A DNA stretch of 64,000 nucleotides, taken from positions 1 to 64,000 of the IMG/VR virus record IMGVR_UViG_3300023179_000053; one strand, given 5' to 3'. Below the pieces are notes generated by a model that did not search any database, was not told the origin of the DNA, and saw only the letters and a program-made list of their open reading frames with translations. How positions within the stretch are numbered: the first letter of the stretch is position 1; the number at the start of each line of letters is the position of its first letter. This document shows, piece after piece, positions 1-64,000 of the stretch. Both the position numbers and the translations under genes were made by a program. This stretch comes from a virus.

Positions 1-508
1 TATTTGCAATCGTAACATTGGCTGGAAGGCTTAATGTAACAGCGGCACTTTCTGATCCAGAACCAGTTACAGTTATTTCATTTGCAGTGCCTGTAATTGT
101 TGCAATATAATTTCCGGTTGTATCTGTACCAAGGGCAACAGAATTAGCAGCAATTGTTGTTTGACCATTTGCAGCAATGGTTACATCTCCAGAAAGTGTT
201 ACATATGTAGGAACACCGGTTGCATTTGCAACAGGAACTTGACCAGATGTTCCATTAGCAACATTAATAGTTGCAGTAGAGCCTTCACCCGGTGTATGGG
301 AAATAGATATTAAATTTCCCGCAGACACATTGGACATATAATTTCCAGTTGTATCTGTACCGAGAGTAATTGGTCCATTAACCCATAGTGTTCCATTATA
401 TTTTAAAAAATCACTAGCGGCTAGACCGATAATTGTAACATCAGTCAACCCATCAAGTGTATCGGCATTTTCTGATTCAACTAATACAGAACGATTAAGA
501 TCAGGCAT
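1..508 (-). CDS. tail-fibre-like structural protein, partial
   Basis: An open frame starting at the ATG at 508 runs 169 codons without a stop and leaves the window at its left edge, so the C-terminus is missing. The protein is rich in Thr, Gly, Asn and Ala and repeats the motif LGTDTTGNY at about residues 49-57 and 126-134, a pattern typical of beta-rich trimeric tail fibres. Its start overlaps the end of the next gene by 8 nt, so it belongs to the structural operon. The fibre role is inferred from composition and position. Confidence 0.7.
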   Translation of the reverse strand, partial: MPDLNRSVLVESENADTLDGLTDVTIIGLAASDFLKYNGTLWVNGPITLGTDTTGNYMSNVSAGNLISISHTPGEGSTATINVANGTSGQVPVANATGVPTYVTLSGDVTIAANGQTTIAANSVALGTDTTGNYIATITGTANEITVTGSGSESAAVTLSLPANVTIAN

Positions 509-839
509 ATTCGACACCGCTAATTGTAAATGTTATAGCATTGGCTGTTGCTTGAGTAACATGAATACTACTATTAGCAGGTACGACTATGGATGTATTA
601 TAAAAAACAACATTATTTGCCAAAACATTTACATTGCTTACAATTTTGTTTGCGCTCCCAACTGAAGCTCCATTGACAAGAAGATGAATACTGCAGACCG
701 CATTTGAAGCGGTTGTATTGCAAAGATTAATGTTTTTAATAATGGAATAATTACCAACCGTATTTGCAACAGTATAAACATTGGAGCCAGCTCCAACATT
801 TGAACCAACATAAAAACTTTTTGGTGTTAAATTAGCCAT
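501..839 (-). CDS. small virion-associated protein (hypothetical)
   Basis: A 112-residue protein rich in Asn, Val, Ser and Thr with alternating hydrophobic residues, suggesting an all-beta fold. Its style resembles the 85-residue protein at 4710-4967 (both carry short hydroxyl-rich beta-like stretches ending near an Ala-Ile-Thr core). It sits between fibre-like genes and directly abuts the gene at 840. A decoration or tail-tip role is possible but no family is recognised. Confidence 0.6.
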   Translation of the reverse strand: MANLTPKSFYVGSNVGAGSNVYTVANTVGNYSIIKNINLCNTTASNAVCSIHLLVNGASVGSANKIVSNVNVLANNVVFYNTSIVVPANSSIHVTQATANAITFTISGVEYA

Positions 840-1181
840 TTAGACCCCCATCCAAACTAAAACTTCATTATCATAAGTTGTTTGATTCATATCTTGAATA
901 ACTGTTGCATCTAGAACATGATCAACATAAGAACCAGATGTGTGAGAATTTGCAGTAGAGCCATCATAGCCTCTGTTTGCAACTGTAAAAGTATTACCGG
1001 CTCTTGATGATATTAAAACTTTTTCTTCTGATTGACTCCCCCGATCTATAACAATTACAAACGGATTTGCACCAGATGGGAAGGTAGAAGCATCTGCAAC
1101 AGAAATAGAAGTGACAGAGTTGTTAATGTTTGCAGACAATGTTGTTCTTAACACACCACCGCTAAATTCTTGTCTTAACAT
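840..1181 (-). CDS. tail-fibre N-terminal-like protein
   Basis: This 113-residue protein contains a pattern often seen in phage fibre adaptors: a TTLS..I-N-S-T-SI-V segment near residues 13-28, then an E-K-V-LI-SSR stretch and the phrase RGYDGSTANSHTSG near residues 69-82. That RGYDGT..A.H..G type motif recurs in minor tail proteins of many siphoviruses. It lies immediately upstream of two other structural genes on the same strand. Confidence 0.6.
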   Translation of the reverse strand: MLRQEFSGGVLRTTLSANINNSVTSISVADASTFPSGANPFVIVIDRGSQSEEKVLISSRAGNTFTVANRGYDGSTANSHTSGSYVDHVLDATVIQDMNQTTYDNEVLVWMGV

Positions 1182-1190
1182 AGGCTCTCC

Positions 1191-1574
1191 TTAGTCAATG
1201 CTGATATCAAGATCGCCTGTGGCAATTCTTAGCGTGTCTCCGGCATCTGTTGTTTTGTTAGAAGTAAGAGTCCCCCACAACAGTAAATTTCCAGAAGTAA
1301 GAGCATCATGGATGCCAATAGCCACAACTGTTGCAGCAGGCATGTTTGTAAAATCTATATTTGCATTGTTTGATGTTGCACCACTAGCGGCGGCGCTAAA
1401 TGCTGCAGTTTGGCGAGCATAGGAGCCACCAGTAACTTCTGTTCCACCACCAGAATCAGTTGGCGCTACCGTGTATAAAGCAACATAAACAGCAGATGGT
1501 TTTGTATATGTGGTTGTACCAAGAAAATGATCAACAAGTTTATTTTCAAGATAATTAGAAAGATTACCAGCCAT
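1191..1574 (-). CDS. phage tail-fibre-like protein
   Basis: A 127-residue protein starting MAGNLSNYLENKLVDHFLG, followed by a YVALYT motif near residues 29-34 and a C-terminus alternating small and hydrophobic residues. Proteins with the LENKLLDH..G start and the VALYT..PT block are frequent in tail and fibre clusters of phages of marine and soil bacteria. It stands between the capsid side and the fibre side of the operon, consistent with a tail-associated role. Confidence 0.65.
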   Translation of the reverse strand: MAGNLSNYLENKLVDHFLGTTTYTKPSAVYVALYTVAPTDSGGGTEVTGGSYARQTAAFSAAASGATSNNANIDFTNMPAATVVAIGIHDALTSGNLLLWGTLTSNKTTDAGDTLRIATGDLDISID

Positions 1575-1577
1575 TAT

Positions 1578-1880
1578 TTATGCCTCCAAATTATTATAAT
1601 AGAATTCCTTTTCTTCGTCACTAGGTAATCTGAAGTTAGGAAGTCTTAGCAAGTTATTTGCTTCTTCAACATCCATTTCTGCCATTCTATTGTGTTCTTT
1701 AGAAAAAGTAAATCCTGAAGGAGTAGTGTAGGAAAAACCACTTTCAAAATAAATTATAACTTTTCCTTCTTTAATAACTGGTTTGACATCTTCTTCTTTT
1801 TTAACACTTTTCTTTGGCGTTTTCTTTTGTGGTGCAACTTGATCAGAAGTTACAATATTTTCTTTTTTTTCATCAGTCAT
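1578..1880 (-). CDS. Lys/Glu-rich small structural-operon protein
   Basis: The chosen start is the ATG at 1880 (MTDEKKENIV), because AGGA lies about 8 nt upstream; an ATG 36 nt earlier lacks this. The 100-residue product has a charged, Lys-rich N-terminal third and a compact C-terminal part with F/Y-rich beta-like sequence (YFESGFSYTTPSG). It follows the major capsid gene after a strong hairpin. It could be a head-tail connection or decoration protein; no family recognised. Confidence 0.6.
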   Translation of the reverse strand: MTDEKKENIVTSDQVAPQKKTPKKSVKKEEDVKPVIKEGKVIIYFESGFSYTTPSGFTFSKEHNRMAEMDVEEANNLLRLPNFRLPSDEEKEFYYNNLEA

Positions 1881-1953
1881 ACTATCAATCCTATCATGTA
1901 TTGGTAAATAAATCAACTGTTCCTATGGATAATTTTAATCCATATGCTAGTAA

Positions 1954-1980
1954 GGCGGGGAGAATGTTTCTCTCCCCGCC
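1954..1980 (-). terminator. strong GC hairpin downstream of the capsid gene
   Basis: A perfect 10-bp stem (GGCGGGGAGA against its complement) with a 7-nt loop lies 23 nt after the capsid stop codon. No U-run follows on either strand, so it may slow polymerase or protect the capsid mRNA 3' end rather than act as a full intrinsic terminator. Confidence 0.55.
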
Positions 1981-2002
1981 ACTACCAGCATTTAGGACAC
2001 TA

Positions 2003-3055
2003 TTACAGTGTGCGCAGCTTGACGTTCTTTGCAACGACATAAGAATCAAGATTCTCAACGTTGCAAGCGATACGCATGAATTGTGTGTATTCAATTGTAT
2101 CTGACTTCGGCTGGAACTGACGATAGACAGTGATATCTCTGTGCAGACCGACAACTTTGTTGTTGGGGAATGTCAACTCAATATAACCGTGATTGCCAGA
2201 AGCACCCGAGTAGTCACCAGCGACTGTCTCAGGGAGCAGTGGGATCTCCACCAGCGGAATGCCGTAGGGCGCAATGCCTGTTGCACCAGCACCACCGTTT
2301 GCACGGATAGCACCGTTCATGAACGCCTGCTCACCGAATGTTGAACCGGGAGCTGGAGCGCCAGCAGTTGCAGCAGTTGCCGAGTTAGGATTCTGCAGGC
2401 TGAACGAGACATCCTGAACCACACCAGCACCTGTAAAGAAGCGCAATTCGCCTCTTCTTTGCAGATACTTTGTCGGCATGTTGCGCAGCACTCTATCAAA
2501 TGTTGCACGGGAGACATTATTGCCAGCCTCATCCACAACTCTACCACCAGCAAGCGACAGCTTAGTAAAGCCATCAAGAGCCTTAAGAAGAGCATTGTTT
2601 GAAGATGTATTGCCGCTGATCAACAAGTCATCAACATCATTGGCTGTTTGACGAGCCATGAGTTGAGCAAGGTGATCTTCCAGCGAAGCACCCTCAATAT
2701 TGTCCTCAAGAGCCTCTGTGCTGAGCGCCCAGTCAAGACGCAACTTAACGCTTGAAAGCGAAACTTTGCTAAATGTAACAGCTGCATTTGAGCCATCACT
2801 TGTAGCTTCAGTCGCCTTCTGCATCAGTCGTGTACCAACCGACACCTTGTCGATTTCCATCGACGGTGTGCGCATGCGAACAACTCTTGCGTTCTTCATG
2901 AGGTTTGATTGATCAACTACGTAATCAATAAAACGATTTGATTGCTCAGGCTTGAGCAAACCACCATTAGCATTGTTATATTGAATGCCAGAAGCAGCAG
3001 CGCTGCCGGTTGTAACTTCGTTAGCCTTAGCAAGTATTTCTTCTTGTGTTGCCAT
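2003..3055 (-). CDS. major capsid protein (HK97-like fold)
   Basis: This 350-residue protein is the shell subunit. The N-terminal helix region (MATQEEILAKANEVTTG) is followed by a Q-S-N-RFIDYV stretch, the R-V-VRM-T-SMEIDK segment and ALSTEALEDNIEG near residues 110-123, all typical of HK97-fold capsids of the family with P-loop strand EID. Length is normal for the fold. It directly follows the protease/scaffold gene (gap 20 nt) with GGAGG-like sequence before the ATG. Base composition is slightly more GC-rich than neighbours, as usual for a highly expressed gene. Confidence 0.88.
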   Translation of the reverse strand: MATQEEILAKANEVTTGSAAASGIQYNNANGGLLKPEQSNRFIDYVVDQSNLMKNARVVRMRTPSMEIDKVSVGTRLMQKATEATSDGSNAAVTFSKVSLSSVKLRLDWALSTEALEDNIEGASLEDHLAQLMARQTANDVDDLLISGNTSSNNALLKALDGFTKLSLAGGRVVDEAGNNVSRATFDRVLRNMPTKYLQRRGELRFFTGAGVVQDVSFSLQNPNSATAATAGAPAPGSTFGEQAFMNGAIRANGGAGATGIAPYGIPLVEIPLLPETVAGDYSGASGNHGYIELTFPNNKVVGLHRDITVYRQFQPKSDTIEYTQFMRIACNVENLDSYVVAKNVKLRTL

Positions 3056-3075
3056 AGTAATTATTCCTCCTTAAC

Positions 3076-4668
3076 TTATGACTTATAGCCCAGGGAGTTA
3101 ATAATCCCTTGTGGCAAGTAAACATTGGTCCAGAATGTCTTTTCAGGCTCAGACTTCTTCAACTCTTCAACCTGTTCATCATCTTCTGGATCAACACTCT
3201 TCTTCACAGCGCCAGCCTGAGCGAATTGCTCAACTTTTGCTGTTTGTTCCTCAAGAGCCTTCTCTGTTGCTTCCAACTTTTGAGAAAGTTCTTCTTTTTG
3301 AGTATCAATACTCTTAGCAACTTCATCAATCTTAGCAGCAACATTTGCTTCAACTTCAGCCTTAAGCGAAGTAGCAAAGTCATTAAGCTTTTGATCGATG
3401 ACGGAGCCCAGAGCTTCTTTCAGAATTTCAATATCCATTTCTTCCTCCATCTGATCATTTTTAACTTCGGCTTCAACTGAAGCTTCAGCTTGCTCGCTTT
3501 CATCAAGCGAATTATCTCCTGGCTGATCTGTAAGCCATGAGACAAACTTTTTAACTAGGGACAATTTTTCATTTTCTTTGTCAATAGTATTATCCATAGG
3601 TTTCATCATATCATACTTTTTATCCTGTTGCAATAAATCCGGTGTAACCATTAATCTTTCCTCCTCATTTAATTCATAATAAATATTATCTAAAAGAAAA
3701 TCTAACAGGTGGGCATCCGCATATTCTGGGTTATCAATTTCAATGCTTTCAATTTCTTCAAATAAAGCATCTAATAATTCATCTTTAATATTTTCTGCTC
3801 CAACTGACTTTTTAGCTCTCTCTTGCGAATTTCTGTATCTTTCCAAAAGCCTTCTACCTTTTGCAGCAAGCCTTGCAGCATCTGAGCGATCCTGAGGGAC
3901 CGGCTCGCCCCAAGCCGCTGCTGAAAGAGCAAGCCTTGTTGGTTTGCCATTTGGCTTTTTCATTGGACCAGATGGATTTGTAAAGAACCTTGTAAGGAAA
4001 GATCCTTTTCTGCGCATTTTCTCTGGAGTGTCTGCAGCCCCCTTGACACCTGGCTTTAAATTTGCCCCTTCTTTTTCTTTAAAATGCCTTCTTCCAGCAG
4101 CTGTTAATCCACCTTTAGGATCTTTAATTGGCTGTTTTTTTTCTAAATCCTCATCACTCTCAAGCGCATAGTTTAGCTCGCCATCATTATTTCTTTTAAT
4201 AAGATCAATAACTGCCACTGCATTTGCTGGGTTATCAACAAGACTTAACTCACCAAGATCATATTCTTTTATAACATGAATAGGTCTTCCATTATGCACT
4301 TTGTCTTGCATCATTTCCTTTTTAAGTATTTTACCGCCAATTGAAAATGCACGAAGCGTACCGTCAAGCACTTTTTGCCAAGTGCTTTCTGCACCTTTTG
4401 AAATATAAGCTTCAACTTGAATTGCATTGTACTCTTCGCCATCCGCGCCTTTAATTTTTATCGGCTTATAGCTAATAGCTTTACCAACAGCAATTGGCGC
4501 ATGCATTTCACGAATATTTCCTTGCCAGCTTTTAAATGCTAATAAAGATGCTTGAAAATCAACAACATCTCCAACTTTATCAATATTATCAGCTGTTGCA
4601 ATACCTGTAACAATTCTCTCTTCTTTTTTCACCATATCAATGGGAAAATTTAAATTAAAGTCAGTCAT
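3076..4668 (-). CDS. prohead protease (XkdF-like) fused to a DUF6321-like and scaffold-like coiled coil
   Basis: A 530-residue multidomain head maturation protein. Residues about 1-165 look like the phage serine protease family of XkdF/prohead protease: REMHAPIAVGKA carries the likely catalytic His, LRAFSIGGKI the likely Ser, and GELSLVDNPAN closes the domain. Residues about 180-290 hold GGLTAAGRRHFKEKEGA, MRRKGSFLTRFF and ALSAAAWGEPVP, a DUF6321-type block known from other phages. The last about 200 residues are acidic and helical with heptads (EALGS..., EELSQKLEATEKALEEQ) as expected for a scaffold. Protease self-release of a fused scaffold is an inference. Order portal, protease, capsid is canonical. 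Confidence 0.8.
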   Translation of the reverse strand: MTDFNLNFPIDMVKKEERIVTGIATADNIDKVGDVVDFQASLLAFKSWQGNIREMHAPIAVGKAISYKPIKIKGADGEEYNAIQVEAYISKGAESTWQKVLDGTLRAFSIGGKILKKEMMQDKVHNGRPIHVIKEYDLGELSLVDNPANAVAVIDLIKRNNDGELNYALESDEDLEKKQPIKDPKGGLTAAGRRHFKEKEGANLKPGVKGAADTPEKMRRKGSFLTRFFTNPSGPMKKPNGKPTRLALSAAAWGEPVPQDRSDAARLAAKGRRLLERYRNSQERAKKSVGAENIKDELLDALFEEIESIEIDNPEYADAHLLDFLLDNIYYELNEEERLMVTPDLLQQDKKYDMMKPMDNTIDKENEKLSLVKKFVSWLTDQPGDNSLDESEQAEASVEAEVKNDQMEEEMDIEILKEALGSVIDQKLNDFATSLKAEVEANVAAKIDEVAKSIDTQKEELSQKLEATEKALEEQTAKVEQFAQAGAVKKSVDPEDDEQVEELKKSEPEKTFWTNVYLPQGIINSLGYKS

Positions 4669-4709
4669 AGTCTAATCTTAGTTTAATGAATAGTTTATTA
4701 TACAGCAAA

Positions 4710-4967
4710 TTATCCTATGGCATAGACAGCAACGCTAACATTTGCCGTAATGACTTGAAATTTTGTATAATCGCCTTCCACTTCCACCCAGTTTTTTGCT
4801 GCTGGAATAACCACCCTATGTGGACCACCATTTAACTCTATCACTGCATTTGTACTAGCATTCAAATTTAAAAAGTGAATACATGACGTATGCCCATTAA
4901 TAGAGACGGTATTTGCAGCACTTGTGACTGCCGTGTTTGAATAAATAATACCCATTCCTTGACTCAT
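4710..4967 (-). CDS. small beta-rich protein between portal and protease
   Basis: An 85-residue protein without Lys/Glu-rich segments, made of alternating hydrophobic and small polar residues (VSINGHTSCIHFLNLN, VVIPAAKNWVEVEGDY). Its start overlaps the portal stop by 4 nt (ATGA), indicating translational coupling. Position suggests a virion or assembly part; the fold looks like a small beta-barrel or sandwich. No family recognised. Confidence 0.6.
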   Translation of the reverse strand: MSQGMGIIYSNTAVTSAANTVSINGHTSCIHFLNLNASTNAVIELNGGPHRVVIPAAKNWVEVEGDYTKFQVITANVSVAVYAIG

Positions 4968-6571
4968 TCTTTACCTCCTGAATTGTCTTGATTTTGACCC
5001 CTTTCAGCCTGATCGCCAGACTGTCTTGGATCACTTGTTTGCCCTTCAGAATCTGCTCTTGCATTTCTCGGAGCAATTATATCATTATTAGAATTTCCAA
5101 ACGGAGCCCCTGGACCATCCTTTTCTTTTTTTGTTGGGAATGGCAATGGGTCATCTCCATCCGCCCTCTCTGGAAGACCGAGAGTGGAGCGAACTTCGTT
5201 TGGAGTTATAACTTCTGTTCTAAGATATCTATCATTAATTCTTGACTGAATATCTTCATCAACAAGATCTATACTCTTAAATTTAAGAACAAATAAATCG
5301 GTAAACTCCATCATTACTCTATTTAATCTTTTTTCAATCACAGACTGATCTGGTGCAACAACTTGCATCTTAAATGTTTTATCAGCATCTCTAGATACAG
5401 CTAAGTTTGCATTATCATAAACGCCAACTTTTGGAGCTGGAACTCTATTTGCAACTAAAATTTCATCTCGGTTAGATTTTCGATATTTATCAAAAGAGGC
5501 ATCCTGAATACCAGCTTCAAGTTTTTCAAATTTAATATCACTATCCGAGCCAATAGATGCCGGAATTGGTATAACCAAAGTTCCGTGGTTTCTACCTTTC
5601 ACTTCTTTTCTAAAATAATTAACAAGCTCTTGCTTAGATTTATTGCTAAGTTTTGCACCTTTAAGAACTATAGCATACCGAGGAATAGCTTTATTCTCAA
5701 AATAATCAATGTTATATTCTTTTGCAAATTTATCACCAACAATTGCAGCGGCAGCAGACACCGCAGAAGGAATACCGTAATATGTATTCTTAGGAGAGTA
5801 AATCTTAAAATGAATAATTTCATTTGGTCTTGGATCAGAGTTAATCGGGTCTGGCGTTTCTTGATCGCCGTAGTTTCTAAAGAAGACCGCCGAGATTTTA
5901 TTGCTTCTTGCGATTTGGACGAAACCATCTCTTTTTCTCCTAACTCTCACTAATGTTCCGGGTATATGACCAATATATCCTATCTCACCAGAATTATTTC
6001 TGCCAATTTCAAGATATCCATTTCCAATTGTCAAAACATCTTGCCAGACTTTAATCATTGTTTCAATAAAAGTTTCTTCAACGTTTAAATTTTCAAAAAG
6101 TTCTTCAAGTCTTTCTTTTTCATCTTGAAGTTCTTTTCTTACTCTATAAAGTTTTTCTTCGCTATCAGTTGATTTCTCAATTTTTCTTCTTGCTTTTAGA
6201 GTTTCTTGAAATTCAAAACCAAGACCAACAGTGTTCATGACTCTTGCACTAACAGCTGCATTGTGAATTGCACTTGAATCAAATAAACCAGAGAGGTTGT
6301 CAAGATCGTATGGCGGATTTACAATATCATAAAGAGTGTATCCATCAAGTGTCTCTGGATCAATGTACTTTGTTCCAGTACCGTCTTCTCCAACATATTT
6401 TTTAGCAAGCTTATTAGCCCTTCTTTTCATTTTTGGAGAAAGGGAGTTAAAAGAAATTTTTAAAAATGGATCATCTTCAGCAACTACTGTTTCAAATCCA
6501 AAGTATGAAAGATCATCAATCTCATCTATATTTTCAATTGAGTCTTCAACATGCACCATTTTCTTTTCCAT
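4964..6571 (-). CDS. portal protein
   Basis: A 535-residue protein forming the dodecameric vertex ring through which DNA enters. Features of PBSX/SPP1-like portals are seen: an early YDLDNLSGLFDSSAIHNA segment where such portals have the first core helix, E-IG-NNSGEIGYIGHIPG near residues 190-210, NEIIHFKIYSPKNTYYGIPSA near 245-265, and the stem region with N-DEILVANRVPAPKVG near 385-400. The C-terminus is polar and low-complexity. GAGGTAGT precedes the ATG at 6571. It lies upstream of the protease and capsid genes. Confidence 0.85.
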   Translation of the reverse strand: MEKKMVHVEDSIENIDEIDDLSYFGFETVVAEDDPFLKISFNSLSPKMKRRANKLAKKYVGEDGTGTKYIDPETLDGYTLYDIVNPPYDLDNLSGLFDSSAIHNAAVSARVMNTVGLGFEFQETLKARRKIEKSTDSEEKLYRVRKELQDEKERLEELFENLNVEETFIETMIKVWQDVLTIGNGYLEIGRNNSGEIGYIGHIPGTLVRVRRKRDGFVQIARSNKISAVFFRNYGDQETPDPINSDPRPNEIIHFKIYSPKNTYYGIPSAVSAAAAIVGDKFAKEYNIDYFENKAIPRYAIVLKGAKLSNKSKQELVNYFRKEVKGRNHGTLVIPIPASIGSDSDIKFEKLEAGIQDASFDKYRKSNRDEILVANRVPAPKVGVYDNANLAVSRDADKTFKMQVVAPDQSVIEKRLNRVMMEFTDLFVLKFKSIDLVDEDIQSRINDRYLRTEVITPNEVRSTLGLPERADGDDPLPFPTKKEKDGPGAPFGNSNNDIIAPRNARADSEGQTSDPRQSGDQAERGQNQDNSGGKE

Positions 6572-6572
6572 A

Positions 6573-6896
6573 CTACCTCTTTAAATTATCAAAAAAATCT
6601 TCATATGGATCAGGTGTTAGACCATTACTAAGTCTTTCAACTTGATCATCTCTTTCACTATCACTTACTTTTCTTGCGCCATGAACCCATGCGATTTCTC
6701 CATCATCTTTACCTGTCCAATACTTGGCTGCTTGAGTTACTCTTTTCTCAATGTCTTTATCTCCAACAAAACCTTCTGCAGATAAAACTCCATCGCCATC
6801 AGATAGTGGCTTGCCATCTGGCATAATCCAGATACAAACACCATAAGTCCTTGGCGGAACCCATAAACGACTGTTTTTAATAGATTCATGACTCAT
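6573..6896 (-). CDS. conserved-looking small protein heading the structural operon
   Basis: A 107-residue protein with aromatic N-terminal part (RLWVPPRTYGVCIWIMPDG) and a charged C-terminal half. It is the first gene of the portal-capsid operon, one nucleotide before the portal gene. The ATG lies 7 nt after a TACAAT box and lacks a Shine-Dalgarno sequence, so it is probably translated from a leaderless mRNA. Function unknown; a head-assembly or DNA-packaging accessory is possible. Confidence 0.6.
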   Translation of the reverse strand: MSHESIKNSRLWVPPRTYGVCIWIMPDGKPLSDGDGVLSAEGFVGDKDIEKRVTQAAKYWTGKDDGEIAWVHGARKVSDSERDDQVERLSNGLTPDPYEDFFDNLKR

Positions 6897-6903
6897 TGAA
6901 TAT

Positions 6904-6909
6904 ATTGTA
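6904..6909 (-). promoter_or_regulatory. -10 box for the structural operon (leaderless)
   Basis: TACAAT on the minus strand ends 7 nt before the ATG at 6896. With normal -10 to start-site spacing, transcription would begin at or next to the start codon. Confidence 0.5.
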
Positions 6910-6994
6910 CACCACTTTTGTTAAAAAAAGAATAAAAATGATGAAAACCAGTACAGCTTTTCATAATCCCAATCAAATATCATACAACTTTGGT

Positions 6995-8923
6995 TTATTT
7001 TACTGGACAAGCACCAGTTGCACAATCACCAAGGGCAATTTCATGATTTCCGGCATTTTGTTGCAGCGGCACTGAGAAGTCTATCTTGCTGATAGCTTTA
7101 GAATATTCTTCTTCAGATATCTCTTCATATGGAGGTAGTGGGAAGTTGTGATCGCTGTGTAGTAAGAACGATACTGACTTAACTGAGTTATCATAATTTT
7201 CTTGCAACCATTTTTTAATTTCTGACAATTCTTCTTTGCGATAATAAACAGTTACAGAAACAGCATTGTCTGCCCAAACAGTCTGCATTTTTTTAACCCA
7301 TTCAAGTTGCTGAATAGCTGTCATTTCACTTGCAAGCACAGAACCATCTGGCGACTTGCATGGGAATTCAACAACATATCTTGTGTGATCTTCTCTACCA
7401 TCAAGACCGACATCCCAAACAACTTTATACCCTCGCTTGCGACATGCATCAACAAGCGGATCGGCAGCGCCAAAACGAACACGCCGTGTATAGTATTTAG
7501 CAAATGCTGGGTGAATACCCGGCGTAACACCTGGAAGTAGCGATAGCGTTCCTGATGGTTGAACAGTAGTTAATCTCACAGAAGGATTCCACCCTCGTTC
7601 TTTGCTATATTGTTTATCAAATTTTTTAAGATTTTCATAAACATCAGATAGCCAAGAAATTTTTTCTTCATTGCACTGAAGTAGTCCAGTAATAGACTGA
7701 CCAAGCCTTGCATTTTTGTGAACAATTTTATTTGTTTTTTCGTATGGATAAGATAATCTTGTAACCATTTTTTGAATTTTATATAAAAGTATAGAAATTT
7801 CTTTAAACTGCTCTAATGAATCAATATTTGGTAAAAAGATTGTTGAAAGATTACACGACTCGCCATCTGCAAGTGCAATCTCTGCACATGGATTAAATCC
7901 TTCAATAGAATTATCTTGTGAAATTTCTCCAAGCCTTCCATGCGTTCTTGCAAGCTTTCTGTTTACTAAACCATACGGTTCGCCAGAACCGTCATACCCT
8001 CTCCATAATTCAGCAAGAATTTCATCATAGGAATCTGCATAAATAGAATTATTGCTGTTTGCTCTCCAGGCAGGAACAGAGCCAGATGACCAATTCTTTG
8101 CACGTAAAAATAAAATATCATCGGGATCGCCAATAGCAATTTGCGCTGAACGACGAGATGAGCCAGAAACAACAATTCTGCCAATAATATTGCAGATATC
8201 AAGCACATCAACTGAACGTAATTTCTTTCCAACTCTATTATCTAATACTTTACAAATATCTACAATTCCATCAACCAGTGCGCCGGGACCAGATGCAGTT
8301 CCACCAAATGTCTTAAGCGGAGCGCCAAACTCACGAATTAAAACGGTTGAATATGTAAAACTTTTACCTGTAACAAAATATGATTCAAGAACTTTGTGAA
8401 GAAGCTCTCGCCATCCTTGTCTTGAATCAGGAACAATAAAGTCTGCATCATTGCTTCTTTCTGCAATAATACTTTTAACTTCTTTCACCTTTGGAAGATC
8501 GTGTATCTTAGATCTTTCTACTGAAAAACCAACTCCACCACCAAGCATTAAATAGTCAAAAACCATTTCAAAATCTTCAATTTTTTCAATATTTGTAAAG
8601 AAACAATTATTTAACGAAGTACCAGAAAATTTTGAAACAAGTGGAGTACCAAGTTGCCACAATGCTCTTCCGGCAACTGTACAGCGTAAATTGAACATAT
8701 GATCAAAAAGTTTTTCTGCTTCTTCTTGTGTGAAATCAACACCAATATCAACTGCGCCATCAATAATTCTTTTAATTGTTTCAACCCATGTTTCAGTTCT
8801 ATCAGTGCCCTCTATTTTACGACTGTATGTCCTAAGATATACAACCTCGCCCATGCCGCCAAAACCCCAAGGTGGAGTTTGATTTGCGTAAGGGGACAGA
8901 AAATTAGATGTAAGTAATGACAT
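6995..8923 (-). CDS. nrdJ: class II (adenosylcobalamin-dependent) ribonucleoside-triphosphate reductase
   Basis: A 642-residue monomeric-type reductase making dNTPs from NTPs with coenzyme B12. The thiols expected for this family are in place: Cys107 (SLNNCFF), Cys346 in the finger loop (FNPCAEIAL), Cys357 (ESCNLST), and a C-terminal redox pair Cys634/Cys639 (CATGAC). The glycine-rich LMLGGGVGFSVERS block near 126-138 is typical of the monomeric class. It is about 100 residues shorter than the Lactobacillus enzyme. GGAGG lies 6 nt before the ATG. It probably recycles host RNA precursors for phage DNA synthesis and needs host cobalamin. Confidence 0.9.
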   Translation of the reverse strand: MSLLTSNFLSPYANQTPPWGFGGMGEVVYLRTYSRKIEGTDRTETWVETIKRIIDGAVDIGVDFTQEEAEKLFDHMFNLRCTVAGRALWQLGTPLVSKFSGTSLNNCFFTNIEKIEDFEMVFDYLMLGGGVGFSVERSKIHDLPKVKEVKSIIAERSNDADFIVPDSRQGWRELLHKVLESYFVTGKSFTYSTVLIREFGAPLKTFGGTASGPGALVDGIVDICKVLDNRVGKKLRSVDVLDICNIIGRIVVSGSSRRSAQIAIGDPDDILFLRAKNWSSGSVPAWRANSNNSIYADSYDEILAELWRGYDGSGEPYGLVNRKLARTHGRLGEISQDNSIEGFNPCAEIALADGESCNLSTIFLPNIDSLEQFKEISILLYKIQKMVTRLSYPYEKTNKIVHKNARLGQSITGLLQCNEEKISWLSDVYENLKKFDKQYSKERGWNPSVRLTTVQPSGTLSLLPGVTPGIHPAFAKYYTRRVRFGAADPLVDACRKRGYKVVWDVGLDGREDHTRYVVEFPCKSPDGSVLASEMTAIQQLEWVKKMQTVWADNAVSVTVYYRKEELSEIKKWLQENYDNSVKSVSFLLHSDHNFPLPPYEEISEEEYSKAISKIDFSVPLQQNAGNHEIALGDCATGACPVK

Positions 8924-8996
8924 TTTATACCTCCGAAAAATGGGATTATTAATAGTATCTTAAGGGTTTACAGTTAGCAATCAAAAATACTAAGGT

Positions 8997-10007
8997 CTAA
9001 ATTGACTTTTCATAATATTTGATGCGATCAACTATCTTATCAGCAATCGCAGACCAAGACTGCTCGACATGCAATATTTTTGCAGATTTTATTGTATGTT
9101 TTTTGAATTCATCATATTCACTCACCACAAGTTCCATTAATTCAATCAATTGATCAAAATCTGGAGATGCCCACATACCTGTATCTTCACCATACTGTTG
9201 TGTATTCCAATCTGCTGAAGAAAATTCAGCATCTAACGGAATGGAATAATTTGCAAAATCTTTACATCCTGTTTCATTTGTCACAATAGTAGGCATACCG
9301 GTACAAATTGACTCAAATGGAATCATACCAAAACCTTCGCCATTTGTTGGATATAACATACAATGACAAGAATGATACAATTTCACTAACGATTCAATAT
9401 CATACGATTCTGGTATTGCAATAATTTGTGGATGCATACTTGCAGGAACAAGTCTGCCATTTAAATATACTTCTGCAAAACAGAAATTTGTGTATTTTAA
9501 GTACAGTTTAAAATCCATATTGCCTTCATATAATTCTAAAAATGCATCTACTGCCATCTGAGCATTTTTTCTTTTTGAATCTCCGCCAACATGTAAAAAA
9601 TTAAAAGTATCTGTTATTTCACGATCAATTATTGCAAATTCATCAGAAATACCATGAGGGATTACATGTATATTGTGATGAACTTGATGTTTTTTATAAA
9701 TTTCTTTTACATAGCTTGATGTTGCCCAAATTTCATCACATTGCCTCATATGATTAATCCAACCAGATGGTATCTTTGTTGACTCCCAAGGAGTATATCC
9801 AACTTTGTAAGAATTTTGATATTGATAATAATACGGCTGGCAAAAATTTACATGATATGGTATTTCATTTCTATTATAAAAAACAGCAACATCTTTTTCT
9901 TTAAGAGCATTAATAGTTGCAATTGCAGCTGTAGAATAACCTTGACTGTACCAGTTTGTACCGCTGATGTCAACTGAGCCTGGAGTAAACCAACTAATTT
10001 TTCTCAT
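8997..10007 (-). CDS. glycosyltransferase, GT4 (group 1) type
   Basis: A 336-residue GT-B enzyme. The C-terminal domain shows GGDSKRKNAQMAVDAFLELY near residue 140 and the donor-binding motif NGEGFGMIPFESICTGMP near residues 222-239, the EX7E signature of the group. It resembles the 371-residue enzyme at 51003-52115 in layout (YTPWESTKIP here, TYWETSKIPHHW there). It likely adds a sugar to a virion protein, modified DNA or surface polymer; the acceptor cannot be read from sequence. Confidence 0.85.
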   Translation of the reverse strand: MRKISWFTPGSVDISGTNWYSQGYSTAAIATINALKEKDVAVFYNRNEIPYHVNFCQPYYYQYQNSYKVGYTPWESTKIPSGWINHMRQCDEIWATSSYVKEIYKKHQVHHNIHVIPHGISDEFAIIDREITDTFNFLHVGGDSKRKNAQMAVDAFLELYEGNMDFKLYLKYTNFCFAEVYLNGRLVPASMHPQIIAIPESYDIESLVKLYHSCHCMLYPTNGEGFGMIPFESICTGMPTIVTNETGCKDFANYSIPLDAEFSSADWNTQQYGEDTGMWASPDFDQLIELMELVVSEYDEFKKHTIKSAKILHVEQSWSAIADKIVDRIKYYEKSI

Positions 10008-10013
10008 GTGAAA

Positions 10014-10271
10014 TTACTTTCTGGGTTTTTTGTTTTTTGTAGATTTTTTAGGTGGTGTGATTTCATCATCTAGATTAAAACACTTAACTCCACTGTCTAC
10101 AAACTTTTTAGCATCCTCTCCAGAAATTTCACAGGTTACAGGCATTGCTGAAAACATACATCTCGAAGCTGCAATCCAGCAATCATTTGTTTGAACTATT
10201 GAAATGTAACCAGAATCAACTATTGCAGCGCCGCTGTAATCGTCAGATTCGACTATGCCAATAATTTTCAT
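10014..10271 (-). CDS. small hypothetical protein with basic tail
   Basis: An 85-residue protein with a compact beta-like first part (MKIIGIVESDDYSGAAIVDSG), two Cys around residues 32-39, and a Lys-rich C-terminal tail (PPKKSTKNKKPRK). It is the first gene of a two-gene unit with the glycosyltransferase 6 nt downstream. Its ATG has no Shine-Dalgarno sequence but a TGGTATACT extended -10 box six nt upstream, so the message is probably leaderless. Confidence 0.6.
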   Translation of the reverse strand: MKIIGIVESDDYSGAAIVDSGYISIVQTNDCWIAASRCMFSAMPVTCEISGEDAKKFVDSGVKCFNLDDEITPPKKSTKNKKPRK

Positions 10272-10277
10272 AAAGCG

Positions 10278-10283
10278 AGTATA
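10278..10283 (-). promoter_or_regulatory. extended -10 promoter (TGG-TATACT), leaderless
   Basis: TATACT preceded by TGG lies 6 nt before the ATG at 10271 on the minus strand. It faces away from the plus-strand promoter at 10466, making this a divergent promoter region. Confidence 0.55.
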
Positions 10284-10309
10284 CCACCATTCTTGTTATT
10301 TAGATCTCT

Positions 10310-10360
10310 AGTATATAAGTATATTAAGTATATAAGTATATTAAGTATATATTAGTATAC
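10310..10360. repeat. 17-bp AT-rich tandem repeat in divergent promoter region
   Basis: Two exact copies of AGTATATAAGTATATTA (10310-10326 and 10327-10343) are followed by a degenerate third copy. They lie between the two divergent leaderless promoters, so they may bind a regulator or give a bendable, easily melted segment. Confidence 0.75.
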
Positions 10361-10371
10361 TTAGACTGCTT

Positions 10372-10387
10372 CGCATGCCTGCATGCG
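10372..10387. promoter_or_regulatory. CGCATGC inverted repeat (possible operator)
   Basis: CGCATGC and GCATGCG face each other with a 2-nt spacer, followed by a related GTAGCATAGCATAC stretch. The site is central in the 190-nt divergent intergenic region and stands out by its GC content. Confidence 0.4.
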
Positions 10388-10465
10388 TAGCATAGCATAC
10401 TTTTGCAGAAAAAATGCAAGAAATAAAAAAAATTTTTTGGTGAGTGAACATTCTTTTTTTTCGTG

Positions 10466-10471
10466 TATACT
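10466..10471 (+). promoter_or_regulatory. -10 box TATACT, leaderless start
   Basis: TATACT ends six nt before the ATG at 10478. No Shine-Dalgarno sequence is present between them. Confidence 0.55.
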
Positions 10472-10477
10472 GTTTTT

Positions 10478-10657
10478 ATGGCAAATTTGATAATCTACAT
10501 TGTTTACATGGTTTTAAACGCATTTTTGTTCAAAACTGCGGTGGAGTGGGGTTGGGATCACAATATCGGGTGGGGAGCATCTTTGATTCTATCACTGATC
10601 TCTAGCTCTTTTGTAATTCTGCACAGATATCGCAATGTACCCTCAAAATCAAATTGA
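10478..10657 (+). CDS. small two-helix membrane protein
   Basis: Starting at the ATG at 10478, the product is 59 residues: a hydrophobic N-terminal helix (ANLIIYIVYMVLNAFLF), a Trp-rich turn (WGWDHNIGWG) and a second hydrophobic helix (ASLILSLISSSFVIL) ending in basic residues. A GTG 15 nt earlier overlaps the -10 box and is rejected as start. Such small membrane proteins can be holin-like, but no lysin is adjacent. Confidence 0.6.
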   Translation: MANLIIYIVYMVLNAFLFKTAVEWGWDHNIGWGASLILSLISSSFVILHRYRNVPSKSN

Positions 10658-11042
10658 TTTTTCTTATTTAAAGAATAAAAAAGTTTTATTATTAAGTGAC
10701 ACCGGTAATCCGTATCCTTATATTATTTCTTTCTTAAAAGAATTAAAAGATTCAGATGTGTACATATATATATGCCCAGCTACAACTTCTAGATTTGTAA
10801 AAATTTGGATTAAATTTACTTTAAACAAAAAAGCACAAATTATAAAAGATAAACACTATAAAATATTCTTTACAGATGAAATTAATAGTTATGAGGTTTG
10901 TATGATTTTTGGTAAAACAAAAAATCCAGATAGAAGCTTGCTAAGAAGAGTTCTTCGGAATATGCTATTATCCTACCAGAATATTACGGTAGTAACAGAA
11001 AGCGGAATTGACTGTGATGAGAATTATACCCTACAGCGGTGA
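10635..11042 (+). CDS. hypothetical protein with Rossmann-like beginning
   Basis: A 135-residue basic protein overlapping the previous gene by 23 nt. KKVLLLSDTGNPYPYIISFLKEL near residues 14-36 looks like a beta strand, loop and helix of an alpha/beta fold, but no nucleotide-binding signature is complete. It appears to be the second gene of a leaderless operon running to 11578. Function unknown. Confidence 0.5.
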   Translation: MYPQNQIDFSYLKNKKVLLLSDTGNPYPYIISFLKELKDSDVYIYICPATTSRFVKIWIKFTLNKKAQIIKDKHYKIFFTDEINSYEVCMIFGKTKNPDRSLLRRVLRNMLLSYQNITVVTESGIDCDENYTLQR

Positions 11043-11262
11043 TCAAAATCTTGAAGACATTGAAAGTTTATCAATCATAATAAAAGCTGTACCGTTTGAA
11101 GATTCTTATGTACCAGCATTTTTCATACAAAGCCCGGAAGAAGATTATCCAATGTCGTTAGATGAAATGAATTGTTTAATGGATGGTGTAGAAATAGCCA
11201 AAAGAGCTTGTGATAACATTATTGCGTTTATATTAAAAAACAATTTGGATGAAGATGATTAA
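11017..11262 (+). CDS. small acidic hypothetical protein
   Basis: An 81-residue protein from the ATG at 11017; TTG and GTG codons just upstream in frame are less likely. It overlaps the preceding gene by 26 nt and the following one by 14 nt, so it is tightly coupled. Sequence ends in an acidic tail (NNLDEDD). No motif recognised. Confidence 0.5.
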   Translation: MRIIPYSGDQNLEDIESLSIIIKAVPFEDSYVPAFFIQSPEEDYPMSLDEMNCLMDGVEIAKRACDNIIAFILKNNLDEDD

Positions 11263-11578
11263 TAAATACAGCGCTCTAGTAAATCAAGGTCATATTCTTG
11301 GTGGAAAAATTAAAGATTTTCCATATCCAGAAAAAATATGCCCATTTTGTTTTACTAAGCTTATAGTTGCTCAAGCTATTCACTTAACAACAGATAAATA
11401 TCAATACAAAGCACTGTATTTAGATCCCAACCCGGATTGCCCTGTTTATGAAGAAAAAGTTAGAAAAGCTTATGCCAAGATATATTATTCATCTGATGAC
11501 GCTTATGCAGCATTTTACGATGTAAGTATGCCAGTCTATAGATGGGAGCAAGAAGATCTGGTCAGCTACTATAAGTAG
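11249..11578 (+). CDS. hypothetical protein with CPFC motif
   Basis: A 109-residue protein with one CxxC pair (EKICPFCFTK, near residues 28-37) and a further DCP near residue 66, which could bind zinc. The remainder is rich in Tyr and charged residues. It is the last gene of the small operon from 10478; the next gene has its own promoter. Confidence 0.5.
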   Translation: MKMINKYSALVNQGHILGGKIKDFPYPEKICPFCFTKLIVAQAIHLTTDKYQYKALYLDPNPDCPVYEEKVRKAYAKIYYSSDDAYAAFYDVSMPVYRWEQEDLVSYYK

Positions 11579-11581
11579 TGG

Positions 11582-11592
11582 TACAATATAAT
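11582..11592 (+). promoter_or_regulatory. overlapping -10 boxes before 11597 gene
   Basis: TGG-TACAAT (11582-11587) overlaps TATAAT (11587-11592), with the ATG at 11597. No ribosome binding site is seen, so the transcript should be leaderless or nearly so. Confidence 0.5.
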
Positions 11593-11596
11593 AACT

Positions 11597-12616
11597 ATGC
11601 CAGTAGGTCCATGCTCATCAAACGGTAAACCCGGATTTAAATGGGGAGATGAGGGTAAGTGCTATACCTATACAGAAGGCGATAGGGCATCAATGGATGC
11701 AGCAAAAAAGAAAGCAAATGCTCAAGGTGTTGCTGCAAGAATGGCTGGCTACATGGAAAAAGAAAATACAGTAACTGCTGGCTCGATGGAATCAGGTATT
11801 AAAAATCCACAGCAAGGCTATGGTAAACCTAAAAAAAAGAAAAAGAAGCCTGCAATTATTGAAGAAGTTCAAAAAGGTCTAAAACAATGGTTTGGGGAAA
11901 GATGGGTTGATATTTCTAGACCAAAAGAAGGCGGGGGTTACGAGCCTTGTGGTAGAAGAGATGCCGGTGAAGGTAAGTATCCAAAGTGTGTTCCCGCCTC
12001 AGTAGCAGCAAAAATGACACCGGCACAAAGAAGATCTGCTATTAATAGAAAACGTAGGGCAGAGTCTTCTAAAACAAGACAAGATAAAAAACCAATTAAT
12101 GTTGATACATTTAAAAAAGAAATTATGAATGTTCCAACAAATCCATCTTTATATGCAAGAGTAAAAGCAGAAGCTAAAAGAAAGTTTTCAGTATATCCAT
12201 CTGCATATGCAAATGCATGGTTGGTGAGAGAATATAAAAGACGTGGTGGTGGTTATAAACAAGTAAATAAATATTTAAATAATGATTTAACTTTTGATAT
12301 TAGAAAAATTGCTGAAGATTTAGATCAACAAGAAGCACTGCTTGCAGAAATGTTGATTTTTATAACATCTCAGTATGGTAAATTTAATGAAGACGATACC
12401 GGTGTCTGGGCTGGCTATGACCCAGCAGACGACAACGATGAAGCCGAAATTGGCGTAAAGTGTGCAAACTGTGTATTATATCAAGGGGGCTCTGTCTGTA
12501 AAATTATAGAAAGAGCCGTAGAGCCCGAAGGTAAATGCAGATTTGCTATAATACCCGATGGGGTTGTCAACATGGAAATGGAAGATGACTCCGAGGACAA
12601 AAAGGAGGATGAATAA
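11597..12616 (+). CDS. multidomain basic protein with DUF5872-like block and Cys4 cluster
   Basis: A 339-residue protein with several separate modules. N-terminal: MPVGPCSSNGKPGFKWGDEG with two Cys. Residues about 96-160: WFGERWVDISRPKEGGGYEPCG and KYPKCVPASVAAKMTPAQRR, a DUF5872-like block found in other phages. Residues about 195-225: a second basic block (YPSAYANAWLVREYKRRGGG). C-terminal: CANCVLYQGGSVC...GKCRF, a four-Cys cluster that could hold an iron-sulfur centre or zinc. The tail is acidic. It may be an internal head or DNA-associated protein; role unproven. Confidence 0.65.
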   Translation: MPVGPCSSNGKPGFKWGDEGKCYTYTEGDRASMDAAKKKANAQGVAARMAGYMEKENTVTAGSMESGIKNPQQGYGKPKKKKKKPAIIEEVQKGLKQWFGERWVDISRPKEGGGYEPCGRRDAGEGKYPKCVPASVAAKMTPAQRRSAINRKRRAESSKTRQDKKPINVDTFKKEIMNVPTNPSLYARVKAEAKRKFSVYPSAYANAWLVREYKRRGGGYKQVNKYLNNDLTFDIRKIAEDLDQQEALLAEMLIFITSQYGKFNEDDTGVWAGYDPADDNDEAEIGVKCANCVLYQGGSVCKIIERAVEPEGKCRFAIIPDGVVNMEMEDDSEDKKEDE

Positions 12617-12975
12617 TGAAATTCGTTAATATCCCTGTTGATAATGCAGAGAAAATGGTTGACCAGCACAAGTTTCTTTTAAAGGAAGCTCTTCGTGCAG
12701 CAGCCTACCATCAAGAGCAGATTGATGTTCTTTCTAAAGCGGTAAAAGATGTTACCTTTATGCTTACAGAAAGTTCTCAGTCACTACCAGGCTCAGATAC
12801 TGGGAGCACTGGGCAGCCAGCCTCTTCTGCCCCACAAGCAAAAGAAGTTGATGGCGATGGTCAGCCAGAATCTGTTAAAAAAGATTTAGTTCAATCGCTT
12901 AAACAACATGAAGATAAGCATGGCAAATTTGACATTGATGTTGAAACAATTGCTGATTTCTTAATGGCAAAGTAA
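12616..12975 (+). CDS. hypothetical protein, helical with flexible linker
   Basis: A 119-residue protein: an N-terminal helical part (about 1-55), a Ser/Gly/Pro/Gln-rich linker (about 56-85) and a C-terminal helical part with HEDKHGKFDIDVETIADFL. AGGAGG lies before the ATG, which overlaps the previous stop. It could be a minor virion or scaffolding component; function unknown. Confidence 0.5.
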   Translation: MKFVNIPVDNAEKMVDQHKFLLKEALRAAAYHQEQIDVLSKAVKDVTFMLTESSQSLPGSDTGSTGQPASSAPQAKEVDGDGQPESVKKDLVQSLKQHEDKHGKFDIDVETIADFLMAK

Positions 12976-13214
12976 TGGAAGCAATTCTTGTTGCTGTAGT
13001 GACAGCTGTTGGTGGAATTTTAGCAGTGCTTGTTCAAAAAAGTAGAACTGAAAATCAAGAAGATCATGGTAAGGTTATGGAAAAGCTTATTGATCTTCAT
13101 ACAGATGTTCGTAATGTAGAGTTTGAAGTAAATAGCATTGATGCAAAACTTGATCAACACCTTTTACTTGATCACACAACAACAAAAGTAAAAGAAAAGT
13201 CAAAAAAGAAATAA
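12975..13214 (+). CDS. membrane-anchored coiled-coil protein, possible holin
   Basis: A 79-residue protein with one N-terminal transmembrane helix (residues about 2-20, ILVAVVTAVGGILAVLV) followed by a coiled coil (VMEKLIDLHTDVRNVEFEVNSI) and a Lys-rich tail. This layout matches single-helix phage membrane proteins in actinophages that sit near lysis genes. No endolysin is next to it, so the holin assignment is tentative. Start overlaps the previous stop. Confidence 0.5.
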   Translation: MEAILVAVVTAVGGILAVLVQKSRTENQEDHGKVMEKLIDLHTDVRNVEFEVNSIDAKLDQHLLLDHTTTKVKEKSKKK

Positions 13215-13307
13215 AGCTTAGGCAATCAATTCTTGGCTGTAAATATTCTTAATAGTTATATACGGTGCAGGGGTTGGTTGCCACTTTATTTTTAAATTGT
13301 TTCGGTA

Positions 13308-13328
13308 TTTCTAAATACTATTTAGAAA
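13308..13328. promoter_or_regulatory. 9-bp inverted repeat, likely operator
   Basis: TTTCTAAAT and ATTTAGAAA face each other with a 3-nt spacer. The palindrome lies where the -35 region of the promoter for the HTH gene at 13347 should be, suggesting autoregulation. Confidence 0.55.
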
Positions 13329-13334
13329 ATGTGC

Positions 13335-13340
13335 TAATGT
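13335..13340 (+). promoter_or_regulatory. weak extended -10 box before HTH gene
   Basis: TGC-TAATGT ends six nt before the ATG at 13347. The spacing equals that of the other leaderless promoters in the window, though the hexamer is a poorer match. Confidence 0.4.
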
Positions 13341-13346
13341 TTTTGC

Positions 13347-13823
13347 ATGAACGAAAACATTGAAACAGAAAACGAGCAAGAAAGCCAATATAAAATTCCT
13401 TTCAGTGAGCTCGAAAAAATGTATGACACTTTTATTGCAAAAATAGATCTGTCTATCCCCGATATGGAAAGAACTGCTGGCGCTGTTTTTTATGGTTATC
13501 ATAAAAGCTGGGCATTGCCAAAAATTGTTACCTATTACAATGTAAATAAAGATCTTGCAGCAAATGCTTGGTCTTTGTTTGGATTTAAAGAGAAAGGAGG
13601 TAGCAAGGTGAATAAGACACGTTCAAAGAAAGAAGTTATTGCAACTTATTTAAAGCAGAATGTTGGTCAAATTGTCACACCGGCAAAAGTTTCGCAGGAT
13701 GTGCAAATTTCTCTTCCAACATTTTATAACTTCTATAATGCCAACAGGCATTTCTTTAGAAAGACAGGTAGAGGGCAGTTTGAAATCCTCAATCCTGAAA
13801 TAGAAAGAGCAAAAGAAGGCTGA
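13347..13823 (+). CDS. helix-turn-helix DNA-binding protein, probable regulator
   Basis: A 158-residue protein. The C-terminal part KKEVIATYLKQNVGQIVTPAKVSQDVQIS reads as a helix-turn-helix, followed by a wing-like NRHFFRKTGRGQFEIL. The N-terminal half (residues 20-80) may be a dimerisation or effector domain. A perfect 9-bp palindrome lies directly upstream over the expected -35 position, which fits a repressor controlling its own gene. The ATG has no Shine-Dalgarno sequence and follows a -10-like box by six nt. Confidence 0.6.
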   Translation: MNENIETENEQESQYKIPFSELEKMYDTFIAKIDLSIPDMERTAGAVFYGYHKSWALPKIVTYYNVNKDLAANAWSLFGFKEKGGSKVNKTRSKKEVIATYLKQNVGQIVTPAKVSQDVQISLPTFYNFYNANRHFFRKTGRGQFEILNPEIERAKEG

Positions 13824-13824
13824 C

Positions 13825-14439
13825 ATGTTGCTCCCAGATGATTGTGTAACTAAAGGTACTAATTCCCTTCCTATTTACAATCCTGAAAAACCAATCAGCT
13901 GGGAGCACGCAGCTAGAAGTGCTGCAAATCATATATGGATAATGTATGATTTTAATTCTCAATATATTTTTGCTAATAAACAATTATTCATTCAAAATAA
14001 TAAATCGGAAATGAATAATTTAAGAAATATAATTGATAAATATATCACATCAGATATATATCTTGAAAAGATTAGCATTGATGAAAAAAAAGATTTATAC
14101 CATCATTTTTCATTATGGATGGCTATTTCGCATAATGCAATTAGTGCAATTAAAAATATTTTACATAAAAATATTGATATCAATGAAGTTGTTGATACTG
14201 TAATTAAAAAACAAAAAGATTATGGTCATAAAAATATTGCAATGTTTGCAATTACTGGTTTAGTTATTAGAATACATGACAAGATTGCACGAGCGGAAAA
14301 TATTCTTGCAAAAAAAAATATGGAAAACGCTGTTCCGGGAGAAAGTTTGTATGATACATTTTTAGATATGATTGGATATTCTATTATTGCTTTAATGTGG
14401 TTGGAGGGAACTTTTATGCTTGAATTGGAGAACAAATGA
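13825..14439 (+). CDS. DUF1599-type nucleotide-modification-associated protein (MazG-like)
   Basis: A 204-residue protein whose C-terminal two thirds carry the DUF1599 pattern: KKQKDYGHKNIAMFAITGL near residues 128-146, VIRIHDKIARAENIL near 147-161, and SLYDTFLDMIGYSIIALMWL near 174-193. The E/D-rich metal-binding helices resemble MazG-type nucleotide pyrophosphohydrolases. In phages this domain accompanies base-modification or nucleotide-pool genes. AAGAAGG precedes the start; the start follows the HTH gene by one nt. Confidence 0.7.
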   Translation: MLLPDDCVTKGTNSLPIYNPEKPISWEHAARSAANHIWIMYDFNSQYIFANKQLFIQNNKSEMNNLRNIIDKYITSDIYLEKISIDEKKDLYHHFSLWMAISHNAISAIKNILHKNIDINEVVDTVIKKQKDYGHKNIAMFAITGLVIRIHDKIARAENILAKKNMENAVPGESLYDTFLDMIGYSIIALMWLEGTFMLELENK

Positions 14440-14840
14440 AAAAGCCATTACATAAACATATTCTTATAAGAGGCTACTGCAACAACCCGCCAAAAGATGG
14501 TCAGATTGTATATTACTGGTTAAAAGAATTTGTTGAAAAAATTGGAATGAAAATTATCCGTGGTCCATTCTCAGCCTATATTGATGCAGAAGGCAATCGT
14601 GGAATGACAGCAACAGTAATGATTGAAACATCGCATATTGCATTTCATGTCTGGGATGAATCAGATCCATCACTTGTTCAATTTGATTTATACACATGTT
14701 CAGAATTAAATACATCTGTTGTATTACAAGAAATCGAGAAATTTTTTAATATGACACAATATGAATATCTTCTTTACGATAGAGAATCTGGGTTTAAACT
14801 AATTGATGGTGGGAGAAAGATCATTGATGACAAAAGCTAA
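14436..14840 (+). CDS. speD: S-adenosylmethionine decarboxylase proenzyme
   Basis: A 134-residue protein that makes decarboxylated AdoMet for spermidine synthesis. The block MIETSHIAFHVWDE near residues 62-75 holds the self-cleavage region with Ser66, which should become the pyruvoyl cofactor, followed by His71; Cys88 in FDLYTCSEL matches the proton-donor Cys. GMKIIRGPFSAYIDAEGN near 38-54 is also typical. Size fits the bacterial single-subunit precursor. Starts by ATGA overlap with the previous gene. Phage use could be polyamine supply for DNA packaging. Confidence 0.85.
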   Translation: MKKPLHKHILIRGYCNNPPKDGQIVYYWLKEFVEKIGMKIIRGPFSAYIDAEGNRGMTATVMIETSHIAFHVWDESDPSLVQFDLYTCSELNTSVVLQEIEKFFNMTQYEYLLYDRESGFKLIDGGRKIIDDKS

Positions 14841-15300
14841 AACTCCACATATTGATCCTTGGATTAATTCGTATGTTCAAATCATCAGAAGAAAAATGAA
14901 TTTAGCGGAATGGAAAATTGCTTTATATCGTAAACCATGTGCAAATGACACTCTTGGTGAATGCGATATAACTTATGGACAGCATCACGCAGTCATTTCA
15001 TTGCATAAAGATTACAAAAAAGAAAAACCGGAAAATCTAAGAAATACAATTGTACATGAATTGCTACATTGTTATTTTTCCCCAATCACAGAAGCTGCAA
15101 TGCAAGCACTGGAGCCTTTTGAGGAAGATGTTCATGGTCGAAAGATTATTCAATCCACTATTAACTCAATAGAATATCAAACAGAAAGGGTTATAGATCG
15201 GCTTTCTTATATTATTGCACCAACAATGCCATTGCCAAAAATACCCAATAAGAAAAAAGAGAAAAAGAAAAAAGTTGTAAAAAAAAATAAGCCCGATTAG
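14827..15300 (+). CDS. SprT-like putative zinc metallopeptidase
   Basis: A 157-residue protein starting at the ATG at 14827 (GGGAGAAAG lies upstream; two earlier ATGs lie inside the previous gene). VHELLHCYF near residues 76-84 is an HExxH-like zinc motif (HELLH) and the overall arrangement resembles short SprT-type metalloproteases. The C-terminus is Lys-rich. Its last codons, KPD and stop, lie in the first ten bases of the tRNA-Lys 5' half that begins at 15291. Confidence 0.6.
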   Translation: MTKAKTPHIDPWINSYVQIIRRKMNLAEWKIALYRKPCANDTLGECDITYGQHHAVISLHKDYKKEKPENLRNTIVHELLHCYFSPITEAAMQALEPFEEDVHGRKIIQSTINSIEYQTERVIDRLSYIIAPTMPLPKIPNKKKEKKKKVVKKNKPD

Positions 15301-15327
15301 CTCAGTGGTAGAGCACCTCACTTTTAA
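15291..15327 (+). tRNA. tRNA-Lys(TTT) 5' half (gene interrupted in the anticodon loop)
   Basis: GCCCGAT acceptor strand, T8-A9, D arm GCTC-AGTGGTA-GAGC, then anticodon stem strand CCTCA and loop CTTTTAA with anticodon TTT. The matching 3' half is not adjacent but lies at 15851-15885. Joined, they give a perfect cloverleaf; between them lie an HNH gene and tRNA-Thr. Confidence 0.8.
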
Positions 15328-15339
15328 ACAATGGTATGC

Positions 15340-15345
15340 TATAAT
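15340..15345 (+). promoter_or_regulatory. extended -10 promoter TGC-TATAAT before HNH gene
   Basis: TATAAT preceded by TGC ends five nt before the ATG at 15351. There is no Shine-Dalgarno sequence, so the HNH message is probably leaderless. Confidence 0.6.
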
Positions 15346-15350
15346 GGATA

Positions 15351-15755
15351 ATGCCAAAATATCAAAACATGACTTGTATTGTGTGCTCTACTACTAAGTT
15401 ACAAAGCGTAGGTCATAAAAAAGGGACAAATCAATTTTGTTCTAATAAATGCCAACAAATAAAACAAATGATTGACTCCGTTAAAAACGGAACTGCTAGC
15501 TCTAGAACATTAAAAAGATATTTAATCTATACATTTAAAAATATTTGTTATAGATGTAAAAATAAAGAGTGGAATGGTTTATCAATACCGCTTGAGATTG
15601 AACACATTGATGGTAATTCATCAAATAATAATTTAAAAAATTTAATTCTTCTATGCCCAAATTGTCATGCTCAAACACCAACATATAAGGGGGCGAATCG
15701 TGGGAATGGTAGGCATTCAAGAAGAATTCGCTATGCTGAAGGAAAAAGTTATTAA
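15351..15755 (+). CDS. HNH endonuclease (homing-type)
   Basis: A 134-residue nuclease. An N-terminal zinc finger is formed by Cys9/Cys12 and Cys30/Cys34, then Cys66/Cys69, and the HNH core is EIEHIDGNSSNNNLKNL with His85 and Asn97 and a closing CPNCH (Cys102, Cys105, His106). It sits inside a split tRNA-Lys together with tRNA-Thr. This is the setting of a mobile homing endonuclease that inserts at a conserved tRNA site. It has its own extended -10 promoter. Confidence 0.85.
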   Translation: MPKYQNMTCIVCSTTKLQSVGHKKGTNQFCSNKCQQIKQMIDSVKNGTASSRTLKRYLIYTFKNICYRCKNKEWNGLSIPLEIEHIDGNSSNNNLKNLILLCPNCHAQTPTYKGANRGNGRHSRRIRYAEGKSY

Positions 15756-15760
15756 TAAAT

Positions 15761-15833
15761 GCCGTTGAAGCATATTTGGCTATGCACCCGACTTGTAATC
15801 GGGAGATAGTGAGTTCGAATCTCACCAGCGGCT
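15761..15833 (+). tRNA. tRNA-Thr(TGT)
   Basis: Complete cloverleaf: acceptor GCCGTTG/CAGCGGC, D arm GCAT/ATGC with GG in the loop, anticodon arm CCCGA-CTTGTAA-TCGGG giving TGT, T arm GTGAG-TTCGAAT-CTCAC. CCA is not encoded. It lies 5 nt after the HNH gene, inside the interrupted tRNA-Lys. Confidence 0.92.
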
Positions 15834-15850
15834 CTAAATAGTTGATATAA

Positions 15851-15885
15851 TGAGGTGGTCGCAGGTTCAAGTCCTGCATCGGGCT
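15851..15885 (+). tRNA. tRNA-Lys(TTT) 3' half
   Basis: TGAGG pairs with CCTCA of the 5' half, followed by variable TGGTC, T arm GCAGG-TTCAAGT-CCTGC and acceptor strand ATCGGGC, an exact complement of the 5' half's GCCCGAT. The junction is ambiguous by three bases because TAA occurs at both edges. Confidence 0.8.
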
Positions 15886-15898
15886 CAAAGAGGTCTAT

Positions 15899-16498
15899 AT
15901 GTTAATGCCAGAAAAAATGAAATCTCATATTAATAAAATTTTTAATGGAGAATATAATGTTCCATTTTATCCAAATGATCCATTAATTATTGTTGATATT
16001 GGAGCAAATGTTGGTGGTTTTATCAGATGGGCGGCTTCAAGATGGGCTGGAAGTACATTTTATGGATTTGAGCCAGTTAAAAGTAATTTTGATATTTTGG
16101 AAAAAAATATTTTAGACATACCTAATGTAAGTTTATATAATGTAGCTGTGGGTTCTTCAGAGCGAACACAAAAAATATTTTATGGCAAAAATAATGAAGG
16201 AGAAGCAAGTTTATTTTTTGGCAAAGAACAGGTAAATGATGGTGAAAATGTAACTATTATTAGCGCAAAGCAAATTCCAAATTGTCATATTTTAAAAATT
16301 GATACCGAAGGTTCAGAAATTGAAATTATAGAAAATTTAATTGTTGAACCATTAGTGTATTTAATTGAATATCATTCAGAAAGTAATAGATTAAGAATTG
16401 ATGAATTATTAAAAAATCAATATTCCCTTGTTGGGTCAAAATCAGAAACATTTAATTATGGTATTGTAAAGTATGCCAAAACAAGGTTGCTAAAATAA
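15899..16498 (+). CDS. FkbM-family methyltransferase
   Basis: A 199-residue SAM-dependent methyltransferase. IVDIGANVGGFIRWAA near residues 31-46 is the SAM-binding motif I, FYGFEPVKSNFDILEKNI the motif II region, and ILKIDTEGSEIEIIENL near 140-156 is the FkbM hallmark. FkbM enzymes O-methylate sugars or similar hydroxyls. AAAGAGG lies before the ATG, which begins 14 nt after the tRNA-Lys 3' half. It could modify the glycans made by the window's glycosyltransferases; that link is inferred. Confidence 0.85.
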   Translation: MLMPEKMKSHINKIFNGEYNVPFYPNDPLIIVDIGANVGGFIRWAASRWAGSTFYGFEPVKSNFDILEKNILDIPNVSLYNVAVGSSERTQKIFYGKNNEGEASLFFGKEQVNDGENVTIISAKQIPNCHILKIDTEGSEIEIIENLIVEPLVYLIEYHSESNRLRIDELLKNQYSLVGSKSETFNYGIVKYAKTRLLK

Positions 16499-16504
16499 AA
16501 TCTA

Positions 16505-16577
16505 TCCCAGATAGCTCAGTTGGCAGAGCGTCGGACTGTTAATCCGTTGGTCGCAGGTTCAAACCCTGCTCTGGGAG
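16505..16577 (+). tRNA. tRNA-Asn(GTT)
   Basis: Acceptor TCCCAGA/TCTGGGA, D arm GCTC/GAGC, anticodon arm TCGGA-CTGTTAA-TCCGT (outer pair T-T mismatched) with anticodon GTT, T arm GCAGG-TTCAAAC-CCTGC, discriminator G. CCA is not encoded. Its variable and T-arm sequence is nearly the same as that of the tRNA-Lys 3' half. Confidence 0.92.
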
Positions 16578-16587
16578 CAAAGGGTGG

Positions 16588-16593
16588 TATAAT
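16588..16593 (+). promoter_or_regulatory. -10 box TATAAT, leaderless start
   Basis: TATAAT ends six nt before the ATG at 16600 and begins 11 nt after the end of tRNA-Asn. No ribosome binding site is present. Confidence 0.6.
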
Positions 16594-16599
16594 AACCAT

Positions 16600-17244
16600 A
16601 TGCCTGAGCTGAATGCTTCAATCCCGCCTATTGAATGCTATGTGCGTGGGAACTTTCTAAGAAATCAACAAGACAGTCACAATCTCAAGTTCCCGTGCGT
16701 AATCTTCGGTGTAGCTTCAATCCCCGACAGAGCGCCCGTATTTCATTTTCTAATGGAAGATGGCGGGGTTTGGTGGAGAGCACCTATAAATGCGTTCTGC
16801 GCCCATCCAGACGCTCCAGAGGTAGATTTAAAAGACTTGGTGATGTGGAACAGCTTTTCGTCATATATCACCGTTACGGTCTTTGAGCACATGCGGGGTA
16901 TGGCAATGACATATATTGATCGTCATAAAAATAAAATTGACGGTAAATATATGTTTACCCTTGATTGGCATAGTCCTGATATTAATACAATCAATACGAA
17001 TTATTCCACAAATCCGGGTCAACACAAATGCGGTCATGTAATACAGAGAAAAGATGGGAATTATGCAATCCAACCAAACAACCGGGTTAGATTATGGGAT
17101 CCCTCATACACCACCAAGAAGGGAGAAAACTTAATAAACCGGTTAATTAATCAAACATTATGGGATGTTGAAGATGGGGATAAATGGATCACCTCAGATG
17201 ATGACAGATATGATTATGAAGTGGTGAATAATGATAATAATTAA
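16600..17244 (+). CDS. conserved-type phage hypothetical protein
   Basis: A 214-residue protein rich in Trp, Asn and Asp. Visible segments include PVFHFLMEDGGVWWRAPINAF near residues 46-66, TLDWHSPD and GQHKCGHVIQR. It has no recognisable catalytic motif, though several His and Asp could form a metal site. It is translationally coupled to the oxygenase gene (14-nt overlap), so the two may act together. Leaderless start. Confidence 0.6.
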   Translation: MPELNASIPPIECYVRGNFLRNQQDSHNLKFPCVIFGVASIPDRAPVFHFLMEDGGVWWRAPINAFCAHPDAPEVDLKDLVMWNSFSSYITVTVFEHMRGMAMTYIDRHKNKIDGKYMFTLDWHSPDINTINTNYSTNPGQHKCGHVIQRKDGNYAIQPNNRVRLWDPSYTTKKGENLINRLINQTLWDVEDGDKWITSDDDRYDYEVVNNDNN

Positions 17245-17806
17245 TAATTTTCTTCCTTTAGAAGAGCAGAAGTCTTTGCTTCAATATGTTTTAAGTAGTC
17301 AAATGCCGTATAGGATCTATGAGACCTATCATTTTGAAGAAAATAGTGTAATGAAAGACAAGGTTCATTCACCAAATCAATTTACACACTTCCTTTACAT
17401 GCATGGCGAGGAAAAAGCATCATCACATATTGGCATTTTACGCCCAATTTTTGATGAATTGCAAAAAAGATGCGGGGTAATAACGATGTTTCGTGCAAAA
17501 ATAAATGTAACCTACCCATACCCTCCATTTATGAGCTATCAATCCCAGGTTCCACACACAGATATGGCATATGATGACGGTCGTAAGGTTCCGCACCAGG
17601 TTTTTCTATATTACATAAATGATGCAGATGGTCCAACTTACTTTTATAATGAAAACAACGAGCTTGTAGACGCTATAGAGCCCAAAATGGGGCGAGCTGT
17701 CATCTTTGACGGATCAATATTGCACGCCGGGTCCAATCCGGTCAAATTTCCTCTCCGTTTTGCCCTAAATATCAACTTTCGGAAGGGCAAAGATCAGATT
17801 CCATAG
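17231..17806 (+). CDS. 2-oxoglutarate/Fe(II)-dependent oxygenase (prolyl-hydroxylase-like)
   Basis: A 191-residue double-stranded beta-helix enzyme. The metal-binding facial triad is His109 and Asp111 (VPHTDMAYDDG) with His165 (SILHAGSN), and Arg176 (PLRFALNINF) should hold the 2-oxoglutarate carboxylate. It would hydroxylate a protein side chain or small molecule. It overlaps the upstream unknown gene and is followed by a likely terminator. Similar oxygenases are common in aquatic phages. Confidence 0.85.
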   Translation: MIIINNFLPLEEQKSLLQYVLSSQMPYRIYETYHFEENSVMKDKVHSPNQFTHFLYMHGEEKASSHIGILRPIFDELQKRCGVITMFRAKINVTYPYPPFMSYQSQVPHTDMAYDDGRKVPHQVFLYYINDADGPTYFYNENNELVDAIEPKMGRAVIFDGSILHAGSNPVKFPLRFALNINFRKGKDQIP

Positions 17807-17842
17807 GTCGGTGGCGAAAAAAGACGTATACTAACCAGAAAT

Positions 17843-17882
17843 AAGCCAAAAATTAACGGAAATAACCGGTTGATTGTGGCTT
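17843..17882 (+). terminator. hairpin after the 17231 oxygenase gene
   Basis: AAGCCA and TGGCTT close an imperfect hairpin with an inner AACGG/CCGGTT pairing. A short T-rich segment follows. It ends the plus-strand operon where a minus-strand gene converges. Confidence 0.4.
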
Positions 17883-17901
17883 AAAGGCTTTAACTGCGCC
17901 G

Positions 17902-18150
17902 TTAATTGCGCCATTGATTGCGCCATTGGGATGGCGAATGGTTGGCTTCAACCTCTTTTTTATGTTCGGTGGTGTAATAAAGGCGTAGAATATGCACGCA
18001 TGGGTCGCCACCGAGCTCAAACTCCTCTTCTTCCTCCCTATTCATGGGTATTCCATCGTGTGTAGAGCATACTGAGGGACCACAAAAACCCTGGTCAATC
18101 CCGATTTTTAGCCATTCGTCAAAATCAATGCCATTTAAATTTTGTTCCAT
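17902..18150 (-). CDS. small actinophage-type protein with CSTHDGIPM motif
   Basis: An 82-residue acidic protein from the ATG at 18150; an ATG 15 nt earlier lies inside the -10 region. It reads WLKIGIDQGFCGPSVCSTHDGIPM, then a Glu-rich run and GGDPCVHILRLY. Three Cys and two His are arranged like a small metal site, and this pattern is familiar from actinobacteriophage proteins of unknown function. The C-terminal QWRNQWRN is a direct repeat. Leaderless promoter. Confidence 0.65.
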   Translation of the reverse strand: MEQNLNGIDFDEWLKIGIDQGFCGPSVCSTHDGIPMNREEEEEFELGGDPCVHILRLYYTTEHKKEVEANHSPSQWRNQWRN

Positions 18151-18156
18151 GCCACA

Positions 18157-18162
18157 AGTATA
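18157..18162 (-). promoter_or_regulatory. -10 box TATACT, leaderless start (minus)
   Basis: TATACT on the minus strand ends six nt before the ATG at 18150, the same geometry as at 10271, 10478, 16600 and 47880. Confidence 0.6.
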
Positions 18163-18165
18163 CAT

Positions 18166-18488
18166 AACAAATCAATGTCTGCGACATTCTGAAAAGAAAA
18201 TCTTATACCCCGCCCGAATTTATGATCTATCCTTGTGCAAGAAATAATTATTTATATACCTAATCAATATTATTACTCTGTTAAACCGGCATTGTATACA
18301 CTATAAGTGGCGACTCGTCGCTTTAGGACCGTTATAGGGGAGCAGCGCATCGGACATTCGTTCGGTGCGTTGTTCTTTTCTGGCAACTTTTTTCCCCGCC
18401 CGATCTGTGCAAAAATTTGAGTATATATTTTATAAGGGTTAATTAACATTTTTGATATTGAACAATACCTCTGTCTCCCCCGGTCAAA
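18166..18488. other. non-coding lead-in to the GC-rich array
   Basis: No convincing gene. A CGCATCG/CGGTGCG hairpin (18346-18369) and a GCGAC/GTCGC pair near 18310 are visible. Base composition changes from AT-rich to GC-rich near 18.47 kb. Confidence 0.5.
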
Positions 18489-18526
18489 CGGGTGTACAAG
18501 CAGCACATAGCTGCCTTGTACACCCG
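18489..18526. repeat. E element 1
   Basis: Long hairpin: CGGGTGTACAAG pairs with its exact complement (12 bp) and inner CAGC pairs with GCTG. It precedes promoter repeat 1 by 27 nt. Confidence 0.8.
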
Positions 18527-18553
18527 CAAGTGTAGCCGTAATGCGATTCGCAG

Positions 18554-18583
18554 TTGAGTACACTTACTTGGGGTAATAGTAAG
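18554..18583 (+). promoter_or_regulatory. array promoter repeat 1
   Basis: TTGAGT, 17 nt, TAGTAAG. The repeat contains the inverted pair ACTTACT/AGTAAGT. Start codon is 84 nt from its first base. Confidence 0.65.
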
Positions 18584-18637
18584 TTGTTCTTTACCAACCC
18601 CAACCGAAACAGAAGTAGGTGGGAAAGGGGGAACGCA

Positions 18638-18904
18638 ATGTTCCTGTTCAACTATGTAATCGCAGTACGCACCGATGACGGTGTGGAGTTGCCATACCTG
18701 ATCAAGGAGAACGCACCGCACAGTGCGTACTCACTCATCGTGAAACTCATCAACCCAGACGGTTCAGTTGAGCCGAAGCAACAGGTGTTGAGTCTCGAAG
18801 GTATGGAGCGTGGTAAGGACTACTCTCTCTTTGAGAGCTGGGCTGAATACGACAAGGCTCTGACTCTGGAGAAGGTGTTCCGTCGCATGTTCAGCGGTCG
18901 CTAA
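18638..18904 (+). CDS. cassette 1 protein, unknown
   Basis: An 88-residue protein beginning MFLFNYVIAVRTDDGVELPY; AAAGGGGGAACGCA before the ATG gives a strong ribosome binding site, and longer in-frame readings would run into the promoter repeat. The first third is beta-like, the last third (SLFESWAEYDKALTLEKVFRRM) helical. No family recognised. GC-rich codon use as in the other cassettes. Confidence 0.65.
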   Translation: MFLFNYVIAVRTDDGVELPYLIKENAPHSAYSLIVKLINPDGSVEPKQQVLSLEGMERGKDYSLFESWAEYDKALTLEKVFRRMFSGR

Positions 18905-18916
18905 GACGCTGGATAG

Positions 18917-18952
18917 GGGGCGGGGTCGCAAGACCCCGCCCCTTCTTTTTTT
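18917..18952 (+). terminator. cassette 1 terminator
   Basis: 11-bp stem GGGGCGGGGTC with GCAA tetraloop, followed by TTCTTTTTTTT. Confidence 0.9.
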
Positions 18953-18958
18953 GTTTCG

Positions 18959-18998
18959 GTGGGCGGGCATGCTGCGTCTAGCCGACTTGCACGCCCAC
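18959..18998. repeat. E element 2
   Basis: Imperfect hairpin closed by GTGGGCG/CGCCCAC, GCA/TGC above one mismatch, apical TCTAGC. 25 nt before promoter repeat 2. Confidence 0.8.
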
Positions 18999-19023
18999 AA
19001 ACACGGTACAAGGTATCTCTCAG

Positions 19024-19053
19024 TTGAGTACACTTACTTCACCTGATAGTAAG
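19024..19053 (+). promoter_or_regulatory. array promoter repeat 2
   Basis: TTGAGT, 17 nt ending TGA, TAGTAAG; this copy has a TGA-TAGTAA extended -10 look. Confidence 0.65.
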
Positions 19054-19079
19054 GTGGTTGGCAGAAGGGAGGACTACCA

Positions 19080-19181
19080 ATGGACATCACCGTGTCTATC
19101 AGCGAGTACCTCGGCTACGGTATCACCGTCGCCGTGTTCGGCGCTGTGGTCATCGTGTCGTACCTGCGCAACAAGCGCTAG
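19080..19181 (+). CDS. cassette 2: 33-residue single-pass membrane peptide
   Basis: ATG at 19080 after GGGAGGACTACCA. The 33-residue product is MDITVSISEYLGYG followed by a hydrophobic stretch ITVAVFGAVVIVSYL and a basic end RNKR, i.e. one membrane helix with positive inside. It is the only open frame between this promoter repeat and the terminator that fits the other cassettes. Confidence 0.65.
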   Translation: MDITVSISEYLGYGITVAVFGAVVIVSYLRNKR

Positions 19182-19267
19182 TCCGTACACAGCAATAAGC
19201 ACCACTGGTCCACTACCCGAAGCATTGCCTTTGGGAGAAGGGAGAGAGATGAGAGTGCTCAGGGTGC

Positions 19268-19307
19268 GAGGGGGGCGAGCCGAAAGGCTCGCCCCCCTCT
19301 TTTTTTG
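19268..19307 (+). terminator. cassette 2 terminator
   Basis: 14-bp stem GAGGGGGGCGAGCC with GAAA loop, followed by eight T. Confidence 0.92.
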
Positions 19308-19315
19308 TCTTTTGC

Positions 19316-19354
19316 GTGGTGGGCATGCGTGCGCCTAGCCGGCTTGCACGCCAC
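19316..19354. repeat. E element 3
   Basis: Copy with outer pair GTGG/CCAC and apical GCGCCTAGCCGGCTTGC; 26 nt before promoter repeat 3. Confidence 0.75.
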
Positions 19355-19380
19355 TCCACACGGTGCATAGGTTCACTAGG

Positions 19381-19410
19381 TTGAGTACACTTACTCGGCG
19401 TGATAGTAAG
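19381..19410 (+). promoter_or_regulatory. array promoter repeat 3
   Basis: TTGAGT, 17 nt ending TGA, TAGTAAG. Confidence 0.65.
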
Positions 19411-19453
19411 TTAGTTCTCGTGGTGGCGAGCCAACACGCCAGGGAGGTACACC

Positions 19454-19759
19454 ATGGCACAAGGCAAGCAAGCACACCCGACCGCACGGCTCAAGGGCAC
19501 GGCGGTCACACCAGCGGTCGCAACGACCGCACAAGTGGTGGTTGCCCCAGCAACGACCACACCGCAAGTGGTGGCTGCCCCAGCAGTCACTCCGCAAGCG
19601 CCGAAGCGCAAGGCTCAGCCTGCGCCGAAGCGCAAGCGCCAGCGCAAGCCAATGAGCGAAGCGACGAAGCGCAAGATTCGTCGTGCTCACCGCAAGCGCA
19701 CTCGTCGCAATCGAATCCGCAAGGCACTCCGCCGAGCGGTTCGGTTCGGCAAGAAATAA
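19454..19759 (+). CDS. cassette 3: highly basic histone/protamine-like protein
   Basis: A 101-residue protein. Residues 1-50 are Ala/Pro/Thr/Val-rich and disordered-looking; residues about 50-101 are dominated by Lys and Arg (PKRKAQPAPKRKRQRK, then KRKIRRAHRKRTRRNRIRK). The composition matches nucleoid-condensing proteins such as actinobacterial HU tails or histone H1-like proteins. Ribosome site AGGGAGG. A role in host or phage DNA binding is inferred from charge only; an RNA-binding role is equally possible. Confidence 0.7.
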   Translation: MAQGKQAHPTARLKGTAVTPAVATTAQVVVAPATTTPQVVAAPAVTPQAPKRKAQPAPKRKRQRKPMSEATKRKIRRAHRKRTRRNRIRKALRRAVRFGKK

Positions 19760-19782
19760 ACCCACCGCTTGCCACCACGGGG

Positions 19783-19820
19783 GCGGGGCGGGGCGAAAGC
19801 CCCGCCCCGCTCCTTTTTTT
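19783..19820 (+). terminator. cassette 3 terminator
   Basis: 12-bp stem GCGGGGCGGGGC with GAAA loop, then CC and seven T. Confidence 0.92.
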
Positions 19821-19830
19821 GTCTTTTGAA

Positions 19831-19866
19831 GGGCGGGCATGCGTGCGCCTAGCCGGCTTGCACGCC
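19831..19866. repeat. E element 4
   Basis: GGGCGGGCATGC left arm, apical GCGCCTAGCC, right arm GGCTTGCACGCC; almost identical to E5. 28 nt before promoter repeat 4. Confidence 0.8.
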
Positions 19867-19894
19867 TTTTCACCCGATACACTCACTTACTCGG

Positions 19895-19924
19895 TTGAGT
19901 ACACTTACTTGGCGTAATAGTAAG
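19895..19924 (+). promoter_or_regulatory. array promoter repeat 4
   Basis: TTGAGT, 17 nt, TAGTAAG. About 79 nt from this repeat into the leader are nearly identical to cassette 7, including a CACGC-aagta-GCGTG hairpin. Confidence 0.65.
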
Positions 19925-19995
19925 TTGTTGAGTACCGCCAAGCACCTAGTCACGCAAGTAGCGTGGGGTAAGCAAGGTGGTGGAGGGAATACGCA

Positions 19996-20301
19996 ATGGC
20001 AATGGAAATCATCACCGCCATCGTTCAGGCATTGGCAAGCCTGAACCCCAACAAGCCCCAAGTGGGCGTGTGGTTGCCCGAAGCGACCTACACGAACGCA
20101 GGCACGGTGCTTGACGACAAGGCGTTCAACCGCCACTACGCCGACTGGTACAGCCGTATCGTTTCGGTGGCAGGGCAAGTGAATGTCGTGTGGGTTGCCG
20201 AAATCCGCATTGACGAAAACGGCATCAACACGGTGGCGGAGTGTTATCTCAGCCCTACCGCAATGGTTGAGCCAACCGTAATACTCGGCGTGCGCAAGTA
20301 G
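19996..20301 (+). CDS. cassette 4 protein, unknown
   Basis: A 101-residue protein with a hydrophobic N-terminal helix (EIITAIVQALASL), then PQVGVWLPEATYTNAGTVLDD and a beta-rich C-terminal part (VNVVWVAEIRIDENGI). GGAGGGAATACGCA precedes the ATG. No known family is recognised. The leader is a near copy of that of cassette 7 although the proteins are unrelated. Confidence 0.65.
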   Translation: MAMEIITAIVQALASLNPNKPQVGVWLPEATYTNAGTVLDDKAFNRHYADWYSRIVSVAGQVNVVWVAEIRIDENGINTVAECYLSPTAMVEPTVILGVRK

Positions 20302-20331
20302 GCACGCCAGCGCCGAACCTCCCACGGCGCA

Positions 20332-20369
20332 GGGGGCGGGGTCGCAAGACTCCGCCCCCGCTTTTTTTT
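20332..20369 (+). terminator. cassette 4 terminator
   Basis: 12-bp stem GGGGGCGGGGTC (one mismatch) with GCAA loop, then GC and eight T. Confidence 0.9.
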
Positions 20370-20377
20370 GCCTTTTG

Positions 20378-20418
20378 AAGGGCGGGCATGCGTGCGCCTA
20401 GCCGGCTTGCACGCCCTT
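20378..20418. repeat. E element 5
   Basis: AAGGGCG/CGCCCTT closing pairs with the same inner sequence as E4; about 26 nt before promoter repeat 5. Confidence 0.8.
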
Positions 20419-20443
20419 TCACCAGATACACTTACTCTCTGAG

Positions 20444-20473
20444 TTGAGTACACTTACTTTATCTAATACTAAG
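20444..20473 (+). promoter_or_regulatory. array promoter repeat 5
   Basis: TTGAGT, 17 nt, TACTAAG (one change from the consensus). Confidence 0.6.
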
Positions 20474-20527
20474 GTAATACACATCAAGTCGTGCTGAACA
20501 GAAGTAGGTACGAGATTGGGGAATGTA

Positions 20528-20932
20528 ATGGATACGGATAAACTTCGGATAATCCTGATGAGTGTCTACTTGATACTCAAAGAGCGTTACAACAAGTTGG
20601 GTGAAATCATTGAGAATGCCCCACCCGCACCAGAACACGCTGAGAAAGCGGTGGACTTGGTGCTTCACTGCGTTACCGCCATTCAGGAAGTTCATCATCA
20701 CCGAGATGATTTGGTCATTCACCTCAATGAGGGTATGGTCAACGAAAAAGTACGGTTCCAGCCAGACAGTCAGCAGGCATTGGCTCTGATAATGGGGTTG
20801 CGTGAAGTCAACATCACCATCACCAAACTAGCAGAACTGTTGCCGTTGGCGCACCGAGATGCCAACTGGTTGCGAACGACTGGAAATGTTGTAAACCACG
20901 GCATTCAGGAGTATGTCGATGGACTGAAATAA
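20528..20932 (+). CDS. cassette 5 protein, all-helical, unknown
   Basis: The largest cassette gene, 134 residues, starting at the ATG at 20528 after GGGGAATGTA. It is predicted helical throughout (LRIILMSVYLILKERYNKLGEII, HAEKAVDLVLHCVTAIQEV, TITKLAELLPLAHRDANWL), resembling a four-helix bundle. An HHHRD motif occurs near residue 61. Function unknown. Confidence 0.68.
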   Translation: MDTDKLRIILMSVYLILKERYNKLGEIIENAPPAPEHAEKAVDLVLHCVTAIQEVHHHRDDLVIHLNEGMVNEKVRFQPDSQQALALIMGLREVNITITKLAELLPLAHRDANWLRTTGNVVNHGIQEYVDGLK

Positions 20933-20938
20933 GAAGTC

Positions 20939-20973
20939 GGGCGGGGGGCGAAAGCCTCCCGCCCTCTTTTTTT
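20939..20973 (+). terminator. cassette 5 terminator
   Basis: 11-bp stem GGGCGGGGGGC with one G-U pair and GAAA loop, then a T-run. Confidence 0.9.
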
Positions 20974-20981
20974 GTGATCTG

Positions 20982-21021
20982 GTGGGCGGGCGAGCTGCGA
21001 CTAGCTGTCTTGCACGCCCAC
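20982..21021. repeat. E element 6
   Basis: GTGGGCG/CGCCCAC with inner GAGCTGCGACTAGCTGTC; 25 nt before promoter repeat 6. Confidence 0.8.
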
Positions 21022-21046
21022 TCACACGCTACACTTACTCACCAAG

Positions 21047-21076
21047 TTGAGTACACTTACTTGATGTGATAGTAAG
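21047..21076 (+). promoter_or_regulatory. array promoter repeat 6
   Basis: TTGAGT, 17 nt ending TGA, TAGTAAG. The leader has a strong GCGGTGCT-cggat-AGCACCGC hairpin at 21091-21111 just before the ribosome site. Confidence 0.65.
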
Positions 21077-21126
21077 GTGTTATTCACAAGGCGGTGCTCG
21101 GATAGCACCGCAGAAAGGGGAGCGTC

Positions 21127-21432
21127 ATGCTACCCAACAGCGAGAATAAAGCAGTTGAGAAATTGGTCAACCTGCTTGCGAATACAGGCTACACCGTCAA
21201 CCAAAAACGTTGGGATGATGGGGCAGAAACAAAAGAAGTTCAGATTCCGCTCGGAACTGACTTCATGTTTCTGAAACTCTATCGCCCGTCAGAAAACGAC
21301 AGTTGGGTGCTGTCGGAACTGACTACTGGCAACGAACTTGCCATGATGTGGCAACCAACGCCGTATGAAAATGCGGTGAAGCAGATCGTTCATGAAATCA
21401 TTGACGGTCGCTTAGTCAAAACAAAACGCTAG
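21127..21432 (+). CDS. cassette 6 protein, unknown
   Basis: A 101-residue alpha/beta protein: N-terminal helix (KAVEKLVNLLANTGYTV), central strands (EVQIPLGTDFMFLKLYRP, SWVLSELTTGN), C-terminal helix (ENAVKQIVHEIIDGRL). AAAGGGGAGCGTC lies before the ATG. A leader hairpin could regulate translation. No family recognised. Confidence 0.65.
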   Translation: MLPNSENKAVEKLVNLLANTGYTVNQKRWDDGAETKEVQIPLGTDFMFLKLYRPSENDSWVLSELTTGNELAMMWQPTPYENAVKQIVHEIIDGRLVKTKR

Positions 21433-21444
21433 GAGGAGCGCAAG

Positions 21445-21476
21445 GGGAGCGGGGCGAAAGCCCCGCTCCCTTTTTT
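21445..21476 (+). terminator. cassette 6 terminator
   Basis: 11-bp stem GGGAGCGGGGC with GAAA loop and six T. Confidence 0.92.
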
Positions 21477-21485
21477 GCTTTTTGC

Positions 21486-21523
21486 GTGGTGGGCGTGCTG
21501 CGCCTAGCCGGCTTGCACACCAC
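21486..21523. repeat. E element 7
   Basis: Outer GTGGT/ACCAC with apical GCGCCTAGCCGGCTTGC; 26 nt before promoter repeat 7. Confidence 0.75.
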
Positions 21524-21549
21524 TTCTCCTGACACACTCACTCACTAGG

Positions 21550-21579
21550 TTGAGTACACTTACTTGGCGTAATAGTAGG
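21550..21579 (+). promoter_or_regulatory. array promoter repeat 7
   Basis: TTGAGT, 17 nt, TAGTAGG. Leader nearly identical to cassette 4. Confidence 0.62.
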
Positions 21580-21648
21580 TTGTTGAGTGTCGCCAAGCAC
21601 CTAGTCACGCAAGTAGCGTGGGGTAAGCGAAGCGATAAGGGGAATGTA

Positions 21649-21852
21649 ATGTCGCTATTCCAAAAAGGCGATAAGGTCACATTCATTCGTGGTAAGCGCA
21701 AAGGCGAGACTTGGGTGGTTGAGTTTCATAACTACCACGGCGTTGGCGTTTATCCACTCAAAGGCGAAACCCAACACAAGCGACCAATCGTCGGTATGCT
21801 GGCAGACGCAAACGACCTGATACTCACCGAGCGTGTGTTGACGGTCGTGTAA
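21649..21852 (+). CDS. cassette 7: small KOW/SH3-like beta-barrel protein
   Basis: A 67-residue protein MSLFQKGDKVTFIRGKRKGE..WVVEF, whose KGD-V-F-RGK-KGETWVV pattern looks like a KOW or SH3-type barrel that binds RNA or DNA. GGGGAATGTA precedes the ATG. Assignment rests on pattern only. Confidence 0.6.
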   Translation: MSLFQKGDKVTFIRGKRKGETWVVEFHNYHGVGVYPLKGETQHKRPIVGMLADANDLILTERVLTVV

Positions 21853-21898
21853 TCCCCCCAAGACACCCTTGTGGCTAGGGTGTGACGCTATGCGTCAG

Positions 21899-21943
21899 AG
21901 TGGCGAGCAGGAGTGGTGTCCTGCTCGCCACTTTCTTTTTTTG
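21899..21943 (+). terminator. cassette 7 terminator
   Basis: 14-bp stem AGTGGCGAGCAGGA with 6-nt loop and TTTCTTTTTTTG. A second small hairpin TGACGC-tat-GCGTCA lies just before it. Confidence 0.9.
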
Positions 21944-21950
21944 TTTTTTT

Positions 21951-21990
21951 GCGGGTGGGCGAGCTGCGCCTAGCCGGCTTGCACACCCGC
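21951..21990. repeat. E element 8
   Basis: GCGGGTG/CACCCGC closing pairs, AGC/GCT inner pairs, apical GCGCCTAGCC; 25 nt before promoter repeat 8. Confidence 0.8.
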
Positions 21991-22015
21991 ACACACGGCA
22001 CATAAACTCTCTCAG

Positions 22016-22045
22016 TTGAGTACACTTACTTGATACAATACTAAG
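22016..22045 (+). promoter_or_regulatory. array promoter repeat 8
   Basis: TTGAGT, 17 nt, TACTAAG. Confidence 0.6.
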
Positions 22046-22094
22046 TTGTTGAGTGCCAGCCGAAACCCAAGTAAGTTGGCAGGGAGAAATAGCA

Positions 22095-22436
22095 ATGCCA
22101 AAAGTCAAACTCAGCGACCTTGTGAAGTCTTTTCAGTTCACACGAAAGGCGCAAAAAGTAAAGGAATACAAGGGAGTAACGGTGAACGGCAAGAGCCCGC
22201 ATCGTTGGGCGGAATACGCTAGAAAGCACCACACAGGTGACTTGCTTGCTTGCCAATTCATCTTTCTTGGTGCGATTAGTCAGCGCACCGTAGACACTTT
22301 CGTTCAGAAAGTGCGTGATGAAATTGATACTGACCAGAAAATTGCCCTACCCACCGAGCGTGAGTTGGAGCAAGCCCAGGAGCAAGACCGTATCGGTACA
22401 GGGTTGCCGACCAAGTTCTGGGTGAAGGGAGTGTAA
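22095..22436 (+). CDS. cassette 8 protein sharing N-terminus with cassettes 9-11
   Basis: A 113-residue protein from the ATG at 22095 (GGGAGAAATAGCA). Its first residues MPKVKLSDLVKSF match the start of the cassette 9-11 family (K-V-x-L-S-x-I/L), but the remainder (YKGVTVNGKSPHRWAEYARKH, TVDTFVQKVRDEI) is different. It may be a hybrid or a distant member. Function unknown. Confidence 0.65.
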   Translation: MPKVKLSDLVKSFQFTRKAQKVKEYKGVTVNGKSPHRWAEYARKHHTGDLLACQFIFLGAISQRTVDTFVQKVRDEIDTDQKIALPTERELEQAQEQDRIGTGLPTKFWVKGV

Positions 22437-22442
22437 GAAGTT

Positions 22443-22476
22443 GGGCGGGGGCGAAAGCCCCCGCCCTTTTTCTTTG
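22443..22476 (+). terminator. cassette 8 terminator
   Basis: 10-bp stem GGGCGGGGGC with GAAA loop and a T-rich tail. Confidence 0.92.
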
Positions 22477-22480
22477 TCTT

Positions 22481-22520
22481 GCGGGTGGGCGAGAGGCGCT
22501 TAGCCAGCTTGCACGCCCGC
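22481..22520. repeat. E element 9
   Basis: GCGGGTG/CGCCCGC (a G-U in the stem) with apical GCGCTTAGCC; 25 nt before promoter repeat 9. Confidence 0.8.
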
Positions 22521-22545
22521 TCACACGGGGCATAGACACAATGAA

Positions 22546-22575
22546 TTGAGTACACTTACTTGACCTAATAGTAAG
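22546..22575 (+). promoter_or_regulatory. array promoter repeat 9
   Basis: TTGAGT, 17 nt, TAGTAAG. Confidence 0.65.
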
Positions 22576-22630
22576 TTGTTGAGTGCTGACGGGGACGCAA
22601 TTCCCTACCACCCCGCAGTGGAGAAAAGCA

Positions 22631-22930
22631 ATGGCAAAAGTCAAACTCAGCGAGATTCAGAATCAGCTGGTCAAGCGTGGGCGAGATGCCTATCAGAACC
22701 CCGAACTCGAAGCGGAACTGATGACACTCGACCCGTCAGACCCCGATTCGGCAATCTCGTTTGACGAAGCGCAATTCACGGGAGACCCCGACAGTGACGC
22801 ATACACGAACCACAAGAACTTGTGGCGTGCTCGTGTCGCTTCGTGCGCCGAGCGTGTGTTGCCCGAAGCGGAACTCACGATTCAGTGGACTCGTGAGACC
22901 CACGAGATGATTGTCTCGTTCCGCAAGTAA
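22631..22930 (+). CDS. cassette 9 protein, member of a three-gene family
   Basis: A 99-residue acidic protein: LSEIQNQLVKRGRDAY near residues 6-21, LDPSDPDSAI near 33-42, TNHKNLWRARVAS near 59-71 and a final strand EMIVSFRK. Cassettes 10 and 11 share this pattern throughout, so the three arose by duplication. The family's role is unknown; the basic helix with acidic centre could suit protein or nucleic-acid binding. GTGGAGAAAAGCA precedes the ATG. Confidence 0.7.
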   Translation: MAKVKLSEIQNQLVKRGRDAYQNPELEAELMTLDPSDPDSAISFDEAQFTGDPDSDAYTNHKNLWRARVASCAERVLPEAELTIQWTRETHEMIVSFRK

Positions 22931-22948
22931 TACCCCGCAATGGGAATC

Positions 22949-22979
22949 GCCCCGCCGAGTGACACGGCGGGGCTTTTCT
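22949..22979 (+). terminator. cassette 9 terminator
   Basis: 9-bp stem GCCCCGCCG with 7-nt loop, then TTTTCTC. Confidence 0.85.
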
Positions 22980-22980
22980 C

Positions 22981-23019
22981 GCTGGCGTTCTTGATGCTAT
23001 TCGCATCTTGACCGCCAGC
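22981..23019. repeat. F element 1
   Basis: Second hairpin type: GCTGGCG/CGCCAGC closing, GATGC/GCATC inner stem, 5-nt loop. Found only after cassettes 9, 10 and 11. Confidence 0.75.
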
Positions 23020-23069
23020 CGCCCTGGTAGCGCTCTCTCGATCTCTTTAGTACACATTTCTCAACGTAA

Positions 23070-23108
23070 GCGGGCGTACAAGGAGCGCTTAGCTCCCTTG
23101 TACGACCG
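23070..23108. repeat. E element 10
   Basis: GGGCGTACAAGGAGC pairs with GCTCCCTTGTACG; the inner GAGC/GCTC replaces CAGC/GCTG of E1, a compensated change. 26 nt before promoter repeat 10. Confidence 0.8.
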
Positions 23109-23134
23109 GCTCGCTGGTTCATACCCATAGGCAG

Positions 23135-23164
23135 TTGAATACACTTACTCGGCGCAATAGTAAG
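23135..23164 (+). promoter_or_regulatory. array promoter repeat 10
   Basis: TTGAAT, 17 nt, TAGTAAG. Confidence 0.6.
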
Positions 23165-23226
23165 GTATTGAGTGTTGATGGGCGCTGAGTAAATCAGCAC
23201 TAGACCCCCACAACAGGAGAAACAGA

Positions 23227-23520
23227 ATGGCTAAGGTCAGTCTGTCGGCAATACAGTCACAACTCGTCAAGCGTGGGCGTGATGCCTACGAGAACGAGGC
23301 GCTAGCCGAGGAGTTGCGAGGGCTTGACCCGAGCGACCCCGACAGCGCCATCAAGTTCGCTGACGCTCAGGGCGACCCCAACGATGAGAAATACACCAAC
23401 CACAAGAACTTGTGGCGTGGGCGTGTCTCGTCGGTCGCATCGCAACTCGGTATCCCCGATGGGGCGTTGAGCATCATCTGGACATTCTCGGGTGAGATGG
23501 TCGTGACCTACAAGCGCTAG
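23227..23520 (+). CDS. cassette 10 protein, same family as 9 and 11
   Basis: A 97-residue protein with LSAIQSQLVKRGRDAYEN, LDPSDPDSAIKF, TNHKNLWRGRVSSVASQL and a C-terminal strand SGEMVVTYKR, aligning end to end with cassette 9. AGGAGAAACAGA precedes the ATG. Duplication followed by divergence is clear; the function is not known. Confidence 0.72.
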   Translation: MAKVSLSAIQSQLVKRGRDAYENEALAEELRGLDPSDPDSAIKFADAQGDPNDEKYTNHKNLWRGRVSSVASQLGIPDGALSIIWTFSGEMVVTYKR

Positions 23521-23537
23521 ACATAGGGCGCAGAGAG

Positions 23538-23566
23538 TGGGCGAGGCGCAAGCCTCGCCCATTTCT
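23538..23566 (+). terminator. cassette 10 terminator
   Basis: 10-bp stem TGGGCGAGGC with GCAA loop and TTTCTC. Confidence 0.85.
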
Positions 23567-23567
23567 C

Positions 23568-23606
23568 GCTGGTGTTCTAGATGCTAATCGCATCTTGACC
23601 ACCAGC
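23568..23606. repeat. F element 2
   Basis: GCTGGTG/CACCAGC with inner GATGC/GCATC; differs from F1 by a matched change in the closing stem (GCG/CGC to GTG/CAC). Confidence 0.75.
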
Positions 23607-23664
23607 CTTTGGGTTTCCCTATCTCTCTCATTTTTAATACTCATTTTCTAATAGTTTTGTTTAT

Positions 23665-23704
23665 GTGGGTGGGCGAAGCAGCGCTTAGCTGATTGCACAC
23701 CCAC
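23665..23704. repeat. E element 11
   Basis: GTGGGTG/CACCCAC with inner GCAGCGCTTAGCTGA; 25 nt before promoter repeat 11. Confidence 0.8.
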
Positions 23705-23729
23705 TCTCTCGGTACACGCATTCGCATAG

Positions 23730-23759
23730 TTGAGCGCACTTACTTGGCATGATAGTAGG
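23730..23759 (+). promoter_or_regulatory. array promoter repeat 11
   Basis: TTGAGC, 17 nt ending TGA, TAGTAGG; the most divergent copy. Confidence 0.55.
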
Positions 23760-23810
23760 TTGATACATGTGAACGGCGAGCCGCCAACAAACACGAAAGA
23801 GAGAACAACT

Positions 23811-24089
23811 ATGAAAGTCAGACTTTCCGACATTCAGAGTCAACTGGTGAAGCGTGGGCGTGACGCATTCCAAGACCCAATCTTGGAAGCAGGCTTGCTC
23901 TCGCTCAATGCCGACAACGAAGACGAAGCATTCGTCTACGAAGCAGGCAAAGGCAATCCCGAAGATGAGAACTACGGTTCGCACAAAAACAAGGTGCGGG
24001 CTCGTATCGTCTCAGTGGCAGAACAGAACAGTCTGTCGGTGTCCATTATGTGGACATTCGCAGGCGACTGTGTAATCACACTGAAATAA
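23811..24089 (+). CDS. cassette 11 protein, same family as 9 and 10
   Basis: A 92-residue protein with LSDIQSQLVKRGRDAFQD near the start, GNPEDENYGSHKNKVRARIVS in the middle and the closing strand GDCVITLK. It lacks the LDPSDPDSAI wording of its two relatives but keeps their layout. AAAGAGAGAACAACT precedes the ATG. It is the last gene of the array and the least GC-rich copy. Confidence 0.7.
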   Translation: MKVRLSDIQSQLVKRGRDAFQDPILEAGLLSLNADNEDEAFVYEAGKGNPEDENYGSHKNKVRARIVSVAEQNSLSVSIMWTFAGDCVITLK

Positions 24090-24114
24090 CAACCAGGCTT
24101 GCCGTTCGCAGGAT

Positions 24115-24142
24115 AAGGCGCACCGAAAGGTGCGCCTTTTTC
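24115..24142 (+). terminator. cassette 11 terminator
   Basis: 10-bp stem AAGGCGCACC with GAAA loop and TTTTT. Confidence 0.9.
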
Positions 24143-24144
24143 CG

Positions 24145-24181
24145 TTGGTGGTCAAGATGCTAGGCGCATCTTGACCACCAA
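24145..24181. repeat. F element 3
   Basis: Perfect 16-bp hairpin TTGGTGGTCAAGATGC with a TAGGC loop, the best-paired F copy. Confidence 0.8.
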
Positions 24182-24239
24182 TTTTTTCAATGTTTTTGTC
24201 TCTATAAATTTAATACAAATTTCTAATGCCTTTGTTTGG

Positions 24240-24280
24240 CGGGTGCTCCAAATAAAAATGCATTTTTATTTGCACACCCG
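24240..24280. repeat. E element 12 (orphan), with 24-bp palindrome
   Basis: CGGGTG/CACCCG close a hairpin whose inside is a perfect AT-rich palindrome (24249-24272) with TGCA at its centre. No promoter repeat or cassette gene follows. It marks the right end of the array. Confidence 0.75.
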
Positions 24281-24283
24281 TGT

Positions 24284-24974
24284 TTTTTTATTTATTTATT
24301 CCTTTACTTTAATCTATATTCCTAATTACATCTATGCATTTGTTTATGTATTTCAAATTGTAATTAGTTTTGACTATGCGCACACAAGACAAATTTTTTT
24401 TGGGCATACCGTGGTATGCCAAAGGCTGTGGTGAATGCTGTTTAGTTCTCTCCGGCTATTGCCATACAGATCTATACATTACCCCGCACATTATTATCTA
24501 GGTAATAACAACGGTGTAATCATTACGGCAAACACCACGTATTAAAATTTCTAAATCCCTCGATAGACCTCCACTCAAATTCCTGTTTAGTTCTACCGAT
24601 TAAAAGGGTGATGTATCTGGCAATAAAAAAATCGGGATTTATTTGTTTCTTTCAGTATATGTAAATGCCTTTATGTACTTTTAGACACCCTAATGGGATA
24701 TATATACGTTCTCAAATTATGAGCACTTCACAATTGCACACTTTTTATCTGTTTTTACCCCATTTTTCCCTACTTTTCCCCACTTTTTACCACTTTTTAC
24801 TATGTTTTTGCCTATTTTTATAGTTTTTTTTGTGCCGATTTTAGGCAAAATTTTTTTGGAATATGCCTATTTCTAAGCATATTCCTTTATTTTTGGCTAC
24901 AAATGTTCCACGTGGAACGCTGAACTACAATCTATTTTAATATATACAACGAGATTGGAGTGGTCGTCTCTTAC
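24284..24974. other. AT-rich non-coding region, possible partition/origin/terminus site
   Basis: No gene is seen. The plus-strand array and the minus-strand small-gene block converge here. It contains a GGCATACC-GT-GGTATGCC palindrome (about 24403-24420), a strongly strand-biased pyrimidine tract with repeated CACTTTTTAC words (about 24740-24850) and the GTTCCACGTGGAAC palindrome. Confidence 0.6.
24905..24918. promoter_or_regulatory. parS-like palindrome GTTCCACGTGGAAC
   Basis: A perfect 14-bp palindrome with half-site GTTCCAC, the core of bacterial ParB-binding parS sites (known variants such as TGTTTCACGTGAAACA share the CACGTG centre). Only one copy was noticed in the window. Confidence 0.6.
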
Positions 24975-25034
24975 TATTTAACCACGTAAGCATAAGTTTG
25001 TGAGTATTTAACCACGTAAGCATAAGTTTGTGAG
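24975..25034. repeat. 30-bp exact tandem duplication
   Basis: Two adjacent identical 30-bp copies (24975-25004 and 25005-25034), each starting TATTTAACCACG. The right copy contains the last codons and stop of the 25008 gene; the left copy repeats them downstream. Confidence 0.9.
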
Positions 25035-25226
25035 TATTTCTTGTTTTAGGTCTTCTAGGAGAGAGATACAGTTATCATATGATATATCATGATCAAACCT
25101 TACCCCGGCATTTTTAAGTTTCTTTAAAACCTTTTGTGTTGATTCTATTGTTTTAAGCTTTTTTTCTTCAGTACAACGATAGCAATCGCACATTTGTTCT
25201 AAATCTAAATTATTTGTTATTCCCAT
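25008..25226 (-). CDS. small Cys-containing protein, end of the small-gene block
   Basis: A 72-residue protein with CDCYRC near residues 13-18 and two further Cys, followed by a helical Lys-rich part (TIESTQKVLKKLKNAG). It could bind zinc. It is the last gene of the long minus-strand block, overlapping the upstream gene by 10 nt, and its 3' end is duplicated in the adjoining tandem repeat. Confidence 0.55.
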   Translation of the reverse strand: MGITNNLDLEQMCDCYRCTEEKKLKTIESTQKVLKKLKNAGVRFDHDISYDNCISLLEDLKQEILTNLCLRG

Positions 25227-25537
25227 GTTACAAAACCTTCCGGAGTTCTATAAGTATAGCCATCTTTATCTTTCTCCTCCAAATAATACGATTTATCCAC
25301 TTCTTCAAAGAGTTGTTTTAATTGATCTTGCAATACCTGAAGCTTTACAATAGCCATATCTTGTCCAGATATCACACCAGATATAAATTCTCTATCCGGG
25401 TCGTCTGAGTCTAAATCAGATGTTTCTCTTTGATATTCCATGTTCATTCTACCAAGAGATTCAATTTCATATTGGACTTTTCTTAAAACAATATTTGCTA
25501 ATGATTGCATTCTTAGAGGTGTATTTTCTTTACTCAT
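25217..25537 (-). CDS. helical hypothetical protein
   Basis: A 106-residue acidic protein dominated by helices (SLANIVLRKVQYEIESLGRM, GQDMAIVKLQVLQDQLKQLFEEV) with an aromatic C-terminus (YTYRTPEGFVTWE). Probably a small bundle or coiled coil. It abuts the next gene with overlapping stop and start. Function unknown. Confidence 0.55.
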   Translation of the reverse strand: MSKENTPLRMQSLANIVLRKVQYEIESLGRMNMEYQRETSDLDSDDPDREFISGVISGQDMAIVKLQVLQDQLKQLFEEVDKSYYLEEKDKDGYTYRTPEGFVTWE

Positions 25538-25701
25538 TATTGTTCTTCACAGCTTTCTAATGAAAAGAAACTTATATCCCAACCGTAATATTCTTTTAGC
25601 AATTCAACTGCATTTGTATATGCTTGATCTTCATTTTCTGCTTCTACAGAAGTAATTACTACAGCATAATCATGTGCAAATGTTAGGTTATAGCTAGCCA
25701 T
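25537..25701 (-). CDS. small hypothetical protein
   Basis: A 54-residue protein from the ATG at 25701, chosen because GAGGAGGG lies 6 nt upstream; a longer frame upstream lacks such a site. It has a beta-helix-like pattern (NLTFAHDYAVVITSVEAEN, AYTNAVELLKEYYGWD). Function unknown. Confidence 0.6.
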   Translation of the reverse strand: MASYNLTFAHDYAVVITSVEAENEDQAYTNAVELLKEYYGWDISFFSLESCEEQ

Positions 25702-25795
25702 TTTTGCCCTCCTCGTCATATAAATATCCAATGACAGCAATCATTATTAGTCCAAATACTATTATTACTCCTGTTAAAATATCCCAATCTCTCAC
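25694..25795 (-). CDS. 33-residue single-helix membrane peptide
   Basis: A GTG at 25795 shares its G with the TAG stop of the upstream small membrane protein (TAGTG). The product has one hydrophobic helix (ILTGVIIVFGLIMIAVIGYLY) and an acidic tail. One of several very short membrane proteins in this block. Confidence 0.5.
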   Translation of the reverse strand: MRDWDILTGVIIVFGLIMIAVIGYLYDEEGKNG

Positions 25796-25935
25796 TATTC
25801 GACCATCTCTCTATTACTCTTTATTGCATCTAAAGAATTCTCTAATCTCCTCCAGATAGCTATACATAAGGTTATAATCCCCGATAGGCAAAGGAATACC
25901 CAAAACTTCCAACTCTTGAAAAACGCAGTGAACAT
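25795..25935 (-). CDS. 46-residue single-helix membrane protein, overlapping frame
   Basis: MFTAFFKSWKFWVFLCLSG then a hydrophobic run and a charged C-terminus (RRLENSLDAIKSNREMVE). GGAGG lies 12 nt upstream, rather far. It overlaps the hydrophilic frame at 25814-25972 almost completely in another frame; both read as plausible proteins. Confidence 0.45.
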   Translation of the reverse strand: MFTAFFKSWKFWVFLCLSGIITLCIAIWRRLENSLDAIKSNREMVE

Positions 25936-25972
25936 AATTTGTTTTTTCCTCCATTTGTTGATAATTTGTCAT
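25814..25972 (-). CDS. 52-residue hydrophilic hypothetical protein
   Basis: MTNYQQMEEKTNYVHCVFQ..., an amphipathic sequence ending FFRCNKE. It follows the 25981 gene after 8 nt, keeping the tight packing of the block. It shares most of its DNA with the membrane-protein frame at 25795-25935, so at least one may be spurious. Confidence 0.4.
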   Translation of the reverse strand: MTNYQQMEEKTNYVHCVFQELEVLGIPLPIGDYNLMYSYLEEIREFFRCNKE

Positions 25973-25980
25973 TATGATAA

Positions 25981-26247
25981 TTAAGCTTTAGTGTTAGTAC
26001 TATTTATCCATTTTGTAGCGAAATCATAAAGATCAACTGAAAGAATATCTATCATCTCTACAATTTCTTCTCGTGGATAATTTTCTATTGGCTCCCATAA
26101 AGTAACTGACTCATCAGTTTCATCAAGTATTGCTTCGATTATCTGATCAGCATTGTAATTTTCTGGGAAATCAGATGTATAATGCATACAGGCTTGGTAT
26201 AAAGCTTTTTGTTTTATTTCTCTGATTAATTCTTCAGTTAAAATCAT
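25981..26247 (-). CDS. acidic hypothetical protein
   Basis: An 88-residue protein with strong acidic helices (EELIREIKQKALYQACMHY, DQIIEAILDETDESV, REEIVEMIDILSVDLYDFATKW). Charge and size are typical of phage anti-host inhibitors, but that is speculative. Start overlaps the previous gene's stop by 4 nt. Confidence 0.55.
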   Translation of the reverse strand: MILTEELIREIKQKALYQACMHYTSDFPENYNADQIIEAILDETDESVTLWEPIENYPREEIVEMIDILSVDLYDFATKWINSTNTKA

Positions 26248-26432
26248 TTAAAAGACTCCTTTGGTAATTTGGATCTAACCCACATTGTTATAGCTCTGTG
26301 TGTTTCTTCATCTTCAGGTTCAGTTATATATTCATACTGAGCTTCTAAAATTGATATCAATTCACACACTAAACTAAATTCATCTGGGAATGGTTCAAAT
26401 TTATTCACAGTCGTGTCCATATGATGCTTCAT
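26244..26432 (-). CDS. small acidic hypothetical protein
   Basis: A 62-residue protein (58 if the ATG at 26420 is used) with EFSLVCELISILEAQYEYI and an acidic turn EPEDEETHRAITMW. Its beginning overlaps the end of the zinc-finger gene at 26401. No family recognised. Confidence 0.5.
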   Translation of the reverse strand: MKHHMDTTVNKFEPFPDEFSLVCELISILEAQYEYITEPEDEETHRAITMWVRSKLPKESFK

Positions 26433-26559
26433 CGGCAGTTAATAGTTTATTGCATTCTATGCATTTTGATACATAGATTTGTTCACCTTTAACTAGCACT
26501 TTTGCTATGCCAATTTTGCCGGCAATATATTCAGAATTTTCATCATTTACTTTTGTCAT
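26401..26559 (-). CDS. 52-residue zinc-ribbon-like protein
   Basis: The ATG at 26559 overlaps the upstream stop as ATGA. The product has a beta-rich first part (GKIGIAKVLVKGEQIYVS) and CIECNKLL...YGHDC near the end, giving Cys-x2-Cys plus His and Cys, a plausible zinc site. Too short for automatic calling but tightly packed in the operon. Confidence 0.6.
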   Translation of the reverse strand: MTKVNDENSEYIAGKIGIAKVLVKGEQIYVSKCIECNKLLTADEASYGHDCE

Positions 26560-27197
26560 ACATTTTCCTTTTCTCTATCATTTTTGTGATTAACAACCAT
26601 TGTTTCTGAGAATTCAGCTGGAAATAGATTTGCTCTTGTTTTATTAACTTCTCTTGTAACATAAGAAATAACTTGACAAGAACTCATTGGTTGATAATAA
26701 AAAGTCCTTTCTGGAAGATGAACTTGGTCTGTGTCTTCATCATTATCAATTTTTTTACCTAGTAATTTATGACTTTCAAAATTACCTTCTGCGTCAAATA
26801 GTTCAGAGTAAACTGAAAATGCATCATTCCATGTATCTATTGGTAAACTATCGTGAATAATTTGCAGCAAAATAACCATTTGTACTGATTCATTAGTCAT
26901 TTCCCAATTTGGATTAGATTGTAAAATAACACTAAGAACAGATTCACAAGTTGCTGCATTATCTTCTACATAGTATTCATCAGCAATTGCTTTGTTCATT
27001 ATAAATCCTAAAGCACATCTTGCTGGCTCTTCATAAGCTTTATAACCAAAGTATTGGCAATTTTCGCCAACAACTTCGTCACCATCTTCATCAGAATAAA
27101 GATCGTATGACTTTGCATTTTGCTGCATCATTTGATCCCAAACATAATAAAAGATTGCTTTATCTGTTTTAAATAGTGTTTCTGCTTTGTTTTTCAT
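26556..27197 (-). CDS. hypothetical protein, paralogue of the 41230 gene
   Basis: A 213-residue acidic protein. LFKTDKAIFYYVWDQMMQQNAKS near residues 8-30, EDGDEV, then a Cys followed by ARCALGFIMNKAIADEYY near 58-76 parallel the 139-residue protein at 41230 (LKTDKDVFDYIQNHLLTQNSKS, EDGEV, KCAVGSIISSKYY). The shared C-(A/V)-x-G-x-I core also recalls the GCIAGF motif of the 27230/28349 pair. Function unknown. Confidence 0.65.
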   Translation of the reverse strand: MKNKAETLFKTDKAIFYYVWDQMMQQNAKSYDLYSDEDGDEVVGENCQYFGYKAYEEPARCALGFIMNKAIADEYYVEDNAATCESVLSVILQSNPNWEMTNESVQMVILLQIIHDSLPIDTWNDAFSVYSELFDAEGNFESHKLLGKKIDNDEDTDQVHLPERTFYYQPMSSCQVISYVTREVNKTRANLFPAEFSETMVVNHKNDREKENV

Positions 27198-27229
27198 TTT
27201 ATACTCTCCTGTTTGTTTTTACTGTTTAA

Positions 27230-28012
27230 TTAAAGTAAAGATGGGTTAAGACGAATATTTCTGTTAACCCACAAGATTTTACCATCAGCAACATCTTGTA
27301 AAAGATTGATTGCATCTTTGTAATGAATTGTATTTAAATCTATAGAGGTGCAATCCCAATCTTCTTCTTCCATATCTTCACCATATGATGTATCGATATT
27401 GTCGTATGCATTTCCAAGTTTATCTGAATATGCTTTTGCAAAAGCCCAGACGGTATTCTCATCTCCATAAAATATTGCTTTGCCAAACTCAATTGGAATA
27501 TTTAAAAAGTTGCAAGCAATGTGTTCCATTTCTCTGTAATAGTCTTTTGTATCACCGGACAACCATTTTGGTTGTTCCCAATCCAATGCTAATGCAGTTG
27601 CAAAACCAGCAATACAACCAACTGTATCGCAATTAAATGCTTTTGTTGTTGTGTCAAAAATTGGATTGTTAATACTTGATGATGGAAGATCATTTATCAT
27701 ACAACCTCTATTAATTTCATGAATGTATGTATAATCTTGCTTTACATCTTGATCTATCATGCTTATAAATGTAGCCATATTAAAGCTTTTTTGACCATTG
27801 TATTCAATAGATGCTATTAATTTTTTAAAGTTTTCTTGATCATAATCTGAATATGTTACATCTCTTAATGCTTCATAATTTCTTTGCATGATTTCTGATG
27901 CTTTTTGTGCTATCGAATCATTATGTTGAAATTTGTTACAATCTATATCAATAGCCCAAAGCAAGTCTTTGAGGCTTGGTTTTTCTACTTTATCTTTTTT
28001 TGTGTTAGTCAT
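27230..28012 (-). CDS. NCDTVGCIAGF-family protein A
   Basis: A 260-residue protein. The hallmark FDTTTKAFNCDTVGCIAGFATALALDW near residues 115-141 is followed by ACNFLNIPIEFGKAIFYGDENTVWAFAKAYSD. The gene at 28349 is a clear paralogue. The two closely spaced Cys could be a redox or metal site. Similar C-x-G-A/x-A blocks occur in actinobacterial and phage proteins of unknown function (DUF6197-like), but identity is not certain. Confidence 0.65.
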   Translation of the reverse strand: MTNTKKDKVEKPSLKDLLWAIDIDCNKFQHNDSIAQKASEIMQRNYEALRDVTYSDYDQENFKKLIASIEYNGQKSFNMATFISMIDQDVKQDYTYIHEINRGCMINDLPSSSINNPIFDTTTKAFNCDTVGCIAGFATALALDWEQPKWLSGDTKDYYREMEHIACNFLNIPIEFGKAIFYGDENTVWAFAKAYSDKLGNAYDNIDTSYGEDMEEEDWDCTSIDLNTIHYKDAINLLQDVADGKILWVNRNIRLNPSLL

Positions 28013-28024
28013 ATTTTCCTCACT

Positions 28025-28345
28025 TTATTGTTGTTTTGATAATTTATATTTATTCCATGAATTTGTATAATTTGGATTATATTGCTGAACCCACTCAAAG
28101 TCTTTATCTAACTTTGGTGTTAATCCATAGGAAACCAAAGTATCTAATAAGGCAAAATACTCTGGTGAATCCAGTTTTAATTTAACTAGTTTTTTATCAA
28201 CTGGATCTTTGATATGAATTATTGATTCATCTACTACCGGGATAATAAGATTATAAGATGAGTTAATTGCTGACTGAACAATCAACTCCAACTCAGACTT
28301 AGAATCTTTTTTCTGCTCGGCTTTCTTTTGTTTTTTTAATGGCAT
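28025..28345 (-). CDS. hypothetical protein with basic N-terminus
   Basis: A 106-residue protein: Lys-rich first 20 residues, then a helix-strand region (LELIVQSAINSSYNLIIPVVDESIIHI) and an aromatic end (WVQQYNPNYTNSWNKYKL). It lies between the two NCDTVGCIAGF paralogues with gaps of 3 and 12 nt, so it may work with them. Confidence 0.55.
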   Translation of the reverse strand: MPLKKQKKAEQKKDSKSELELIVQSAINSSYNLIIPVVDESIIHIKDPVDKKLVKLKLDSPEYFALLDTLVSYGLTPKLDKDFEWVQQYNPNYTNSWNKYKLSKQQ

Positions 28346-28348
28346 TTT

Positions 28349-29206
28349 TTATCCTTCGTATTTTTCAGACAATTTCATGTTGTAATTGTTTTTAGGAGAA
28401 AATGAAATATCTCCATTTCTAATCATTTTTAATGCTGCAATTGCTGCGTTTGCATTAATGCTATTTAAATCAATACCACTGCTGTCATCATATTCATCTT
28501 CAAATTCAAGTGTTTTGAAATCTTCTTGATTAGAAAAGCTATGAGCTAGATAAGCCCAAATACTATCACTATCACCATAAAATAGCTTTTTACCAACTTG
28601 CATTGGAATATTTAAGAAATTACAAGCAACAGTTTCATATAGATCATGATGATTTATATTAAAGTTTGAAGCTTTATTCCAAAGCATATCATTCCAATCT
28701 ACTGCATTTGCAGCACAAAAACCAGCAATACAACCAACTGTATCACAATTGAATGCTTTTGTTGTTGTGTCAAACAATCCCTCTCCTTTTGACTGTGAGA
28801 TAAAATCAGTATTTACACTATAAATACCTTCAGATAGATTTTCTTCATCAAGTTCTTGATGTATTGCTTCTTGGTCTAATATGCCTAAAAATCCTGCCAT
28901 ATTAAAGTGTTTTTTGCCATTTAACTCTATAGATGCAATGACTCGATCAAAATTAAACAAATCATAGTCTTCATATTCAGAAACGCTTAAATATTTCCAA
29001 TTGTCATTTGACAATCTACCCCAAGCCATACTGTTTTTAATTTTGTCATTTGAATCAAACCACCAAGCTGAATCGTGTTCTCTTTCTTTCAACACTTGAT
29101 GATATTCAATAAATGCTTCAATTAATTCTTGAATTGATGGCTTTACAAGGATTTTTTGTTGGTTTAAAACTTTTCCAACTGTTTGTGTATTATCGATAAT
29201 AGTCAT
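28349..29206 (-). CDS. NCDTVGCIAGF-family protein B
   Basis: A 285-residue protein paralogous to the 27230 gene: FDTTTKAFNCDTVGCIAGFCAANAVDW near residues 138-164 and VACNFLNIPMQVGKKLFYGDSDSIWAYLAHSF follow in the same order, as does the MAGFLGILDQEA segment. An intragenomic duplication with a small gene in between. Function unknown. Confidence 0.65.
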   Translation of the reverse strand: MTIIDNTQTVGKVLNQQKILVKPSIQELIEAFIEYHQVLKEREHDSAWWFDSNDKIKNSMAWGRLSNDNWKYLSVSEYEDYDLFNFDRVIASIELNGKKHFNMAGFLGILDQEAIHQELDEENLSEGIYSVNTDFISQSKGEGLFDTTTKAFNCDTVGCIAGFCAANAVDWNDMLWNKASNFNINHHDLYETVACNFLNIPMQVGKKLFYGDSDSIWAYLAHSFSNQEDFKTLEFEDEYDDSSGIDLNSINANAAIAALKMIRNGDISFSPKNNYNMKLSEKYEG

Positions 29207-29207
29207 T

Positions 29208-29489
29208 TTATTCTTCCTCCGATACGTTGTATATTGTTTGTAGTGCTTCTGACATTTTTAATTTATCCCATAACTCATTACAAAAAGATTCGTCTAAGTC
29301 TAAATCATCGTTATTGATTTTAGACCATTGACCTATCTTGTTATTAAATACTACTCCATCATTAAATTTTGATTCGCAAGTTTCATGATCAAGTAGATAT
29401 TGGTTATTATTATTTTTATCTTTCCATGCTTTAATTACGTAATAGAACTCTTTTCTATCTATATTATTATGTGGTTCTGGTTTACCCAT
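29208..29489 (-). CDS. small acidic hypothetical protein
   Basis: A 93-residue protein with REFYYVIKAWKDKNNNNQYLLD and VVFNNKIGQWSKINNDDLDLDE; the YVIKAW..KN..QYLLD stretch has the look of a small beta-sheet. It ends one nt before the 28349 gene. No family recognised. Confidence 0.55.
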   Translation of the reverse strand: MGKPEPHNNIDRKEFYYVIKAWKDKNNNNQYLLDHETCESKFNDGVVFNNKIGQWSKINNDDLDLDESFCNELWDKLKMSEALQTIYNVSEEE

Positions 29490-29508
29490 TGTATCTTCTT
29501 TCTGTTGT

Positions 29509-29895
29509 TTATTGGATCATTTGTTTTATCGATGAAATCACACCTTTCAAATATTCTTCAACTTGTTCACATTCCTCTGGATTAAATCCAACTAATTCTC
29601 CGGCAACATCTTTTGTAAGAATAACATTGCCAACTATATATTGCCCTGTAAGAAACATAGCAATATGATTTATTGACAGACCTTTATTCAAACCGTCTTC
29701 ATCTACAACAACAACTGCTTCATCAAGTATATTTGTATCAACAAGCAAATGATCTAGTTGAACTATTTCAATCCATCCACCATTTAATAATGATCTAGTT
29801 TCATCAAGCAATATAGATGGATTACCAGATGTGTATACATCTATATCTGAGGAAGTTGAAATTATAATGTGTTTTTGCTGTGTATTAAATGGCAT
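29509..29895 (-). CDS. hypothetical alpha/beta protein
   Basis: A 128-residue protein beginning MPFNTQQKHIIISTSSDIDVYTSGN; LLVDTNILDEAVVVVDEDG and NVILTKDVAGELVGF suggest alternating strands and helices. Overlaps the next gene by 11 nt. Function unknown. Confidence 0.55.
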   Translation of the reverse strand: MPFNTQQKHIIISTSSDIDVYTSGNPSILLDETRSLLNGGWIEIVQLDHLLVDTNILDEAVVVVDEDGLNKGLSINHIAMFLTGQYIVGNVILTKDVAGELVGFNPEECEQVEEYLKGVISSIKQMIQ

Positions 29896-30160
29896 TTTGC
29901 TTCTCCATTCTTTCTTTGATATTTTTAATTACTGTTTTATTGGTTTGCAATTCTGATAAATCCCACCCTAAATCTTCAAGTTTTTGCCATACCAAATCTA
30001 ACATTTCTGTATCTGTTAGTTCGCCAAGTGGAGTTGTTATTATTTCAGCTATTTCAGTAATAGTTTTACTATACTGACCATGTGTTATTTCAGATTGTCT
30101 GTATGGTCTACCATTGTTATTATTGTTGTAATAGAGACCACCATGTGGATTAAATAACAT
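29885..30160 (-). CDS. hypothetical protein, paralogue of the 42111 gene
   Basis: A 91-residue protein with an Asn-rich start (YYNNNNNGRPYRQ) and a helical C-terminal two thirds: ITEIAEIITTPLGELTDTEMLDLVWQKLEDLGWDL. The 66-residue protein at 42111 has a matching IIDILTTPGEYLTDGECIDMIWNTI. The shared TTP-G-LTD-E/C-DM-W pattern marks a small duplicated family of unknown role. Confidence 0.6.
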   Translation of the reverse strand: MLFNPHGGLYYNNNNNGRPYRQSEITHGQYSKTITEIAEIITTPLGELTDTEMLDLVWQKLEDLGWDLSELQTNKTVIKNIKERMEKQNAI

Positions 30161-30188
30161 ATTGCCTCCTTTTGTTTTTATTACTTAG

Positions 30189-30262
30189 CGTTTCCGATAG
30201 GATTTGAACCTACAACCTACTGATTAGAAGTCAGTTGCTCTATCCAATTGAGCTACGGAAAC
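30189..30262 (-). tRNA. tRNA-Arg(TCT)
   Basis: Acceptor GTTTCCG/CGGAAAC, D arm with GG, anticodon arm ACTGA-CTTCTAA-TCAGT giving TCT, T arm with TTCAAAT loop. CCA is not encoded. It reads AGA codons, which are common in AT-rich phage genes. Confidence 0.92.
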
Positions 30263-30265
30263 AAT

Positions 30266-30320
30266 AAAAATGCCGGATAGAATAAAGTGTCGCAGCACTT
30301 TATTATTCTACCCGGCATTT
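30266..30320 (-). terminator. long hairpin between tRNA-Arg and 30351 gene
   Basis: About 22 pairs: AAATGCCGG...AATAAAGTG against CACTTTATT...CCGGCATTT, 6-nt loop, with T-rich sequence on the minus side. It would end transcription of the 30351 gene or define the tRNA 5' side by processing. Confidence 0.65.
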
Positions 30321-30350
30321 AGGGGGATTATTTATTATTACCCCTAGTTA

Positions 30351-30932
30351 TTATTGTTTTATTCTATCAAATAATTGTTCAACCATTTTATTTGTTTTTT
30401 CAGCTTGTTGTAAATGTTGTTTAATTGTAATTTTATTACCTTTTGTAGCAAAAAATATTTTAGATCTGTGTACAAACATTTCACCATTTTTAAAATGCCA
30501 TTTCCACATTTCACCTTCTTCTCCACGCCACACTATTTCTGTATCATTTTCAATATATGGAGCAAGAGCACAAAAGAATATATCTTCATTACCTGCTTTA
30601 TTTGAATAGGATATGTCTACAAGATTGTTTTTTTCATCAAAAACTGAATCAAAGCCTAATTCATTTAAAATTTCTTTAAGATCTTTTAATTTGTTATGAT
30701 AATCAGAAGCCATCCAACTAAACCATCTAGCAGGGTGGTAATCTAACCCATCTGGTCTTTTGTCGCCTTTATTTACTTTATCCTCTCCCCCATAGATTCC
30801 GCCATCTTTTAGCAAATCATATGCTGGATTAGAATTAAGTTCACATAAAGCCTCATATGCTTTTTGCACATTTTTGGCTTTAATAATTGCACCATTAGTT
30901 TTAATTGATTGAATATCTACGTAGTAGCCCAT
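30351..30932 (-). CDS. conserved-type hypothetical protein with WFSWM and WRGEEGEMWKW motifs
   Basis: A 193-residue protein. MGYYVDIQS start, HPARWFSWMASDYHNKLKDLKEILNELGF near residues 66-94, then IFFCALAPYIENDTEIVWRGEEGEMWKWHF near 116-146. This combination recurs in bacterial and phage proteins of unknown function, often in actinobacteria. Downstream lies a strong hairpin and tRNA-Arg. Confidence 0.65.
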   Translation of the reverse strand: MGYYVDIQSIKTNGAIIKAKNVQKAYEALCELNSNPAYDLLKDGGIYGGEDKVNKGDKRPDGLDYHPARWFSWMASDYHNKLKDLKEILNELGFDSVFDEKNNLVDISYSNKAGNEDIFFCALAPYIENDTEIVWRGEEGEMWKWHFKNGEMFVHRSKIFFATKGNKITIKQHLQQAEKTNKMVEQLFDRIKQ

Positions 30933-30944
30933 TATCTTCCTTTG

Positions 30945-31166
30945 CTATTTGTTGTATAAAACGCTATCTTGTGGGTATCCACTAGGATACTTTTCATTGA
31001 AGTTTTGAATTGCCAATTCGTAGGCATTATCAAAACCGGGAGTTTCTTCCATTGGTTCATCTATTAATGGAATAAATCCTCTTTCTACTAAGTCAAGAAA
31101 TGCTGACTCTATAAATTTATCTTGTACTTGTTCAGGGGCATTTTCCCAATGTGTTTCATCTACCAT
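30945..31166 (-). CDS. small acidic hypothetical protein
   Basis: A 73-residue protein rich in Glu/Asp with a Pro-rich centre (PLIDEPMEETPGF) and an end reading NEKYPSGYPQDSVLYNK. It shares its first base with the stop of the upstream gene (TAATG). No family recognised. Confidence 0.5.
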   Translation of the reverse strand: MVDETHWENAPEQVQDKFIESAFLDLVERGFIPLIDEPMEETPGFDNAYELAIQNFNEKYPSGYPQDSVLYNK

Positions 31167-31465
31167 TATTCTTCTCCTTCTTCATCTGTAAAAGTTCCCC
31201 ATTTAATTACAATGGCATTATCTCCATGACTATCTGCTTCCCAAGGTTTTTCTGTAACTATATAAGCAAGCCTATTGACCCATCTATAGCCACTTTCAAT
31301 CCACAACTCATTGCCTTCGGCAATCATAGTCCATACTTTTCTTGGCTCAATAGATTGAATAAATTTTTTCTCCACCCCAAATGTTTCATATGTTTTTACA
31401 CGATCATCTTCCATTTCGGGTGAATATTTATCAATCCAATCATCTGGTAACATTACTTTAACCAT
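31166..31465 (-). CDS. small hypothetical protein
   Basis: A 99-residue protein starting MVKVMLPDDWIDKYSPEME; strands such as KVWTMIAEGNELWIESGYRWVNRLAYIV suggest a small beta domain. Translationally coupled to the gene downstream. Function unknown. Confidence 0.55.
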   Translation of the reverse strand: MVKVMLPDDWIDKYSPEMEDDRVKTYETFGVEKKFIQSIEPRKVWTMIAEGNELWIESGYRWVNRLAYIVTEKPWEADSHGDNAIVIKWGTFTDEEGEE

Positions 31466-31479
31466 ATTTATCTTTTCCT

Positions 31480-32010
31480 TTACATTGACCAGTGGTCAGC
31501 GCCACCATTTTCGTATAGATACTTTGATACTTTTAGATTACAATCAACATCAAACAGACCATCAATTGATGTACCGCAAATGTTTTTTGTAACTGTTTTC
31601 CAAGTAGAATTAACTTGTAGAAGCCCCAAGTCTTGTGAACCATCTTTGTTTAATTTAGTGTTGTGAGCTTCCGGATTACATCTACTTTCTCTCCAAGCTA
31701 TATAAGAAAATAGCTTTGGTGGAAGACCATACTCAACAAATTTAGATTCCCATTGCGGGCATCTTTCTGTTTCGTCTTTAGGTATTCTCCTTTTAGTTTC
31801 TGCCGGCACTTGTGCCATTGGCAATGTAGATGTAGTTGTAGTTGTCTCTACAGTAGTTGTAGTTTCTACTACAGGAGCATCAACGACAATTACTTGAGCA
31901 GATTCTTGCTTTTCATAATTGTCTTCAACTATTGTTTTTGTAATGACAGCGCCTGTAAAAGCGCCATAAATTAAGCCTATAACTGCTATATAAGGCTGCG
32001 ATTGTAACAT
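31480..32010 (-). CDS. membrane-anchored lytic transglycosylase-like protein
   Basis: From the ATG at 32010, preceded by GGAGGAAAAT, the product is 176 residues. Residues about 5-25 form a signal anchor (YIAVIGLIYGAFTGAVIT), residues 42-66 a Thr-rich linker, and the C-terminal part an SLT/lysozyme-like domain: FSYIAWRESRCNPEAHN with the catalytic Glu, then DLGLLQVNSTW. It should cut peptidoglycan outside the membrane, at entry or lysis. Actinobacterial resuscitation-factor-like proteins share this layout. Confidence 0.7.
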   Translation of the reverse strand: MLQSQPYIAVIGLIYGAFTGAVITKTIVEDNYEKQESAQVIVVDAPVVETTTTVETTTTTSTLPMAQVPAETKRRIPKDETERCPQWESKFVEYGLPPKLFSYIAWRESRCNPEAHNTKLNKDGSQDLGLLQVNSTWKTVTKNICGTSIDGLFDVDCNLKVSKYLYENGGADHWSM

Positions 32011-32064
32011 ATTTTCCTCCAAAGTTTAGGGTTTGCGTTATTACGCATTAGCATTTCTAATAGA

Positions 32065-32103
32065 AGAAACGTTAGTAAATCAACAACTTTACTTACGTTT
32101 TCT
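32065..32103. repeat. imperfect 15-bp hairpin in the 32010-32152 gap
   Basis: AGAAACGTTAGTAAA faces TTTACTTACGTTTTCT over an 8-nt loop with one bulge and one mismatch. A small TGCG/CGCA hairpin lies 17 nt to the left. Could be a terminator remnant or processing signal next to the tRNA-like gene. Confidence 0.5.
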
Positions 32104-32151
32104 TAGTTACTATTTTATAAATAATCCTCCTTGATATACACTTTTATTTTG

Positions 32152-32228
32152 TGCTGGCGATGGGACTTGAACCCATATGTCACCAGTTAACCTTTCTACA
32201 CTTTATAAGAGTGAGGGTATACGCCAGC
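32152..32228 (-). tRNA. tRNA-like gene lacking a D arm (anticodon read as TAT)
   Basis: Perfect 7-bp acceptor GCTGGCG/CGCCAGC, T8-A9, and a perfect T arm ATGGG-TTCAAGT-CCCAT. An anticodon-like arm CACT-CTTATAA-AGTG follows after only seven nt, so no D arm fits; a long segment with GTT-AACTGGT-GAC lies where the variable arm belongs. Either a degenerate tRNA, a D-armless tRNA or an interrupted one. Confidence 0.5.
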
Positions 32229-32235
32229 TTATGAT

Positions 32236-32622
32236 CTAGTCGTTGTCCCCAGATATGTCTTCTTCCATTTCAAGTAGTGCAATAATTTCTTTGTGCATAC
32301 TTGGTCTATTAGACATATTCTCTGCTAACCGTTCACGAACATTTTGATTATAATGTTGCGTATATGTATTTGAAACTTCTTTCATTGTAATATCATTACT
32401 TTCAGCAAGCTCTTTCATAATGATACTCATATGCATCATAAATGCATATATTAATGCCGGCATAAAAAATGGATTGTCTCCGTGTTCATCAGATAGTGAC
32501 TGAAACAAAGTTTCTAGTATTACTTTATTTTCTTTTGCTGAATTATCAGATGAGTTGATAAATGTATTAAACATTTGCAACGCAATATCTGTAAACAGGA
32601 ATTCATCTTTTTGATTTGTCAT
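32236..32622 (-). CDS. helical hypothetical protein
   Basis: A 128-residue protein, helical with many Met and acidic residues (DIALQMFNTFINSS, ALIYAFMMHMSIIMKELAESN, EIIALLEMEEDISGDND). It reads as a compact bundle without catalytic motif. It lies between the tRNA-like gene and tRNA-Leu. Function unknown. Confidence 0.55.
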   Translation of the reverse strand: MTNQKDEFLFTDIALQMFNTFINSSDNSAKENKVILETLFQSLSDEHGDNPFFMPALIYAFMMHMSIIMKELAESNDITMKEVSNTYTQHYNQNVRERLAENMSNRPSMHKEIIALLEMEEDISGDND

Positions 32623-32624
32623 AA

Positions 32625-32813
32625 TTATTTATACTCACTAAGAACATAATACGTATATATTTCTCGATTAGAGATTAACCATTCTACCATAGTTATCTCA
32701 TTTTGTCGAGTAAGATAGTCTAGTACATATTTAAATGAATATATATCTCCTCCTTGTTGTTTGATTCTTTTTGTAATTAATTTCATTTTTGTTGGTATGA
32801 TATTTTGTTTCAT
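32625..32813 (-). CDS. small basic protein starting just behind tRNA-Leu
   Basis: The longest frame would translate through tRNA-Leu, so the ATG at 32813, four nt after the tRNA 3' end, is preferred, giving 62 residues. It is basic at first (KMKLITKRIKQQ) then aromatic (YSFKYVLDYL, REIYTYYVLSEYK). No Shine-Dalgarno sequence; tRNA 3' processing would leave a near-leaderless message. Confidence 0.5.
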   Translation of the reverse strand: MKQNIIPTKMKLITKRIKQQGGDIYSFKYVLDYLTRQNEITMVEWLISNREIYTYYVLSEYK

Positions 32814-32817
32814 ATCG

Positions 32818-32890
32818 TGGGTGTAGTGGGATTCGAACCCACACTTTATTGATTTTAAGTCAACTGCCTCTGCCATTGGGCTACACACCC
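32818..32890 (-). tRNA. tRNA-Leu(TAA) with short variable arm
   Basis: Acceptor GGGTGTG/TACACCC with a closing G-U, T8-A9, three-pair D stem GCC/GGC, anticodon arm GTTGA-CTTAAAA-TCAAT giving TAA, variable region only AAAGT, T arm GTGGG-TTCGAAT-CCCAC, discriminator A. Bacterial leucine tRNAs normally have a long variable arm, so charging identity is uncertain. Confidence 0.8.
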
Positions 32891-32896
32891 AATTAT

Positions 32897-33232
32897 TTAT
32901 TCGATATCTTCTTGTTCTAATAAATTTGTCAACTCAATGATATCAGCCGGTGTTTCACCTTTTTGAACAAGATCATTGTGATGAGATATATTCTTTGTTA
33001 TTTCCCTAACAGATACGGAATGTGGATTATAGAAATACTCTTTTACAATTCCGGGCTGTTTCTCACCGACTGAATATTCAAATATTCTGGCATTCCAATT
33101 GTCAGGTTTAAAACCGTGTAATCTTTCGCAAATTCTATTAGCAATTGATACAGCTTCAATTACAGTAGATGTATCTTCAACTTTGATAGGGAATCTGTAT
33201 TCTACTATGTAATAGTTATCAAATTTAGGCAT
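32897..33232 (-). CDS. hypothetical protein
   Basis: A 111-residue protein with a beta-helix-beta start (YYIVEYRFPIKVEDTSTVIEAVSIANRICERL) like a small ferredoxin-like fold, then a helical end ITKNISHHNDL. Its ATG overlaps the stop of the membrane peptide upstream (TAATG). Function unknown. Confidence 0.55.
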   Translation of the reverse strand: MPKFDNYYIVEYRFPIKVEDTSTVIEAVSIANRICERLHGFKPDNWNARIFEYSVGEKQPGIVKEYFYNPHSVSVREITKNISHHNDLVQKGETPADIIELTNLLEQEDIE

Positions 33233-33360
33233 TATAATCCTTTACCAGAATACAGAATAAAACCAACTATTGCCATAAGAAATATAAGCCCCCAAGATAC
33301 CAGAGATGCTGTTATTCCCAATACAATTAATGCGGTTAATAAAATTTGCTTTTCTGTCAT
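33232..33360 (-). CDS. 42-residue membrane protein
   Basis: MTEKQILLTALIVLGITAS followed by a second hydrophobic run LVSWGLIFLMAIVGFILY and SGKGL. Start and stop overlap both neighbours (ATGA and TAATG), strong evidence that it is translated. Probably one long or two short membrane helices. Confidence 0.65.
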   Translation of the reverse strand: MTEKQILLTALIVLGITASLVSWGLIFLMAIVGFILYSGKGL

Positions 33361-35018
33361 GAGATTTCTTCTATTTGAATACTATCACCATTTACCGGAT
33401 TAAGAAATGCGTTTTTGATTACCATCGAGCTACCATCGTTAGATGTAGACATTATACCTTTCAGATTATTTACAAGCATCGGTGATTTAATCAAGAACTT
33501 TTTACTACCAATTTTTAAGATACAACCTTTAAGAACTTCTGACTTTTCTACTTGAAAGTCTAAGCCTTGTACATAAGGAAGGTCTTTAACTTTTACTTTG
33601 ATATCCTTACTACCAAAATCAATATGTATTAAGTCTTGTTTGTAATGTTCAAACATTAGCTTCCCGATTCTGTTATCAGCAAGATTTCTAAACTCAGTAT
33701 TACCATCTGTGTACCCAGAATCATAATGATCATATTCGTGTATAATAGTAGCAATCAGTGATTCAACACTAGAAGATTTTGCGTGATGTTTATTTATCAG
33801 AATCTGTCTTTCTTGTCTTGGTTTATCTACAAGTATAGTTAGACCAAGCAGGTTTTGACTTTCAGCAGAGAATAACCCTATCTTTCTATGCATTGTTTTC
33901 AAACCTTTTTCAAAGTGCTCTGCTATCTCTAACGCTCTGACAAAGTTGGGGTAGTTTTCGTAATCATACTCAACATCATATTTAAGATCTTCATTTGCAA
34001 TATCAGAAAGTGTTCTGACACCGGATTTCTTAAGTATATAGTACAAGTTTGAAGACAGGCAATGAACAGATGAATACCCTAGTTCTTTAACTTTAAGAGC
34101 TACATTAGGAACTGCTGATTCAATAGAATTCAATAACACTGATTTATCACCGTACTTCAAATTAAAACATTCACCCCAGACATCATTAACTCTATTGTAT
34201 TCAAAAGCAGCTTCTGAAAAATGCCAGAATTCCATATTGTCATTATCAAGTGGTTCAATACCAATAATCTTGTCTAAGATGGTATTAATTACAGCTTTAT
34301 TGTCCATATGGCATAATGCTCTTGCGATATCATAAGATACTAAATACGGAGATGCCAATTTTCTTTCTTCATTTAACTTAAATGACTTGCCATTGTAATG
34401 AAATAAATAGTCTTCATCACTTTCATATACCAGCACAGATTTACAATAAATAGCGGCGGCATTTGTATTTACTGGCTTTAAAATGTCAACTTTATTTATT
34501 GAGCAACTGTAATAAACTTCAGCGTTATCACAATAGTAATAATCGTGATTTCTGTACACTTCCATAATTTTATCGGTTGCTTCAATAAATATTGAGAATT
34601 CGCCTTCTTTGAAATAAACGTCATCTACTAGATCAATTCCCCACAATGACTTATCATTTCTAGCACCATCTTTTGCATTACTTACAACTTCTCGATAAAT
34701 TTGAAATTCATCTTCCCAAGATAATGTGCCGGCATCAACTGTAAATGAAGATGGAATTTGCTCATAACCATAATCATAATATACAACATCAATGCCTTGA
34801 AGTTTTCTTGCAATGTATCTAAGTTGATATGGACCATCTTGGTCATTGCCAACAAATACAAATTCAACACCTTTTCTTAATGCAAGAATTGGTGCGTATT
34901 TAATGCCGGAACCGAATTGACCAATAGTTTCTTCATCATCACGCTTTGTAGATAAACCTAGGTATTGTAAGTTTAGTCTACTAACTTCGTCTGCTTTATT
35001 CCATATTCTTAGATACAT
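33357..35018 (-). CDS. GHKL-type ATPase fused to HExxH metallopeptidase-like domain
   Basis: A 553-residue protein. Near residues 22-45, LGLSTKRDDEETIGQFGSGIKYAPI matches the ATP-lid region of GHKL ATPases (Hsp90, MutL, MORC), and the first 250 residues look like that fold. Near residue 430, IIHEYDHYDSGYTDGNTEFRN holds a HExxH zinc motif with a downstream Glu as possible third ligand. Related fused proteins occur in other large phages with unknown role. It may be a stress, anti-defence or maturation enzyme; inference only. Confidence 0.65.
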   Translation of the reverse strand: MYLRIWNKADEVSRLNLQYLGLSTKRDDEETIGQFGSGIKYAPILALRKGVEFVFVGNDQDGPYQLRYIARKLQGIDVVYYDYGYEQIPSSFTVDAGTLSWEDEFQIYREVVSNAKDGARNDKSLWGIDLVDDVYFKEGEFSIFIEATDKIMEVYRNHDYYYCDNAEVYYSCSINKVDILKPVNTNAAAIYCKSVLVYESDEDYLFHYNGKSFKLNEERKLASPYLVSYDIARALCHMDNKAVINTILDKIIGIEPLDNDNMEFWHFSEAAFEYNRVNDVWGECFNLKYGDKSVLLNSIESAVPNVALKVKELGYSSVHCLSSNLYYILKKSGVRTLSDIANEDLKYDVEYDYENYPNFVRALEIAEHFEKGLKTMHRKIGLFSAESQNLLGLTILVDKPRQERQILINKHHAKSSSVESLIATIIHEYDHYDSGYTDGNTEFRNLADNRIGKLMFEHYKQDLIHIDFGSKDIKVKVKDLPYVQGLDFQVEKSEVLKGCILKIGSKKFLIKSPMLVNNLKGIMSTSNDGSSMVIKNAFLNPVNGDSIQIEEIS

Positions 35019-35046
35019 TGCAATACTCCCTTTGTTGTTTTATTAA

Positions 35047-35853
35047 CTATAGAGGATTAGTTGAATTATTAGAGCTAAGAGCCTGAACTCTTGCTGTTTG
35101 AAGTTGTTTATCATCAAACAAAAATTCTTTCAATCTTTGCGCTTGCTCGTCTGTATAAGTAGTAATCTTAAAGTGTGTACAAGGGTATGCTGTGCTTGGC
35201 ACTAAATCTTCAATAATTTCAACTTTTGTTGCTTTGTTGAATTCATTGGACAAGCCAGCTTTGTTGACAACATTTTGAGAAACTAATTCAATAAGCCTAA
35301 TCAGTGCAATTACTGAAGTGTTTAAACTACTGATGACACTGCTATTTTGACTTCTCTCATTAATTGCTGTTAAATAATCTCCTGATTTTACAGGCACAAT
35401 TGAATCTAACACAATATTAATGTCAGTAGCAATAGTATTTACAACTGCGTTCCAAACACTTCTACCTAAGCGGCAATGACTGGCTGGATTTGTTCTTATG
35501 TAATCATCAAGATTACTTTGAATCCAATCATCAGTAATTGCTGAATCATTCATAATATCTTCAACATCGGATCTAATTTCATCCATTACATTAGATGATG
35601 TTAGATACCTATCATCAAATGACTCTGTTAAATCGTCTTTAATTTCCTCTTTGAAAGAGTAAACATTGCTTGAGTCATCAAACCATTCATTAATACGATC
35701 ATCAATTTGCTCATCTTCGAGTGGTTCAATTTTCTCTTTAACTTTGTTATAAACGACATTGATAACATTGTCATTTTTTGCTAGAGACTCAACCAATAAA
35801 TTGATTGGAATCGTGACAGATATTTCATTATTTGTTTGTTCATTTGTTTCCAT
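35047..35853 (-). CDS. acidic helical hypothetical protein
   Basis: The start at ATG 35853 (METNEQTNN) has AGGAGCAAATC upstream; an in-frame GTG at 35988 has none. The product is 268 residues, acidic, with repeated helical segments (DDRINEWFDDSSNVYSFKEEI, DLTESFDDRY, DEIRSDVEDIMND) and a C-terminal beta part (FKITTYTDEQAQRLKEFL). Could be a large coiled or bundled protein; function unknown. Confidence 0.55.
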   Translation of the reverse strand: METNEQTNNEISVTIPINLLVESLAKNDNVINVVYNKVKEKIEPLEDEQIDDRINEWFDDSSNVYSFKEEIKDDLTESFDDRYLTSSNVMDEIRSDVEDIMNDSAITDDWIQSNLDDYIRTNPASHCRLGRSVWNAVVNTIATDINIVLDSIVPVKSGDYLTAINERSQNSSVISSLNTSVIALIRLIELVSQNVVNKAGLSNEFNKATKVEIIEDLVPSTAYPCTHFKITTYTDEQAQRLKEFLFDDKQLQTARVQALSSNNSTNPL

Positions 35854-36003
35854 GATTTGCTCCTGTTTGGTTAGTATTACATTTCCTGCTATTTCTGTTC
35901 TTTCTATTATTTCCACGGCGTTTTCCTGTTCTAATCGCCCCACAGCGTTTTTATTCTTTTTCTGTATGAAGTTGAGTATGCGTTTCACAACGTATCATCA
36001 CAA

Positions 36004-36468
36004 CTACACTAGGTCCATTAATCCATCACAATATATCTCAGCGAATTCCCATAGTGGGTCGTTCTCATTAACTTCCATTTGTGCGTGGTCAAACCAATCA
36101 GCAAAATGATATACAACTCGCACAATAGTTTCCGTATATTCTGGATCAATGAATACTTCTAGATAATCTGCCGGACCACCTGTACTCAATTCAATTTTAA
36201 TTACTTTTGTAATTACAAATCCAAGTGGAAATTCTACAAGACTATCTTCATTGTATTCATTATCGGATGCGTTTTCTCTGAATTTAGCTACTTCATCTTC
36301 AGATGGTTCTCTATCTTCATTTTTTGTGAATTCCTCGACAAACTGCTCTGTCAATTCATCAAGTTCATCTGCCGCAGTTCCATTATGAAACTTTAGCATT
36401 TTAGCTACAGTTTCATTTCTATGATTATACTGTTCTTTTATGCGCTCTGCGCAAGTTGGCTGTGTCAT
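36004..36468 (-). CDS. acidic hypothetical protein
   Basis: A 154-residue protein starting MTQPTCAERIKEQYNHRNETV, with a long acidic helix (DELDELTEQFVEEFTKNEDREPSEDEVAKFR) and a C-terminal beta region (VITKVIKIELSTGGPADYLEVFID). Similar charge pattern to DNA-mimic inhibitors, though no family is recognised. Confidence 0.55.
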   Translation of the reverse strand: MTQPTCAERIKEQYNHRNETVAKMLKFHNGTAADELDELTEQFVEEFTKNEDREPSEDEVAKFRENASDNEYNEDSLVEFPLGFVITKVIKIELSTGGPADYLEVFIDPEYTETIVRVVYHFADWFDHAQMEVNENDPLWEFAEIYCDGLMDLV

Positions 36469-36478
36469 TTATTATCTC

Positions 36479-37486
36479 CTAACCTTTACTAGTCCATACT
36501 TGTTGGGCAAGCAGGCTCATTGGGAAATCAGTCAATCTATTTTCACGCAGTTTCATATTGTAACGGCTCACAATTAAATATGGCAATGATGTGAAAGTTA
36601 CAGTTTGACCACTACTGATCATTGCTTGTGCTTGTGCAATTACTAATGAAGGACTGCCAAGCTTTGTCAATGCTTCAGTCAATCGTTGCTCATTAACTTT
36701 CTTACCGTAACGGTTATAAATACAAGAAACGGCAGAAATCATTTGGTCTCTAAACATTTCTTTATTGTCAGGATAGGAATTTTTAAGAGTACGCAATGCC
36801 TTTTCCAATACTGCTGGACCGGCATTAGTATAAACTTTACGAACTGCCGCAACACAACGAATTCTATTTGGACCAGGTGCAAAATGTACTTCTGCGCCAA
36901 TTTTAGCAACTACATTTGAAATACCAATAGCAGTTTCATCACCGGCAACAATGCCTGCCTTAAAGATTTGAGCAGGAGTTGGCTTGGTATGTTCTTTATT
37001 AGTTAGTGCAAAGATATGCGCTTCGTCTTCAAGTGTAAGACCAAAGTAAACCAATGCGTTTACATTTGCATCTTTCATTCCCATTTCAAGCATTGCGTGA
37101 TAACGATGGCTACCATCAATGATTGCCAATGTATTATCTTCACGCATTGAACAAGTAATAACACCAAGCAAATCCGGATCAAAATTCTTTACGATTCGAT
37201 TGATTTTTGCTTTCAATGGACTGCGTTGATATTGATAATCAACAAACATATCAGAGATTTTGATTAAAGACGACATCTTTGAAATGTGTCCAACATCAAA
37301 GTTAGCGCCAAGAGATTCGTGTTTTGTAACAATTGGAACATTCAAACTCTTTGCCGCCTCCTTAATTTGTTTATTGTTTTTTGGTTTAACAGGAACAGTT
37401 TTGTTTTTCACTGTTTTCTCCTTTTTGTTGTTGTTAATTAATTGCTTTGATATTTTCATGCTATTTTTCTTACTAGGCGTAGCCAT
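36479..37486 (-). CDS. ParB/sulfiredoxin-fold protein (DUF6551-like)
   Basis: A 335-residue protein with a Lys-rich N-terminus. Residues about 85-135 (MFVDYQYQRSPLKAKINRIVKNF then IDGSHRYHAMLEMG) give the ParB/Srx nuclease-like fold with its GxxR/SHRxxAM signature. The C-terminal 200 residues are helical. It differs from chromosomal ParB, which has an HTH domain and CTP motif. Such phage proteins may act as nucleases or regulators. A parS-like palindrome exists at 24905 but no direct link can be shown. Confidence 0.7.
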   Translation of the reverse strand: MATPSKKNSMKISKQLINNNKKEKTVKNKTVPVKPKNNKQIKEAAKSLNVPIVTKHESLGANFDVGHISKMSSLIKISDMFVDYQYQRSPLKAKINRIVKNFDPDLLGVITCSMREDNTLAIIDGSHRYHAMLEMGMKDANVNALVYFGLTLEDEAHIFALTNKEHTKPTPAQIFKAGIVAGDETAIGISNVVAKIGAEVHFAPGPNRIRCVAAVRKVYTNAGPAVLEKALRTLKNSYPDNKEMFRDQMISAVSCIYNRYGKKVNEQRLTEALTKLGSPSLVIAQAQAMISSGQTVTFTSLPYLIVSRYNMKLRENRLTDFPMSLLAQQVWTSKG

Positions 37487-37679
37487 TTATCTTGTCTCTT
37501 TCTGCTGTCATTACACCTTTTTTATATTCTTCAAAGATATCAATGTTTAACATTTCATTGAAATAGTCAATCATTTCTCTTGAAGGTGTATTGTCTTCTT
37601 CTATCATTTTGCTATAATAACCTCTAGCAAACCAATATTTAGATGTAAATGCAACGCCTTTTGATTTTATACCTGGCAT
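37473..37679 (-). CDS. small hypothetical protein
   Basis: A 68-residue protein, basic at the start (MPGIKSKGVAFTSKYWFARGY) then acidic and helical (REMIDYFNEMLNIDIFEEYKKG). Overlaps the ParB-like gene by 14 nt. Function unknown. Confidence 0.5.
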   Translation of the reverse strand: MPGIKSKGVAFTSKYWFARGYYSKMIEEDNTPSREMIDYFNEMLNIDIFEEYKKGVMTAERDKINGYA

Positions 37680-37680
37680 A

Positions 37681-38022
37681 TTAAAACAATTTCTCTTTTG
37701 CTTTTTTGTATCTAATCATATGCATTGTTTGATTTACAATTTTGCTACTGATTGAAGTATAATCATCAAGATTAAACATTCTTCTTAAAGAGCCTCTTTC
37801 TCTTGATGTAAAACCACCCCATACTCCAAATTTAATATTTTCATTTAAAGCATAAGCTAAACATTGCTCAGCAACGGGGCATTCTTTACAGTAAGATTTG
37901 GCTTTTTCAGTCTGTTTTTTTAGATTTCTATTATCTTCATCAGACTCAAAATAAAATGTATTTATTGATATACCTTTACAAGCAGCTCTATCTCTCCAGA
38001 TTTCTTTGATTGGACTAAACAC
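37681..38022 (-). CDS. whiB: WhiB-family iron-sulfur transcription factor
   Basis: A 113-residue regulator with the four cluster cysteines Cys15, Cys45, Cys48 and Cys54 (CKECPVAEQC) and the beta-turn GVWGG at residues 66-70, then a basic stretch (SRERGSLRRM) for DNA contact. WhiB proteins bind the primary sigma factor of actinobacteria and adjust promoter choice. A phage copy could redirect host transcription or block host WhiB. Strongest single marker of an actinobacterial host. Confidence 0.92.
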   Translation of the reverse strand: MFSPIKEIWRDRAACKGISINTFYFESDEDNRNLKKQTEKAKSYCKECPVAEQCLAYALNENIKFGVWGGFTSRERGSLRRMFNLDDYTSISSKIVNQTMHMIRYKKAKEKLF

Positions 38023-38024
38023 AA

Positions 38025-38399
38025 TTATTCTCCATAGTAGGGGATAATAGGTTTATCAACAAGTGGATCAAGAAAATTAGTTTGATAATTGTCAAAATAC
38101 TTTCTAATATCAATATTTTCAATACTGCTTAGAGCATTAATTAAATGTGATATATGAGATGACATAGCAATAATAACATTTACTGCTTTGTTAATTTCCA
38201 CCTCCTCTGTTTTATCATTACAGGCTAAATTGATTAGATGTAAGCCAAATCTAGTTCTACCTGTATTAGTTGTGAAATCAGTGCTTTTTAGCAAGTCAGC
38301 AACAGCCTGTAATGTTTTAACAAAGTCTGTTTCATCTGACATACCATCTGGCATTTTGTTTTCAACGCTTGCATTGTCAATATCTTTTTTGTTGTACAT
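38025..38399 (-). CDS. hypothetical helical protein
   Basis: From the ATG at 38399, with AAGGAA upstream, 124 residues. Sequence reads MYNKKDIDNASVENKMPDG then helices (DFVKTLQAVADLLKSTDF, VNVIIAMSSHISHLINALSSI). It lies directly upstream of whiB in the same operon. Function unknown. Confidence 0.55.
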   Translation of the reverse strand: MYNKKDIDNASVENKMPDGMSDETDFVKTLQAVADLLKSTDFTTNTGRTRFGLHLINLACNDKTEEVEINKAVNVIIAMSSHISHLINALSSIENIDIRKYFDNYQTNFLDPLVDKPIIPYYGE

Positions 38400-38406
38400 T
38401 TTTTCC

Positions 38407-38916
38407 TTAATACCACACTCTTGAACCATTACCATATTCAGCAACAAATTCTAACCACCAAGATGCGTAAATCCAGTCATTAATTAAATCTTTTTCATTC
38501 ATATCTTGCTCTGGATTTCTTTCTATATAATCTTCAACCATTGCTGCAAAATGCTCTGTTTCATTTTTCATATATTGAGACAACTCTACACAATATTCTG
38601 GCGTTAACCCTTCTTCACCATCATCAAAACCATTTCCATAAAATGAGAATTTAGTTTCTCCGTAAGAAGCGAAATCTCCGTTTTCTGATAGATTTAGAAG
38701 CGAATTACCATATTTACCTCTATACCAACATCCAACTCCAAACATTCCATATGTTGGAATTGTTTCTTTTAACAATGGATTTGCTTCATATTGAGTTTTC
38801 CAAGGGCAACCACCACAACTTTGTGTTTTATCGCAATCTATTTTTTTATCTTCATCATAAACAGCAGTGTTTGCTTTTTCACAAGGATAAACTTTTGGAA
38901 TATTATCTAAACCCAT
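38407..38916 (-). CDS. Cys-rich hypothetical protein
   Basis: A 169-residue protein. Its first 65 residues contain Cys at several places (YPCEKANTA, KIDCDKTQSCGGCPWKTQ, GVGCWYRG), of which CGGCPW resembles a metal-binding or redox centre. The C-terminal half is acidic and aromatic. May bind zinc or an iron-sulfur cluster; not recognised. Confidence 0.55.
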   Translation of the reverse strand: MGLDNIPKVYPCEKANTAVYDEDKKIDCDKTQSCGGCPWKTQYEANPLLKETIPTYGMFGVGCWYRGKYGNSLLNLSENGDFASYGETKFSFYGNGFDDGEEGLTPEYCVELSQYMKNETEHFAAMVEDYIERNPEQDMNEKDLINDWIYASWWLEFVAEYGNGSRVWY

Positions 38917-38917
38917 A

Positions 38918-39475
38918 TTAATACGCTCCTATTGCTTGTTGTAGTGTAGTTGGAATTTCTGAATATTCTGCGCAGCTTTTTGCTATTAAATTACCTTTAT
39001 CAATATAAAAGAAACCGTGAAAACCCATTCCCGGTTCACAATAATAAAGGTGGAATTTTAGATTACTATATTTTGCATCTACTAAGTGGTCAGATAAACA
39101 ATCATCACCTGGAGACCACGCTGTGTCATATGTTATAAGCATTGAACACTCTTTTGAGTTTTCTTTTTTAAGAGGTTCAAAATAAGTATTATAACATCCC
39201 CACTTGGTTCCCCAATTTTGAATTGCCCAATCATACCATTTAGAATCTTGGTCTAAACCAAAATTTGGCATTGGTTTTAGCATTTTAAATAAACAAAAAT
39301 CTTCTGTTACATATCTGGATTCATCATCATATGACCCTCTGATAATAGCAGTTTTAATTTGATTTTCATCTAATCGCTCATCACCTTTCTTAGGAATAAT
39401 ACAAGAAGCAATAAATTTAATTACTTCCTCTGTATTCCCTTGAACTGTAAATTGATTATTACAATGATTTGGCAT
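38918..39475 (-). CDS. DUF1281-like protein (YubB/Api92 ferredoxin-like fold)
   Basis: A 185-residue protein starting MPNHCNNQFTVQGNTEEVIKF, then WAIQNWGTKWGCYNTYF near residues 88-104, MLITYDTAWSPGDDC near 113-127 and a final YYCEPGMGFHGFFYI. This chain of motifs is the DUF1281 type seen on plasmids and phages. Its biochemical role is not known. Overlaps the next gene by 17 nt. Confidence 0.72.
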   Translation of the reverse strand: MPNHCNNQFTVQGNTEEVIKFIASCIIPKKGDERLDENQIKTAIIRGSYDDESRYVTEDFCLFKMLKPMPNFGLDQDSKWYDWAIQNWGTKWGCYNTYFEPLKKENSKECSMLITYDTAWSPGDDCLSDHLVDAKYSNLKFHLYYCEPGMGFHGFFYIDKGNLIAKSCAEYSEIPTTLQQAIGAY

Positions 39476-39833
39476 TTGCTACCTCTCTAGCTTTTTGCTT
39501 TCTAGATCTTCTTGCTGCATTATTCTTTGCAAGATATTGTTTTTTTCTTGCAACATCCATTGTGTCTTTCCACTTCTTAGTGTAGATTTTCTTTTTAGTT
39601 CTATATTTGCTATCAATATATTTGTTATGAGCAGTAAAGGCATACTGTTCATCATTTTCAAATAATAGCTTTACAGAGTCTAAGTTTACTTTATCATAGT
39701 GATATTTTAAACCACTTTGATATTCAACTATTAATTTACCTACATTATTATTTGGATTGTAAGTATAAACAGCATTATTTAGAATAGTACAATTAAATTT
39801 CTTTGACACTTTATTCAAAGGAATCATCTCCAT
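39459..39833 (-). CDS. basic hypothetical protein
   Basis: A 124-residue protein with a beta-rich first half (YTYNPNNNVGKLIVEYQSGLKYHYD) and a strongly basic C-terminal tail (KKQYLAKNNAARRSRKQKAREVAN), suggesting nucleic-acid binding. Sits between two coupled genes. No family recognised. Confidence 0.5.
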   Translation of the reverse strand: MEMIPLNKVSKKFNCTILNNAVYTYNPNNNVGKLIVEYQSGLKYHYDKVNLDSVKLLFENDEQYAFTAHNKYIDSKYRTKKKIYTKKWKDTMDVARKKQYLAKNNAARRSRKQKAREVANAKSL

Positions 39834-40236
39834 ATTCTAAACGTAACTGTTCATAATTATCTTCATCTGCTATTGGATAGTCTTTTAGTTCATTTTTCCA
39901 ACACATAGCGGAAATAAATGCATCAGTGATATTCCAGCCTACTAAGCCCATTGATTCATTTTTAAGGACTCTACAAACTAGTCTATCAACACTTCCAACT
40001 AACCAATGAGTATAGGTTTCTACTCGGAAATCATCAGGGTAATTAGTAATCAAATCTTTACTGATTACTTCAAAGTTAGAAACATCTATTGCTGTAGAGT
40101 CTCTATGCTTATCAATTCCACAATAACCCCAAGTTTTAAACATATCTTCTGGACCATTATAATAGAAATCTTCCGGTTTTTTTAATGCTTCACCGGCGTA
40201 CTCTATGATATTGTCTGTAAAATGAGTGCTATTCAT
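39811..40236 (-). CDS. hypothetical protein
   Basis: A 141-residue acidic protein, starting MNSTHFTDNIIEYAGEALKKPEDFYYNG; later MFKTWGYCGIDKHRDSTAIDVSNF and a Trp-rich centre. The start abuts the upstream stop. No recognised family. Confidence 0.5.
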   Translation of the reverse strand: MNSTHFTDNIIEYAGEALKKPEDFYYNGPEDMFKTWGYCGIDKHRDSTAIDVSNFEVISKDLITNYPDDFRVETYTHWLVGSVDRLVCRVLKNESMGLVGWNITDAFISAMCWKNELKDYPIADEDNYEQLRLEYGDDSFE

Positions 40237-40716
40237 TTATTCATCACCATCTCTCCAAATTGTTAGCAACTCTTCAAATCCTTCTGCCAATGATCCATTA
40301 GCATTCATATAGTCATACATAATTTCATCTTTGCCAGAGAATGTCAAGGTAGAACTATATTGATTTACAGTATTGCCAAGCAATGTCATTTTAACTCTAA
40401 TTCTATCTGGATGTTGAGATGGCGCAATTTCATCTTCATCTTCTTCTTTTATTGGGGCAGCCCAACCACCAGTCAATAATGCTACCAATTGAAAGTTTTT
40501 TAAAGCATTTTTTGTCTTTGGATATTTACCAGCTCTCTCCATTAGTTGATAAACATCACCATTTGAAGCAAGAAGCTCCATTTCTCTTTCACCATTTTCC
40601 AACACTTTAATACCAACTAAAGTTGCTGTTTTACTATCACGATAATCTTCAATTTTTGTATGAATATCTTTTGAAAGATTTTCGTATTCATTTGGTGTGT
40701 ACATTTTGATTGTCAT
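40237..40716 (-). CDS. hypothetical protein
   Basis: A 159-residue protein with a helical N-terminal half (YENLSKDIHTKIEDY, GDVYQLMERAGKYPKTKNALKNF) and a beta C-terminal part (RIRVKMTLLGNTVNQYSSTLTFSG). AAGGAAAAAATA precedes the ATG. Function unknown. Confidence 0.55.
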   Translation of the reverse strand: MTIKMYTPNEYENLSKDIHTKIEDYRDSKTATLVGIKVLENGEREMELLASNGDVYQLMERAGKYPKTKNALKNFQLVALLTGGWAAPIKEEDEDEIAPSQHPDRIRVKMTLLGNTVNQYSSTLTFSGKDEIMYDYMNANGSLAEGFEELLTIWRDGDE

Positions 40717-40745
40717 TATTTTTTCCTTTGTTTTGTTGTTATTAT

Positions 40746-41120
40746 TTATTTGTATAACATTTCATTACTTACATCTAGTGCCCATCTTAAACAAGCATCT
40801 ACTGATTCTTCCCCAAATAAAGATTTGAATTGAAATTCACCAGTTTGTTCGGCAATAACTTCAGCATAAGCATACATACCTTGATATGTTTTATTTTCTA
40901 ATTCATAGTATGCTGAGCAACTCCAAACTTTAATAGTTATTGGCTTTGAATCAAATGAAAATGGAAAATTGGTATTTTCTTGTTGAAAATTGTATTCATC
41001 TACCCAATCGTGCAATGGTATACATTTTACACCTAGAGGTGTTGGGTTTTTGTAATTACGAAATTTCAACTCTTGCTCTTTTTCATATGTTTCAATATCA
41101 TATGTATCTCTGTTTGTCAT
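40746..41120 (-). CDS. hypothetical protein
   Basis: A 124-residue protein with PLGVKCIPLHDWVDEYNF, KPITIKVWSCSAYYELENKTYQGMY and a helical end. The mixture of strands with Trp and Tyr suggests a small beta domain. No family recognised. Confidence 0.5.
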   Translation of the reverse strand: MTNRDTYDIETYEKEQELKFRNYKNPTPLGVKCIPLHDWVDEYNFQQENTNFPFSFDSKPITIKVWSCSAYYELENKTYQGMYAYAEVIAEQTGEFQFKSLFGEESVDACLRWALDVSNEMLYK

Positions 41121-41131
41121 TGCATTCTCCT

Positions 41132-41233
41132 TTAGTCTAAATATTTGTCTATGTCAACAAAATCTAATATTAAATTAACTATAAATATTGTGATTGCTAT
41201 TACTACCCAAATTGATATTAATATTGTTTTCAT
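41132..41233 (-). CDS. 33-residue membrane peptide
   Basis: MKTILISIWVVIAITIFIVNLIL followed by DFVDIDKYLD: one membrane helix and an acidic tail. Its ATG overlaps the stop of the 41230 gene as ATGA, and AGGAG for the next gene follows its stop. Very similar in form to the peptides at 25694, 33232 and 42295. Confidence 0.55.
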   Translation of the reverse strand: MKTILISIWVVIAITIFIVNLILDFVDIDKYLD

Positions 41234-41649
41234 TCTGCCTTTTTTATTACATATTTGCCATTTTTAAAACGAGATTTCATTTGTTTAAAACGCATTTGCC
41301 AATGACTAATATCACATTGATCGTGTGTTATTTGTAAGTCAGTAAGCATTTCTAAATTATTTTTTGTAATTTTCCAATTTGGCAATGATTTTTCAAGTAC
41401 TTCTATAACTAAAGGATCGTCTACCATAAGACCTTCAATTATTTTTCTGTAATATTTACTTGAAATAATAGAACCAACAGCACATTTGGTATCATTATCT
41501 CCTCTGTATAAACAAGTGCTTTCAGTTACTTCACCATCTTCATCTTGAGATATAATTTTTTGAGATTTAGAATTTTGAGTTAAAAGATGATTTTGAATAT
41601 AATCAAAAACATCCTTATCTGTTTTAAGCTGAGATAGTGACTTCTTCAT
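41230..41649 (-). CDS. hypothetical protein, paralogue of the 26556 gene
   Basis: A 139-residue protein. LKTDKDVFDYIQNHLLTQNSKS, EDGEV and TKCAVGSIISSKYY line up with the longer 26556 protein; PNWKITKNNLEMLTDLQITHDQ also matches its PNWEMTNESVQMVILLQIIHDS. A duplicated family within the small-gene block. Role unknown. Confidence 0.65.
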   Translation of the reverse strand: MKKSLSQLKTDKDVFDYIQNHLLTQNSKSQKIISQDEDGEVTESTCLYRGDNDTKCAVGSIISSKYYRKIIEGLMVDDPLVIEVLEKSLPNWKITKNNLEMLTDLQITHDQCDISHWQMRFKQMKSRFKNGKYVIKKAE

Positions 41650-42109
41650 TTTCTTTTTTCCATTTTTCGTATTCGTGTTTATACACCGTCAGCATTGCTC
41701 TTAGAACTTTTTTATCAGGGCAAACTGTTGAGTTGTTTCTAACAAATATATCAAGCCATTGTTTTGTATTAAACGTGCTATGATTTGTTGACAAACCAAT
41801 ATGATCTTTTACATTTTGCATTGTTAATAAAATGTCTTTAGTAACCCATTGGTCATTATTATCTTTTTCCCAGCCGGTCATAAATGAAACATCACAAATT
41901 TTCTCTACAACTTTAGACCTAGCATAGTATTCAGCTGCATTTTTCTTAGTGATTTGACCATATCCAACAGCACCACCCCAGAATATAAATGTTTTTGTTT
42001 CTGGAACTAAATCATATACTTTTCGACCATCTTCTTCTTTTTCAATATAAGCTTTTTCTACATCATCTTTGTACATTTCAATATCACCAATATACCAAGT
42101 TAAAGGCAT
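41624..42109 (-). CDS. hypothetical protein
   Basis: A 161-residue protein with MPLTWYIGDIEMYKDDVEKAYI, GAVGYGQITKKNAAEYYARSKV and DHIGLSTNHSTFNTKQWLDIF. No catalytic signature. Overlaps the 41230 gene by 26 nt, so the two are co-translated. Confidence 0.55.
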   Translation of the reverse strand: MPLTWYIGDIEMYKDDVEKAYIEKEEDGRKVYDLVPETKTFIFWGGAVGYGQITKKNAAEYYARSKVVEKICDVSFMTGWEKDNNDQWVTKDILLTMQNVKDHIGLSTNHSTFNTKQWLDIFVRNNSTVCPDKKVLRAMLTVYKHEYEKWKKENEEVTISA

Positions 42110-42110
42110 T

Positions 42111-42311
42111 TTACTTTCCTCCTGATTGATTCATTATGTGTTCTTTAAATTCTTTAACTGCTTGCAAATTAAAGTGCAATTCTCTAACTATTGTATTCCA
42201 AATCATATCTATACATTCTCCATCAGTTAAATACTCACCTGGAGTTGTTAGTATGTCAATGATTTTATCAATAACTCTTGATTGAGCATTTGAATCATGC
42301 ATATTTGTCAT
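42111..42311 (-). CDS. hypothetical protein, paralogue of the 29885 gene
   Basis: A 66-residue helical protein: IDKIIDILTTPGEYLTDGECIDMIWNTI then a helix ending EHIMNQSGGK. Related to the C-terminal part of the 29885 protein. Role unknown. Confidence 0.55.
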   Translation of the reverse strand: MTNMHDSNAQSRVIDKIIDILTTPGEYLTDGECIDMIWNTIVRELHFNLQAVKEFKEHIMNQSGGK

Positions 42312-42405
42312 CTTTATTATCTCCTGTAGTTAATACTTTAATAACTGAACCAGTTATTAATCCAACTAATGTAATAATAATTATTACAAGGATAGATTCA
42401 AACAT
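42295..42405 (-). CDS. 36-residue membrane peptide
   Basis: MFESILVIIIITLVGLITGS..., a single hydrophobic helix with a polar, charged tail (TTGDNKDDKYA). It overlaps both neighbours by 8-17 nt. Another member of the mini membrane proteins. Confidence 0.5.
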   Translation of the reverse strand: MFESILVIIIITLVGLITGSVIKVLTTGDNKDDKYA

Positions 42406-42706
42406 TTGCTTGACACAGCTTAATCATTTTAAATACTACCGGTCCGTGCATATAATTTTCTCCACCCAATACAATATCCCATTCTTCAAATTTTGGATGA
42501 TCTTTATAAACTTCATTAAACCATTGTTTACAAGATTCTAACAAAATGTTTTTATCCTCTTCTGTTAGTTGTTTTGTAATAGCAATAATTTCTTTTTCTT
42601 TTTGGTTTCCAGCACTCCATACTCTATGGTCATCTGAATACTCATATGTATGATCGAAATTAATAATTTCATTTGCAATTTCTTCTAAATTATTGGTTTT
42701 CATCAT
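42398..42706 (-). CDS. hypothetical protein
   Basis: A 102-residue acidic protein, MMKTNNLEEIANEIINFDHTYEYSDDHRVW then ITKQLTEEDKNILLESCKQWFNEVY and a terminal beta part. No family recognised. Confidence 0.5.
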   Translation of the reverse strand: MMKTNNLEEIANEIINFDHTYEYSDDHRVWSAGNQKEKEIIAITKQLTEEDKNILLESCKQWFNEVYKDHPKFEEWDIVLGGENYMHGPVVFKMIKLCQANV

Positions 42707-43055
42707 TTTCTCCTTTGTTTTTATAGTGTAACTTTCCTTCTAACTTACTTTTTGAAATTTCATCCCAATAATACGGAATTGATTCTTCAATTTCATACAC
42801 TACTTCATGCTCTATATTATCAGGATAATAAATAACTCTAATAGTTGGATAAGAGCCAAAGTCGTGTTCATTCCATTTTATTTTAAATCTAATACCAATT
42901 TCTAATGCTTTTGGAAACGTTCTTTTTAATTGATCTAGGAAAGTTTCAGCTTCAAGCAATGCATCTTCATAAAAGTTTTCACTTCCTAATTGAGCGCAAG
43001 TTTCTTCTATTGGAGATGTATCAAATTCTAAATAATCTGTATTTACCACTTTCAT
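42690..43055 (-). CDS. hypothetical protein behind a structured leader
   Basis: A 121-residue protein with an acidic helical first half (FYEDALLEAETFLDQLKRTFPKALEIG) and beta second half (IRFKIKWNEHDFGSYPTIRVIYYPD). AGGAG precedes the ATG. A multi-helix RNA candidate (43085-43264) lies directly upstream and could be its leader or a processed RNA. Confidence 0.55.
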   Translation of the reverse strand: MKVVNTDYLEFDTSPIEETCAQLGSENFYEDALLEAETFLDQLKRTFPKALEIGIRFKIKWNEHDFGSYPTIRVIYYPDNIEHEVVYEIEESIPYYWDEISKSKLEGKLHYKNKGENDENQ

Positions 43056-43084
43056 ATAGCTCCTTTATAGTTTGATTTATAGAT

Positions 43085-43264
43085 AAAATAGAGATAGGCG
43101 GGAAACATTTGTACCCAACTGAATTCATTTGCAAACCAACCCGTATATAAATTTACAAATATAGTTAAGCCATTCTTAACTGATACTTTAATATAACGCA
43201 TCACCGTTATACATATTTCCCTTCACCCAATAAGAAAGGAGATGGGCTAGCCTATCTCTATTTT
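43085..43264 (-). ncRNA. candidate multi-helix structured RNA
   Basis: A 180-nt gap in an otherwise tightly packed operon. The ends pair as a perfect 15-bp stem (43085-43099 with 43250-43264). Inside are TATAACG-catcac-CGTTATA, GTTAAG-ccatt-CTTAAC and a TTTGTAAA/TTTGCAAA helix (43128-43135 with 43152-43159), which has a G-U pair on the minus strand but a C-A mismatch on the plus strand, favouring a minus-strand RNA. Could be a leader, riboswitch-like element or small RNA. Confidence 0.55.
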
Positions 43265-43266
43265 AT

Positions 43267-43650
43267 TTATAACTCTTCCCAGATTCTTTTATACTGGAAC
43301 ACATCTTCATCTCTATCAACAAGATAAAGAGATATTACGTGTTTTCCCAATTTACGATCATCTGAGCCAACATATGGATAAATCATCTGAATAGCAAATT
43401 GCCATTTAGACATAAATTTCTTTTGATGATTTGTAAATGGTGGATTGACTTTGTAATGAGTAATATTGAAGTCCGTGTTAAGGTACTCATTTACAGCACC
43501 AAGAAATACATATTCAAAGTATTTTTCTGGCACTGGTCTTGGCGTAAATCCATTATTTTCTCTTTCGTTTTGGAAAAGCCATTCTTTTTCTAAAACAATG
43601 AGATGCTTACCATCTGCTGTGTATTTAAACTTACCGTATGGGTTTTTCAT
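43267..43650 (-). CDS. hypothetical protein
   Basis: A 127-residue basic, aromatic protein: LIVLEKEWLFQNERENNGFTP, YVFLGAVNEYLNTDFNI, KKFMSKWQFAIQMIYPYVG. The pattern looks like a small alpha/beta domain. It ends two nt before the structured RNA candidate. Function unknown. Confidence 0.55.
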   Translation of the reverse strand: MKNPYGKFKYTADGKHLIVLEKEWLFQNERENNGFTPRPVPEKYFEYVFLGAVNEYLNTDFNITHYKVNPPFTNHQKKFMSKWQFAIQMIYPYVGSDDRKLGKHVISLYLVDRDEDVFQYKRIWEEL

Positions 43651-43784
43651 TTGTTCTCCTTTGGTTTGAATTGATTCAAAAATTGTTGATGATTTTTACG
43701 AGCACACTTTCCACAAACTTTATATTTAGTAAAGGCTGTAAGAAGGTCTGCTTTTTTACCACACTGGGAGCAAATAACATTCAT
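43647..43784 (-). CDS. 45-residue zinc-ribbon protein
   Basis: MNVICSQCGKKADLLTAFTKYKVCGKCARKNHQQF...: CxxC...CxxC with 19 residues between, a classic zinc ribbon, and a basic C-terminus. Start overlaps the upstream stop as TAATG and its stop overlaps the downstream ATG as ATGA. Confidence 0.65.
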   Translation of the reverse strand: MNVICSQCGKKADLLTAFTKYKVCGKCARKNHQQFLNQFKPKENK

Positions 43785-43996
43785 TATTTAGCCCCGGCTT
43801 CTTTTAGAGCAAAAGATGCTTGAATAGCAATATTTTGATTTTCAAGATCAACAACTCTTTGGTTTAGACTTTTTAGTGCTTCTCTAATCACATCAAGTAT
43901 TTCCATAACAATTTTATGATTTTTACTTTCTTGACCAACGGCTGTTGCCACAAGGTCAATAAGATTACCAATTTCTTGTTTTTCTAGTTCATTCAT
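43784..43996 (-). CDS. small coiled-coil protein
   Basis: From the ATG at 43996 (GAGGAAGAGT upstream) 70 residues: MNELEKQEIGNLIDLVATAVGQ, HKIVMEILDVIREALKSLNQRVVDLENQN. Heptad spacing suggests a coiled coil. Function unknown. Confidence 0.55.
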   Translation of the reverse strand: MNELEKQEIGNLIDLVATAVGQESKNHKIVMEILDVIREALKSLNQRVVDLENQNIAIQASFALKEAGAK

Positions 43997-44159
43997 ACTC
44001 TTCCTCTTTCTTTGTAATAAATGTAAATTGTTGACCCCACGATTCCCAATCTTCATTCATTTCTAAATCAAGTTTCCAATCGTATGGTTCAATTACTTCG
44101 TGAATAGCCAATACTTCTTTTGTAATTGCGTATTGCCAATTTCTATAGTACTTACTCAT
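43989..44159 (-). CDS. small hypothetical protein
   Basis: 56 residues from the ATG at 44159 (AAGG upstream; the longer frame reads back into the previous gene). MSKYYRNWQYAITKEVLAIHEVIEPYDWK and a Trp-rich end with acidic tail. No family recognised. Confidence 0.5.
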   Translation of the reverse strand: MSKYYRNWQYAITKEVLAIHEVIEPYDWKLDLEMNEDWESWGQQFTFITKKEEEYE

Positions 44160-44352
44160 TAAACTTACCTTCTTTCTTTGCTTGCCATAGTTTAGCAATG
44201 ATCATTGCTTTATCTGAATCTGTCATTCCACGAATTCTATCAGCAATAGCCCAGCATTCATTTGCATCTGCGCTTTTGCCTAATGCGTAATAGTGGTTTC
44301 CAAGTTTCTCCCACTCTTTCCATTCAGCTTCAGTTTCAACAAAGTCAGCCAT
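44152..44352 (-). CDS. small helical protein with TPR-like repeat
   Basis: A 66-residue protein: EWKEWEKLGNHYYALGKSADANECWAIADRI has the spacing of a tetratricopeptide-like helix pair, followed by a third helix. Possibly a protein-binding fragment. Confidence 0.5.
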   Translation of the reverse strand: MADFVETEAEWKEWEKLGNHYYALGKSADANECWAIADRIRGMTDSDKAMIIAKLWQAKKEGKFNE

Positions 44353-44355
44353 TGT

Positions 44356-44736
44356 TTAATAACCCCATTTCTTCATAGATTCTTCTAATGGATCAAATAC
44401 ATATATCCAAGCTTTATCCATTTTTTTAATTTGTGATAACTCAAATTCATTCCCATAAATGGTGTTATTGACAATAAGAGTTGGTAATTCATTTGGCTCT
44501 ACTGTCAATAAGAAATCTATTGCTTTTTGAATAAGATATTTTCCATCAGCAACGATTTGAATAACTCTATCGCCTTCATAAGAAAGAAGATACATATTAA
44601 ACATATAATATGCACTAAACATTTCTTTATTTGCTACTGCACGATCTTTTTCTTTCCAAGAAGTAATTAATACATCTTTGTAAAGAGAAGTGTTTTTATC
44701 AAACACAATTCGGTATTTATCGACTGGCGGGTACAT
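44356..44736 (-). CDS. hypothetical protein
   Basis: A 126-residue protein starting MYPPVDKYRIVFDKNTSLYKDVLITSW; strands and helices alternate (GDRVIQIVADGKYLIQKAIDFLL). Ends overlapping neighbours. Function unknown. Confidence 0.5.
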   Translation of the reverse strand: MYPPVDKYRIVFDKNTSLYKDVLITSWKEKDRAVANKEMFSAYYMFNMYLLSYEGDRVIQIVADGKYLIQKAIDFLLTVEPNELPTLIVNNTIYGNEFELSQIKKMDKAWIYVFDPLEESMKKWGY

Positions 44737-44981
44737 TATATTGTCTCCTCTGTTTTGAATTCCAATGTTTTGTGATATTTGATAATGCCTTCTTCAAGAA
44801 GCAGTTTTATACATTTATCGCAAATACAAGCTTTGTGAATGTCCATATCAAAGGCACTGCCATAGTCGCCAGAAATAAAGATTTCACAACCTGCTTCTAA
44901 ATTTGTGTATTCCTTATCTTCCCAAACATAAGGAATGCTTTGTCTACAAGTTATGCAATACTGCTTTGGTTTGTTTGTCAT
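44736..44981 (-). CDS. small zinc-finger-like protein
   Basis: An 81-residue protein with CITCRQS near the start and HKACICDKCIKLL near residues 49-61, giving two CxxC pairs plus extra Cys and His. Beta-rich between. Probably zinc-binding and nucleic-acid or protein interacting. Confidence 0.6.
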   Translation of the reverse strand: MTNKPKQYCITCRQSIPYVWEDKEYTNLEAGCEIFISGDYGSAFDMDIHKACICDKCIKLLLEEGIIKYHKTLEFKTEETI

Positions 44982-45217
44982 TGTAAATCTTCTCTTTCTT
45001 GTAGTAAATCGCCTCTTGTATTTAATGTAACTAATTCTGTCTTTTTAATCCAGAAATAATTTGATTTATGCAATAACGCCGGAGTGTAAATCTTTCTAAA
45101 TTCACGCTCTGTTTTGTCAATTCCTTGTTTATAGCAATCATCTGCTAAACAATAGTCATAGCCTGCTTCTTTTCTTTCATCAATGTATTCTTGTTTACAA
45201 TAAACGCAAATAGCCAT
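44978..45217 (-). CDS. small zinc-finger-like protein
   Basis: A 79-residue protein with AICVYCKQEYIDERKEAGYDYCLADDCYKQG: Cys at 4, 7, 23 and 28 form a likely zinc ribbon. Followed by a basic stretch. Overlaps the 44736 gene by 4 nt, so two zinc-finger genes are neighbours. Confidence 0.6.
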   Translation of the reverse strand: MAICVYCKQEYIDERKEAGYDYCLADDCYKQGIDKTEREFRKIYTPALLHKSNYFWIKKTELVTLNTRGDLLQEREDLQ

Positions 45218-45227
45218 TTTTGCCCTT

Positions 45228-45479
45228 TCAGCACTCTTCTCTTAGGTTTTCTTCATCTCTTATTGTAAAGATGTTCTCTAAGAATAAATCAACATCTTTT
45301 GATGTAGATTTTTTAACTTGATCATTATCTACATACCAACCAGTCAATGTGTTGTTTACTTCATAAATATAACAACAATCTGGATTTTCTTGAGCATAAC
45401 TATCAAAGTATGCCAATTCATAATACATATTGTCATTATAATCTGGATACCATCTAACTAAATCACCTTTTTTAAACAT
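45228..45479 (-). CDS. small hypothetical protein (SH3-like start)
   Basis: An 83-residue protein, MFKKGDLVRWYPDYNDNMYYELAYFDSY..., with the KKGDLVRW start common in small SH3-like barrels and a helical acidic end. Function unknown. Confidence 0.5.
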   Translation of the reverse strand: MFKKGDLVRWYPDYNDNMYYELAYFDSYAQENPDCCYIYEVNNTLTGWYVDNDQVKKSTSKDVDLFLENIFTIRDEENLREEC

Positions 45480-45666
45480 CTGTTTCCTCTTTCATAAGCA
45501 GTTGACAAATTTTATTTATCTTGTCAAGATTTTTGTGATTTGGATTATTTATGCCGGCATTTTTTATTAGCCAACGGAAATCTTTTTGTCTTTGAATAGG
45601 GATATTCATAGTTCTAGTTAGATTTTCAAGTTCATTTAGAAGTTGATTTCTTACTAGTTTATCCAT
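45472..45666 (-). CDS. small helical protein
   Basis: A 64-residue protein (VRNQLLNELENLTRTMNIPIQRQ, FRWLIKNAGINNPNHKNLDKINKICQLL), likely a small DNA-binding or adaptor bundle; overlaps both neighbours by a few nt. No family recognised. Confidence 0.5.
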   Translation of the reverse strand: MDKLVRNQLLNELENLTRTMNIPIQRQKDFRWLIKNAGINNPNHKNLDKINKICQLLMKEETDV

Positions 45667-46175
45667 TATTCTAGACCTTTAGCTTTCCGCACTTCTTTGA
45701 TTTGTGCTCTAAATTCTTCTAGTTCTTTTTGCTTTTGTTCTGGTGTAGTTGGTCTTTTATTACCATAACGCAACCACATTAGATGTTCTAATTTCTTTGC
45801 TTTATTGTTTTTGTCTTCTGCTTCTTTGGTTTCTAATTCAATAATGTAGTTTTTGATATAAGCAATGTTATCTTGATTGCTTTCTTCAATTTGACCATCA
45901 ATGAGAACATTGATTTCTGATTGTAATAGACCAAGAACAAGTTTGAGTTGATTTATTTGATTGAGTCTGAGAAACAGGCGTTCTTCACCTAAATCAATAC
46001 TTACATCTTTGCGATAGTTAGTAATAACTTTTACTCGCAACAATGAAGTAATAAATGAAATTTCTTCTGGAGTATCGTATGTTACACATTGTACATCAAA
46101 GTGTAACTTTGGCTTTGGCTTTGCTTTTCTACGAGCAAGTGTGTGTTCAATTTCTTTGAGGCTGACTTTTGCCAT
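45666..46175 (-). CDS. early operon protein with cassette-like N-terminus
   Basis: 169 residues from the ATG at 46175 (AAAGGT upstream; the longer frame lacks a signal). Its start MAKVSLKEIEHTLARR resembles MAKVSLSAIQSQLVKR of array cassette 10 (same spacing of Lys, Leu, Ile, Leu and Arg). The rest is helical and charged with many Lys. Function unknown; the resemblance may be chance. Confidence 0.58.
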   Translation of the reverse strand: MAKVSLKEIEHTLARRKAKPKPKLHFDVQCVTYDTPEEISFITSLLRVKVITNYRKDVSIDLGEERLFLRLNQINQLKLVLGLLQSEINVLIDGQIEESNQDNIAYIKNYIIELETKEAEDKNNKAKKLEHLMWLRYGNKRPTTPEQKQKELEEFRAQIKEVRKAKGLE

Positions 46176-46188
46176 TGTTGTTACCTTT

Positions 46189-46611
46189 CTATTTGCCTTT
46201 CTTCTTAGATGTGTAATAATCAAATTGTGATGGGTGAATAAATGCTGAACCATCTAATAGTTTAGCCTTACGCTTTTGCTTTGGCTTTACCCAGCTTTGT
46301 GCGTAATCAGAGCCTTGTGGATAAACAACTTCTATACCTTTGGCTTTGAGTTCAATAAGTCGCATAATGTACAATAACTCTTGGCATTCAAATTCATAGC
46401 CTTTATCAGTTATTGCGTAAGTGATTTCATCTCTTTGTATGGTTACAGATTTGAAATGAGTAATAGCACCGTATTCAGTTGTGCCGAACGATAGTTCTGT
46501 GCCAATCAGTTTACGATAGACTTTGAGAAACTCTAAGTCTATAGATACACTACGCAGTGCGTATGCCAATGCGTCAGTGTATGACTTTTTGTAATCGGAT
46601 AGGTTGGTCAT
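46189..46611 (-). CDS. first gene of the early block, hypothetical
   Basis: 140 residues from the ATG at 46611 (AAAGGTGAT upstream); the longer frame would read through the promoter region. Helical acidic first half (SVSIDLEFLKVYRKLIG), beta middle (FKSVTIQRDEITYAITDKG) and basic C-terminus (KPKQKRKAKLLDG, YYTSKKKGK). As first gene behind the promoter at 46.7 kb it should be among the earliest expressed. Confidence 0.6.
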   Translation of the reverse strand: MTNLSDYKKSYTDALAYALRSVSIDLEFLKVYRKLIGTELSFGTTEYGAITHFKSVTIQRDEITYAITDKGYEFECQELLYIMRLIELKAKGIEVVYPQGSDYAQSWVKPKQKRKAKLLDGSAFIHPSQFDYYTSKKKGK

Positions 46612-46688
46612 TAGTATCACCTTTCTTTGGTTTATTTGATACTTTATTTTATAGTTTATTACGGGGTATGGTCGGGGGTCTGGCAGAC

Positions 46689-46717
46689 ATTGTATCGTAT
46701 AGATAAAAAAACAACAA
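46689..46717 (-). promoter_or_regulatory. candidate early promoter TTGTTG-N17-TACAAT
   Basis: On the minus strand TTGTTG is followed after exactly 17 nt by TACAAT. It lies 78 nt before the first start codon of the small-gene block, with a leader carrying a good ribosome site, unlike the leaderless promoters elsewhere. Confidence 0.5.
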
Positions 46718-46898
46718 CCTACAGCAAAAGAAACATTTGAAATTCTTTTTTTTGCGCATTGAAACGCACAACAGGCGCATAGCAATTGATCGGGAAATTG
46801 ATCGATAGAATGATCTGCCTTATTGATAAAGGCTATATTATAGCGCTACAGATCGAGTATATTAAATAATTTATTGCGGGAACGGGTATGAACTAAAT

Positions 46899-46941
46899 AA
46901 AGCCTAACTTTAATGCACGCTTTCCACGCATTAAAGGCTTT
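46899..46941 (-). terminator. bulged hairpin after the 47062 gene
   Basis: AAAGCC and TTTAATGC pair with GCATTAAAGGCTTT across an 11-nt loop. The minus side is followed by a moderately T-rich stretch, so it probably ends the replication-side transcript. Confidence 0.5.
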
Positions 46942-47061
46942 ATGAAAGAATATAATAATTGAACTACCCGCATTCTTTTCTTTATTTCTAGAAATTTTAG
47001 TATGTATTTTTCAAGGTCTCGAGGTTTTGAGAAAAAATCCATTTCCCAAACTGATTTCAAA

Positions 47062-47880
47062 TTATTCGACTAGCTTTGCGTGCTTCTCTATAAAAGACAT
47101 CATAGTTCCTTTATATTTCATTCTGCCTAAATGAGTTAGTTCTATTGATGGCTCAACCCATATTTTGCCACCCATATTTTGCCAATATCTACAGAAACCA
47201 TAATCTTCAGATAAGAATCTTTTCATATGAGGATCAATGTAAGAATTAAAGAATGCGTATGTCCATTTCTTTTCCTCTTCATTTAAAGATCCGGTATCGT
47301 CATTATACTTAAGCTCTGGGTATTTTTCAATCATTTTCAGTATGGCTTCTTTTTTAATTAACATAAAGCCAGTGCCGGCATCAAATATTTCTAATGCACC
47401 ATTGCTTACATTAATGGTTCTATTATCAGCATCTCTGACAGGATTTACAACAAATCTAACACTGTTGTCTAATAATTCATCATTCGCCATTCCGGCTTTT
47501 ACATTTTCCTCAACACGTTTCCAATCAATCTGTTTAATAGGGTATGCAGCAGTCATTACTTCTTTTTCATGATATAGAAGTTTAATAATACTCTCCGGCT
47601 CCCAGGCTATGTCTGCATCAATAAACATAAGATGGGTAGCTTTTTCAAATCCCATAAATTTTGCTATAACGCTATTTCTAGCTCTATTAATCAAGCTGTC
47701 AGTTATAGTACACAATCCAAATTTTATTCCGTGATCTCGAAAATACATCATTGTTTTAATCAATGATAAAACTGTTGGTTCAGATATTTGTTGATCATAA
47801 CAAGGTATTGCGAATAATACATTCCAATTGTCTGTTTGTTCTTTACTAATTGTGATTTGCTGTGTCTCAAATAATGGCAT
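47062..47880 (-). CDS. GT-A type glycosyltransferase (Anp1/GT2-like)
   Basis: A 272-residue enzyme. VLFAIPCYDQQISEPTVLSL near residues 21-40 and NRARNSVIAKFMG near 65-77 precede HLMFIDADIAWEPESIIKLLYH near 84-105, where DAD is the DXD nucleotide-sugar metal motif. GTGFMLIKKEA is also typical. One of three glycosyltransferases in the window. The ATG has no ribosome site and follows TATAAT by six nt. Confidence 0.82.
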   Translation of the reverse strand: MPLFETQQITISKEQTDNWNVLFAIPCYDQQISEPTVLSLIKTMMYFRDHGIKFGLCTITDSLINRARNSVIAKFMGFEKATHLMFIDADIAWEPESIIKLLYHEKEVMTAAYPIKQIDWKRVEENVKAGMANDELLDNSVRFVVNPVRDADNRTINVSNGALEIFDAGTGFMLIKKEAILKMIEKYPELKYNDDTGSLNEEEKKWTYAFFNSYIDPHMKRFLSEDYGFCRYWQNMGGKIWVEPSIELTHLGRMKYKGTMMSFIEKHAKLVE

Positions 47881-47886
47881 ATCAAT

Positions 47887-47892
47887 ATTATA
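47887..47892 (-). promoter_or_regulatory. -10 box TATAAT, leaderless start
   Basis: TATAAT on the minus strand ends six nt before the ATG at 47880 and follows the upstream gene's terminator T-run by 2 nt, so transcription restarts immediately after termination. Confidence 0.62.
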
Positions 47893-47894
47893 CT

Positions 47895-47921
47895 AAAAAA
47901 AAAGTGGGGCTTTCGCCCCAC
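47895..47921 (-). terminator. intrinsic terminator of the 47956 gene
   Basis: 7-bp stem GTGGGGC/GCCCCAC with four-nt loop followed on the minus strand by nine T. Confidence 0.88.
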
Positions 47922-47955
47922 CCGAAAAAATTATTATTTTTTTTCTAGAAATTAA

Positions 47956-48297
47956 TTATGCTTTGACCGGAGCCTTAACATTCTTAACATCTTTTGCCTT
48001 TACTGACGTATTCTTAACGATAGTAACTTCAACATCATTCTTTGAAGGAACTCTGAAATAAAGCGTTTCATTGTTCTTATCAAAGTGAATTTGAACTTGC
48101 AGGTTTAATTTCTTAGCCTGTGCTCTAATTCTCTGTTGCATTGAGTTATATCGTTTTCCAGACTGAACGCCGGTAATACTGTATGCCTTACCGTTTTCAG
48201 ATGACATCACTAATGTATCGATTATTTGCTGTAATTCAGCAGATGTTCGACCACCTCGTGAAATAACTGGGAAATTATTAGCTTCATTGATTTGCAT
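47956..48297 (-). CDS. small basic, probably DNA-binding protein
   Basis: A 113-residue protein: AELQQIIDTLVMSSENGKAY helix, GKRYNSMQQRIRAQAKKLNL basic helix, LQVQIHFDKNNETLYFRV strands, and a Lys/Ala/Val-rich tail. The helix-rich basic centre with beta wing suits a nucleic-acid-binding protein. It has its own terminator and sits downstream of a TCGTCAC/GTGACGA palindrome. Not assigned to a family. Confidence 0.55.
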   Translation of the reverse strand: MQINEANNFPVISRGGRTSAELQQIIDTLVMSSENGKAYSITGVQSGKRYNSMQQRIRAQAKKLNLQVQIHFDKNNETLYFRVPSKNDVEVTIVKNTSVKAKDVKNVKAPVKA

Positions 48298-48326
48298 TTT
48301 ATGCTCCTATTTACTGTATGTTTTTA

Positions 48327-48341
48327 TCGTCACCGTGACGA
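48327..48341. promoter_or_regulatory. TCGTCAC-C-GTGACGA palindrome
   Basis: A perfect 7-bp dyad with a one-base centre, 30 nt before the ATG at 48297. Because the loop is too tight for a hairpin it is more likely a protein-binding operator. Confidence 0.5.
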
Positions 48342-48385
48342 CAGGGCAAATGGTAGCAGATTTATCAAAGACTATACCTCGTTCG

Positions 48386-48562
48386 CTAAACTTCTTTCAA
48401 AGAGTTTTTTTCCTGTTTCTGATTAACGAATTTAACAAGTGTATTTACTTGTGCAGTAAGCACTGCATTTTGAGCTATCAAATCTGCAACTTTATCTGTA
48501 AGAATTGCTATGACTTCTGATGCTTCAACCTGTATATCTTTTGCTATATTGATTCTATCCAC
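48386..48562 (-). CDS. 58-residue coiled-coil protein downstream of terL
   Basis: GTG start at 48562 with AGGAGGTGGGAAA directly upstream, inside the last codons of terL. The product, INIAKDIQVEASEVIAILTDK then VADLIAQNAVLTAQVNTLVKFVNQKQ, is a clear leucine-zipper-like coiled coil. Too short for automatic calling. Role unknown; could be a small terminase or holin accessory. Confidence 0.6.
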   Translation of the reverse strand: MDRINIAKDIQVEASEVIAILTDKVADLIAQNAVLTAQVNTLVKFVNQKQEKNSLKEV

Positions 48563-50283
48563 TTTCCCACCTCCTGACTTGGTATACTAATTTCTTTATA
48601 TCCGGGTGTGAACTGTCTCAAATTATGATTATACACGCTTACAGTACCAAAATCTTCTAAATCTTCTTCAATCTCTGACTGCATTGAAAAGTCTAATACT
48701 TCAATTTCTACTTCTTGCTCTACCGCAATATTTTCTACACAATTGAATACAGATCCGGCTAGAGCATCAGCCATATCTTTTGAACCGCCAGACGGGTGAT
48801 CAATTTTATTATTACTAAACAATCTAAGCTTTAATAGCTCTTCGTTAACTAATATTTCATTCCAGTATCCTCTTAATCTTGTATCATATATAGCAGTCAT
48901 TAATGTGTCATAATCACTCTTCTTTACGCTATGAAAGTCAGATGCGATTCCTTGTGCTCTCAAACTCTGAATCATTTCAATAGATTGCCATCTATCAAAT
49001 GTAACTTTAGCTACATCAAACTTTCTACATAAATCGACTATCATTTGTCTAACAGAAGCAAAGTTAATTTCTTGACCGGGCGCTGCTTGCCAAGAATGTA
49101 AAAGATCTACATTTATTACCGGCAGTTTTTCTATACCCATAGAAGTTTTAACTTCTTTAAATCCTGCACAATGAGTCATACATAATGCAGATCTATCTCT
49201 TTTAAATCCTAGATCTACGTGTATAAATCTTCTATGACCATCTGAATTATTAAACCATTTATGATATCTTCCATCTTCATCTTCCGGATTGTCTGCATAC
49301 ATAAAAGCTTTTCTAACTAAATCTTCATCTCTAAAATATGCGTCTTCCATTGTTGGTGGTTCACATTCAAATCTTGATGCAGCCTCTATAGGATTTCTTA
49401 TGTATTCTGACTCTAAGTCCGATCTTTTAATTGTTGGGTTTACTTCCCAAGTAGCAGCTTTAATAAACCATGTTTTAGGTTCGCTTTTTTCTTTTGCCCC
49501 AAAATATCTTTGTTGAATAAAGTCACCCTTGTATCTTGGGAACGATAGTAAAATTACTTTACCTACTTCTGGGAATCTAGACATCACAGATAATTTACTC
49601 ATGTTATATATTGCAGAAGCTGAGCCTTTAGCTCTCGTATCACCTTTCAATTCCATATCTGTTTTAAAAGCAGAAATTTCGTCTAACACTATTGTTAATA
49701 CTTCATAACCTTCCCAACCTTCACTTTCAGAGTGACCGGAGAATAATCTTACTGGTCTAGAAAAGAAAAATATTTCTGAAACTCTAGGTTCAAATCCAAC
49801 GCTATTAAAATACGGAGAGCCAAGCAATAGATTTTTTAGAGGTTCAAAGAAAACTCTTTGAGCTTGCTGTGCGTTTACGGCAAGATTTAATAGGTCAACG
49901 TATACACCATTCGCTTTACCGTAATAACTGAGAGGATCGCGCAAACAATGTAGCAAATATGCCGTGTATGCAATTGAAATTCTGCTACAATGGTCCTTCC
50001 CAGAACCTTTTCCTAACATACAAATTATTTCATTATCTGTATATTTTTTATAGTATTCGAGACCATCATGCTCACCCATAAGCTTTTGCAAAGTAGGAAG
50101 TTTAAAGATTTGCGTACTATGTTTGACTATTTCAAGTTGTATATCAGACAATGGCGGGAGACCAAGATATTTCTTTTCTTGTACAAATGTTTCAATACTT
50201 ACCGGTTGTTCCATCAATTCATCTTGCCTAAGCAATCTATCAAAATCTGCAAATTCCAAATTTATTCCAAGATACTCAGACAT
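48544..50283 (-). CDS. terL: terminase large subunit
   Basis: A 579-residue packaging motor and nuclease. CMLGKGSGKDHCSR near residues 88-101 is the Walker A loop, VLTIVLDEISAF near 195-206 the Walker B and catalytic Glu. The nuclease domain shows RFIHVDLGFKRDRSALCMTHC near 355-375 with its catalytic Asp and RLRGYWNEILVNEEL later; PSGGSKDMADALAGSV near the end carries the last metal-binding Asp. It follows TerS across four 33-bp repeats. Confidence 0.9.
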   Translation of the reverse strand: MSEYLGINLEFADFDRLLRQDELMEQPVSIETFVQEKKYLGLPPLSDIQLEIVKHSTQIFKLPTLQKLMGEHDGLEYYKKYTDNEIICMLGKGSGKDHCSRISIAYTAYLLHCLRDPLSYYGKANGVYVDLLNLAVNAQQAQRVFFEPLKNLLLGSPYFNSVGFEPRVSEIFFFSRPVRLFSGHSESEGWEGYEVLTIVLDEISAFKTDMELKGDTRAKGSASAIYNMSKLSVMSRFPEVGKVILLSFPRYKGDFIQQRYFGAKEKSEPKTWFIKAATWEVNPTIKRSDLESEYIRNPIEAASRFECEPPTMEDAYFRDEDLVRKAFMYADNPEDEDGRYHKWFNNSDGHRRFIHVDLGFKRDRSALCMTHCAGFKEVKTSMGIEKLPVINVDLLHSWQAAPGQEINFASVRQMIVDLCRKFDVAKVTFDRWQSIEMIQSLRAQGIASDFHSVKKSDYDTLMTAIYDTRLRGYWNEILVNEELLKLRLFSNNKIDHPSGGSKDMADALAGSVFNCVENIAVEQEVEIEVLDFSMQSEIEEDLEDFGTVSVYNHNLRQFTPGYKEISIPSQEVGKWIESI

Positions 50284-50303
50284 ATTTATTTCCTTGAATA
50301 TGA

Positions 50304-50447
50304 CATAAAGGCATCAAAACCCGTTCTCAAATTCTGGCAATTAACCATAAAGGGTCCAAAACCGGTTCTCAAATTCTGGGCATAAAGGCTCGAAAATGAG
50401 TTCTCAAATTCTGACATAAAGGCTCCAAAACTAGTTCTCAAATTCTG
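50304..50447. repeat. four 33-bp direct repeats between terS and terL (possible packaging site)
   Basis: Copies at 50304-50336, 50346-50378, 50381-50413 and 50415-50447, each starting CATAAAGG and ending GTTCTCAAATTCTG, with spacers of 9, 2 and 1 nt. The rightmost copy covers the last codons and stop of terS. Position between the terminase genes makes them good candidates for TerS-binding pac/cos elements. Confidence 0.85.
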
Positions 50448-51039
50448 AGCCCTCCACGTCTATAACATCTTTATTATCTGTAGAGAGATCAACTCTTTCT
50501 CCGGACATAATTTCAAAAGCTATTTCTAATTCTTTGCGAACTTCTTCAGCAATTGATGGATGTTTAGAAATTACATCTCTTAAGATTTTAGATAGAATTT
50601 GATTAACATTTTCTGCTTTCTGCATTCTTGCAATATACTCTCCATCAGCTTGGTTTCCGCCAAGCAATTTATGCAACTGAGCTTTTTTTGAAGCAATTTC
50701 TCCGGCAAGTTTAATTGCTTGTATTCTTGCAGCAACCATACCATTATCTGTTGCAATATTAATCGTCTCCCAAGCTTCCTTGCTTAATTGATCAAATTCT
50801 TGTAAAGCTTTTATTGTATTAAACTGCACTCTTTCTAAAAAATAAGGATCTTGCTCAACAGTTTTATTTAATATTGTTTTATATTCATCAATATAATCTT
50901 TTACTTCATTAACTTTTAACGTCATAAGTGCAGCAATCTCTCTATTGCTGTAACCTTTTACATGCAACAATCCAACTTGCTCTACATCTTTAATTTTATC
51001 TATTAAGCTTTTTTCTCTAGATGGTTCGATATTTGACAT
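50431..51039 (-). CDS. terS: terminase small subunit
   Basis: A 202-residue protein. Residues about 15-55 (LIDKIKDVEQVGLLHVKGYSN, REIAALMTLKVNEVKDYIDEY) form an HTH for DNA recognition, and the middle is a coiled oligomerisation region. Its acidic C-terminus ends GSEFEN, encoded by the first copy of the 33-bp repeat. Immediately upstream of terL as usual. AAGGAAAGGTT precedes the ATG. Confidence 0.8.
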   Translation of the reverse strand: MSNIEPSREKSLIDKIKDVEQVGLLHVKGYSNREIAALMTLKVNEVKDYIDEYKTILNKTVEQDPYFLERVQFNTIKALQEFDQLSKEAWETINIATDNGMVAARIQAIKLAGEIASKKAQLHKLLGGNQADGEYIARMQKAENVNQILSKILRDVISKHPSIAEEVRKELEIAFEIMSGERVDLSTDNKDVIDVEGSEFEN

Positions 51040-52115
51040 AACCTTTCCTTATATTCAAGACTTACTTTTTCCCAAGTTAAATTTTTATTGACGTATTTAG
51101 CGCCTTCAAAAGTATGAAATGCAACTTCATTATAATTTTTTACTACATATAACATTTTATCACATAAATCATCAAAATCTGGTTCAGCCCACTCTCCACA
51201 CCCTTCATATATGCCACTCATATTAGTAGTGCCCCATTTAAAATTTAAAGGAACTGAAAGATGTGCAAATTCTGTACACGCAGTTGCATTGGTGCATATT
51301 GTAGGTACACCTAAGGCTATACCTTGAACCGGCAACAACCCCCAGCCTTCTCCGCTAGTTGGGTAAAGAACACAATCAGATCTTTTGTATATAGATGCCA
51401 ACTCATGCTCGCTAACTTGCCAATCAATAACCTCTATTCTTGGATGTTGAAAAATTGCCGCCAGTATTTCCCCTGATTCATTGTAAATTCTTGCATCTGG
51501 CGGTCCATTTGATTTATATATAAGCTTAAATCTTTCATCGTGCCCAAACAGTTTTAAAAAAGCATTGACTGAGATTTGAGAGTTTTTCCTAGTTGATGGC
51601 GAACCAATACACAGAAAAGTAAATTGACCATTAGGGAAATCTCTTGGCTTATCTGGTAGAGTATAGATTTGATCGTTTATCCCTAATTTAAAATCATACA
51701 CTGGTATTTGCACACCGGAGTTTATAAACACATCCCTAGCCCACCTGGATGTTGTCCATAACTCATCTGCGCTATTGATTGGATCTAGCCAGTGATGGGG
51801 TATCTTAGATGTTTCCCAATAAGTAAAACAAATATTGTAATTATTTTTTTTAATAAAAGTAATTGGAAGAGCATTATGAATATGAACATTAAATTTATTA
51901 TTTATTTCTTTATCAGACATGCATATTTCTTGAATTATATTAACACCAAAACTATTTAAATTTTGATTTAATTCACTTTGTGGATTCCAATTAAAATGTT
52001 GATTATAATCACTAATTAAAAAATATTTTTTTAAATATTTTTTTAAATAATTTGCTGTATCAGAATAGCCTTCTGATTTATTTGGTATTATTGATGTTGT
52101 CCACTGTATCTTCAT
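51003..52115 (-). CDS. glycosyltransferase, GT4 (group 1) type
   Basis: From the ATG at 52115, 370 residues. TYWETSKIPHHWLDPINSADEL near 115-136, CIGSPSTRKNSQISVNAFLKLF near 170-191 and SGEGWGLLPVQGIALGVPTIC near 250-270 give the GT4 fold, with the EX7E-like nucleotide-sugar motif altered (Gln in place of the second Glu). Same superfamily as the 8997 gene; both sit next to packaging or structural genes. Acceptor unknown. Confidence 0.8.
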   Translation of the reverse strand: MKIQWTTSIIPNKSEGYSDTANYLKKYLKKYFLISDYNQHFNWNPQSELNQNLNSFGVNIIQEICMSDKEINNKFNVHIHNALPITFIKKNNYNICFTYWETSKIPHHWLDPINSADELWTTSRWARDVFINSGVQIPVYDFKLGINDQIYTLPDKPRDFPNGQFTFLCIGSPSTRKNSQISVNAFLKLFGHDERFKLIYKSNGPPDARIYNESGEILAAIFQHPRIEVIDWQVSEHELASIYKRSDCVLYPTSGEGWGLLPVQGIALGVPTICTNATACTEFAHLSVPLNFKWGTTNMSGIYEGCGEWAEPDFDDLCDKMLYVVKNYNEVAFHTFEGAKYVNKNLTWEKVSLEYKERLCQISNHLEKKA

Positions 52116-52863
52116 TTGTGTTAAACCCAATCACTCCACCGGCAGCAGCAGCTTCTTCTTTTAACCTTGGCAATGGCAAGCCATGCACTTTTGTATACTC
52201 AACTCTATAGTTATACCAGCCCTGCACAGCCCTCCACATTTTATCATCTGTTGTTCTTGCTAATTCTTCCAACTCTTCTGTTGATATTAAAAAACTAAGA
52301 ACACCTAACGGCATATAAACAACTACATCATAATTTGAATCTTTATCTTTTGAATATTTCTTCATAAGAAATTGAAATTGCCTAACAAGATCTTCAACTG
52401 GCTGACCGGCGTAAAAATCGATATTCCCATAAACGTTTCTAATTCTTGGGCAATAATCGTCAACACCAGCTATTGTTCCAAAACTTCTACACACCATTGG
52501 TCTATATCCATAAATAGAACAACCATTTTTATAGAATGCACACCATCTTTCAGTTTCTCCACCAAACTCCCAGCTAGTATCATTCATAGCTTCTTTAAGT
52601 GAAGCAACTATACCATCAAACCACTCTTTAGCAAATTGCTCGCCTTTATTCTCTAAGTGAAGATAATATTGCCTATTTAAATTGTATGCAATATTTGCAC
52701 ACTCAGTCATATGAATAGTAATACCAATCTTGCAACATTTCCCTGAGCCTAAACATTTGTATTTAGTTTCATTTTGTTTAGCCTCAAGAACACGAACTTG
52801 ATTATACAACATATCAAGTTCGCCAAAAATTGCAATATCAGTCAAAGCTACTTTTCTTTGCAT
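52078..52863 (-). CDS. YkgJ-type Cys-cluster protein (putative zinc/iron chelating)
   Basis: A 261-residue protein. KCLGSGKCCKIGITIHMTECANIA near residues 35-58 and CAFYKNGCSIYGYRPMVCRSFG near 108-129 carry the spaced cysteines of the YkgJ/UPF0153 family, which bind a metal or iron-sulfur centre. In some relatives this guides modification enzymes. It overlaps the glycosyltransferase by 38 nt. Confidence 0.75.
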   Translation of the reverse strand: MQRKVALTDIAIFGELDMLYNQVRVLEAKQNETKYKCLGSGKCCKIGITIHMTECANIAYNLNRQYYLHLENKGEQFAKEWFDGIVASLKEAMNDTSWEFGGETERWCAFYKNGCSIYGYRPMVCRSFGTIAGVDDYCPRIRNVYGNIDFYAGQPVEDLVRQFQFLMKKYSKDKDSNYDVVVYMPLGVLSFLISTEELEELARTTDDKMWRAVQGWYNYRVEYTKVHGLPLPRLKEEAAAAGGVIGFNTNEDTVDNINNTK

Positions 52864-53159
52864 TATCTTCCAAAACCTTTCTTTCTTCTTTGAACTTCTT
52901 TCCTTCTCTCCCTCTTTCTTTGCTCAACTTGTTTTTGCATTGGAGATTGAGGTCTTCTCTTCGCTGTGGAGGCAAGATTACGCCCTTTGCCTCTAAACCT
53001 AAGAAGCTCATATTTTTCACACCAGTTATATAAACCTTGCGGGGTGATATCAATATTATAAGTTTGTTTTAGTAACTTAACAATGTCGGTAAGATTCATC
53101 CTCTTTCTAACATAATGCTCATACAGCCAGCTTTTGTCTTTATACGGTTCTAGAGCCAT
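52863..53159 (-). CDS. HTH protein with basic tail
   Basis: A 98-residue protein: LYEHYVRKRMNLTDIVKLLKQTYNIDITPQGLYNWCEKY reads as a helix-turn-helix of the homeodomain/transposase type, followed by a long Lys/Arg tail (KRRPQSPMQKQVEQRKRERRKEVQRR). Sits between RuvC and the YkgJ gene. Likely binds DNA. Confidence 0.65.
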   Translation of the reverse strand: MALEPYKDKSWLYEHYVRKRMNLTDIVKLLKQTYNIDITPQGLYNWCEKYELLRFRGKGRNLASTAKRRPQSPMQKQVEQRKRERRKEVQRRKKGFGR

Positions 53160-53799
53160 TTTTCCTCAACATTAAATCATACCATAAACCAATACCGATT
53201 GCGTCAACAATATCATCATCTTCTAGATCCTCATCAGTCATGGGAAAGTATCCGGTAATAATATCTCTAACTCGATCCTTCCTTTCTTTCTTTCTGCTTG
53301 CTTCAGTTAAAAAATGTTCTTTATCATCTTTAGATAAATTTTTATAACCAATACCACGCTTCCATATCATTGGATTTATGTCTATTACCTTTGTACAATA
53401 TTTTTGAGACACACCCCATGAATAACCAATAATGTAAGAAATAATACGACTTGTTTGAAAATTTTGTATATATACAGATTGTTCAATTACACAGTGATTT
53501 GGTTTATACTCTTTGCATATCTTGTCTATGCCATCATTTATTGCCTCAAATTTAATATGCATTTCCGGAGACTTAGGGAATTTAATTTTTCCACACTTTA
53601 TCAAACGAGGTTGCCTCAATCCCATCTCTATCACAGCCCATCCAAGTGAATGTGATGATGGATCTAATGATAATACTTTTGTGAAATTAGTAGTCGCAAT
53701 AGATTTGATACTCACATTCTTTCTTTTCGGAGCTTTTCCTCGTCCCAGCCCCACCCCACTAGCCTTTGTATGAATCTTTCGTCTTTGCACCTTTCGCAT
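53140..53799 (-). CDS. ruvC: RuvC-like Holliday junction resolvase
   Basis: A 219-residue nuclease. VLSLDPSSHSLGWAV near residues 43-57 has the first catalytic Asp, HCVIEQSV near 102-109 the Glu, and DDDIVDAIGIGLWY near 198-211 the terminal Asp pair of RuvC. AAGGAA lies just before the ATG at 53799, but this overlaps the zinc-ribbon gene by 88 nt; a GTG at 53715 would give GTGA coupling and a 191-residue enzyme. It resolves junctions left by recombination-dependent replication. Confidence 0.82.
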   Translation of the reverse strand: MRKVQRRKIHTKASGVGLGRGKAPKRKNVSIKSIATTNFTKVLSLDPSSHSLGWAVIEMGLRQPRLIKCGKIKFPKSPEMHIKFEAINDGIDKICKEYKPNHCVIEQSVYIQNFQTSRIISYIIGYSWGVSQKYCTKVIDINPMIWKRGIGYKNLSKDDKEHFLTEASRKKERKDRVRDIITGYFPMTDEDLEDDDIVDAIGIGLWYDLMLRKNGSRTV

Positions 53800-54023
53800 A
53801 TATTTTCCTTATTGTATCTAGATAATATTGTCGTGCAATTTTCTGTTACACAAGTTCGTTTTTTTCCTTTATTACGTTTTTTTTCGTAATAATTCGCTAG
53901 TAACTTTTTATTGGTAACTATCCTTCTGCATTCTGCAGAGCAATATATACTGTTGTAAACTTTTGCTTCAAACTTTTTCTTACATTCATTGTTTTTGCAA
54001 ACTCTAGAAACACCACTACCCAC
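53712..54023 (-). CDS. zinc-ribbon protein
   Basis: A 103-residue protein starting at GTG 54023 with GGGGAGATA upstream. CKNNECKKKF, YCSAECRRI, CVTENCTTIL and ICERCKDERF give eight cysteines in four pairs, so two zinc-binding ribbons. The remainder is basic. Encoded between a Cas4-like nuclease and RuvC; probably binds DNA or partners in recombination. Confidence 0.65.
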   Translation of the reverse strand: MGSGVSRVCKNNECKKKFEAKVYNSIYCSAECRRIVTNKKLLANYYEKKRNKGKKRTCVTENCTTILSRYNKENICERCKDERFIQRLVGWGWDEEKLRKERM

Positions 54024-54741
54024 TATCTCCCCAACATAAAGCAGCCAAATCGCAAGAAGAACAATTCTTAGATGTTCTCTTGTATGGTCTGTCTGGAATA
54101 CTTTGCCTTACAAAGTTTCCATAAAACTCTCTGTATTTTTTAAATAATTTATCTATAAAGTCTTGATCTTTTTCTATATATATTGGAAGTATCTCTTGAT
54201 TATTTTTGTTTTCATAAATAACAAAACCACCATCAAGATTTAGACATTGCATATATATCTGCGCTTGACGATAGTGTTCGTCTTTTGGTTTTTTGTATAT
54301 TTGTCTATAATGAAATCCCTCAGAGCTAATAGATTTTAATTCTATCAGTTTATCTCCGTACCAATTAATGATACCATCTGCTGTGCCCTCAATTGGCGGA
54401 TCAGCGTAAGTAACAGGTATTTCTTCATCTACAAGTATCCCCATATCTCTAAAATAACTATATAAACGACTATGAACAGCATGACCATTATCAAATATTC
54501 TTAGAGTTTGTGGGCTAAAATCTGGCGTTACGTCAACTCCTTCAAATAAATAATACCAATATCTTGAACATTGATTTGTATAGCTAGGGTGAAATCCACT
54601 GACTTTTTTATAAACAGTTTCATTTTTCTTAAGAAGTTGTTCATCTATTGCTTTATTTAGAGTTTGCTCTAAATCTGCAGGTGAATGAGATTCAACAATA
54701 ACTGTTTCTTTTGGCTTTCTTAATTGCTTTAATGCTTTCAT
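54016..54741 (-). CDS. Cas4-like/PD-(D/E)XK exonuclease
   Basis: A 241-residue protein of the RecB-nuclease superfamily. The N-terminal YTNQCSRYWYYLFEG and C-terminal CSSCDLAALCWG supply the four cysteines of a Cas4-type iron-sulfur cluster; EGTADGIINWYGDKLIELKSIS near residues 117-138 is the D...ExK catalytic motif. It probably resects DNA ends for recombination or packaging. No CRISPR array is seen. Confidence 0.8.
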   Translation of the reverse strand: MKALKQLRKPKETVIVESHSPADLEQTLNKAIDEQLLKKNETVYKKVSGFHPSYTNQCSRYWYYLFEGVDVTPDFSPQTLRIFDNGHAVHSRLYSYFRDMGILVDEEIPVTYADPPIEGTADGIINWYGDKLIELKSISSEGFHYRQIYKKPKDEHYRQAQIYMQCLNLDGGFVIYENKNNQEILPIYIEKDQDFIDKLFKKYREFYGNFVRQSIPDRPYKRTSKNCSSCDLAALCWGDSG

Positions 54742-55061
54742 TGATTATAACCGCCCTTTCCGGCAATTTTTAATGCATTTATATTTTCTGTTAGAGCTTC
54801 GTACATTGTTTTCCAAATGTCGTTTACAAATTTATCTTGATCACTCATAACCGCAGACTTTCTTTTAAAAGCCTGGGATTTAACAATCATCAATGTTCTG
54901 TAGGCAGCAAGTATGTTTGCATACTTTATTGCCTGAGTGCCAAGGTAGTGATCTGGATTCTCAATAATATCCTGAACAACACGTATGCACTCAATAAACT
55001 CCTCTGCCTTATCCCCCATTTGCTCAGCAATAATCTCTTTGCTGATGATGATATCCGGCAT
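54738..55061 (-). CDS. small helical replication-operon protein
   Basis: A 107-residue protein, ISKEIIAEQMGDKAEEFIECIRVVQDIIEN then AIKYANILAAYRTLMIVKSQAF; a helical bundle without catalytic residues. Its ATG shares the A of the upstream TGA (TGATG). Could be a recombination or replication accessory; not recognised. Confidence 0.55.
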   Translation of the reverse strand: MPDIIISKEIIAEQMGDKAEEFIECIRVVQDIIENPDHYLGTQAIKYANILAAYRTLMIVKSQAFKRKSAVMSDQDKFVNDIWKTMYEALTENINALKIAGKGGYNQ

Positions 55062-55201
55062 CAGATGCCCTTTCTAATTTGAATTCCGATTGACCATTTT
55101 ATCACATAGAAACCGAGATAAACCCCATCATCCCAGTTTAAATGAATTCCAATTGCAGCCCAACCAGTAAGCTTGTCAGAATATAAAGAAATTTTACTCA
55201 T
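55061..55201 (-). CDS. 46-residue small protein in recombination operon
   Basis: MSKISLYSDKLTGWAAIGIHLNWD..., ending IQIRKGI; mixed strands with Trp and Ile. Start overlaps the upstream stop (ATGAGTAA) and its TGA overlaps the downstream ATG. Too short for automatic calling but the couplings on both sides argue that it is real. Confidence 0.58.
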   Translation of the reverse strand: MSKISLYSDKLTGWAAIGIHLNWDDGVYLGFYVIKWSIGIQIRKGI

Positions 55202-55493
55202 ACTCACTTCCTTTTATTAAATCTTTAAATACTTCCCAATCTATTATTGCGACTTTACTTTCAGAATCTTCACCCATAACTACCGATATGCATGGATATT
55301 TATAATTATTGTTCCAAGCATCTTTGCTAAATTTTTTCCAAAATTTTTGTGTGAGAGTGAAGCTTTTTGCATTGTGTTTATAGTCAAGTAAAAACTTATT
55401 CATCGTTGCATCTCCTTTTCTAAAACCCCTGCCTGAATTTTTAACACCTTTAGCTTTGTCTTTTTTGATCTCCTCTTTCTCAGTTCTTTTCAT
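55194..55493 (-). CDS. Hjr/RecU-like PD-(D/E)XK endonuclease
   Basis: From the ATG at 55493, 99 residues. FRKGDATMNKFLLDYKHN near residues 24-41 gives the GD...(D)xK catalytic motif, and AKSFTLTQKFWKKFSKDAW then PCISVVMG, VAIIDWEVFKDLI match archaeal/phage Holliday junction or recombination nucleases of this short type. Encoded directly downstream of the RecA-like gene. Confidence 0.65.
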   Translation of the reverse strand: MKRTEKEEIKKDKAKGVKNSGRGFRKGDATMNKFLLDYKHNAKSFTLTQKFWKKFSKDAWNNNYKYPCISVVMGEDSESKVAIIDWEVFKDLIKGSEYE

Positions 55494-56412
55494 CACTTCT
55501 ACCAAGAATCTCTTTCTGAATCGCGGAACGTTGTTTGTCAGAAAGATTAATTGAAGTTAAACCATTCCATTTTTCGTTCTCGTATGAATACCAAGCCCCC
55601 TTGCGCTGAATTATGTCCATCTCAACTGCAATATCAATTAACTCTCTATCAATATCAATCCTTCCTTCTTGCGGAAGGACATAGTAATATCCAGTAGTGC
55701 CAATACTTGGAAGTTGTTTTGTCTTTTCAATTGTCCAAGTAGCACGCTGACTAGTGATAAGATTTGTATCGTCTCTTTCCATTTCACTCTTTGACATAGA
55801 TAAGAATAATTTAATAATATTGTGCATGTTATGATGCACCGTATTACCCATTTTTGCTTTTGTAACAGCAAACATACCGCTAAGATCAACTGTTTGGTGA
55901 GCAACAAACATCATCATATTTCTTTCTTTATGCAGATAGTTAACCAATTTCTGCAACAAGAAGCCTTGTGAGCGTGATTGCAATCCCATTGCTTTACCGC
56001 CCTCAGGCTTATCATAAAATTCTTCTTTAATAATATTAGACAAGCTGTCAAATAAGAATATATGCTTTTCTTCTTGATGCGTAAGATACTCGTAAATATT
56101 TTTCAATATTTCTTCAACAATTGTTGATTGCACAACAACAATATCATCAACGTCAATACCACACTTAATTGCATATGCATCATTGTATGAAGATTCTGAA
56201 TCAACTATTACCGGTCGATACCCCATACGCTGAGCTTCAGCAAGAATTCTAAAGCACATTGTCGTCTTACCGACAGATGGTGTCCCCCAAAATAAATGTG
56301 TTGCACCAGTATTTAATCCTCCACCAAGAGCTCTGTTTAAACCGATGCTTGGTGTTGGAATAACTTGATGCACTGGCATCAAATCACCTTTTCTTTTATC
56401 TACAATTAACAT
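55480..56412 (-). CDS. RecA/UvsX-like recombinase
   Basis: A 310-residue ATPase. GTPSVGKT at residues 43-50 is Walker A and KHIFLFDSLSN near 115-125 Walker B; VDSESSYNDAYAIKCGID and FVAHQTVDLSG (near 169) are typical of the RecA/RadA core. GGAGGATGAT precedes the ATG. It likely pairs strands during phage recombination or repair alongside the Cas4-like, Hjr-like and RuvC nucleases. Confidence 0.82.
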   Translation of the reverse strand: MLIVDKRKGDLMPVHQVIPTPSIGLNRALGGGLNTGATHLFWGTPSVGKTTMCFRILAEAQRMGYRPVIVDSESSYNDAYAIKCGIDVDDIVVVQSTIVEEILKNIYEYLTHQEEKHIFLFDSLSNIIKEEFYDKPEGGKAMGLQSRSQGFLLQKLVNYLHKERNMMMFVAHQTVDLSGMFAVTKAKMGNTVHHNMHNIIKLFLSMSKSEMERDDTNLITSQRATWTIEKTKQLPSIGTTGYYYVLPQEGRIDIDRELIDIAVEMDIIQRKGAWYSYENEKWNGLTSINLSDKQRSAIQKEILGRSDEKN

Positions 56413-56413
56413 A

Positions 56414-56905
56414 TCATCCTCCTAATGTGTATAACACTCTTTTATTATAAAGCTCTGGGAATCCTGGCGTGCCAACTAATGGAAAAGTAAAATCAATTTT
56501 GTGTATTATCTTTTTTCCTGATTTAAATAATATTGTATTAAACTGGTTAAGACTTGGTTGATGATCTATTGGAAATTCTATCACTGAAATTTTAGAATTG
56601 TAAATTAAATTTATAACAGTAGATATTTCATCATCATCACCTTCTATGTGACAACCTAAAATAACAACGGCATAATTTGTATCTATTAATTCTTCATTAT
56701 ACGTTTTAAACCATTCAAATACAGTGCCATGAAATGTGTTTGGAAGAGTTTTAAGTGGATCAATTGAATGTAATTTTGAATTTATATTTAATTCTTTTTT
56801 ATATGTTCCAATATCAATTACCAAATCAAAACTATCCACAAAATATTCTGCAATCCTATGTCTAACAGAATATTCCGGAGTTATTAAGTATTCCCATTTA
56901 TCCAT
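56414..56905 (-). CDS. Rossmann-like, methyltransferase-fold protein
   Basis: 163 residues from the ATG at 56905, which shares its A with the upstream stop (TAATG). FDLVIDIGTYKKELNI near residues 25-40 resembles SAM-binding motif I but lacks the GxG pattern, and YAVVILGCHIEGDDDE near 79-94 the motif with acidic residue. It may be a divergent or inactive methyltransferase; coupled to the clear methyltransferase upstream. Confidence 0.55.
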   Translation of the reverse strand: MDKWEYLITPEYSVRHRIAEYFVDSFDLVIDIGTYKKELNINSKLHSIDPLKTLPNTFHGTVFEWFKTYNEELIDTNYAVVILGCHIEGDDDEISTVINLIYNSKISVIEFPIDHQPSLNQFNTILFKSGKKIIHKIDFTFPLVGTPGFPELYNKRVLYTLGG

Positions 56906-57501
56906 TACACACCTTCTTTTGGCATAATTAAAGCAGTACCGCATCCAATTGTAAAATTAATAAAACCATAATTATTTTCTTCTGCCCACTTTTTTGCCGC
57001 AAGGTATGATCCGATTTGTAATCCTTGAAGAACTGCAGGTAAATTATTTGTATCATGAACTGTTATAGCCCAATTATCTTTTCTCATTCTAGAGCCATAA
57101 TTTTTTAAATCATTATACACTTGCTCATATGTATGATCAGCATCAACATGCAAATAACTAATATTTTCAAATTCAGAAAAAGCTTCATCAGTCATTTTTT
57201 TTATAACTTTAATATCTGGATATTCTGGAATTTTAAAATCATACACAGGTCTGCCCCAAATTCCAATATCTGCATCAACAATAGACACATTGGTATTATT
57301 AATAATCTTATGCTGAACAAGTTTTAATTGAGCTTGATACATTAATTTTGGCACAAAGCCAGCGCCTGAACCTAAACAAACGCAAATTTCAGATTTTAAA
57401 GCATATGGCAATGAATAATACAACGCCCCCATGCCGGGGTGCTCGCCAAATGCCCCATGAGATTCTGACCATTTTGAGCTGTTTATAATTTCTGTATACA
57501 T
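56905..57501 (-). CDS. SAM-dependent methyltransferase (Methyltransf_24-like)
   Basis: A 198-residue protein. CVCLGSGAGFVPKLMYQA near residues 40-57 is motif I, NVSIVDADIGIWG near 71-83 a strand with acidic residue, and ISYLHVDADHTYEQVYNDLKNYGSRMRKDNWAITVHDT near 114-151 is the family hallmark, a metal-assisted acidic pair. Such enzymes methylate sugars or small molecules. Confidence 0.75.
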   Translation of the reverse strand: MYTEIINSSKWSESHGAFGEHPGMGALYYSLPYALKSEICVCLGSGAGFVPKLMYQAQLKLVQHKIINNTNVSIVDADIGIWGRPVYDFKIPEYPDIKVIKKMTDEAFSEFENISYLHVDADHTYEQVYNDLKNYGSRMRKDNWAITVHDTNNLPAVLQGLQIGSYLAAKKWAEENNYGFINFTIGCGTALIMPKEGV

Positions 57502-60500
57502 TATACCTCAACCATATTTTTTATTTGTTTTCTAACGATGTAATCCTCGATAGTAATTAGTTTATCAGCAGAATCGAGCTTGAAAGAGTCAAGTCGATTA
57601 AGAGTTTCCTTATCTTCAATCTTTGATAGTCGTGCAGCATACCATTCACCCTCTTTAAGCAGCGCCTTTACCTTCTTATACACTGCCGCAAATATCACTA
57701 CCTTAAAGAATTGCTTCCCATCCCAGCAATAAACACTCGCCATCTCTTTGCCTGTTGATGTTTTAAAACTTCTAATATTGAATACATACATCATTGTCTT
57801 TGGATCATTGATGAAACCTATATCGTGCTTATAGACCCAAGAATATTTGTGGTCAGTACCGGATTTCTTCATCATCATGATATTATAAAGCTTTGAGTCT
57901 TGCGCCTGATAAACATCACAGTATGCGTGAAGCGTTCTATCACCAATCAACGCATAAACATAATCACGCTGTGCTAGCTCGGTATTTCTTTCACCAAAAA
58001 CGGTACAAGAGCCGGAGTGATCTTCAAACTCAACCCGCAAATAATTCTGCGCCTTCTTTGTAGACCTAACTACGGCTTTAATCAGCGTTAAATTAGAGGC
58101 GGTCTCATGAAAATCTGCAGCATTTTCTACAAATTCATCAATATCTGTCTTAAATTCACTAGCCTTAATAGGGAATCCAAGAATTGGCAAGTAGTATCTA
58201 GGGTGATCGAACTGAGATACGTGCCCAATTGACTCAAATGCACCGACCTTATCCAAATTTTCTCTCAGCGGAGCCTTAACTGCACTCTTGGAGCACTTAT
58301 TATTAAACTCCTCAAACGAATTGAATGGTCTCTTTGCGAATATTTCGTTTATTGCACTTACACCACAGCCGGTAACATTGGTAAGACCAAATCTAATGCC
58401 TTCTTCTTCATCAGGAAGAGACATTGAAAAGAATTCTTGTGACTTATTGATATCCGGTGGATAAATTTTAAGACCTAGCCGCTGCGCTTCCATCAAATAC
58501 GCTGTAATTTTGTCAGTTGCAGACTCATTGTATAATAACGCCCACATAAATTCAAGTGGATAGTTAACCTTCAACCACATTGTTTGATAGGACATTAAAG
58601 AATAAGCAACAGCGTGGGATTTATTAAACATATACAACGCTGAAAGCTCAAATTCAGACCAAATCTTATCCGATTGCGCCTTTGTTAAATATTTATTGTT
58701 AACAAACTTGTCTTTGAACTTATCAAACTCAGCAACATCACGCTTCTTACCAATGATCTTACGCAAAGAGTCTGCTTCAGACCATGTAAAGTCAGCCAGC
58801 AGCACCGCCATTTGCATCAATTGCTCTTGGAAAATAACTGTGCCATAGGTTTCTTCTAAAATCGATTTCACAACCTCGTGGGCATACTTTGGATTTGTTT
58901 CACCCTTCTTGCAGTCAATATATCTCTGCCCTTGGGATAGCAAAGCGCCGGGTCTAACCAGAGCGTTTGACACAACAAGGTCGTTAAAGTTATCAATACC
59001 CATACGCTCAATCAAATTACGATAGGCGGCAGCATCTGTTTGGAAAATACCCACCGTATTGATGTTATTAAAGTTCTCATACACCTTTTGGTCGTCTAGG
59101 GCTAGGGAGAGCGCTTCCACATCCCTTCCATAACGCTTCCTAATCATTTCTAAAGCGTCTTTAATGACAGATACGGTCTTGAGACCCAAAACGTCTATTT
59201 TTATAAGCCCAACGGCTTCTGCGTCTTCCATCGCAAAGGCTGTAACGGCACTTCTTTCCCCACCCTGTGAGTCTTTTCTGGATTCCACCGGACACACTTC
59301 GGTCAATGGAACCGCCGATACCACCATTCCTGCAGCATGGACACCTGCTGTGCGTACACGCTCTTGTAGGCGCTCTGCAAGCGCGGGAACATCGGGATAT
59401 TTGCGAACAAATATCTTGCCTTTCTCCGTGCTCTTTAGTTCATCAATGGTTTCAAAATATGGGGTGATATTATTGATCTCGGCATACGGAACCTGTAGAA
59501 TTCTGGCAACATCTTTCACCGCACTCTTTGGTTTAAATGTGCCATAAATGGAAATCGCCGCTACCTTGTCTTCTCCCCAGCGTGTGGCAAGATAATTTTT
59601 GACTTCATCTCTGCGTTTATCTTCAAAGTCAAGGTCAATGTCTGGATAGTCGTTTCTTTCGGGGTTGATAAATCGTGAAAACAAAAGCTTATATTGAAGC
59701 GGGTCAACCTTTGTAATATCCAACAGATACGCCAGCAAACTTCCGCCAACCGAGCCTCGCCCTGTGCCTCGCCCAATGCCGTTGTTATCCGCCCATTTTA
59801 CCAAGTCCCATACAATCAAGAAATAATCCGCAAAGCCGAGCTGTTTAATAATTGCCAATTCTTCTTCAAGCCGAGCCATATATTCATCCCCAAGATTTAA
59901 TTCCTTGAGCCGGAATTCCGCCATCTCTTTTAGATAATCATCGGAGTTGAGCGACTTCATATACTTGGGCAAAAGATTCTTCCTTTTCTCCAGCTTTGCC
60001 GTACACTTCTGCGCTACTTCAACGGTATTCTCCAGAATATCTGCTCTGTCATAACCGGCATCTTTAAACCACGATGCCACTTCTGCTGCATCTGCCAAGT
60101 ACGGATTGATTTCATCAAAGCGTAAAGACCTGTTAGGATACATATTATTGATTTTCGCCACCATATCAAGACTGGGGTTGTGTAAACAGTCGGCATGGTC
60201 TTTGGCATGTCTTTGGTCTGCTGCCCCAAGGCTTGGGTATTGAGAAATCATAAGAAGTATTTCTTCACACCCCTTATCCTTTCTTGAAGGGAAATGACAG
60301 TCTGCTGTTGCCACCACCTTGCGCCCATAAGTTTGGGCAAGGCTTATTAGACCATCATTTAGCTCTTTTGGATTCCAAGCCTGTATTTCATAATAGAAGT
60401 CATCTTTAAATATTTTTATAAAGCGTTCTGATAGCTCTTGCGCTCTATTTGTATCGCCCGCCATAATTGATTTAGATATGGCGCTAGCCATGCAACCAGA

Positions 60501-60902
60501 CAACGCAATTACATCGTTATCCACCAACTGCTCAAGAAGATCAAAATCGATTCTTGGTTTATAATAAAAGTTTTTTACCCAAGCTTTTTCATTAATCTTG
60601 AAAAGCTTTTTTAAACCATCATTATTTTTGGCAAGAAGTATAAGATGAAATCTTTCGCTTGTATCCTCTGCATCTTGTGGAACTGATGGAACAAAGTATG
60701 CCTCAATACCAAACAATGGTTTAACATCATGCTTACTGCATGCTTCTTGAAACTTCAACACACCGCCCATTGTGCCGTGATCAGTTATTGCCGCTGCAAT
60801 CTGACCATTTATGCTTGTAATTTTTGCTATCTCATCTGGGGTTGACATTCCGTCAAGTAGGGAATATTCAGAATGGCAGTGAAGGTGAACGAAATCTGTC
60901 AC
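57501..60902 (-). CDS. dnaE: DNA polymerase III alpha subunit (DnaE type)
   Basis: A 1133-residue replicative polymerase starting at GTG 60902 with AGGAG 6 nt upstream. N-terminal PHP domain (VHLHCHSEYSLLDG, residues 5-18, and ITDHGT near 39-44). The polymerase palm holds PDIDLDF at 420-426 with two catalytic Asp and a KIDVLGLK motif further on supplies the third. C-terminal OB-fold region near 960-1090. It is close to the usual cellular length, so the phage does its own chain elongation, probably with a host clamp. Confidence 0.92.
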   Translation of the reverse strand: MTDFVHLHCHSEYSLLDGMSTPDEIAKITSINGQIAAAITDHGTMGGVLKFQEACSKHDVKPLFGIEAYFVPSVPQDAEDTSERFHLILLAKNNDGLKKLFKINEKAWVKNFYYKPRIDFDLLEQLVDNDVIALSGCMASAISKSIMAGDTNRAQELSERFIKIFKDDFYYEIQAWNPKELNDGLISLAQTYGRKVVATADCHFPSRKDKGCEEILLMISQYPSLGAADQRHAKDHADCLHNPSLDMVAKINNMYPNRSLRFDEINPYLADAAEVASWFKDAGYDRADILENTVEVAQKCTAKLEKRKNLLPKYMKSLNSDDYLKEMAEFRLKELNLGDEYMARLEEELAIIKQLGFADYFLIVWDLVKWADNNGIGRGTGRGSVGGSLLAYLLDITKVDPLQYKLLFSRFINPERNDYPDIDLDFEDKRRDEVKNYLATRWGEDKVAAISIYGTFKPKSAVKDVARILQVPYAEINNITPYFETIDELKSTEKGKIFVRKYPDVPALAERLQERVRTAGVHAAGMVVSAVPLTEVCPVESRKDSQGGERSAVTAFAMEDAEAVGLIKIDVLGLKTVSVIKDALEMIRKRYGRDVEALSLALDDQKVYENFNNINTVGIFQTDAAAYRNLIERMGIDNFNDLVVSNALVRPGALLSQGQRYIDCKKGETNPKYAHEVVKSILEETYGTVIFQEQLMQMAVLLADFTWSEADSLRKIIGKKRDVAEFDKFKDKFVNNKYLTKAQSDKIWSEFELSALYMFNKSHAVAYSLMSYQTMWLKVNYPLEFMWALLYNESATDKITAYLMEAQRLGLKIYPPDINKSQEFFSMSLPDEEEGIRFGLTNVTGCGVSAINEIFAKRPFNSFEEFNNKCSKSAVKAPLRENLDKVGAFESIGHVSQFDHPRYYLPILGFPIKASEFKTDIDEFVENAADFHETASNLTLIKAVVRSTKKAQNYLRVEFEDHSGSCTVFGERNTELAQRDYVYALIGDRTLHAYCDVYQAQDSKLYNIMMMKKSGTDHKYSWVYKHDIGFINDPKTMMYVFNIRSFKTSTGKEMASVYCWDGKQFFKVVIFAAVYKKVKALLKEGEWYAARLSKIEDKETLNRLDSFKLDSADKLITIEDYIVRKQIKNMVEV

Positions 60903-60913
60903 TTTTACTCCTG

Positions 60914-61462
60914 TTATGATAGTGGTTTAACTTCAATGTCGAATAAGGTTTCTATTGTATCGTACTTTCCCCAAAATTCCTGGTTATACCACTGCTTTCT
61001 TAAAAAACATTTCACCCCTGCAGACTGCAATATTAGTATTTCTGCCGGATTATCTTCTACAACAAATATTGGTTGAATATCTTTTATTACATTTATTTTT
61101 TCACCAAAATTTGAAAACACTGGAACTTGAGAATTGATGTTCCATTTTTCTAACCAAGGCAGCGTTTGCTTTACAGCGTTCTCTTGCCTTCTTGCTGTAA
61201 CAATATGTATGTTATATCCCATACTAAACCAATAATTTACTTGATACCAAGCATCTTCATATGGCTTCATGTTTGCCCAGAATAATGGTCTATTAAAAAT
61301 TTCCAATGCATCCTTATCTTTGGTACTAGATATAAGCCATTCTCCGTAATTCATTTCTTCTATTGGCACACCACGAGAAGATAAGACTTTAAATAAAGAA
61401 GTATCAATATCTGCAATTACACCGTCTAAATCCAATACAATGGATTCGTTTACTTTTTTCAT
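60914..61462 (-). CDS. HAD-type 5'(3')-deoxyribonucleotidase
   Basis: A 182-residue phosphatase. SIVLDLDGVIADIDTS near residues 7-22 carries the DxD nucleophile, IHIVTARRQENA near 90-101 motif II with Thr, and IFVVEDNPAEILIL near 131-144 the acidic motif. It removes phosphate from deoxynucleotides and would balance the pool. AAAGAGGTAAA precedes the ATG. Sits directly behind DnaE. Confidence 0.78.
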   Translation of the reverse strand: MKKVNESIVLDLDGVIADIDTSLFKVLSSRGVPIEEMNYGEWLISSTKDKDALEIFNRPLFWANMKPYEDAWYQVNYWFSMGYNIHIVTARRQENAVKQTLPWLEKWNINSQVPVFSNFGEKINVIKDIQPIFVVEDNPAEILILQSAGVKCFLRKQWYNQEFWGKYDTIETLFDIEVKPLS

Positions 61463-61475
61463 TTTACCTCTTTCG

Positions 61476-61547
61476 CTGGGGAGGATGGGTTTGCACCACC
61501 ATCTTCTAATTATTGGTCAATTAGCGCTTTGCTTAAGCTACTCCCCA
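61476..61547 (-). tRNA. tRNA-like gene, anticodon uncertain
   Basis: Acceptor TGGGGAG/CTCCCCA, T8-A9, three-pair D stem GCT/AGC and T arm GGTGG-TGCAAAC-CCATC (one G-U) are sound. The anticodon arm TAATT-GACCAAT-AATTA lacks the usual T33; the triplet would be CCA (Trp). It lies in the short gap between the nucleotidase and ssDNA-binding genes. Confidence 0.6.
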
Positions 61548-61554
61548 CTTATTT

Positions 61555-62196
61555 CTACCAGCTATCTTTTAACTCTCCAGTAGTCAAAAACACCTGTTGC
61601 TTTTCATAAGGCAACTTCATATATACATTATCTAATTGATGCATTGGGAGATCCGAAATAGCCTTCGGCTCCGGCGACACATCTAATGGGATAAGTGAAT
61701 AGTTGGTATCGGCAGCAGTTGAGCCTGTGCGTGAATACTTGTAATATCTGTCAGTCACTGTGCTGAATTCTTTTGCATATTCAATCAATGTCAATCCAAC
61801 ATGGCGCTGATTAAATGTTGTATCAAGAACTCTTGGCTCCCATACACCAGGCTCTGTTTCAACTGCAATGTTGATCAAAAGATGCGGCTTAGGTCTCCAA
61901 GCCTTATCAACAACAGCCTGCTCAGTAGCCCAGCACCTGTAATTGTGCTCTTCTAACGAAGCTGTTGAAGCAACTCTCCACTTCCAATTGATTGGGGATG
62001 TTACCACAGGAACCGTAATTCCTGTACCAACGGCTTCTGAATAATTCTTTGAGTCTTCTGTCAATTCTTGTCTGAATCTAATACGGAACGACTGCCCTGC
62101 TTGAACAGTAAAGAATCGTTTTGGACCATTCTTACCACCTACTGGTGTTACTGCCTTTTCAAGGTCTTTTAATGTTTTAACTGATGTAAATGCCAT
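61555..62196 (-). CDS. probable single-strand DNA-binding protein
   Basis: A 213-residue protein, MAFTSVKTLKDLEKAVTPVGG..., with beta-rich sequence (RFFTVQAGQSFRIRFRQEL, WKWRVASTASLEEHNYRC, LLINIAVETE) and a central KPHLLINI strand that resembles OB-type ssDNA-binding proteins of siphoviruses. It is encoded between the nucleotidase and the primase. Assignment by position and pattern only. GGAGAA precedes the ATG. Confidence 0.55.
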   Translation of the reverse strand: MAFTSVKTLKDLEKAVTPVGGKNGPKRFFTVQAGQSFRIRFRQELTEDSKNYSEAVGTGITVPVVTSPINWKWRVASTASLEEHNYRCWATEQAVVDKAWRPKPHLLINIAVETEPGVWEPRVLDTTFNQRHVGLTLIEYAKEFSTVTDRYYKYSRTGSTAADTNYSLIPLDVSPEPKAISDLPMHQLDNVYMKLPYEKQQVFLTTGELKDSW

Positions 62197-62204
62197 ATTT
62201 TCTC

Positions 62205-63131
62205 CTATATAATTTTTTGTTTGTTGTTTATTGCTTCTTGTATTTCATTACCAGACATTTCGCCGGGGTCTTTCAACCCCATTGGAATGCTTGCGAACGA
62301 GAGATCTTTCCCTCGACACATCTCTATAATACCACGCCGCATCGCCTCTCCAGCGTCATCATTGTCAGAAAATATAATTATGCTATCAAAAAACTTTCTA
62401 ATTATTTTAACTTGCTTTTCTGACACTGCCGCTCCAAGTGTAGCAATAACATTTGGGAAACCAGCTTGATGAACGAACATGCAGTCAATACTACCTTCAA
62501 CAATTATACATGATGGGTATTGCTTTGCATTTTGTATATTAAATAAATTATCAGCTCTTTTGAATCCTTTATTGTATAAATATCTTGGCTCTTGATGCGA
62601 TTCAACAGCTCTACCTATAAAGCCGGTGAGTTTGTAATTATGAGCCCTTACAGGGATTACAACTCTGTTCTTTTCATTTGAAAATCCAACTTCAAAATAT
62701 TGAATAGTTTCAATAGATAACCCACGTTCAATCAAGGTAATTATTTTTCCAATATGATCTTTATTGCTATAATCTATAACAACATCATCAATTACTAATT
62801 CGTTAACATTTTCTTTGACATACTTAAAACTATTCAACTGCTTTTCAATTGATAATTTATCCAAAGCAAAATCTTTGCCATACGGCTTGCCTGTCAAATG
62901 AAAATACAACTGTCTAAAATTACCCTTTTTACCACAAGATGGATTAAAACATTGCCATAAACCTGTTTTAGTATTTATATACATAGCGGCGCTATGCACA
63001 TTCTTATGAAATGGGCAAAAGACATTTAATTCTTGACCATTTACAGCCTGAACAGGAACTGAGTATTTAGCAAATAGATTATATATCTCTTCTTCTAATT
63101 GTTTAGACGTAAATTTTGAATTTGTAGACAT
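62205..63131 (-). CDS. dnaG: DNA primase (zinc finger plus TOPRIM)
   Basis: A 308-residue primase. A zinc motif is formed by CPFH (near residue 39) and CFNPSC (near 61), the CHC2-type finger. The TOPRIM domain shows SCIIVEGSIDCMFVHQAG near 205-222 with catalytic Glu and IIIFSDNDDAGEAMRRG near 255-271 with the DxD. It makes RNA primers for DnaE. No helicase is fused; the separate helicase lies upstream. Confidence 0.88.
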   Translation of the reverse strand: MSTNSKFTSKQLEEEIYNLFAKYSVPVQAVNGQELNVFCPFHKNVHSAAMYINTKTGLWQCFNPSCGKKGNFRQLYFHLTGKPYGKDFALDKLSIEKQLNSFKYVKENVNELVIDDVVIDYSNKDHIGKIITLIERGLSIETIQYFEVGFSNEKNRVVIPVRAHNYKLTGFIGRAVESHQEPRYLYNKGFKRADNLFNIQNAKQYPSCIIVEGSIDCMFVHQAGFPNVIATLGAAVSEKQVKIIRKFFDSIIIFSDNDDAGEAMRRGIIEMCRGKDLSFASIPMGLKDPGEMSGNEIQEAINNKQKII

Positions 63132-63285
63132 CCCGGCTCTTATCGTAATCTGTAATTAAGTTTGTCTTACCAAAATTTCCTTTTTTCTTTCTTGCTTCGT
63201 CTTCCATCCAAGGTCTTAATCTAGACAGCGTTTCAATGTCTACAACCTCACCAGAGACTATAACTTTATTTATTTTTTTATTCAT
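63103..63285 (-). CDS. 60-residue small replication-operon protein
   Basis: Start ATG at 63285, sharing its A with the helicase stop (TAATG). MNKKINKVIVSGEVVDIETLSRLRPWMEDEARKKK..., small and basic, ends in a strand VYKFKIYV and overlaps the primase by 29 nt. Possibly a helicase or primase cofactor. Confidence 0.55.
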   Translation of the reverse strand: MNKKINKVIVSGEVVDIETLSRLRPWMEDEARKKKGNFGKTNLITDYDKSRDVYKFKIYV

Positions 63286-64000
63286 TAAATATCCCACTCC
63301 TCTGACCATTTTCCTGTTTCTAAATTCCATCTAAGATAGAAGCCGAAATGTGAAGCTCGCCTTACTTTTCTAGATATCACTTGGAATAAATCTGACGACA
63401 TCTCTCGATGTATAGCCAGTACTAAGTCGGCATCATATGCCAATTGCTTACTCCAAGCGACCTCTTCAAGCTCTGGTGGTCTTTCAGAATGACCATCAGC
63501 CATTGTTACTGCAGCAACATCTATAATTGGCACGCCGTTTTTAACAGCTATTCTCTTAAAAGCTTTAGAAAGGTTCTTAGCTTTTTCTGTTTCTGTTTTA
63601 GAGCCGGATGCATCATCAAATAAACCGTGATAGTCAAGAATAACAATATCAGGATGATATTGATCAATCTTTGCCTGCACCATGTTTTGGTCTGCTGTTT
63701 CAAGACCTTCTGATGTAACTAAATGAATTGCATGTTTACCAGTAAAGGTAACTTCAGCCCATTTCTCATATGTCTCAAGTATCTGTGGATTAGCTTTAAC
63801 CAAGTCAGTATTTGTAAAATGACCTTCTCCATTATTTAATAATGTATCAAGTCTTTGACCTTCTTGTTGCTTATTCATTTCTAACGAAATAATAAGTGGT
63901 CGATAACCAGCTTTCCATGCATTAACTGCAAAGAGTCTAGCAATAAAGGATTTGCCAACACCTGTCCATCCAAGAAGAACAATAAAATCACCAGGCTGCC
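63285..64000 (-). CDS. dnaB: DnaB-like replicative helicase, partial (N-terminus outside window)
   Basis: The frame is open to the right edge. The visible C-terminal part has GWTGVGKS (Walker A) near the edge, then PDIVILDYHGLF (Walker B), and AVTMADGHSERPPELEEVAWSKQLAYDADLVLAIHRE with the motif 3/arginine-finger-like pattern of RecA-fold helicases. The N-terminal domain lies outside. It should unwind DNA ahead of DnaE with the neighbouring primase. Confidence 0.82.
   Translation of the reverse strand, partial: QPGDFIVLLGWTGVGKSFIARLFAVNAWKAGYRPLIISLEMNKQQEGQRLDTLLNNGEGHFTNTDLVKANPQILETYEKWAEVTFTGKHAIHLVTSEGLETADQNMVQAKIDQYHPDIVILDYHGLFDDASGSKTETEKAKNLSKAFKRIAVKNGVPIIDVAAVTMADGHSERPPELEEVAWSKQLAYDADLVLAIHREMSSDLFQVISRKVRRASHFGFYLRWNLETGKWSEEWDI

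Follow-up and report, generated by a model that had tools for sequence, protein, structure and literature searches.

A G+C-rich island in the genome of an uncultured virus of bacteria carries eleven small genes, each in a regulatory unit of its own, and we consider it probable (at roughly three chances in four) that this island is a direct terminal repeat, collapsed in the assembly, that holds a row of early host-takeover genes, each transcribed on its own. The window that we analysed, 64,000 nucleotides long, belongs to a virus record of 93.8 kb. This reading is the most likely one because the Streptomyces phages of cluster BE have a direct terminal repeat at this place, built on the same unit plan. 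The island looks like a fast-changing host-takeover toolkit, in which the packaging is kept, the genes are swapped and the switches are re-spelled together. Regions of early host takeover are a rich source of small, bacteria-disabling proteins, and little is understood of the way in which they acquire and shed genes. In the island, the genes and their regulatory parts visibly evolve by different rules: gene content changes, while the dozen or so promoters of each phage change their spelling jointly. This is concerted evolution of promoters, and our literature search turned up no report of it for phages.

Architecture and composition of the cassette array

All eleven small-gene cassettes that the first-pass annotation had placed at 18489-24283 are present there. 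The unit is larger than first noted, as it can include a second box, A (TTTARTACACATTYTC), ahead of E: many cassettes of the relatives have it, and so do the last ones of this phage. The full order is therefore (A box), E hairpin, promoter B, leader, Shine-Dalgarno site, gene and terminator. The features below are on the plus strand, with the E hairpins located by a covariance model and the terminators by a terminator scan, unless stated otherwise.

An A-type box (TTTGAGTATATATTTT, 18417..18432), also found in L134, L159 and L160, precedes cassette 1, which comprises an E hairpin (18487..18528), promoter B (TTGAGTACACTTACT ... TAAGTT, 18554..18585), an 88-aa gene of family F2 (18638..18904) and a terminator (18915..18944). 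Cassette 2 (E, 18958..18999; B, 19024..19055; terminator, 19268..19299) encodes a 33-aa membrane peptide of family F3 (19080..19181), and cassette 3 (E, 19314..19356; B, 19381..19412; terminator, 19779..19814) a Lys/Arg-rich, histone-like protein of 101 aa and family F5 (19454..19759). Gene 4 (19996..20301; 101 aa, F4) is framed by E at 19828..19870, B at 19895..19926 and a terminator at 20332..20359. No relative was found for gene 5 (20528..20932; 134 aa; E, 20377..20419; B, 20444..20475; terminator, 20939..20964) or gene 6 (21127..21432; 101 aa; E, 20981..21022; B, 21047..21078; terminator, 21442..21473). Gene 7 (21649..21852; 67 aa; E, 21484..21525; B, 21550..21581; terminator, 21897..21934) is KOW-like by eye, with a sub-threshold, uL24m-like match in Pfam, and its cassette shares with cassette 4 a unit that is 86% identical over 187 nt and stands ahead of an unrelated gene. 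Cassette 8 (E, 21950..21991; B, 22016..22047; terminator, 22443..22466) carries a 113-aa gene of family F6 (22095..22436).

The last three genes all belong to family F0 and are paralogues at the 3' end of the array: gene 9 (22631..22930, 99 aa; E, 22480..22521; B, 22546..22577; terminator, 22949..22973), gene 10 (23227..23520, 97 aa; A box, 23046..23061; E, 23069..23110; B, 23135..23166) and gene 11 (23811..24089, 92 aa; A box, 23633..23648; E, 23664..23705; B, 23730..23761; terminator, 24115..24138). Terminator 10 (23539..23562) was read from the sequence, as its short U-tract falls below the rule of the scan; the other ten score as intrinsic, which largely bears out the terminator assigned to each gene at first pass. 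Behind each of these three terminators lies E', an inverted copy of E on the minus strand that was also located by the covariance model (22980..23020, 28.2 bits; 23567..23607; 24143..24183). The array closes with an A box that has no promoter B after it (24209..24224) and an A+T-rich E-like hairpin (24240..24281), read from the sequence and the same in L134/L052 and L053.

The promoter repeat has eleven copies, all on the plus strand and within the island, and scans of the 93.8 kb record confine the TTGAGTACACTTACT-type promoter to it. Similarly, CTTACT-N9-AGTAAG with up to two mismatches has 14 matches in the window against 2.9 expected. The register proposed at first pass (TTGAGT, 17 nt, TAGTAAG) had to be replaced: we set the -10 at TAAGKT, 20 nt after TTGAGT, because the comparison between phages and the leaderless genes of L162, whose ATG stands 6-7 nt after TATAGT, place it there. 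The spacing from E to the promoter is fixed, at about 24-27 nt from the end of E to TTGAGT, close to the 25-28 nt annotated. A sigma-70 scan of the island returned no plus-strand promoter, and the promoter region has no match to the sigma-70 consensus.

Searches of the island proteins against Pfam and PHROGs gave nothing above threshold, so that no cassette gene has a known function, and none of them matched Lsr2. F0 is the sole family that recurs in all relatives for which the 3' end of the array was available. It had no tblastn match in phage records; its predicted structure (pLDDT 88) had no match in the PDB, and its best match in a viral library was an uncharacterised protein (E 1e-3). A DNA search of phage records gave no match, and an Rfam search tRNAs only. 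The frame of E, promoter and terminator is recognisable and offers a way to mine such takeover genes in metagenomes, where homologues of the proteins are not detectable.

The island had been judged by eye to be much richer in GC than both flanks, and indeed its G+C is 0.52-0.59 against about 33% around it (flanks mostly 0.30-0.39), with a GC3 of 0.64 inside and 0.24 outside. Codon usage is also distinct, since the AGR share of Arg codons falls from about 75% outside the island to 3% inside, and the TTA share of Leu codons from 35% to 1%. The phage's own tRNA genes include tRNA-Arg(tct) and tRNA-Leu(taa), and the island codons avoid those read by these tRNAs. The codon shift has the same direction in 10 of the 11 arrays compared, and in Mildred21 for AGR. 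Moreover, both contig ends fall within the structural module; the assembly thus runs through the island, as expected if the island is terminally redundant.

Gene turnover and private promoters in related phages

Such an island lies at the same place in thirteen related phages; eleven arrays, with 100 cassettes, were open to comparison. These cassettes hold 56 gene families, 42 of them singletons, and gene order is altered even between close relatives. The first-pass annotation had named an unvarying set of eleven genes in one order as the finding that would count against its array; since the relatives differ in both genes and order, the array survives this test.

Each phage has promoter and E sequences of its own, homogenised throughout the array. 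Promoters of one phage have an identity of 0.79 and those of different phages 0.56, and the nearest neighbour of a promoter comes from the same phage in 94% of cases against 9% expected. Members of one gene family in different phages have a promoter identity of 0.57, showing no link to the gene driven. Because the regulatory sequence held in common varies between phages, the promoter set is private to each. The L053 promoter type occurs in only two records, and the L134 type in a single one, in exact searches of 2.9 million viral contigs. The 43 single matches returned when viral contigs were searched for an exact promoter 15-mer were without array context and attributable to chance. A further promoter scan gave no match with a pattern that held the gap constant, though gap length varies, and is uninformative for that reason.

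If each phage had recently duplicated a single cassette in tandem, its promoters would be alike by descent, and the 3'-terminal F0 genes are paralogues. However, most genes within an array are unrelated, and orthologues stand under different promoters in several phages (for L134_9 and L053_12 the proteins are 86% identical and the promoters 56%). These observations contradict duplication, which we considered and rejected as having almost no chance of being correct.

It is tempting to speculate that one fast-evolving regulator encoded by the phage, either an early activator or a shut-off repressor, binds A and B, and that the need of every copy to suit its specificity is the main cause of promoter uniformity in each phage, in which case the differences between phages would resemble superinfection-immunity groups. 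We regard this as quite plausible, if short of an even chance. Identity within phages peaks at the box beside TTnAGT (0.87) and drops in the spacer and leader, and the conservation includes spacer letters that host RNA polymerase alone should not require. A and B share sequence and lie about 100 bp apart, and the rarity of the L053 and L134 types points the same way. Against it, no regulator of the promoters was identified in the proteins scanned, and selection on an operator fails to account for the partial homogenisation that the leaders and E show as well.

Alternatively, uniformity may stem mainly from recombination between the repeats, through gene conversion or unequal exchange with the phage's UvsX-like recombinase (the paired copies of a terminal repeat could also exchange with each other), with no selection for matching a factor. 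When unrelated genes of one phage are compared, their regulatory units are about 70-86% alike over 160-207 nt, in tracts that span terminator, E, promoter and leader and often end near the start codon. Thus the growth by copying suggested at first pass finds support, the regulatory part having been copied onto unrelated genes. The phage also encodes a UvsX-like recombinase, a Cas4/RecB-like exonuclease and RuvC. Yet conservation peaks at the promoter box and E instead of being even over the tracts, and the spacer between E and the promoter is much less alike within phages (0.55), and we hold recombination without such selection to be plausible, though rather less likely than not.

In the host-takeover reading that we prefer, each gene would sit in an insulated unit and be transcribed independently and early, and genes would be gained, lost and reordered unit by unit. 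The part from E to the start codon would be kept alike across units by recombination between repeats, by selection for one trans-acting factor, or by both. We could speculate further that each lineage has a promoter 'key' of its own, in which a trans-acting factor that changes fast is matched with roughly a dozen homogenised A, E and B elements in the terminal repeat, and that whole arrays are re-keyed together with E as a structured site for the copying of units. This extension is rather unlikely in our view; if true, the re-keying would be like the immunity groups of temperate phages, but in virulent phages.

Structural constraint on the E hairpin

In the 93.8 kb record, the covariance model finds exactly eleven plus-strand copies of E, one in each cassette, in line with the annotated hairpin ahead of every promoter, as well as the three inverted copies, and none outside the island. 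Strong covariation marks E as a genuinely structured element (two-sided changes in 57 cells, compared with 16.7 when shuffled; 10 of 14 pairs). Its pairing is kept by compensatory change around a constant G.A mismatch, and the conserved parts of the alignment are TAGC and TTGCAC.

A folded single-strand site like attC, with the units as mobile cassettes of a site-specific recombinase, would fit several of these features: one E in each cassette in a fixed orientation, the compensatory changes, the constant mismatch and the unit-wise shuffling. Integron cassettes likewise stand in tandem and in one direction, each with a folded site. The core sites of attC are RYYYAAC and GTTRRRY, and the E alignment lacks GTTRRRY. 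Moreover, no tyrosine or serine recombinase or Y1 transposase scored above the cut-off in 12 records, and an IntI-type tyrosine recombinase was found in none of the 12, whereas the controls matched in 14 of 14. The island differs from integrons in having no integrase and a promoter in every cassette, and a recombination site does not need the fixed spacing from E to the promoter. We therefore consider an integron-like system very unlikely.

An early region in a terminal repeat with a hairpin ahead of each gene also recalls phage N4, where such hairpins are promoters for a virion-borne RNA polymerase. However, in L162 the start of the leaderless genes is not at E but 6-7 nt downstream of the -10 of B, and the giant protein of 4,647 aa matches tape-measure families (in the first 2,018 aa, which were scanned). 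The N4-like model was likewise rejected, its probability being close to nil.

Comparison with known systems

Morons are single extra genes with their own promoter and terminator, placed between phage genes and absent from relatives. Judged by sequence, the units here have their own promoter and terminator, and the position of the array is kept in all relatives, as a dedicated region. Of the moron array proposed at first pass, the fixed non-coding frame, the mostly unrelated genes and the growth or shuffling by whole units hold; the label is not the best one, because collinearity with cluster BE and codon usage point to an early host-takeover region in the terminal repeat.

Arbiol et al. (2010), cited in PMC4177764, are reported to have described PeSLs (promoter early stem-loops) as mobile regulatory cassettes of T4-type phages. 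Here too a stem-loop and a promoter, the latter recognised by its sequence, stand between unrelated small genes, and in both cases the arrangement is tied to module shuffling. PeSLs, however, belong to T4-type phages and have a sigma-70-like early promoter, neither of which applies to this phage. To our knowledge, a homogenised promoter set private to each phage is not part of the PeSL description.

The host-takeover module of SPO1 is a terminal region of about 12 kb with 26 mostly small early genes that have strong promoters and ribosome sites (PMC6873191), but these genes sit in operons and no repeated hairpin-promoter unit is described for SPO1. The pre-early terminal repeat of T5 is a near system of the same kind. 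In halovirus HF2, a repeated intergenic element with promoter activity occupies many gaps of one virus; HF2 is an archaeal virus, and strong conservation among its relatives extends to the repeats and to where they lie, contrary to what the island arrays show (PMC8707807).

The closest likeness is to the cultured Streptomyces phages of cluster BE (Stanwilliamsviridae), siphoviruses that are the nearest cultured relatives by terminase and that match this phage in gene order and content. Terminase matches in a genome collection, confined to two MAG contigs with unrelated labels (an 'archaeon' and a Flavobacteriales bin), were judged uninformative about the host. As in Mildred21, the island is followed by an operon with tRNA-Thr and HNH, a divergent glycosyltransferase (31% identity), ribonucleotide reductase (29%), portal, protease and capsid. 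The terminal repeat of Mildred21, 10.8 kb long, lies at the position equivalent to the island (PMC5764925). In the BE phages likened here (Mildred21, Coruscant, MindFlayer, Yaboi, Braelyn and Enygma), the direct terminal repeat of about 11 kb takes the place of the island in the collinear genome, and it too holds small genes on one strand, with raised G+C and distinct codons. Its gaps hold a terminator, a repeated palindrome and a promoter, which is the unit plan of the island. No sequence homology to the cassette genes of the island or to E was found in the BE repeat (lsr2-like genes and others). Since neither an F0 profile (against L167-L169) nor the E model matched the Streptomyces repeats, the unit plan is common in position and layout, not in detectable sequence homology. 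The BE palindrome is short and near-perfect, whereas E is an imperfect 40-nt hairpin under covariation; the BE -10 (TAGACT/TAAGCT) is similar across genera, unlike the per-phage promoters here, and gene content looks more stable in the BE repeats than in the island arrays. The palindrome is nevertheless private to the genus: that of Mildred21 (GTCCGGGCCGGACA) has 28 matches against 0.13 expected and that of Coruscant (GGCGCCCGGCGCCA) 30 against 0.07, with no cross-matches between the two. Because cultured BE phages thus share both the layout and an element private to each lineage, the question can be tested in laboratory strains.

Layout of the small-gene island

The full virus record containing the window is 93,813 bp long, and its island (18,487-24,283) carries eleven small genes, all on the plus strand and encoding 33-134 aa. 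All 11 genes lie in a complete unit of a hairpin (E), a 32-nt promoter repeat (B), a leader with a Shine-Dalgarno site, the gene and a terminator. In scans of the whole record, the promoter sequence is restricted to the island. A covariance model based on E places a single plus-strand copy in each cassette and three inverted copies (E') 3' of the last three terminators, with no hit outside the island. The island is also compositionally distinct, with a G+C of 52-59% versus about 33% in the genome and a GC3 of 0.64 versus 0.24 outside. Thus, the first-pass annotation, which described eleven monocistronic cassettes in an island judged by eye to be richer in GC than its flanks, was correct in substance.

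The same annotation assigned a promoter-like repeat to each cassette, which holds, but its register (TTGAGT, 17 nt, TAGTAAG) requires correction. In the related phage L162, several genes have their ATG 6-7 nt after TATAGT, as in leaderless messages, and therefore the -10 is TAnnnT; in the window it corresponds to TAAGKT, 20 nt after TTGAGT. These apparent leaderless genes (L162, reverse-complemented, 4357, 5981, 7555 and 8085) sit beside normal-leader cassettes with the same promoter. Since a promoter scan produced no sigma-70 match on the plus strand of the island, the promoter likely uses a different recognition or an activator. Many cassettes have a further box (A) about 100 bp upstream of B, on the far side of E; it resembles the left half of B but lacks a -10.

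Gene turnover and promoter spelling among relatives

A terminase search of viral contigs provided 382 relatives, of which 80 were kept. The islands compared here were reached via F0 (window genes 9-11), the neighbouring gene at 16600 and an oxygenase gene on the left side of the island. The protein encoded at window positions 16600-17244 has cyanophage and Pelagibacter phage relatives annotated as PurM or hypothetical, while the phage is otherwise closest to Streptomyces phages. Islands were located in 13 phages, every one with raised G+C and in the same genomic place. We delimited 100 cassettes in eleven arrays, the window's among them, with genes called by a simple rule (start codon, Shine-Dalgarno site, length) that may be off in a few cases. 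L164 and L165 were excluded from the counts, as their islands are present with a looser layout, and L136 is a short end. L164 and L165 are more distant relatives (81-91 kb), in which hairpins and GTGTAATATTAC-type repeats replace the tidy promoter set.

An array grown unit by unit, as first proposed, should not carry the same genes in the same order in every relative, and both content and order do differ. The 100 cassettes comprise 56 families, 42 of them singletons, and close relatives differ in order: F2 and F3 in the window are swapped in L134, and F13 is shifted between L159 and L160. F0 is the sole universal family among relatives with an available 3' array end, with 2-4 copies, usually 3'-terminal; a profile search added L161, L164 and L165, in which the initial family assignment had overlooked it or was not applied. 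No island protein of the window matched Pfam or PHROGs above threshold.

The promoters follow the phage. Across phages, little is shared beyond TTnAGT-like letters and TAnnnT 20-21 nt downstream, whereas inside one phage the promoter is nearly constant, for example TTGAGTACACTTACT in the window, TTGAGTACACATTCTCAATGCC in L134, GGTTTAGTACGGTTTCTTGG in L053 and L135, TTTTAGTACCCATTTT in L162 and TTGAGTGCGTTTCTGTGCC in L161. Mean identity of the 36-nt promoters is 0.79 within phages versus 0.56 between them, and the nearest neighbour belongs to the same phage 94% of the time (9% expected); these and the following figures describe a pattern and not a formal test, as cassettes of one phage are non-independent samples. 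When promoters from different phages are compared, identity is 0.57 if their cassettes share a gene family and 0.56 if they do not, so the promoter is not carried along with its gene. This is clearest for cassette 9 of L134 and cassette 12 of L053, with 86% protein identity versus 56% promoter identity. Exact scans of 2.9 million contigs found the L053 type in two records only and the L134 type in one. Units of unrelated genes in the same phage are about 70-86% alike over 160-207 nt (window cassettes 4 and 7, 86% over 187 nt), a stretch that starts at the terminator before the unit or at the A box and stops close to the start codon. Same-family alignments between phages cover the gene, and several start only in the leader.

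E is structured and can form in all 100 cassettes (median folding z-score -3.4; 83 below -2). Across 36 copies taken from four phages, pairing holds in 90% of cells, versus 79% when shuffled and 25-47% when slid, with two-sided changes at 10 of 14 pairs (57 cells versus 16.7 shuffled). Most copies retain a G.A mismatch at one position, so the hairpin has a strand. Because E keeps its spacing of about 24-27 nt upstream of B even in cassette 1, which no terminator precedes, we link it to the promoter and not to the terminator. It could act as DNA (a cruciform or binding site) or as read-through RNA, both being candidate modes.

The recombination genes bear on how such arrays may evolve. An integron-like element could shift cassettes, but no tyrosine recombinase, serine recombinase or Y1 transposase scored above cut-off in 12 records, which speaks against it. 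The window phage encodes a UvsX-like recombinase, a Cas4/RecB-like exonuclease and RuvC, so sequence may be copied by way of the repeats through general recombination. Conservation also peaks sharply on the promoter box, which points in addition to selection to match a single shared factor; recombination and selection may both contribute.

Genomic position, codon usage and known systems

By terminase (41% aa), the closest cultured phages are those of Streptomyces cluster BE, which have a direct terminal repeat. Outward from the island, the window carries an operon with HNH and tRNA-Thr, followed on the opposite strand by glycosyltransferase, ribonucleotide reductase, portal, protease and capsid genes, and the BE phage Mildred21 has the identical order and orientation adjoining its repeat. 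That repeat measures 10,818 bp, and repeats in this group are predicted to hold 20-25 ORFs (PMC5764925). In a related BE pair, genes are shared evenly except in the repeats (PMC10690885). Most gaps of the Mildred21 repeat contain a terminator, a palindrome and a promoter. Mildred21 carries GTCCGGGCCGGAC-type palindromes and Coruscant carries GGCGCCCGGCGCC, neither phage having the other's, with further versions in MindFlayer, Yaboi and Enygma. In many gaps of the Coruscant terminal repeat (1-11300), a second dyad, AGATG-N7-CATCT, separates the GGCGCC palindrome from the promoter. We infer that the island is probably a terminal repeat collapsed by assembly, in which case a contig crossing the island and ending in structural genes, as the window's does, would be expected.

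To the right of the island, non-coding DNA holds a parS-like palindrome, TGTTCCACGTGGAACG (24904-24919), with a similar site in L053; a gene for a ParB-like protein (36479-37486, PHROG 1033) is present in the genome. Beside the palindrome, a pyrimidine-rich run of TTTTTACC/TTCCCC-type near-repeats (24734-24817), also seen in L053, is a possible origin or terminus region. Elsewhere in the record (75112-89055), a single open frame of 4,647 aa matches tape-measure families over its first 2,018 aa and is about twice as long as the Mildred21 tape-measure gene.

Codon usage bears on when the island is expressed. AGA/AGG make up 3% of its Arg codons versus about 75% outside, and TTA 1% of its Leu codons versus 35%; the avoided codons fit the phage's own tRNA-Arg(tct) and tRNA-Leu(taa). 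The same direction is clear in ten of the eleven arrays and hardly in L135, which offers little sequence, and Mildred21 agrees for AGR. Because the island avoids the codons of these tRNAs, we read its genes as probably using host-like codons and being expressed before the phage tRNAs, which fits a putative early host-takeover role.

For the specialist, the unexpected feature is a phage-private, array-wide promoter spelling together with gene turnover; our literature search on concerted evolution of phage promoters, with most subscription journals outside its reach, returned no such report. The layout itself falls within known kinds, namely terminal-repeat takeover regions and PeSL-like regulatory cassettes. 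It resembles the BE terminal repeats in genome position and in their terminator-palindrome-promoter gaps, and the SPO1 terminal module, a precedent for host takeover (PMC6873191), in the early takeover role that codon usage would suggest for the island.
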